IMG/VR virus record: IMGVR_UViG_3300020470_000299
Coordinates: 1-21,538 of that record
Length of the DNA: 21,538 bases
Origin: a virus
Reading direction: 5' to 3' (one strand)
The notes under the pieces were generated by a model, which saw only the letters and a program-made list of their open reading frames with translations, made no database searches and had not been told where the DNA came from. This document shows, piece after piece, positions 1 to 21,538 of the stretch. Within the stretch, counting starts at the first letter, position 1; every line of letters starts with the position of its first letter. The translations under genes were made by a program, and so were the position numbers.

Positions 1-101
1 TCGTGTAACTCATCTATACGTTTATTAATGTCTTGTTGTCCTTCTAATATAAGTTGTAACATTTCTTTTTGAGTAAAGCCGTTGCCGTTATGGGAGGTCA
101 T
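1..101 (-). CDS. Small helical phage protein, N-terminal part (runs off left edge)
   Basis: An open frame starts at ATG 101 and continues through the left edge, giving 33 codons. It begins MTSHNGNGFTQKEMLQL and continues as a charged amphipathic helix. The ATG overlaps the last codons of the upstream 46-aa gene (GATGACCTCCCATAA), so translation is probably coupled. No strong Shine-Dalgarno is visible. Short proteins that open with a polar segment followed by a helix or coiled coil are common beside holin and endolysin genes in phages. Its place after the fibre genes would suit that, but a lysis role is only inferred. The rest lies outside the window. Confidence 0.6.
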   Translation of the reverse strand, partial: MTSHNGNGFTQKEMLQLILEGQQDINKRIDELH

Positions 102-228
102 CACCAGTCCATTCTTCAAACTCAGTGTCCCATTCATAGGTATATTGTTCGTAATTAACTAAATGTTTTATATAAGATACTATATCTCTACTACAATATC
201 CAAGAATAAATATAATTAGAAAATCCAT
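88..228 (-). CDS. 46-aa putative single-pass membrane peptide
   Basis: A short frame from ATG 228 to TAA 88-90 encodes 46 residues. Residues 2-10 (DFLIIFILG) are strongly hydrophobic, and the C-terminal half is acidic (EFEEWTGDDLP). This suits a small membrane-inserted peptide with a cytoplasmic acidic tail, although the hydrophobic run is short for a full span unless residues 11-20 take part. The frame fills the gap after the 284-aa gene and overlaps the next start codon by 14 bases, the spacing of a real phage gene. No Shine-Dalgarno precedes it. Instead a perfect extended -10 box lies 8 bases upstream, so the message may be leaderless. A holin or other lysis role is possible but cannot be shown. 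Confidence 0.55.
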   Translation of the reverse strand: MDFLIIFILGYCSRDIVSYIKHLVNYEQYTYEWDTEFEEWTGDDLP

Positions 229-235
229 AAATCGG

Positions 236-244
236 ATTATAACA
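236..244 (-). promoter_or_regulatory. Extended -10 promoter upstream of the 46-aa gene
   Basis: On the minus strand positions 244-236 read TGTTATAAT, an exact TGnTATAAT extended -10. It lies between the stop of the 284-aa gene (247) and ATG 228. No good -35 is seen at the usual distance, which extended -10 promoters tolerate. The predicted start of transcription (about 229-228) would fall on the ATG. TATAAT-like words are frequent by chance in AT-rich DNA, so confidence is limited. Confidence 0.4.
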
Positions 245-246
245 TA

Positions 247-1101
247 TTATTTTTTAAATTCTTTTCTTTGTTGAATGTATGATTTACCTCTCCACATTTC
301 ACCTTCTGAAAAAGCACGTTCTTTAAAATGTGCTTGTGCTTCAGGACTATCATATTCATATTGTTTTAAAACACTTACAGTATCTATATCTATTTCCATA
401 ATATGAAGAAAAGGGTCACCTACATTTAATTCAAATGTTTCCCAATTTTTTTCAAAATTCCAAAAAGTATTTACATTTAAAGTGCTAGTTATTCTAGTAT
501 CTACTACACCTTCAACAATATTAAATGGCCTAGTACCTGACCAAAAATCATTATGTAAATATAAACCTTTGCCTTCTTCTGCTTCAAAACGATAAGGTAA
601 ATAAAATTTATGAGAACCTTTATTAGTAGTTTCTATACCAAAATAATCAGTATCTACTTGTTCTTGTGAGTGTTCTTCACCTAAAGCTTGACCACCAGGT
701 CCTTCTATCCATATACTTTGACCAACTCTAGCTGCTTTTATGTGTATCCAAGCAGGTACTATATATCCTATTTTTAAATAATCAGATATACCTGGACAAT
801 GTTTTACGTTAGGTATAATATTTCTATCTTTTTCAAATCTTTTCCAATGTTTTTCAAAAGCTATTGACATACTTTCTGCATCTTCACAAGGTTGTACAGT
901 TTGTTTAACTGGGTCAACTATACATTTATTACAGATAAACAAATGTTCAGTTGCTCTTACAGTATTTAAAGAACCTTTTGCTAATGAACCAGTTTTATAA
1001 TTATCTGCACTTATAGTTGGATGATTACCTAGTAATTTTTTATGATATTCTTTGCTTGTAACAATATCAGGTGCATTAGGGTCTAGTTTATATACTTTCA
1101 C
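247..1101 (-). CDS. Conserved phage hypothetical protein, DUF6065-like by eye
   Basis: A 284-aa protein starting at GTG 1101, whose GTGA overlaps the stop of the upstream gene by 4 bases, so coupled translation is likely. Visible features are a CNKC pair near residues 57-60, a HCPGISDYLKIGYIVPAW block at 101-118, a RPFNIVEGVVDTR block near 191-203 and GDPFLHIMEID at 228-238. The order CP...GY.vP, then PF...GVVDT, then G.P....... near the C-terminus recalls the DUF6065 proteins of T4-like and other environmental phages, as I remember them. No biochemical role is known to me for that family. The neighbouring 219-aa protein appears related. An alternative is a fibre-associated or chaperone-like accessory protein. 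Confidence 0.7.
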   Translation of the reverse strand: MKVYKLDPNAPDIVTSKEYHKKLLGNHPTISADNYKTGSLAKGSLNTVRATEHLFICNKCIVDPVKQTVQPCEDAESMSIAFEKHWKRFEKDRNIIPNVKHCPGISDYLKIGYIVPAWIHIKAARVGQSIWIEGPGGQALGEEHSQEQVDTDYFGIETTNKGSHKFYLPYRFEAEEGKGLYLHNDFWSGTRPFNIVEGVVDTRITSTLNVNTFWNFEKNWETFELNVGDPFLHIMEIDIDTVSVLKQYEYDSPEAQAHFKERAFSEGEMWRGKSYIQQRKEFKK

Positions 1102-1757
1102 AATAGAGTATTAGGTCTTCTTTTAAGTGCTCTACTATACAAAGAACCTACATTGCTTACTAAATCAGTAATGTTGAACACTTTTAAATGTTCTTTTTCA
1201 TAAGTATCATTCCATTGTTTATAGTTTATATCTACATTTTTATTAAATTTTATATAACATATAGGCTCACCTTTTATTAATCTAACATTAATTATTTGAG
1301 TATTATCTAATTCAAAACTAAATGCAGGATGTACAGACCTTGACCATGCATAAGGTTTAAAGCCACCTCTAACAAAATTAGACCTAGGTATTGTATGTTT
1401 AGTACTGTAATCAGGAGGTAAAGTTTCAAGAAATAATTCTTTATCATCTGTAAAAAAATAATATGGATAATTAATTTGAAAGATAAGTAAATTATCATTC
1501 ATTCTTAAAGTGTTCATACTAAAAAAATTATCATCATTTATTTCACTATTTTTTAATACAAAATGGTTATATCCTATTTCTAATTCTGCATTGTAAGGTT
1601 GTATTAATGCATAAGTATCATGTGATAATTTAGTATGTGCAGGACATTTTGTTTCATGTATTGTTTTAATTAATTTAGGTTCATCAAATAACAACTCAGC
1701 ATCTGGAGTTCTTAAAGAATAATTAACGTTTATCTTTTTTGAATTTTTAAATAACAT
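1098..1757 (-). CDS. Hypothetical phage protein, apparent divergent relative of the 284-aa neighbour
   Basis: I place the start at ATG 1757, giving 219 aa that begin MLFKNSKKINVNYSL. An in-frame GTG two codons upstream (1763) lies inside the Shine-Dalgarno AAGGTGG, which is correctly spaced for the ATG. Residues 37-39 are KCP, followed by a TYALIQP stretch, and residues 163-171 read GEPICYIKF. These match, in the same order, HCP...GYIVP and GDPFLHIME in the downstream 284-aa protein, so the two are probably diverged paralogues. The rest is rich in Asn, Tyr and Phe and probably mostly beta. The gene is more A+T-rich than the capsid genes. Function unknown. It sits between fibre genes and the possible lysis genes, a common place for host-range accessory genes. 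Confidence 0.7.
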   Translation of the reverse strand: MLFKNSKKINVNYSLRTPDAELLFDEPKLIKTIHETKCPAHTKLSHDTYALIQPYNAELEIGYNHFVLKNSEINDDNFFSMNTLRMNDNLLIFQINYPYYFFTDDKELFLETLPPDYSTKHTIPRSNFVRGGFKPYAWSRSVHPAFSFELDNTQIINVRLIKGEPICYIKFNKNVDINYKQWNDTYEKEHLKVFNITDLVSNVGSLYSRALKRRPNTLL

Positions 1758-1774
1758 TTCCACCTTATATTATA

Positions 1775-2155
1775 TTACGTAAACTCTCCAAACCATTCAG
1801 AAAAATCTTGGTCTGTTACTTCATCAATAAATATTGGAACTTCCTCTATTCCTGTAATGTACCCTTGTGCTACTTGCCAATCATAAGCAGCTCTTGTATA
1901 AAAAGGCATACGATAAAACCCTAAGCTTTCAGGTAATGTTTCCATAGCATGTCCTTGCCATTCAAATTCTTGTATCCATTCAGCATCAGATTGCGGAAAT
2001 CCATTACCACCTGCATCTACACGTTTAGCATAAGTAACATAACATACAGGTTGTTTAGTTCTATCTACAAATATAGGTGTAGTTACTTCACCTTTAGTAG
2101 GATGTGTCCATGTAATAGGTTCAACATGTGCATCATCAAACATAAACCCTTCCAT
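1775..2155 (-). CDS. 126-aa hypothetical protein after the glycine-rich adhesin
   Basis: Start ATG 2155 overlaps the stop of the glycine-rich gene by one base (TAATG), with a purine-rich GGAGTAGG upstream. The protein is acidic and aromatic-rich, ending in FSEWFGEFT. Residues 35-40 (QPVCYV) faintly recall GEPICYI in the next gene. The tight coupling to the adhesin gene suggests a role in assembling or capping the fibre tip, or a small structural part. I do not recognise a family. Confidence 0.65.
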   Translation of the reverse strand: MEGFMFDDAHVEPITWTHPTKGEVTTPIFVDRTKQPVCYVTYAKRVDAGGNGFPQSDAEWIQEFEWQGHAMETLPESLGFYRMPFYTRAAYDWQVAQGYITGIEEVPIFIDEVTDQDFSEWFGEFT

Positions 2156-3048
2156 TAAACACCTACTCCTGCTATTTTAGTAAAAGAACCTGTTTCTCCT
2201 GATTGTCCAGGGTATTCAAAATAAGCTGCATTGTTAGTATTACCACCATTTTTACCACTTACATTACCTGTAATGCTTGCAGATATAGTACCACCTGCTA
2301 TTAATAATATTTTTCCTCCACCTGCACCACCACCACCGTAAGCATAAAGTTGTCCTGATGCATTACCTCCTGCACCATCTGCATTACAATTGATAGTTCC
2401 TGAACCTGTAATGTTTCCTCTAGCGGCCATTATAAATAAACCACCTGTACCGTGTCCACCATTTCCACCACCAGGGTTTCCACCGCCTCCACCTAAAGCG
2501 TAAGAACCTCCACCGTTACCAACTCCACCTTTACCACCATAACGTTGTGTTCCTCCAAAACCTCCGAATGTACCAGCATTACCTGCTCCACCAGAATAAG
2601 GAGAACCTTCATTAGGATTAGCAGATTTACCAGCATTAGGTGCACCTCCACCTTTTGCTGAGTTACCAGAAGATGTTGTGTAGTTAATACTATTACTAGA
2701 TGTTGTTGGCATCTTACTCATAAATGTAGTTAAATCAGATAATATTCCATTAGCATCAGTTGAACCATTACCAAAATCAGAAGTTGTATTATTAGCACTA
2801 CTTGTTTCTCCAGATTTAATCCAACCCCATACCCATGATGTATCGGCTGGTGTACCGCCATAACCACCACGAACTTTAATTGTTCCGTTTATAGCTGCAT
2901 CTCCATCTACAATAATTATGCATCCTCTACTGTCATTTGACATATTTAATGTATTACCTGCATCTAAAGTAAAAGAAGAATATTGTCTAAATACCATATC
3001 TCCATCATTACCATTTGCGTTAGTTACATTTAATGTATATGTTGCCAT
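2155..3048 (-). CDS. Polyglycine-rich tail fibre tip or receptor-binding adhesin candidate
   Basis: A 297-aa protein with Shine-Dalgarno TAGGAGAT before ATG 3048. Residues 1-65 are a beta-type N-terminal domain (TFTL and INGTIKVRGG-like strands). From about residue 130 to 275 the chain is dominated by glycine runs such as YGGKGGVGNGGGS, GGGGGNPGGGNGGHGTGG and GGGGAGGGK, separated by short hydrophobic strands (LFIMAARG, ILLIAGG). Alternating glycine runs and strands recall the polyglycine-II sandwich of T4-like gp38 and S16-type adhesins, which bind the receptor at the fibre tip. That fold is an inference from composition. It lies at the end of the fibre gene cluster, where such adhesins are expected, and is coupled to the 126-aa gene downstream. 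Confidence 0.75.
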   Translation of the reverse strand: MATYTLNVTNANGNDGDMVFRQYSSFTLDAGNTLNMSNDSRGCIIIVDGDAAINGTIKVRGGYGGTPADTSWVWGWIKSGETSSANNTTSDFGNGSTDANGILSDLTTFMSKMPTTSSNSINYTTSSGNSAKGGGAPNAGKSANPNEGSPYSGGAGNAGTFGGFGGTQRYGGKGGVGNGGGSYALGGGGGNPGGGNGGHGTGGLFIMAARGNITGSGTINCNADGAGGNASGQLYAYGGGGAGGGKILLIAGGTISASITGNVSGKNGGNTNNAAYFEYPGQSGETGSFTKIAGVGV

Positions 3049-3056
3049 ATTATCTC

Positions 3057-3461
3057 CTAGTCATTTTCGTTATCGTATGCACCATCAGAGCTATCACCCC
3101 AGTAGTTAGGCTCAATTGTTATTGTAAATACTCTTGGTGATTCATTTCCATTATCATCACTTGCAGTTACAGTAAACGTAGCTACAGCACTAGCTGTAAC
3201 TTGGTCTGGTGTACCACTAATTGTAGCAGTTCCATCTCCATTGTCAGCCATTGACAAACCACCTGGTAATGAACCTGAAGTTATTGCAAAGTTTTCACCG
3301 TTGCCTGCTTCGTCTGCTGCTTGTAAAGTTATATTTGCTGATTGTGAAAGTATTGTTCTACCAGGTCTAAATGTACCTAGAGCTCCTGCAGCTGTAGTCC
3401 ATACAGGACCATCTGCATCTCCTAAACTGAATGAAGCGAATTTATGTGAGCCTAGTGGCAT
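3057..3461 (-). CDS. Ig-like (He_PIG-type) fibre-associated protein
   Basis: A 134-aa protein from ATG 3461 with AGGGG upstream. Residues about 58-116 carry the signature of the putative Ig domain He_PIG: SGSLPGGLSM, then a GDGTATISGTP turn, then ATFTVTASDDNGNES and FTITI. Such domains are typical surface modules of phage fibres, decoration proteins and bacterial adhesins, and may bind carbohydrate weakly. The N-terminal 50 residues look like an attachment segment. The acidic tail (NYWGDSSDGAYDNEND) is probably flexible. With flanking genes for fibre-like and glycine-rich proteins, this is most likely part of the host-recognition apparatus. It has no signal peptide, as expected for a virion protein. 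Confidence 0.75.
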   Translation of the reverse strand: MPLGSHKFASFSLGDADGPVWTTAAGALGTFRPGRTILSQSANITLQAADEAGNGENFAITSGSLPGGLSMADNGDGTATISGTPDQVTASAVATFTVTASDDNGNESPRVFTITIEPNYWGDSSDGAYDNEND

Positions 3462-3469
3462 TATTACCC

Positions 3470-4255
3470 CTAGCTGTTTCTCATATCCTGTAGCATACTT
3501 AGATGTGGTGTTGCTGCTCCTACAAATGCAAATGTAATTATGTCTACTTTGTTTGCACCTGTTGTTACTGTATAACCTCCTGCACCGCTTGTTAAAGCAT
3601 TTGCAGCACCGCCACCATTTACAGTTGTAGATATAGCAACTGTTTTATTTGATGAAGCATGTTGTGTTATATACAACTGAAAAGTTGAAAATGTTGAAGG
3701 TACGTTTGTAAAGTTAAATACAGTTATATTTTCTGTAAGTGTAATTGTACCTACATTACCATTAGCTAAATCTATAGCTACTGCACCTGATGAGCTTGTT
3801 AATGCTTGTTTTGTTTCAGAATAATTTTGTAAACCTTTACCAGTTACTGGACTAGCTATTGTTGTAGCTACAGCTGATGTTGCATTTGTAAGTGTACCTG
3901 TAACATCTCCTGTTAAAGCTACGTCATTAATTCTATCATGTAAATCTTCAAACATTTCAGCAACTACAGCCATACGAACTACAGCACCATCATCATGTGT
4001 AGGGTCTGGTGAATGTCTACCTTCTACATCTCTAGTTACTGTTTGCATATTAGTACCAGATGATGCAGTAACTAATACCACTTCTCTTTTTGTAGTGCTA
4101 TCAGGATTAATAACTAAATAAAAAGGTGCAGCTGTTGCGGCACTACCATCATTAGTAGGAGCTGCTGATAAATCTAATTGTGTGTCTGATGCACCTACAG
4201 CACCATCCAATGTCGTTTCGAAAAAGTTACTAAAGTTTGCTAACGTATTTGTCAT
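3470..4255 (-). CDS. Tail fibre-like virion protein with N-terminal attachment motif
   Basis: A 261-aa protein starting at ATG 4255 behind a good Shine-Dalgarno (GGAGATTAA). Residues 59-97 hold a TVTRDVEGRHSPDPTHDDGA motif, like the VTRG.EGT.A..H..G segment often seen in the N-terminal virion-binding domain of phage fibres. The connector-like protein encoded at 6437-7444 has a matching segment. The remainder is rich in Thr, Ser, Val and Ala with beta repeats (VTGTLTNATSA, GNVGTITLTENITVFNFTN), typical of fibre shafts. It is one of four small-to-medium genes between the nozzle-like protein and the end of the fibre cluster. No chaperone or endosialidase domain is seen. Exact placement in the tail is inferred. 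Confidence 0.75.
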   Translation of the reverse strand: MTNTLANFSNFFETTLDGAVGASDTQLDLSAAPTNDGSAATAAPFYLVINPDSTTKREVVLVTASSGTNMQTVTRDVEGRHSPDPTHDDGAVVRMAVVAEMFEDLHDRINDVALTGDVTGTLTNATSAVATTIASPVTGKGLQNYSETKQALTSSSGAVAIDLANGNVGTITLTENITVFNFTNVPSTFSTFQLYITQHASSNKTVAISTTVNGGGAANALTSGAGGYTVTTGANKVDIITFAFVGAATPHLSMLQDMRNS

Positions 4256-4265
4256 TTAATCTCCA

Positions 4266-4451
4266 TTATGCTTGTGTTCCAGATACTACAGTTGTGTTAT
4301 TACCAAATGCAGACTGACCCATCATAGCAAGTCCTATTGTAGCAGAATATACTGTTTCTGCTAGTAAATCTAAATCTTCATCTATAGGTAAATTACCAAT
4401 AGTATCTATGCCTAGACTACCACCTTCTTTCATCATTATTAGCATTGACAT
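4266..4451 (-). CDS. 61-aa small protein between nozzle and fibre genes
   Basis: A short frame starts at ATG 4451 (MSMLIMMKEGG) with AGGA upstream in TTAGGATATAAATT. It fills the space between the beta-propeller gene and the fibre-like gene, leaving 24 and 10 bases on either side. It has an acidic middle (PIDEDLDLLAE) and a hydrophobic, alanine/methionine-rich C-terminal half without a clear transmembrane run. Position suggests a small tail part or assembly factor. No family recognised. Confidence 0.6.
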   Translation of the reverse strand: MSMLIMMKEGGSLGIDTIGNLPIDEDLDLLAETVYSATIGLAMMGQSAFGNNTTVVSGTQA

Positions 4452-4475
4452 AATTTATATCCTAACATGTTTTTT

Positions 4476-6437
4476 TTATGCACCAAATCTTATCTTACCT
4501 AATACTTCTCCACCAAATAAATGAACGCTTGTAGGTTGTGTAACTGTTTGTTGTCTAGTACCACGTACAGTTAATATTGCTGTTTGAGTTACAGAACCAC
4601 GTTCAGCATCTTCTATAATAGGATAACTAATAGATTCTACAACACCTCTGATTACTTCATTAGGATTAAATATTTCTAAAGTAACAGCATCACCCTCTAG
4701 TAATCTAAGTTCATTGTATAAAGCATCACCAAGTTCTCTAACTTTAATTGGTGTCCTACCAGGTCTTTCTACTCTATCACTAATGTTTATAGGTATTTGT
4801 GCTACTACAAGTTCTGGTCTAGCTAATGCTCTAAATTGTAATGATTTTACTTCTGGTGTATTTGTACCATCAGAATTTAAAACTAATTTACCAATAATAT
4901 ATCTTGCTACAGGTTTAATTTGTTGTTCAGTATCACCAGTACCACTTATTTGATTAATAGCTTTTTCATAATTACTACTACTTGGATTATCTAAATCTTC
5001 AAAATTATTAGTAAAAAATAATTCTACTGAAGTTTCTTCAGGTAATTCTTTTGTAGATATTTCTGCACCAACAAACTGTTTTGATTCAGCTGTATAAAAA
5101 TCTGCTGCAGATGTTATAAGATAACCTGTAGTTTCATATGTAGATGTTTCTATATATACATCAGAACCTGCTACACATATAACAAACTTACCATTACTTT
5201 GTAGTATTCCAGTTACAAAACCATTACCAGCTGTTTGCAAATCTCTAGCCAAACCACCAGTAGGTAGATAATATCGCCACAAATTTGTTTCATTATTTGC
5301 TTCTTTAATTCCTATATAAACACTATCTCTTGACACAAACATTGCTTTAGGTGTAGTATCTACAGCTGTTACCCATTCTTTTATTAATTGTCTATTAGCT
5401 AATACATAAAGATTATCTGCAGCAACTAACTCTAATTTATACAAACGTCCTACATTTCTAGATACTTCTTTAGTACCTATAAATATTATTCCTTCTGCTG
5501 CAGCTATAGAATGTACTTCTTCATAAGGTATTTTTGTTTGACCTTGATTAACAAAGACAGCACTAGATAGTTTAAATGAATATACAGTACCATCTGTGCT
5601 TGCAGCTAATACTGCAGCACCACCATCAACAACACCTGTAATACTATGTGTAGGTTCTATTTCAACTATGCTGTCTGCATCTGCTAACCATGCATTATTC
5701 CATGCATCAAATGGACTTCTTTCCCATAAATACTCTGCTGTTCCATCATTACCAGATATCCATAGCCTATTTTTTACATACCATACGCCTGTTAAACCAC
5801 CAGAACTAGATTGTGCAGTAGTTAATGTACTCCAAGAACTACCATCAAATTTAATTAATTGTGAACCAGAAGTACCATTAGCTGTAGTTAAATACAATCC
5901 ATTACCAAATGCGGCTATACCTGTAAAATTATGTGTAGCTCCAGATGTACCAGCAGCTATAGTTGACCAACTTGTTCCATTATATTTGTGAATATTTGTA
6001 GTATCAGTTACATAAATATCACCATTAGTAGTTTGTGCTATGTAATTATTTGTACCACTAAATGATTTATTTTGTGTAAGTGTTGTATAAAGTAAATGAA
6101 CATTATAAGATACTTCGTCATCTCCATGAAAAACATCTATTCCTTTACTATCCCAAAATCTTTTTGCATCATCAGGTTGTCCATCAGCTCTATGTGCTGT
6201 ATCTAATCCTTGTCCTGCACTAAAGTTATTTCTAGAATATATACGACCTAAGTTAGATGTAAAATCTTCAGGGTTTTGTTTAACATTTACATTTTGTCCT
6301 GCTTGTACATCAGATGATTGTATAGTCATAGGATTATTAGGACTTATAGCAGCACGTAATAATAATTTATCAACACGCACATCATATCCATATCTTCTTG
6401 GATTACTTATAAATTCAGTAGTAGGTATTCTTGGCAT
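4476..6437 (-). CDS. Beta-propeller tail protein, candidate tail nozzle
   Basis: A 653-aa protein whose ATG 6437 overlaps the connector gene's stop (TAATG). No clear Shine-Dalgarno is seen, so coupling is likely. Residues about 131-435 are a series of blade-like repeats, for example DIYVTDTTNIHKYNGTSWST and LYLTTANG...LIKFDGSSWSTL, then further strands ending in SDVYIETSTYE. This is the pattern of a beta-propeller. The N-terminal 130 residues and the C-terminal part (about 440-653, with RVERPGRTPIKVRELGDAL) form other domains. In short-tailed phages the nozzle (T7 gp12-like) has a propeller fold and follows the adaptor gene, as here. The nozzle call therefore rests on fold and gene order, not on recognisable sequence identity. 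A minor tail or central fibre protein is the alternative. Confidence 0.7.
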   Translation of the reverse strand: MPRIPTTEFISNPRRYGYDVRVDKLLLRAAISPNNPMTIQSSDVQAGQNVNVKQNPEDFTSNLGRIYSRNNFSAGQGLDTAHRADGQPDDAKRFWDSKGIDVFHGDDEVSYNVHLLYTTLTQNKSFSGTNNYIAQTTNGDIYVTDTTNIHKYNGTSWSTIAAGTSGATHNFTGIAAFGNGLYLTTANGTSGSQLIKFDGSSWSTLTTAQSSSGGLTGVWYVKNRLWISGNDGTAEYLWERSPFDAWNNAWLADADSIVEIEPTHSITGVVDGGAAVLAASTDGTVYSFKLSSAVFVNQGQTKIPYEEVHSIAAAEGIIFIGTKEVSRNVGRLYKLELVAADNLYVLANRQLIKEWVTAVDTTPKAMFVSRDSVYIGIKEANNETNLWRYYLPTGGLARDLQTAGNGFVTGILQSNGKFVICVAGSDVYIETSTYETTGYLITSAADFYTAESKQFVGAEISTKELPEETSVELFFTNNFEDLDNPSSSNYEKAINQISGTGDTEQQIKPVARYIIGKLVLNSDGTNTPEVKSLQFRALARPELVVAQIPINISDRVERPGRTPIKVRELGDALYNELRLLEGDAVTLEIFNPNEVIRGVVESISYPIIEDAERGSVTQTAILTVRGTRQQTVTQPTSVHLFGGEVLGKIRFGA

Positions 6438-7444
6438 TAGGTTGGATAAAGTATGCTATTAAGTTGTACTGGCTCAGGATATTTTGACCTTAAATTACTT
6501 CGAGCTTGTTGTATTAACAACTGTTGATATCTTAATAAACTTTGTCCAATGCTGTTAGAACTACCTATAGGACTTACAGACGTTTCTAATTGTTCTGTTA
6601 TATAAGAAGCGTTAAGCTTAGATATATCTTTACCAGCAATTAATTGTGCAGCTACACCAGTCATAACAATTGGTTCGTATTCTGTTTCTAATCCTACACT
6701 TGTTAAAGTAGATGCCTCTGAAGTTGGAGCTACGAATTTCTTTTTAAAAGTTACATAAACAGTATGACCTGCTGATATACCTACAAATTGTACTGCATGT
6801 ACAACATCAGGTCCTGTTGTGTATGTTTTTGTTCTTTCTGTTTGTGTATCATCTGTATATACAAATGGATTTGGAAGGTCAATCATTTCAATAGCTACAC
6901 CATTGTATTTAAGTCCTGTTTGGTCTGACCCTGCTTGCCAATCTGTATATTGTGATATAGCTTTTAATGGTGCTACTAAATGATTATAAGTATCTCCATC
7001 TGTTCCGTGTGTACCTAATAGTTTATAACCAGTACTAGAAGTAAGTTCTACAGTTTCTACAGCAAATAATGTAGGATATAAATTTTTAATTTGGTCAACT
7101 ACAGCTTCAAATACATTTTTACGAGGAAATGCAGGTGCTATTTTAATTATATCCCCTGCTGAATGTGCAGCAGCAGTAGTACCTCTTTGACCTCTTTTAA
7201 CTGTAATGGTATTTGTTGTTGCATTAAGAGCTGTTGTATACATAAGCTCTTGCCCAACTTCTACAATTGCACCAGCATCTAATGCATCTTCTTCTTCAAT
7301 TGAAAATAAATTACCATCATATGTAATTGAATCAACAGAATCATTAATACCAGAAGATAAATAAGAATATGATTCTACTTTATCTACAGGCTCTAGGTAT
7401 TCTCTATATACCCTATCAACTAGGCTGCCTATTGTGCTACTCAC
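6437..7444 (-). CDS. Head-tail connector or tail adaptor-like protein
   Basis: A 335-aa protein starting at GTG 7444 behind TAGGAGGCCTT, a strong Shine-Dalgarno. The N-terminus (GSLVDRVYREYLEPVDK) is a helix followed at residues 79-103 by TITVKRGQRGTTAAAHSAGD, a motif shared with the fibre-like protein encoded at 3470-4255. A helical middle (KNVFEAVVDQIKNLYPTLF) is followed by beta segments and a C-terminal helical part rich in Gln and Leu (YQQLLIQQARSNLRSKYPEP). Its place after capsid and small head genes and before the propeller gene matches adaptor or connector proteins of short-tailed phages. The connector role is inferred from order and domain make-up. Confidence 0.65.
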   Translation of the reverse strand: MSSTIGSLVDRVYREYLEPVDKVESYSYLSSGINDSVDSITYDGNLFSIEEEDALDAGAIVEVGQELMYTTALNATTNTITVKRGQRGTTAAAHSAGDIIKIAPAFPRKNVFEAVVDQIKNLYPTLFAVETVELTSSTGYKLLGTHGTDGDTYNHLVAPLKAISQYTDWQAGSDQTGLKYNGVAIEMIDLPNPFVYTDDTQTERTKTYTTGPDVVHAVQFVGISAGHTVYVTFKKKFVAPTSEASTLTSVGLETEYEPIVMTGVAAQLIAGKDISKLNASYITEQLETSVSPIGSSNSIGQSLLRYQQLLIQQARSNLRSKYPEPVQLNSILYPT

Positions 7445-7452
7445 AAGGCCTC

Positions 7453-7785
7453 CTAACTTTGTTTAAATATTAAATTTATTGTTCTATCGGCTGCTTCATT
7501 ACTGCCAGATGTAACTCTTAAAAACCCAGGAGAAGCAAAAGCCCAACCACTAGGGTCAACTCTTACTACATTTCCTGCTGAAACTGAGTATGATACTTCT
7601 GTTCCATCAGTTTCTACTACATCTACAAAGTTTGTACCATCAAATGAAAAATCAAATGTTACTGTAGTACCAGTCATTGCTGCTGGAAATACAATACCAG
7701 ATAGTAATAAACCATCACACTGTACAGCAGATGAGTTAGTAGCATTGTCTGAAATGTCGATTAAAACTTCTTTTTGTAATTGCAT
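7453..7785 (-). CDS. Small beta-rich head protein, possible decoration protein
   Basis: A 110-aa protein from ATG 7785 with AAGGAAGAT upstream. It is rich in alternating hydrophobic and Thr/Ser/Gly residues (TGTTVTFDFSFDGTNF, GFLRVTSGS), which suggests a compact beta-sandwich. It is the first gene after the major capsid gene and is separated from it by a terminator-like hairpin. Short beta-rich proteins in this position are often head decoration or head-completion proteins. That role is inferred from location and composition only. Confidence 0.65.
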   Translation of the reverse strand: MQLQKEVLIDISDNATNSSAVQCDGLLLSGIVFPAAMTGTTVTFDFSFDGTNFVDVVETDGTEVSYSVSAGNVVRVDPSGWAFASPGFLRVTSGSNEAADRTINLIFKQS

Positions 7786-7802
7786 ATCTTCCTTACTATA
7801 AC

Positions 7803-7835
7803 AGAAGAAAAGGGTGAGAGGTGGATTCCCACCCT
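7803..7835 (-). terminator. Terminator or attenuator after the major capsid gene
   Basis: On the minus strand AGGGTG (7835-7830) pairs with CACCCT (7816-7811), with a 13-nt loop, directly followed by TTTCTTCT. A competing hairpin GGTGG/CCACC with a GAAT tetraloop forms within it. The gap between capsid gene stop (7850) and the next start (7785) is otherwise featureless. Partial termination here would raise capsid transcript relative to downstream tail genes. Confidence 0.5.
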
Positions 7836-7849
7836 AATCTTCAAATTTG

Positions 7850-8986
7850 TTAAGCTACTTTAGCTATCTTCAAATGGTATGAAGGAGGACCGAAGTCGTA
7901 TCCCATTTCCATGTAGATACCTTTAGCAACCTTTGCATCTGCATTTTGGTCAATATCTCTTACGAATACTGTTCCGTATCCAGGGATATTTGTAAAGACT
8001 GGCTGTATGAAAGCGAAGTCTAAGATAAATGCATTATTATCAGGCATGATATTAGGGTCAATAACCATCATTCCAATCTGTCCGAATGGAGTAACAATTA
8101 CGTCAATATCAATACCTGCAAGGTTTCTATCTCTAGGTAAGATAGCACCTGTGATTCCAACATTACCAGCTAATAGTTCTTTGTTAAGGTCCAAAAGTTG
8201 TTTTGGAGTTACGCAAAGAACAGGCTGTACCATTGGAGCATGTGCATCATATAATCTCTTAAGAGAGTTAGCGATAGCATCCCAAGATAATACTTGGTTT
8301 GAACCTGTAGCACCGTTACCTGTTGTACCGTTCCAGTAAACGTTTCCGCCTACATAGTCAGGAGCAACAGTATTATCAGCGTTAGCATTTAGTGAGCAGT
8401 ATTCAGAAATACCACGCATTTCTCTAGTACCTTGTCCAGGTGTAGCGTTAGCTCCATCTGCATAAGTACCGTTGAATGCGAACCATTCTACTTCTCTAGC
8501 TACTTTTTCAAGAGCCAAAGACATTTGCTCTGCAAATTCATCAACTATTGGATTACCACCGAAAGAAGCTAATAAAGTTCCTGCAGTAGTTGTACCATCA
8601 CCATCAGATGAGTTAACGGTATTAATTGGACCGCCAGCTGCATTAACAGAAAATGGATTTTGATTTTGATATGTTGCCATAGCTGTGTAAGTCATCTTGA
8701 CACCTTTATGGAATATCTGTGTTACACCTGTGTACGCAACTCTATCTCTTCCAAGATATTCAGTTGGTGCGTCACCTTCTTTACCAGCAGTTGGTTTAGA
8801 AGTTACAGTGTGTCCGTCAGCAGCTTGGATTTGCCAGAAGGTAGATTGTAAAACCTTACCTCCGTTCAAGCCACCTGTTGCAGATAAGAAAGGAGTTCTT
8901 TGACCACCTACACGAAATAGCTCTCCCGCAAAGTTATTAATCTTTTGGGAGTAAAGTGTGTCACCTGTGAGCGATATAGTCGCCAT
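7850..8986 (-). CDS. Major capsid protein, SU10-like (DUF5309 type)
   Basis: A 378-aa protein, the usual length for this fold. ATG 8986 is preceded by a near-perfect Shine-Dalgarno GGAGGT at 5 bases' spacing. Recognisable features are GGQRTPFLSATGG at residues 27-39, TQIFHKGVKMTYTAMA near 89-104, the E-loop/spine-helix segment LALEKVAREVEWFAFNGTY at 157-175, a TREMRGI segment, LCVTPKQLLDL, and a C-terminal P-domain region ending in YDFGPPSYHLKIAKV. Together these match the HK97-fold capsid family typified by phage SU10. It builds the icosahedral shell from scaffold-directed assembly. The gene follows scaffold by 34 bases and its GC is visibly higher than that of its neighbours, as expected for highly expressed genes. 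A terminator-like hairpin follows it. Confidence 0.9.
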   Translation of the reverse strand: MATISLTGDTLYSQKINNFAGELFRVGGQRTPFLSATGGLNGGKVLQSTFWQIQAADGHTVTSKPTAGKEGDAPTEYLGRDRVAYTGVTQIFHKGVKMTYTAMATYQNQNPFSVNAAGGPINTVNSSDGDGTTTAGTLLASFGGNPIVDEFAEQMSLALEKVAREVEWFAFNGTYADGANATPGQGTREMRGISEYCSLNANADNTVAPDYVGGNVYWNGTTGNGATGSNQVLSWDAIANSLKRLYDAHAPMVQPVLCVTPKQLLDLNKELLAGNVGITGAILPRDRNLAGIDIDVIVTPFGQIGMMVIDPNIMPDNNAFILDFAFIQPVFTNIPGYGTVFVRDIDQNADAKVAKGIYMEMGYDFGPPSYHLKIAKVA

Positions 8987-9020
8987 GGTTTACCTCCGTG
9001 TATTGTCGTATTAAATTCTT

Positions 9021-9485
9021 TTACTTATTTTGTTTTTCGTTATCCATGATGGTTAATTTAGCTCTAAGAGAATCTTTTACTGAAGCTCCTTTTAAAGCAG
9101 CAACTAATTCATCATTGATATCCATTGGTACATCTGAGTTAGAATTTGCATCAAGTGCAGCTACTCTAGACCTAGCATCATCTTGAACTTGTGGTGCAGG
9201 TTCAGGTTGTGTTACTTCCTGTACTTGACCAGTTGGTTCCCAACCATACTCGTCTTTAGCAAACTGTGAGATAGATTCTGTATCAACAGGCCCATCATAC
9301 ACTTGTTTTAACGCCTTACCGAAACCTTTGTCAGTAGATAATCCTAAAGAACCAAAGACATTGTCTATTTCCTTATCTTTATAAGAAGCTAGTTCTGCCT
9401 CAAGTTTTTTGATAGCATCATCTTTTCTATCAATTGTTTCTCTCATTTGTTTTACACCGTTATCTGGTGCATCAAATTCTTCCAT
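9021..9485 (-). CDS. Capsid scaffolding protein
   Basis: I place the start at ATG 9485 (MEEFDAPDNGVK, 154 aa). The in-frame GTG at 9497 overlaps the Shine-Dalgarno GTGGAGG (9497-9491), which is well spaced for the ATG, so GTG is not the start. Residues about 10-40 form a charged heptad-type coiled coil (KQMRETIDRKDDAIKKLEAEL), the middle is proline/glutamine-rich and probably disordered (TQPEPAPQVQDDA), and the C-terminus is a short basic helix (VKDSLRAKLTIMDNEKQNK). This architecture, small size and position immediately before the major capsid gene are those of phage scaffolding proteins, which template prohead assembly and leave before packaging. No protease domain is present. Confidence 0.8.
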   Translation of the reverse strand: MEEFDAPDNGVKQMRETIDRKDDAIKKLEAELASYKDKEIDNVFGSLGLSTDKGFGKALKQVYDGPVDTESISQFAKDEYGWEPTGQVQEVTQPEPAPQVQDDARSRVAALDANSNSDVPMDINDELVAALKGASVKDSLRAKLTIMDNEKQNK

Positions 9486-9506
9486 TTGTACCTCCACTAT
9501 GTGTTA

Positions 9507-9676
9507 ACCTATCAGACAAGACCATAGGCATCTTGCCGTGGTGCTACCTTAAACACTTGACTTATCCCTCTGGTAGCTACAAGCTATAAGTCCATTACTC
9601 TACGGTTTTTAATACGAGCTTTCAACGTAGGCTTCGAAAGCTGAGTGCAGGTCTATTAGCGGACCACGCAACGCTT
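9507..9676 (-). ncRNA. Structured leader RNA or small RNA with tandem H-type pseudoknots
   Basis: This fills the only long non-coding gap. Pairings on the minus strand, each a stem whose loop pairs with bases downstream, are as follows. PK-A: AGCG 9675-9672 with CGCT 9661-9658, and GGTC 9665-9662 with GACC 9653-9650. PK-B: AGCTTTC 9642-9636 with GAAAGCT 9623-9617, and CTACG 9630-9626 with CGTAG 9604-9600; its third loop (9616-9605) is A-rich. PK-C: GACTTAT 9592-9586 with ATAAGTC 9565-9559, and GCTACC 9577-9572 with GGTAGC 9548-9543. PK-D (less sure): GGCAAGA 9537-9531 with TCTTGTC 9521-9515 (one G-U), and CCTAT 9528-9524 with ATAGG 9512-9508. By hand count the segment is about 46% GC, well above its surroundings. 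It ends 12 bases before the scaffold Shine-Dalgarno. There is no tRNA-like domain or tag reading frame, so it is not tmRNA. I cannot match it to a named family. The cis-leader versus separate RNA question is open. Confidence 0.65.
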
Positions 9677-9682
9677 AAACTT

Positions 9683-9710
9683 ATTATACACTAATCAGCT
9701 GTAAGTCCAA
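9683..9710 (-). promoter_or_regulatory. Promoter for the structured RNA and scaffold/capsid genes
   Basis: On the minus strand TATAAT (9688-9683) is a perfect -10. It lies 16 bases downstream of TTGGAC (9710-9705), which keeps the TTG of a sigma-70 -35. The -35 overlaps the end of the 340-aa gene, whose TAG is at 9693-9691. Transcription would start about 7 bases downstream, near 9676-9675, exactly where the first pseudoknot stem begins. Confidence 0.55.
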
Positions 9711-10713
9711 TTACTTCATCACCTTTTTTAGCAGCACCTAATGTTAATCCACCTCTAGATTGTACTTCTGATTGTATACGTTGTAATCTTTGTTGTGCAG
9801 ATGTATCTCCTAATGCAGCGTCTTCTAGAGTACTTATATCTAAATCTCTACCAACAGATGAAGCTTGGGATATAAAGTCAGAAGCTGTACTGTAAACACC
9901 TTTAGCTTGTTCTTGTGTAAATCCAAGGTTTCTTAGCTCTTGGAATCTACCAAATGTTGTAGTAAATCCTCTAGATGATGCTTCAGCTTGTAGTTGTAAT
10001 GTTGCTATTTCTCCAGCTAATACCTTATCTTGTATCTTAGGATTAATTAAAGCACCAAATATAGTAGGTGCATCAAGGTTAATATTAAATCTTTCTCTAA
10101 ATAGTTTTTCTACTTCAGGTATTTGGTCTTTAACACCACCGTATACCATATCTATTCTAGCTTGAAACTCTTCAGCAGATACAGGGTCATCTGTTTCAAA
10201 ACCCGTAGCCATGTCGTCAAATTCATCTTCAAAATCTGTAAAATCTTTTATACCTACTTCAGCTAATGTTTGTTTATAAGAAGCTTTAGTACTTAAAAAT
10301 GTCATTTCATCCATAACTAATGTTCCATCATCACGCATTAATTTACCAAAGTTATCTTTCCAAGCTTTAGTTTGTCTAGTAGTACCTATAGCAACGTCAG
10401 GGTCACCTGATTTAACCCATGCTTTTGCAAACTCATCTATAACTTCATCAGGTAAAAAATTATATAAAGCTTTTGCAATAGTAGTTCCTTCTGATATTGT
10501 CCTTCCACTATCATTTGGTTTAGGACTGCTAGTTGTTTCTCCCTGATATTGTTTAGCAATACCTGGATTACCATTAGCATCTTGTCCTGGATTTATGTAA
10601 TCACCAGGGTCTAAATAAACATCATTATCTACTATCTGTCCTGGTCTAAATTTAAAAACATTAACATTATCTACTGCTTTATTTGTTGGTCTTCCTAATG
10701 TATCAAACGCCAT
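9691..10713 (-). CDS. Putative internal virion protein of 340 aa
   Basis: Start ATG 10713 overlaps the previous stop (TAATG), with GTAGGA upstream. Residues 1-70 are low-complexity with Gly, Asn and Pro. The rest is helical and acidic: LPDEVIDEFAKAWVKSGDPD near 87-106, a KLMRDDGTLVMDEMTFLSTK stretch, then SYKQTLAEVGIKDFTDFEDE, and later helices rich in Gln and Ala (LQLQAEASSRGFTTTFGRFQ). I recall similar proteins next to giant virion proteins in environmental and actinobacterial phages, but no function is known to me. It is the last gene of the large-protein block, and a promoter for the capsid genes overlaps its end. A role inside the head or as an ejection protein is inferred from context. 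Confidence 0.65.
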   Translation of the reverse strand: MAFDTLGRPTNKAVDNVNVFKFRPGQIVDNDVYLDPGDYINPGQDANGNPGIAKQYQGETTSSPKPNDSGRTISEGTTIAKALYNFLPDEVIDEFAKAWVKSGDPDVAIGTTRQTKAWKDNFGKLMRDDGTLVMDEMTFLSTKASYKQTLAEVGIKDFTDFEDEFDDMATGFETDDPVSAEEFQARIDMVYGGVKDQIPEVEKLFRERFNINLDAPTIFGALINPKIQDKVLAGEIATLQLQAEASSRGFTTTFGRFQELRNLGFTQEQAKGVYSTASDFISQASSVGRDLDISTLEDAALGDTSAQQRLQRIQSEVQSRGGLTLGAAKKGDEVIGLTAD

Positions 10714-11984
10714 TATCCTACATAACTCCTACTAGCTACTATACCTTTACCAAATGTATCCATCATTGCACCTGCTAAATCATTTTTAACTTTTTGATTA
10801 CCAGTTTTTAAACCATAATTTCTTAAACGTTCTAGTTCTTTACCACTATCATTCATTTTTATAATTTCATCAAGTAATGGGTCATTAGATTTTAAGTCTT
10901 GTCCTAATATAGATTTAGCCATTTGTTGTTTAGATGCAACAATTTGTTGCCAAGATATATCTTCATCATACATATCATAAAATTGATATCTTGTTTTCTT
11001 TAGTTTATTAATTAAACTTTCTCTAGCACCAGCATTGTTACGTATCTTACCAGCTTCTTCTGATACGTTGTATGTAGCATGTAAATGTTCTGGTAAATAT
11101 TGGTCTAATAAATCTTGTACATCAGATTCTCCTACTTTAGTAGTAGCTACTGATATACCTTCTAATGCATTTAATACACCATTATCTAACACAATATTTG
11201 CAGATGGGTCAAATATTCCATTCATTTGTTCTAATGCTTCTGCTTGTGAAAAATATCCTTTATTTGTTTGTGTTGCTAAATAATCTATAACAGATTCAGG
11301 TAGTTCACTGCCATAAGATTTAGCAGCTGTTTTTGTAAATAAATTATAGTAACTGTTGTAATTCTTTTGGTATTGTACTGGGTCAGTATATTCCATTCTT
11401 TCAGATGTAATTTGATTCTGTGTTACACCTAAAGAACTTAATATATCACCGTATGCATCTGTTTCTTCTACATTTGCTATAGCAGCTTTCATATCTCCAC
11501 CAGTACCAATCAACTCTGCAGTTAATAATGACACATACTCATCATTAGATAACAACCTAGAAGTAATTCTTTTTCTATTTCTTTTAACAGACTCTGCAAA
11601 GTTTTGTGCTATTTCTACTGCATCTGCACCTTCAGGTAAATCTAATGCACCAACAGGAACACTAACTAATACATCACTATCTAAGAAACCTTTATTAAAA
11701 TCTTCTTGTGATATATCAGGTCTTAAACCTGCATCAGCTCTTGCTTTAGCTTCTACATCATCACCATGTTTACCTTTATCTCTTTTAGGTGAGTTAGATA
11801 TATCTCCTAGTAAAAATGTATCTGGTAAATCTAATATGTAGGTGTAGTTACCCATATCCATAGCTAACTTGTAACCTTCTCCAGTTACATAAATTATTTC
11901 TTGACCTTCATAATCACCAGCAAAATTTGAATAATCAAAACCAGTTTTAGCTTCTTCTACTGTATCTACTGTTAACTCATCCAT
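10713..11984 (-). CDS. Putative internal virion protein of 423 aa
   Basis: Starts at ATG 11984, overlapping the 316-aa gene by 8 bases. The N-terminal part (about residues 20-65) has beta character (GQEIIYVTGEGYKLAMDMGN). From residue 95 on the chain is mostly charged helix, with many Asn, Gln and Lys residues and a LPESVIDYLATQTNKGYF segment that faintly resembles LPDEVIDEFAKAWVKSG in the next protein. No enzyme motif, membrane segment or signal peptide is visible. The large soluble helical make-up and position inside the five-gene block point to a packaged virion component, possibly working with its neighbours during DNA ejection. Function otherwise unknown. Confidence 0.6.
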   Translation of the reverse strand: MDELTVDTVEEAKTGFDYSNFAGDYEGQEIIYVTGEGYKLAMDMGNYTYILDLPDTFLLGDISNSPKRDKGKHGDDVEAKARADAGLRPDISQEDFNKGFLDSDVLVSVPVGALDLPEGADAVEIAQNFAESVKRNRKRITSRLLSNDEYVSLLTAELIGTGGDMKAAIANVEETDAYGDILSSLGVTQNQITSERMEYTDPVQYQKNYNSYYNLFTKTAAKSYGSELPESVIDYLATQTNKGYFSQAEALEQMNGIFDPSANIVLDNGVLNALEGISVATTKVGESDVQDLLDQYLPEHLHATYNVSEEAGKIRNNAGARESLINKLKKTRYQFYDMYDEDISWQQIVASKQQMAKSILGQDLKSNDPLLDEIIKMNDSGKELERLRNYGLKTGNQKVKNDLAGAMMDTFGKGIVASRSYVG

Positions 11985-12927
11985 CTGTAAATGCTCCCAT
12001 TGCTGCTTTTATTTTAGGCCCTAAAAAATCCATGCCTTTTTGTTCTATTTGCATAGCAGGTGACATAGTAGTTGCAGTTCCTATTTGGTCTACAAAATCT
12101 ATTAACATATCTATTTCCATACCTTCTGTATAATCTTTAGAATCTATATCAAGACCAAGAGCTTCTCCAAAAATAGCTGATTGTGCTAACTGTGCTCTTG
12201 AACTTGCTCTACCTGCACCTATAATCATATTACCAGCAAAGTTTGCAGCTTCATATCTTGCATAAGCTGCTCCTAAACCACCTAAACCAAGACCTGCTAA
12301 AACTCCTACTATAGCTGTTTCTATAGGGTCTATTATTTTACCAAGCATATTACCTATAGTTTTTACAGCACTTTTAACAGGCACATTGTATTTATCTGCT
12401 ACAACTTTAACAGCAGCTATATCATTACCACCTTTTGGTAATATACCTTCTTCACCTCTTACAGCACCAGTAGCACTTACATTTTTACCAGTTCCTTGTA
12501 AATCAGAACGTTGTGCTTCAAACAAAGTAGCTTGTAAGTCAGTATCCACCATACTGTGTACCATTCTTTTATCATCTTTCCACCAATACAAAACATTTGG
12601 GTCTATTTCTAAAGTTTGTTTTGATTTAACAAAGTTACCCTTTTCATTAACAACTCTTGGATTAAATGAAGTAACACCATCATCAAGTAATCTTAATACT
12701 TGTTCTCCAGGTACTTTCCTATATCCTTTACTTGGCATAGTAGAAGTTGCTTTAAAAACAACATCAGTATTTTTTTTACGTGTTGTAGCTGTTGATTCTT
12801 GTTTACCACGATAGTCTGACATCTTTCCTTTTTCATCTACAGTAAATACTGGTTCAGATTTATCTGCGTCAGCTTTACGTGCAGCTGCTATTAATTGGTC
12901 TAAGGGATGTATTGCTTCTTCTTCCAT
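11977..12927 (-). CDS. Putative membrane-active internal virion protein of 316 aa
   Basis: ATG 12927 overlaps the previous stop within GGAGGATAATGG, which also supplies the Shine-Dalgarno. Residues 1-165 are charged and soluble. Residues about 201-240 carry a hydrophobic, glycine-rich stretch (PIETAIVGVLAGLGLGGLGA, then ANFAGNMIIGAG) with glycines at regular spacing, like a glycine zipper or re-entrant membrane helix. The tail is helical with methionines. Phages with short tails inject internal proteins that form a channel across the host envelope, and a hydrophobic segment in one member of this block would suit that. Membrane insertion is predicted only. No catalytic motif is seen. Confidence 0.65.
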   Translation of the reverse strand: MEEEAIHPLDQLIAAARKADADKSEPVFTVDEKGKMSDYRGKQESTATTRKKNTDVVFKATSTMPSKGYRKVPGEQVLRLLDDGVTSFNPRVVNEKGNFVKSKQTLEIDPNVLYWWKDDKRMVHSMVDTDLQATLFEAQRSDLQGTGKNVSATGAVRGEEGILPKGGNDIAAVKVVADKYNVPVKSAVKTIGNMLGKIIDPIETAIVGVLAGLGLGGLGAAYARYEAANFAGNMIIGAGRASSRAQLAQSAIFGEALGLDIDSKDYTEGMEIDMLIDFVDQIGTATTMSPAMQIEQKGMDFLGPKIKAAMGAFTDG

Positions 12928-14318
12928 TATCCTCCAAACATATATGCAACCATATCATTTTGCATTTGTCTAACCTTTCTACCCTGTTCTACAGCATCTA
13001 TTTGCTTACCAAATTCATCTTCTACCTGTTGGGCCATTATTTCTTGTGGAGAATCTGTACTAAACATAGATAAGTCTATTACTTTTTCTGCACCATATTG
13101 GTCAGCTAATGCCTGTCTATCTGAATCTAATTCTAAATATTCTGGTTGTGATTGCATAAAGTTATAATCTTGTAACTGTTGTGCTTTACTTCTAGCTTGT
13201 GCAAATGCTATAGAGTAACTATCAGCAAAGTTAGTTGACCATTCATCTAGTTCTTCTTCAGTTGCACTTCTACCTAATTTATTTTCAAAGTATGCATCAA
13301 CCATATCTTCTAATGCAGATTTACTAGGTGGTATAAATTCTTCAGCTAACTCCCTAGCTATCTCTGCTTCTTGTACTTCATCTAAAGTATCTTGTTTTTT
13401 AGCAAGTTCTTTTAATGCTTCGTTAAATATATTTCTATGTATATCCCACTCACCGTAAAGGTTCTGTGATTCACTAAAATACACAGGGTCTTTTGCAGAT
13501 ATTGATTCATATAACTCAGTGCCTGGTACAGCATGCATATTTTTATCTGCCCAGTTCATTACATACATTATTGATGCACGTAATTTTTCTGACATTTCGC
13601 CTTGACTTTCAGCAAAATAATTATCTGGTACTAAATTATTGTTAGTTAAAAAGTTTTGAAATTGTAGTATTTCGTCAGTTGTAGCATAGTTATCAAGTAT
13701 GTCACTTACTTTTGTACCTTTAAAGTGACCAGCAAATGGCATAAGAGGTTGCTTACCATTAATTAAAACTGCAGTACCATCATCATTATATGCAGGTCTA
13801 AGTATTGTTTCACCTGTCATTAAGTTAAAGTATGCTTGTGCTTGTATTTGAGCTTCTAACTGTTCCTCTTCAGGTTGACTTGCAACCCAATTAAATATAT
13901 CTTCTTCTGTAGGAGCAAAACCAAATATTGTATTTAACTCGTTATATATACTTTGGTCAATACCATATGTTTCTAAGTCTTTTGTTTGTGCATCTTTACC
14001 AGATACAGCTGCAGGAACTTGTGATTGAAACTCTTGTTTACTTGGTTGTGTTGTAGTTTTAGCTGCTTCTACTCTTTCTTCTACAGTAGCAACAACTTCT
14101 TTAGCATTAGCTTTTTGTGTAAATGGTTTACTATTCCACCAACTTACTACATCTTCAGCTTGTTCATCTGTGAATATAACTTCTGTTTCAACGCTTGGTA
14201 ACAAACCTTCTTCTACTGCAGTTGATAAAAATTCAGTCCAAGATATAGGAGCTCCTTCACCAACAGCTTTATCCATCTGCATTGTTTTCCAAAGTTTTTT
14301 AAATAATGCTAAATTCAT
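12927..14318 (-). CDS. Putative internal virion or ejection protein of 463 aa
   Basis: ATG 14318 lies just after the giant gene's stop (TAA 14322-14320) with GAAGGATAAA in front, so a real Shine-Dalgarno marks the start. The protein is acidic and glutamine-rich, almost wholly helical, with ENKLGRSATEEELDEWSTNF near residue 345, a short GR.AT.EEL..W motif I have seen repeated in phage structural proteins. The first helix (LFKKLWKTMQMDK) is amphipathic. No membrane span, signal peptide or enzyme motif is visible. It follows the 1925-aa gene directly and precedes the glycine-zipper protein, so I read these as one assembly. Alternative: a chaperone or capsid-filling protein. Confidence 0.65.
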   Translation of the reverse strand: MNLALFKKLWKTMQMDKAVGEGAPISWTEFLSTAVEEGLLPSVETEVIFTDEQAEDVVSWWNSKPFTQKANAKEVVATVEERVEAAKTTTQPSKQEFQSQVPAAVSGKDAQTKDLETYGIDQSIYNELNTIFGFAPTEEDIFNWVASQPEEEQLEAQIQAQAYFNLMTGETILRPAYNDDGTAVLINGKQPLMPFAGHFKGTKVSDILDNYATTDEILQFQNFLTNNNLVPDNYFAESQGEMSEKLRASIMYVMNWADKNMHAVPGTELYESISAKDPVYFSESQNLYGEWDIHRNIFNEALKELAKKQDTLDEVQEAEIARELAEEFIPPSKSALEDMVDAYFENKLGRSATEEELDEWSTNFADSYSIAFAQARSKAQQLQDYNFMQSQPEYLELDSDRQALADQYGAEKVIDLSMFSTDSPQEIMAQQVEDEFGKQIDAVEQGRKVRQMQNDMVAYMFGG

Positions 14319-14319
14319 T

Positions 14320-17300
14320 TTATCCTTCTGGGAAGTAGTCTAATACTTCCTGGTCATCTCTATATAACTTTAACAGAACTCCTGTCCATACACCCCAGAA
14401 CTCAGGGTATTCTTCAATTATTCCATTAGCTGCATTAGCAACATAAATCCTCAAAGCTTTAGCTCTAGGGTCCTCTGATTGTAACCACCAATCAGGATTC
14501 TTAGTACTAGAGTATTCAGTAGATAGTGCTGATGCATAATCCCAATGTTGCATTATAGCAGCGAAACCTTTACCAGAGTCAAGCTCTAATATTGCTGGAT
14601 TAACTAACCATTGTTGTTTCATTTCATTAAATATATCTTCAGTAGAAGGTGGGTTCATTTGACCATATTCTTCTGATTGAAAACCAGGTAATGCAAGTTT
14701 TAATTCGTTTCTATAACTACGTTTAAATATAGTTTTTTGTTGTGCAGTTAATGTTTCTAGTGCATCTATTTTCTTTGTAAAAGTTTTATATCTAAAGAAA
14801 CCTAATGTATCATTGACAGCTCTACGATATTGGTCAGGACTTAACAGTGTTTTTTCTACAACAATATCGTCATATCTTTTTTCTTCATAAGGATTATCTA
14901 TGTTTAAGTAATAACCACTGATTTTTAAACTATCAAATATTTCTGGATTATCTTTTTGAAAGTTTTGTACTCTAACACTTGTAGGTTGTTTACCTACTTC
15001 TGATTGTGACCTAGGGCTCATCATGTATGGATGTTCTAATCCATATAGTTCTAGATATTCATTGTATGTAGCTATATCGTTACCATTATTTTTTTCTCTA
15101 ATTCTTATATATTCTTCATACAAAGCAGCTTGTCCCCACAAATGTCCTTGTTTATCTTCTACAAAAAACTCTGGTTTAAATCCAGTAGGACCAAAGAACT
15201 GCACCATAAACTCAAATGCAAACAAAGTACCTGATTTTTCTTTAGCAAACTCTAAGTAAGCAAGTTCTATTTGTCCTTGGTTTAAATTAGCTTTAGATGT
15301 ATTAGGTGCAACTATATCTAAATATTTATCTAACTTACCAGATTCATACAATCTCTTAGGTTCTCCTGCAGATACACCCCATCTAAATACATCAATAGTT
15401 TTCTTAGCACGCATCTTTTCTACTTCACTACTATTTTCTGTAATATATTCAAAGTCTTCTGGTTCTAATAACATTGCTCTACCTTTTTTATATACAGGAG
15501 ATACAGCAAATACATCAGATACTTCTTCTGGTGGTGGGAAATCACCAAACAAAAACTTCTCAAATTCATTAGCCCAACCATATTTAGCACCTAGTTTTGT
15601 TGAAGCTGTTTCTATTTTTGGTAATACTTTGTCTATACCAAATGCAACTAATGAGTTAGGACCAGGTACAAATCCTTGTGCTAGTAAGTTAACACCTTGT
15701 AATTGTCCTCTAGGTGATATTTGTACATTTTGTTCTCCATCTGTTAACTCATCATCAAATATTAAGTTAGACATAAAACCACCAAATGGATATACAAAGA
15801 CATCTCTAGTTGGGTCCATAGGGTCAGGTGATATAAATCCATCTTCTGAGCTAGCACCTAAAGCATCTGCTGCTCCACCACCACGTACACCTAAATGAGC
15901 TTTTCTTAATACATAAGGGTTTTCTCCAAATAGCTGTCCCCATGTTTGAAATACCTCAAACCATACTTCAATAAATGGGAATATATTCACAAGCTTGTCA
16001 GATAGTGTATGTCTTTGTTTTGTATCGTATAATAATTCTTTAACACCAGCTAATGCATAAGCTTTAGATTCTGTATTCATTACTTCATAATTTGATATTT
16101 TTCCTGGTTTATATAATTTATTAAGACCAACCATTTCTTCTATAATATCTTTTGGTACACCAGCTTCTTTAGCTTCTTTTATAAATTTACTTCTTAATCC
16201 TTTATCAAAATCTTTAAATCTATCTTGGATATACATCCATCTAAATTGTTTAAATGTAGTTGAACGGTTTAAATAACCAATAGGTTTTGTCATTAATCTA
16301 TCAAATATTGCTTGATAAGCATTATCCATCATATCTTCTACTTGTCCTAAGAAGTTTTGTGGTGTCATGTCTTCAGCTTTATCTACAATTTGTGTAAGAG
16401 TACCTGGGTCAATACCATCTGTTTTGTTATAATATTTAGCTAATTCATCAGTAATTTTTGATTTTTTAAACTTTTTAAGAAATACATCTTCTGTACTAAA
16501 AAATTCTACAATGTCTTTTTTATTACTACCTGTTGTACCAAACTTTGTAAGTTTACCTTCAGCTACCATTGTTCTTATAGCAGAGTTACCACCATTACCA
16601 CCTTTACGTAATGCATATGTAAATGCACCTTTTTTATTTTTAACTGCATCTTTAGCAATATCAAATGTACCACCTGATATAATTCTTATTCTAGATTCTA
16701 AGTATTGTAAATGTTGGTCTAAATCTCTATGGTTATCATCTATAAAGTTTGCGGCTTTTTTACCTTTGTATCTTATAAATTGCAATCTTGCTTCTCTACC
16801 TGCAGGACTAGCAATCCATTCTGCTAATTCGTCTGAACCATACCCATGTCTAGCTACTGCTGCTGCTAATGGGTCACCTCTTAATAATCTAAGTTCGTGA
16901 TATACAGATTCTACTATTTGTGGTTCAGTTAATTCTGATGTTTTTCTACCTAAGTATTCTACGTATTTATTATTTTTAGGTTTATTTGCACCACCTGCCA
17001 TATCTTCATATCGCATAGTTTTTTGCATAGCTTCCATTACTTCTTCTTGCATTAAGAAATCAACAGCATCTGGATTGTATTGTGCTCCTTTATATTTACT
17101 GAAAGGTAAAGATTCTAATATTTTACCAACACGTGAATTAGGATTATGTGCAGCTAACCATTGAAAGTATTCATATGGTCTGTTATAAATACTAGACAAT
17201 CCTTTAACTGCTATACGTGCTTGTTCTTCCATAAATACACGAGTAAAGAAAGCAGCTCTCATTAATACAAAAGGTTTAAATAAATTTCTTGTATAAAAAG

Positions 17301-20097
17301 ACATAACATTGCTTACAAAGTTATTCTCTAATCTTTTAACATTTAATATTCCATCATCAAATGGATTAGGAATAGCATCATCTGCTTTGTTCCATGACAA
17401 GTGTTGTGTTTTATATTTAAGATAATTTTTACTATCAGAAAGAATACTTGTAGCTTTAAACTGATTATCTGGATATGCTTTAAATAAAGGTCCTAATGCA
17501 CGTTCTAACAATCTATAATCTAACAATGGTGCAATATTGTCTTGCATTTCACTAAACATAGAACCACTCATAGTAGTTACAGCATTACCTAGTTCATCTG
17601 TTGCGTAACCTAATTCATTTATTTCAAATCCTCTATAGTTAGAACCAATGTTAGGAAGTATGTTTTTGTCTGCATCAGTTGCATATATTTTCATTTTATT
17701 AAGACCTTCAAACATTTTTGCTGCATGGTCTGCTATATACTCATGATTACCACCTCTAGCTCTTACCATCTTTAAATCTCTAGAAGCTTGTTGAAAAGCA
17801 AAATCTCTATATGCAGGTTTATCTAATGGATTAATTGCCATAAAATCTTTCATAATTTTATTAGCAGTATCTGCGTCATAACCATTAATTTGCAAATGAG
17901 ATGACAATTGTTTATACCCAACATTTAAATTATTAAGAGGTATTCCCATGTCAGGAACAACTCCTAATAACTTTCTGTAATAAGGATTGTATGTAGAGTT
18001 AAAGTTAGAACTAAAACCTAAATATCTTTCAAACTTAGGTGCACCTGCTAAATCTAACTTTTCTAATGCATATGATGGTGTAACGTTTTCTAACTTAGCT
18101 AAAGCTGATGCTTTATCAGATACTGCATCCATAGTATCAATAACAGCTTCATTACCTACCTCTACTAATTTAGATGGTTCTTTTCTAGATTTTCTTATAG
18201 GAAATACACCTTCACGTAGTTTTCTTGTTTTTTCACCAGCCCAACTACCAAATGTTCTGTAGTTAGCATTAGGGTTTAAACCAGTAGATTGTAAAAATTT
18301 ATTTACTGCAAGTGAACCAGTCTTAGGTAACATACGTCCAGGTAATGTATAAGGTACCATTTGTCCAACATCATTACGTATTGCATAACCTGATGATGAA
18401 ATCATATCATCAAACATACCTTGTACTTTTCTCCAATCAGTTTCTGCTACAATATCTGATTGAACTTGTGCAGGTAAATGTCTAGTAATTGGATTATTAC
18501 TAATTAAATACAGATTATCTTCTTCTGCTAACGCTTTAAAGAACTCAATATTAGTATTGTTGTTTAATATCTCATCTTTTGTAGTTTGAAAGAATTTAGG
18601 TACTCTACCAAATAAAGTATGTTCTTTTTTAATTTTTCTAAGAGCTTTCTTAGTAGTGCTTATATCTTTACCAATTGTTTGATTTGTTATCAATTGACCT
18701 GCATTATTAACTAATTTACTTAAATTACCTGTACCAGTAGCTCCATCAATCTCTGGTCCTACTTCTTCTAAAATATTATCTGCTAAGTTTTTGCTACTTA
18801 CTCGTACACGTTTTTTACTAAACTTAGTGCCTTTAACTAATGCACCTTCATCTAATAATTCCATAGCAGGATTAACTCTACGTAATCCTTTACTAACGTT
18901 TTTAATTCCTTTAATACCTTTACCAGCTAATAATTCTGGTGCAATTTGATATGCAGCATCAGTTAAACCTGACATAACATTAAAAGCTTTAGAGCCAGGT
19001 GCAAAGACTTCAGCTGCAGTTACTCTACCTGGTGAGTATTCAAGCAATATATCTCTATCTGCCCACTCAGGTCTAAAGTAATCTTGTTCTGATTGTCCTG
19101 CCCAAAAGAATCTTTGTTGTGCTCTACCTGCAAAAAAATTAATTTTATTAGGATTAAATGCAGAAGTGTAATGTATTTCGCCATTTTCATCAAAATTCTT
19201 TAATGGAGCTCCTATATTGCTATAAATAAAATCTCTAGCTTGGTCAGGTGACATTCCATAATCTGTAGTTAATGCAACATAATAAGGTGTTTTTTCTGCT
19301 TTTACAGATTCTAAAGTAATCTTTGTACTTCTATCAAAGTTTAATGGCTTACCTTCTGATACAGCTCTAAACATAGCAGCAAGTACAGGTTCCCCACCCA
19401 TCTTATGTGCTTCTTGTATCATATCAATTTGTTGTCTAAGTTCATCCATTGTTCCAAGTTCTTGTCCTAATCCAGACACTTGAGTACCACTAAGGTCTAT
19501 TTGCAACATATCTTGTGCTTTTTGTGGTGTATAACCTTTTTTAAGTAATTTATCGTATGACCTTAAATCTCTTAGATATGCTTGTGACCTACCTACTTTC
19601 ATAGGTTGTCCAGGTGATAATGCATTTACAGCAGAACCTATGACAGACCATTTACCTGATGGACCAACTGTTTGAAAGAAAGCATCTAAAGCAGCAAATG
19701 CCCATACACCATATTGAACATCTCCTGGTTTAGCTCCTCCTGGCATTAATCCACCTGTCCATAAGTCACCCCATGTCATCTTCATATTGTTTTCTACATG
19801 GTCATATTGATATCTTTGTTGTAATTCCTGCCATAACTTAGCTTCGTTATAAAGTTTATTAGTTCTACTAGACTGTGCTATTTCTTTAACAGCTTGATAT
19901 TCAGGTGGTATTCCTAAAATACTCATACCTAATGCAGTACCTGTATCTAATTCAGTAGGATACTTTTCTAGATTTTCTAATACTTGTTCTGGATTAGTTT
20001 GTAATAAAGCATTATATTGACTTGCTTGTTGTTCTAGTTGTCTACGTGAATTAAGTATGTCATAATACTCATTTCTATCATTGAGTATAAATGCCAC
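14320..20097 (-). CDS. Giant 1925-aa virion protein, probable internal/ejection protein
   Basis: A single unbroken frame of 5.8 kb. GTG 20097 overlaps the previous stop (TAGTG) with TAGGA upstream, which sets the start. The protein is mainly helical with many Lys, Asn and Tyr residues. Residues about 939-959 contain a hydrophobic, arginine-flanked helix (FKPFVLMRAAFFTRVFMEEQ). Residues about 1365-1440 contain IFPFIEVWFEVFQTWGQLFG and then VFVYPFGGFM, which recall the conserved core of large polyvalent or internal virion proteins in environmental phages (from memory). I see no lytic transglycosylase, protease, ADP-ribosyltransferase or polymerase motif. T7 gp16 (1318 aa) and N4 vRNAP (about 3500 aa) show that giant packaged proteins exist in short-tailed phages. 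The role given here is inferred from size and position. Confidence 0.75.
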   Translation of the reverse strand: MAFILNDRNEYYDILNSRRQLEQQASQYNALLQTNPEQVLENLEKYPTELDTGTALGMSILGIPPEYQAVKEIAQSSRTNKLYNEAKLWQELQQRYQYDHVENNMKMTWGDLWTGGLMPGGAKPGDVQYGVWAFAALDAFFQTVGPSGKWSVIGSAVNALSPGQPMKVGRSQAYLRDLRSYDKLLKKGYTPQKAQDMLQIDLSGTQVSGLGQELGTMDELRQQIDMIQEAHKMGGEPVLAAMFRAVSEGKPLNFDRSTKITLESVKAEKTPYYVALTTDYGMSPDQARDFIYSNIGAPLKNFDENGEIHYTSAFNPNKINFFAGRAQQRFFWAGQSEQDYFRPEWADRDILLEYSPGRVTAAEVFAPGSKAFNVMSGLTDAAYQIAPELLAGKGIKGIKNVSKGLRRVNPAMELLDEGALVKGTKFSKKRVRVSSKNLADNILEEVGPEIDGATGTGNLSKLVNNAGQLITNQTIGKDISTTKKALRKIKKEHTLFGRVPKFFQTTKDEILNNNTNIEFFKALAEEDNLYLISNNPITRHLPAQVQSDIVAETDWRKVQGMFDDMISSSGYAIRNDVGQMVPYTLPGRMLPKTGSLAVNKFLQSTGLNPNANYRTFGSWAGEKTRKLREGVFPIRKSRKEPSKLVEVGNEAVIDTMDAVSDKASALAKLENVTPSYALEKLDLAGAPKFERYLGFSSNFNSTYNPYYRKLLGVVPDMGIPLNNLNVGYKQLSSHLQINGYDADTANKIMKDFMAINPLDKPAYRDFAFQQASRDLKMVRARGGNHEYIADHAAKMFEGLNKMKIYATDADKNILPNIGSNYRGFEINELGYATDELGNAVTTMSGSMFSEMQDNIAPLLDYRLLERALGPLFKAYPDNQFKATSILSDSKNYLKYKTQHLSWNKADDAIPNPFDDGILNVKRLENNFVSNVMSFYTRNLFKPFVLMRAAFFTRVFMEEQARIAVKGLSSIYNRPYEYFQWLAAHNPNSRVGKILESLPFSKYKGAQYNPDAVDFLMQEEVMEAMQKTMRYEDMAGGANKPKNNKYVEYLGRKTSELTEPQIVESVYHELRLLRGDPLAAAVARHGYGSDELAEWIASPAGREARLQFIRYKGKKAANFIDDNHRDLDQHLQYLESRIRIISGGTFDIAKDAVKNKKGAFTYALRKGGNGGNSAIRTMVAEGKLTKFGTTGSNKKDIVEFFSTEDVFLKKFKKSKITDELAKYYNKTDGIDPGTLTQIVDKAEDMTPQNFLGQVEDMMDNAYQAIFDRLMTKPIGYLNRSTTFKQFRWMYIQDRFKDFDKGLRSKFIKEAKEAGVPKDIIEEMVGLNKLYKPGKISNYEVMNTESKAYALAGVKELLYDTKQRHTLSDKLVNIFPFIEVWFEVFQTWGQLFGENPYVLRKAHLGVRGGGAADALGASSEDGFISPDPMDPTRDVFVYPFGGFMSNLIFDDELTDGEQNVQISPRGQLQGVNLLAQGFVPGPNSLVAFGIDKVLPKIETASTKLGAKYGWANEFEKFLFGDFPPPEEVSDVFAVSPVYKKGRAMLLEPEDFEYITENSSEVEKMRAKKTIDVFRWGVSAGEPKRLYESGKLDKYLDIVAPNTSKANLNQGQIELAYLEFAKEKSGTLFAFEFMVQFFGPTGFKPEFFVEDKQGHLWGQAALYEEYIRIREKNNGNDIATYNEYLELYGLEHPYMMSPRSQSEVGKQPTSVRVQNFQKDNPEIFDSLKISGYYLNIDNPYEEKRYDDIVVEKTLLSPDQYRRAVNDTLGFFRYKTFTKKIDALETLTAQQKTIFKRSYRNELKLALPGFQSEEYGQMNPPSTEDIFNEMKQQWLVNPAILELDSGKGFAAIMQHWDYASALSTEYSSTKNPDWWLQSEDPRAKALRIYVANAANGIIEEYPEFWGVWTGVLLKLYRDDQEVLDYFPEG

Positions 20098-20483
20098 TAT
20101 ATATTCCTATTGTTAATAATCTCCAATAATGTAGGTGTTGGATTAATTTGATACAAAGCTTGCAGTATAGCATCAGTATTATCAGCTATAACAGTAGGTC
20201 CAGCACCAGCTCCTATAGGTTGTCCTTGTGTAACAGGTTCCCCTGGTCTTTCTGTTGGTGCAAACACATTGGGTGCTACAGGCATTGGATTTTGTTTTGG
20301 TAACGGAGCAGCCTGTTGTTGTTCTACAAATGCTTTATTTGCACCGTAATCAGCGTCAGGTAGCCTTCTAAGAGGTTGTTTACTACTTCCTGGGCCACCA
20401 TCAGTTCTTTGTCCACCTTGTGGTGTAGCTACAGCTGCAGGTTTTTTTGGTTGTCTATACCCACCTCTACGATTCTTTGCCAT
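20097..20483 (-). CDS. Proline-rich, probably disordered protein next to portal
   Basis: A 128-aa protein with AGGGAG and ATG 20483, overlapping the small gene upstream by 17 bases. The N-terminus is very basic (MAKNRRGGYRQPKKP) and the middle is Pro/Gln/Gly-rich (QQAAPLPKQNPMPVAPN, ERPGEPVTQGQP). Only the end (ILQALYQINPTPTLLEIINN) looks helical. Such a make-up suits a head-inside or portal-associated adaptor that binds DNA or another protein. I have seen similar short proteins between portal and giant proteins in environmental phages, without a known role. Confidence 0.7.
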   Translation of the reverse strand: MAKNRRGGYRQPKKPAAVATPQGGQRTDGGPGSSKQPLRRLPDADYGANKAFVEQQQAAPLPKQNPMPVAPNVFAPTERPGEPVTQGQPIGAGAGPTVIADNTDAILQALYQINPTPTLLEIINNRNI

Positions 20484-20628
20484 AAAACTCCCTAGTAATC
20501 AAAACTATTATTCCTGGCATAGGAGTAATAATTTCTGTTACTTGTTCAGATAAAATATCTATCTCGTCTGTTACACCGTATTCGCTGTACATTAAATCCC
20601 AGAACTCTGAATCAAAATAATCTTGCAT
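20467..20628 (-). CDS. Small acidic protein of 53 aa downstream of portal
   Basis: I choose ATG 20628, one base after the portal stop, giving a protein that begins MQDYFDSEFWDLMYSEYG. Two longer in-frame starts lie inside the portal gene: ATG 20664, with AGGTGG at 5 bases' spacing and therefore a serious rival (65 aa), and GTG 20673. The protein is very acidic with a hydrophobic C-terminal strand (MPGIIVLITREFYG). It overlaps the next gene by 17 bases. Its position suggests a head or portal accessory. No family recognised. Confidence 0.6.
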   Translation of the reverse strand: MQDYFDSEFWDLMYSEYGVTDEIDILSEQVTEIITPMPGIIVLITREFYGKES

Positions 20629-20629
20629 A

Positions 20630-21538
20630 CTATAATCCGAATGCTTGTGCCATTGTTGGAACATTGTTACCACCTAACTGTTGTTGCATCATTTGTTGTT
20701 GTATCATAGCTTCTTCTTGTGGTGACATCTGTGGCTCTTGTGGAGTATAGAACTGTTTCATAATTTCAGTTACAGCTCCTGGATACTCATAAATAGCTAT
20801 AGCAGCCATTGTAGCTGCAGGGTCACCTTGTGCAGACCTAGCTAAAATACTATCAAATAAAACACCTTCTGCTTTATTTTTTCTAATGCGTTCTTGTACT
20901 TTTGCTATATTTTCTAAACCATCAATATTATCTTGTAAGGTTTCTACGTCTATAACACCTGCTTGTAACAATTGCAACCCAGTCACAATTTTTTGTGGTT
21001 CATCAAAACCAGCCATAACACCATAGATACGCCTTGTTCTAAAGTCGCCACCTATGTCATTAAGTGGTTGATAGTTCTCACTAAAAGCAGAACCGTTATA
21101 GTAACCTACAATAGGTTTCTTAGTTACACCTGTTGAATAAGATAATACAACGTCCATTTCTAAACGCTTCTCATCCATAGCTACCATGCCTGTTTTTATA
21201 ATATCTCTGTATTCCGATATCATTAATGACATTGTGCTATTTAATTCTGATAATCCAGCACCAGTAACAAAACTGTTTGGTGATTGACTATCATCAGTTA
21301 CAGGGTAACCACCTACCATACGCAACTGTCTTTCCAACCTATCTATTTGTTGGAACAATTGATATGGAATATTATTCATTGGTTTAGAAACTTGTGTACC
21401 TGGAGCTAGATAATTAACAGCAAATCTGCCTTTTCTATATTGTCCTGATTCTATCTCTCCAGATATGTTAGTTTCTGTAAACACAGAATCTTCCATTGCA
21501 ATTGCAGACATTATGTTAATCTTTGCCATCATAGCCAT
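20630..21538 (-). CDS. Portal protein, C-terminal 302 residues (runs off right edge)
   Basis: The frame is open to the right edge, so the methionine at 21538 is probably internal; portal proteins of this kind usually exceed 500 residues. Visible are RLERQLRMVGGYP near residues 69-81, a long helix SEYRDIIKTGMVAMDEKR that fits the portal stem/wing helices, a IGGDFRTRRIYGVMAGFDE segment, and an acidic Gln/Met-rich tail (EEAMIQQQMMQQQL). The pattern matches portal proteins of tailed environmental phages as I know them. The dodecameric portal is the DNA channel at one capsid vertex and docks the terminase. It begins the structural operon here. Terminase genes would lie to the right, outside the window. 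Confidence 0.8.
   Translation of the reverse strand: MAMMAKINIMSAIAMEDSVFTETNISGEIESGQYRKGRFAVNYLAPGTQVSKPMNNIPYQLFQQIDRLERQLRMVGGYPVTDDSQSPNSFVTGAGLSELNSTMSLMISEYRDIIKTGMVAMDEKRLEMDVVLSYSTGVTKKPIVGYYNGSAFSENYQPLNDIGGDFRTRRIYGVMAGFDEPQKIVTGLQLLQAGVIDVETLQDNIDGLENIAKVQERIRKNKAEGVLFDSILARSAQGDPAATMAAIAIYEYPGAVTEIMKQFYTPQEPQMSPQEEAMIQQQMMQQQLGGNNVPTMAQAFGL

Follow-up and report, generated by a model that had tools for sequence, protein, structure and literature searches.

A giant gene in a cassette of marine phages that appears to be exchanged as a block: a candidate ejection protein of putatively short-tailed viruses

The locus and its giant gene

The window, by which we mean the entire analysed stretch of 21,538 nucleotides (IMG/VR record IMGVR_UViG_3300020470_000299), comes from an uncultured marine virus of bacteria in which the genes follow the order TerL, portal, g128, GIANT, c1, c2, c3, c4, scaffold-like protein, major capsid protein (MCP) and head-tail genes (Table 1). 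GIANT, the biggest entry in the window's list of open reading frames (ORFs), is a single open frame of 1925 codons that starts with GTG and runs without an internal stop; the two tandem arrays of the window are short (2508-2536 and 20679-20707) and both lie outside it. Successive searches for homologues of GIANT yielded 38 distinct loci, then 59, and then at least 79 (the best 80 of 98 confirmed stretches), and the gene is intact in many marine viral contigs. The dN/dS ratios are 0.041 (L015), 0.074 (L003), 0.089 (L001) and 0.103 (L009) in comparisons with the four closest relatives tested, and 0.195 and 0.311 for L004 and L013, which are less closely related. Purifying selection acts on GIANT, and the claim of a preliminary description of this DNA that the gene is intact, the largest in the window and under selection is borne out by the single uninterrupted frame, the low dN/dS and the location of the tandem arrays elsewhere.

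Table 1. Features of the cassette and its flanks in the window
Feature	Position	Strand	Remarks
MCP	7850..8986	-	Conserved right flank; SU10_MCP PF17236, E 9.9e-41; phrog_1328
Scaffold-like protein	9021..9497	-	Conserved right flank; phrog_7813, unknown function, E 1.7e-9
Non-coding element, covarying hairpin	9498..9690	-	Right cassette junction
c4, 340 aa	9691..10713	-	Last cassette gene; homologue of Immanuel3 gp13 by profile comparison; phrog_8424, E 2e-15
c3, 423 aa	10713..11984	-	Cassette partner; Spearman with GIANT 0.91
c2, 316 aa	11977..12927	-	Hypervariable slot; window version without a domain match
c1, 463 aa	12927..14318	-	Cassette partner; co-varies with GIANT, Spearman 0.94
GIANT, 1925 aa	14320..20097	-	Proposed main ejection/internal core protein
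g128, 128 aa	20097..20483	-	First cassette gene; phrog_8200, function unknown, E 2e-12
Short ORF, ~53 codons	20467..20628	-	Portal-g128 gap; from the ORF list and an alignment of 11 loci
Portal protein, C-terminal part	20630..21538	-	Conserved left flank; cut by the window end

Sequence and structure searches with GIANT

GIANT has no significant match in Pfam, in PHROGs or, by sequence, in the PDB, and shows no known catalytic family. When GIANT and 13 homologues were compared with Pfam and PHROGs by hmmscan, the few weak rows were scattered and mutually inconsistent; against the PDB, the single protein found no match and a 13-sequence profile one irrelevant row (E 0.33). Nor was there a match for GIANT or its distant homologue L103 in a tblastn search of 50,697 phage records, and 117 pattern matches in bacterial genome contigs included no relative. 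The assertion that GIANT bears no recognisable enzyme or tape-measure signature is therefore upheld, inasmuch as there was no confident Pfam, PHROG or PDB-sequence match to either. An AlphaFold and Foldseek check, proposed at the outset and run on the two halves of GIANT, was of limited use: the models were poor (mean pLDDT 50.2 for the N-terminal half and 58.8 for the C-terminal half), so that no fold could be assigned, and no PDB row reached an E-value of 0.001 or better. Among predicted viral proteins, Foldseek retrieved nothing with the N-terminal half and five rows at 0.001 or better with the C-terminal half, all with low TM-scores: A0A1B0XU68_2 (1.3e-14), A0A6J5NKM1_2 (4.9e-14), A0A1B0XUG3_2, A0A6J7X282_2 and A0A1B0XTR5_2, three of them nameless and two bearing no name beyond that of an uncharacterized protein from an uncultured Caudovirales phage. 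We regard these proteins as likely relatives; nothing is built on them here. A renewed look at the GIANT model with VIA-align gave at best a Z of 5.4 over 76 residues in helical rows that defied interpretation, and was set aside.

The two landmarks that the preliminary description singled out fared differently from its main claims. Residues 938-956 form a conserved motif, YTRNxFKPxVLMRxAFFTRVF, but the hydrophobic, membrane-contacting helix postulated at 939-959 is not supported: the best 19-residue hydropathy is 0.98 and the segment contains K and R, so that by this measure there is no membrane helix. Likewise, the supposedly aromatic-rich block at about 1365-1440 contains 8 F/W/Y per 40 residues, below both the maximum within GIANT (11) and the mean of the maxima of shuffled sequences (10.9), and its composition is therefore ordinary. 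Residues 1351-1400 are, all the same, the most conserved 50-residue bin of the protein (0.74) and fall within the piece that aligns to the giant proteins of other phages, which comprises the FPFxEVWFEVFQTWG block once flagged as aromatic. Altogether, what survives of that description is a conserved virion-module protein of large size that is under purifying selection, with no recognised enzyme or tape-measure match, stripped of the membrane helix and of the aromatic richness; it was silent on the strand, on the six-gene cassette and its exchange, and on the counterparts in phages of Streptomyces and Planktophila. That GIANT is a virion protein is suggested by the position of its gene.

The phage

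Related records extend up to 43.4 kb. In one of these (G005, 43,361 bases), the giant gene is cut at the end of the record and continues at its beginning, both pieces containing residues 1400-1430. A terminal repeat of 123 bases is present in another (G003, 42,658 bases), and a WhiB gene is absent in all nine related records. TerL matches phrog_38 (1.2e-67), and the portal protein, 592 aa in the related genome G007, finds annotated portal proteins of Streptomyces phages in tblastn searches (best E 4e-14) as well as Planktophila phage F5 (3e-21). TerL and portal each retrieve 31 records by tblastn, namely 29 from Streptomyces phages in addition to those of the Planktophila phages E7 and F5. The MCP, in contrast, retrieves 22 other records, from mycobacteriophages and propionibacterial and bifidobacterial phages, and none of the 31 found with TerL and portal. 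Because the MCP matches are not Streptomyces podoviruses, the case for a short tail is made from TerL, portal and gene order. The phage would then be a podovirus, given its TerL and portal similarity and the gene order that it shares with Abafar, for which microscopy shows a podovirus with a very short tail (PMC11536984), although the MCP disagrees.

In the gap between portal and g128, the short ORF is similar across contigs of several giant classes. On the opposite flank, the gene of the scaffold-like protein occupies the position of the annotated scaffolding protein genes of Dennebes and Vorvolakos; the protein has 158 aa counted from GTG, with an alternative ATG four codons in that is preceded by GGAGG.

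Exchange of the cassette in the marine lineage

The independence of the giant from the shell becomes apparent when contigs are chosen by portal, not by giant (best 80 of 135). Most of these contigs are metagenome assemblies, nearly all from IMG/VR; matrices exclude contigs in which portal or giant is cut by the contig end, overlapping pieces of one contig were collapsed by identical giant sequence, and L117, an E7-type contig that had entered the giant set via a weak portal match, was removed from identity and profile comparisons. All portal-selected contigs with more than 1 kb past the portal start a large ORF there (in L219 it is split into one piece of 329 codons and another of at least 310), and the complete marine giants have 1896-1998 aa. 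The giant of G007 is identical to GIANT at the resolution shown; in contigs whose portal shares 88-91% and whose TerL shares 87-96% identity with those of G007, the giant is 24-34% identical. By pairwise identity, 26 representatives (L117 left out) fall into at least four giant groups: class A, that of the window, with 41% or more identity among its members; class B (L205/L197/L218); class C (L180/L185); and class D (L165/L191/L174).

Across 54 non-redundant loci, the Spearman correlation between portal and giant identity is 0.056, with extreme pairs, compared over the first 900 aa of the giant, such as L197/L214 (portal 98.6%, giant 44%) and L063/L175 (portal 94.3%, giant 22%). Spearman coefficients of pairwise identities among 50 contigs, with pair numbers that vary by gene pair, delineate two blocks. 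Within the shell, the values are 0.85 for portal-TerL (300 pairs), 0.88 for portal-g335 (78), 0.77 for portal-scaffold (190) and 0.69 for portal-MCP (91); within the cassette, 0.94 for giant-c1 (990), 0.91 for giant-c3 (465) and 0.73 for giant-c4 (465). Between the blocks, they fall to 0.08 for portal-giant (630), 0.01 for portal-c1 (496) and 0.27 for giant-scaffold. The decoupling of giant and shell is not total: correlations are present for giant-MCP (0.53; 210 pairs), giant-g335 (0.55; 171), portal-c3 (0.42) and portal-c4 (0.55; 210), and for TerL-c3 (0.59) and TerL-c4 (0.73; 91) in contigs long enough for both. Mantel tests give p 0.24 for portal-giant (n=37), compared to 0.001 for portal-TerL (n=26) and 0.001 for giant-c1 (n=33). 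With near-identical contigs collapsed, the portal-giant coefficient is -0.06 (n=26), and in 53 of the 89 collapsed pairs with portals at least 90% identical, the giants are less than 40% identical.

The borders of the variable region coincide with gene borders. At the left edge, the nucleotide identity of L199 and L214 is 92-100% over TerL and portal, sinks to 79% in the 200-base step where g128 starts and lies at 56-74% farther on, and in L063/L174 and L053/L191, identity drops at the g128 start from 80-98% to ~46-65%. At the right edge, L035 and L228 (MCP 94%, giant 34%) are 52-65% identical as far as c4 extends; the value rises to 81% in the step with the c4 stop and to 93-99% after it, with one 75% step inside the MCP gene; L037/L228 is similar, but with 73-77% in two later steps. 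Genomes of classes B and D differ from the window phage in the same pattern: from g128 to c4 they are at most 54% identical or unmatched, whereas TerL, portal, scaffold, MCP, g110, g335 and g654 are 76-94% identical (MCP 85-86% in the two class B/D genomes that reach it). In contigs with foreign cassettes, g128 is 41-57% identical and the scaffold-like protein 76-83%. From the edge positions and the class B/D identities, the putative exchanged unit is delimited as g128-giant-c1-c2-c3-c4, that is, 9691-20483 of the window or ~10.8 kb. As judged by these sequence comparisons, the cassette genes appear to have moved together between viruses that otherwise resemble one another.

The gap of ~190 bases between c4 and the scaffold-like gene is a conserved non-coding element, with a mean column identity of 87% over 24 sequences. 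Its predicted hairpin shows compensatory changes in 6 of 41 pairs, with a small total covariation term (-0.47); the folding energy is not low compared to shuffled sequences (z -0.30), and Rfam offers no credible match.

Relatives of the cassette in cultured phages

Could cultured phages shed light on the provenance of the cassette? In the Streptomyces phage Immanuel3, the order is portal, small genes, the 1648-aa gp09, gp10, gp11, gp12, gp13, tRNAs, a small protein and MCP, and this arrangement is repeated in all six further Streptomyces phages compared. Pfam bears out gp11 as a peptidase, with an NlpC/P60 domain (3.6e-30), and gp12 as a glycosylase, with an SLT transglycosylase domain (2.5e-5). 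Immanuel3 gp13 matches phrog_8424 (4.6e-183), the family that c4 also matches, and a direct hhalign comparison of c4 with gp13 gives P 4.7e-9 (0.62 for the reversed control); c4 is, by these profile comparisons, homologous to gp13. Neither c1 nor c3 could be paired with confidence to any of gp10-gp13 (best P 0.0089 and 0.0095, respectively). A C-terminal region common to gp11, gp12, the 442-aa protein of E7 and the 364-aa protein of F5 (P 1.5e-9 to 8.5e-6) was not found in the marine proteins.

The relationship between the giants themselves is harder to discern. The marine GIANT and the Streptomyces giant share no pairwise similarity by tblastn, and whole-length profile comparisons gave weak signals at best: P 0.35 in one run and 0.026 (reversed 0.27) in another with the Streptomyces giants, 0.36 and 0.045 with the E7-type giants, and 0.30, not above reversed, with the F5 giant. 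The phrog_10618 HMM, representing the family of the Streptomyces giants, does not match GIANT either, such that the link is made solely through a composite core profile of 18 giants (7 Streptomyces, 1 F5 and 10 E7-type). This profile matches GIANT 1126-1575 with P 3.1e-6 (score 54.0) and 1251-1700 with P 4.8e-6 (52.6); among the 28 windows compared, forward and reversed, those partly overlapping the core score 38.7 and 31.3 and the best of the others 25.1. Since the Streptomyces-only core reaches a score of 33.2 (P 0.0017), the E7-only core yields nothing above reversed controls, and the core segment was picked after earlier looks at the comparisons, we consider the core of GIANT (~1255-1530) to be probably homologous to the Streptomyces and Planktophila giants.

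The Planktophila phages LanE43AprE7 (E7) and LanE43AprF5 (F5) share one host and one reservoir as their source, and their 8-kb island has been reported to encode hypothetical proteins, without function (PMC10202952). The DNA of E7 and F5 is 96.4% identical up to E7 position 8372 and 97.7% from 16922, with no alignment between. The block that differs encodes giants of 1764 and 1711 aa (in E7 and F5, respectively), proteins of 442 and 364 aa, and proteins of 530 and 482 aa, the last pair being 26% identical. No convincing similarity was found between the E7 and F5 giants, although the F5 giant matches the Streptomyces giant family phrog_10618 (3.1e-13). The two portals are 96.6% identical, and the 399-aa proteins in the MCP position 99.0%. 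E7 and F5 are an independent case of a block difference at the same site.

The hypervariable c2 slot

The c2 gene behaves unlike its neighbours. The sizes of its partners are steady (c1 378-495 aa, c3 392-454 and c4 316-354, with one of 442), whereas c2 ranges from no ORF of 120 aa (L070, L076, L078) up to 959 aa. Furthermore, it shifts alone among close relatives: in L003 the giant is 99% and c2 52% identical, and in L031 96% and 22%. Among 33 c2 proteins searched at E <=0.001, six contain a cpYpsA (SLOG) domain, four DUF7831, four NUDIX and one NADAR; the c2 protein of the window contains none of these. SLOG, NADAR and NUDIX have been placed in a viral NAD/ADP-ribose network, and it has been argued that members of this network are packaged into virions (PMC9503650). 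For DUF7831, we found no account in the literature searched, which mostly lay outside subscription journals.

Possible role of GIANT and alternative explanations

What could be the function of this protein? Considering these observations together, we find it probable that GIANT is the largest ejection protein of a short-tailed phage, belonging to a co-fitted cassette that is exchanged as a set. It is encoded in the morphogenesis block near portal and scaffold, and is part of a co-inherited set that is more variable than the shell proteins. Under this hypothesis, GIANT would be made late, alongside the portal, scaffold and capsid proteins, and packed, alongside c1, c3, c4 and the variable c2, at the portal vertex inside the head; it would exit before or with the DNA, helping to build a path across the cell envelope. 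The g128-giant-c1-c2-c3-c4 cassette would be inherited and exchanged as a set because, we propose, its parts must fit each other, and recombination at the conserved edges would swap it with terminase, portal and capsid left unchanged; superinfection exclusion, envelope differences and defence are candidate drivers. We infer that these proteins are packaged and ejected and form a channel, and our view of the tail as short and of what selects for the exchange is likewise deduced. An analogous precedent for set-wise exchange and its benefit may be seen in P22, where gene 16 or gene 20 of Sf6 alone gave no plaque formers and both together gave plaques, and foreign ejection genes altered the sensitivity to SieA (PMC10883804).

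Several other explanations have to be considered. GIANT could be a head-packaged effector or anti-restriction protein, similar to DarB of P1 and polyvalent proteins, that acts in the cytoplasm and not as a DNA channel. The turnover of the cassette does resemble an arms race, and some c2 alleles contain NAD/ADP-ribose-related domains of a kind reported to be often virion-packaged (PMC9503650); nevertheless, we regard this as improbable given that no effector domain was detected in GIANT with Pfam and PHROGs in any class tested, that complete marine copies vary little in size (1896-1998 aa), unlike modular polyvalent proteins, and that GIANT co-varies tightly with c1 and c3. Quite unlikely is an assembly factor of the procapsid, scaffold-like or core, that is not delivered to the host: such a protein, compatible as it is with a gene located just before those for scaffold and capsid, should track portal, scaffold and capsid, whereas the correlation is 0.08 with the portal and a weak 0.27 with the scaffold.

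A tail component of a long-tailed phage, that is, a tape-measure protein or tail-tip hub, is very unlikely: GIANT is encoded between portal and scaffold, not amid the genes of a long tail, matches no tape-measure family, and has relatives by TerL, portal and gene order that include an observed podovirus; all this outweighs the Foldseek matches to tape-measure proteins, which are very weak (E 0.02 or higher), and the fact that the closest MCPs by tblastn come from other actinophages. Less plausible again is a virion enzyme diverged beyond recognition, for instance an N4-like RNA polymerase. Giant virion-packaged RNA polymerases are reported (PMC12633501), and GIANT has no assigned fold, but neither the single protein nor the 13-sequence profile matches a PDB sequence and no Pfam polymerase was found; similarity to an N4-type polymerase was not detected in PDB or Pfam, with the proviso that the PDB set may lack the N4 enzyme. 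Finally, since nearly all contigs are IMG/VR assemblies, the mismatch between portal and giant could be ascribed to chimeric assembly, an explanation that is hardly credible given that the pattern recurs in many contigs (the 53 of 89 collapsed pairs), that the edges lie at gene borders on both sides, and that the isolates E7 and F5 show the same pattern.

Implications

Ejection proteins are known to vary, and how this comes about can rarely be observed. In the present case, a single shell lineage comes with at least four giant classes and with edges at gene borders, so that the proteins that would enter the cell may be regarded as one exchangeable unit. What we believe to be new is the giant family in ejection-type cassettes, the measured exchange of whole cassettes and the payload-like slot; in the literature searched, with subscription journals mostly outside its scope, no description of the cassette or of its exchange was found. 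This renders superinfection exclusion, envelope type and intracellular defence testable as drivers of exchange, makes of the c2 slot a list of candidate counter-defence proteins in short-tailed phages, and suggests what the hypothetical genes of the Planktophila island may be, in phages that were the first to be cultured for the Nanopelagicales, an abundant freshwater group.

A further-reaching scenario, which we put forward tentatively and which may well turn out to be wrong, is that the cassette is an interchangeable injection cartridge of ~10.8 kb, swapped whole at its conserved edges, with c2 as a slot for a counter-defence payload that is delivered with the DNA. If so, the shell would stay constant while the injected content is swapped; the edges would be the short ORF by the portal and the structured non-coding element before the scaffold; and c2 would be filled, emptied and refilled with domains that act on nucleotides or NAD/ADP-ribose and disarm host defence.

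Comparison with known systems

T7 gp16 is a protein of about 1318 aa, and GIANT is larger. The ejection proteins of T7 (gp14/15/16) and P22 (gp7/20/16) are described as sets of mutually adapted proteins, with genes in the morphogenesis region and with more variation than the shell (PMC8954989, PMC10883804), as would be the case for GIANT and its partners; no sequence similarity between GIANT and the T7 or P22 ejection proteins in the PDB was found. The N4-type virion RNA polymerase of schitoviruses is likewise a giant, reported to travel in the head and to be ejected alongside partner proteins (PMC12633501), but GIANT is half its size and has no polymerase match. Compared to polyvalent head-packaged effectors (PMC5512222, PMC9503650), it is the c2 alleles that are alike, with SLOG, NUDIX, NADAR and DUF7831 beside packaging genes, whereas GIANT differs in having no such domain in any class tested.

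The closest parallels are found in the Streptomyces podoviruses of Beephvirinae and in the Planktophila phages. The giants of Beephvirinae (Immanuel3 gp09, Manuel gp10, Stella gp10, Abafar_00008 and others; phrog_10618, function unknown), of ~1640 aa, occupy the same slot between portal and scaffold/MCP as GIANT and are followed by four genes, the last of which is, by the profile comparison above, homologous to c4. The differences are that NlpC/P60 and SLT domains are present in the Streptomyces gp11 and gp12 and were not found in the marine cassette, with no peptidoglycan hydrolase in any of the marine cassettes tested, and that the Streptomyces phages carry a tRNA cluster where the marine phages have the non-coding element. 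The Planktophila island has two genes downstream of the giant, compared to four in the marine cassette, but it lies in the same slot and is a block replaced between two phages with 96-98% identical flanks.

Variation within and beside the giant-protein cassette

In the window's phage the giant protein, a proposed ejection protein, has 1925 aa. The 8-kb island that sets the Planktophila phages E7 and F5 apart is their giant-protein cassette. Behind the giant-protein gene, c2 differs even between phages whose giant proteins are 96-99% identical, and some of its alleles in related loci contain SLOG, NUDIX, NADAR or DUF7831 domains. The short ORF next to the portal gene is similar across contigs with giant proteins of differing classes. 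Among the portal-selected contigs compared (the best 80 of 135), L219 is the sole one in which the giant frame appears to be broken, with 329 codons followed by another frame, 310 codons or longer (positions 4941-6877); this split may reflect either faulty assembly or a genuine lesion.

A C-terminal region is common to gp11 (NlpC/P60) and gp12 (SLT) of the Streptomyces phages, the 442-aa protein of E7 and the 364-aa protein of F5, and is perhaps a docking domain for the cell-wall enzymes of the cassette. L046, a related genome, encodes in its early region a MoxR-like AAA ATPase that adjoins a 472-aa protein.

Features of the window and of related loci
Feature	Location	Strand	Remarks
c2, hypervariable slot	window 11977-12927 and homologous slot in related loci
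Short ORF, ~53 codons	window 20467-20628	-	between portal and g128, the cassette gene at that end; absent from main ORF list
8-kb island	L106 (E7) 8372-16922 vs L158 (F5) reverse complement 22068-30336
Loci with common C-terminal region	L105 12251-14865; L106 14011-15339; L158 reverse complement 27800-28894
MoxR-like AAA ATPase and 472-aa protein	L046 9820-11950	-	AAA_5, 9.3e-21; phrog_33218
Conserved non-coding element	window 9498-9690	-	between c4, the last cassette gene, and scaffold gene

The conserved non-coding element

This element starts with TGTATAATA, extends as far as the ribosome-binding site of the scaffold gene and contains one covarying hairpin, in which C-G is replaced by U-A in 6 of the 24 sequences. 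Its folding energy is not unusual, and a search of Rfam with it yielded no credible match. In the Streptomyces relatives, the same slot is occupied, instead, by a tRNA cluster.
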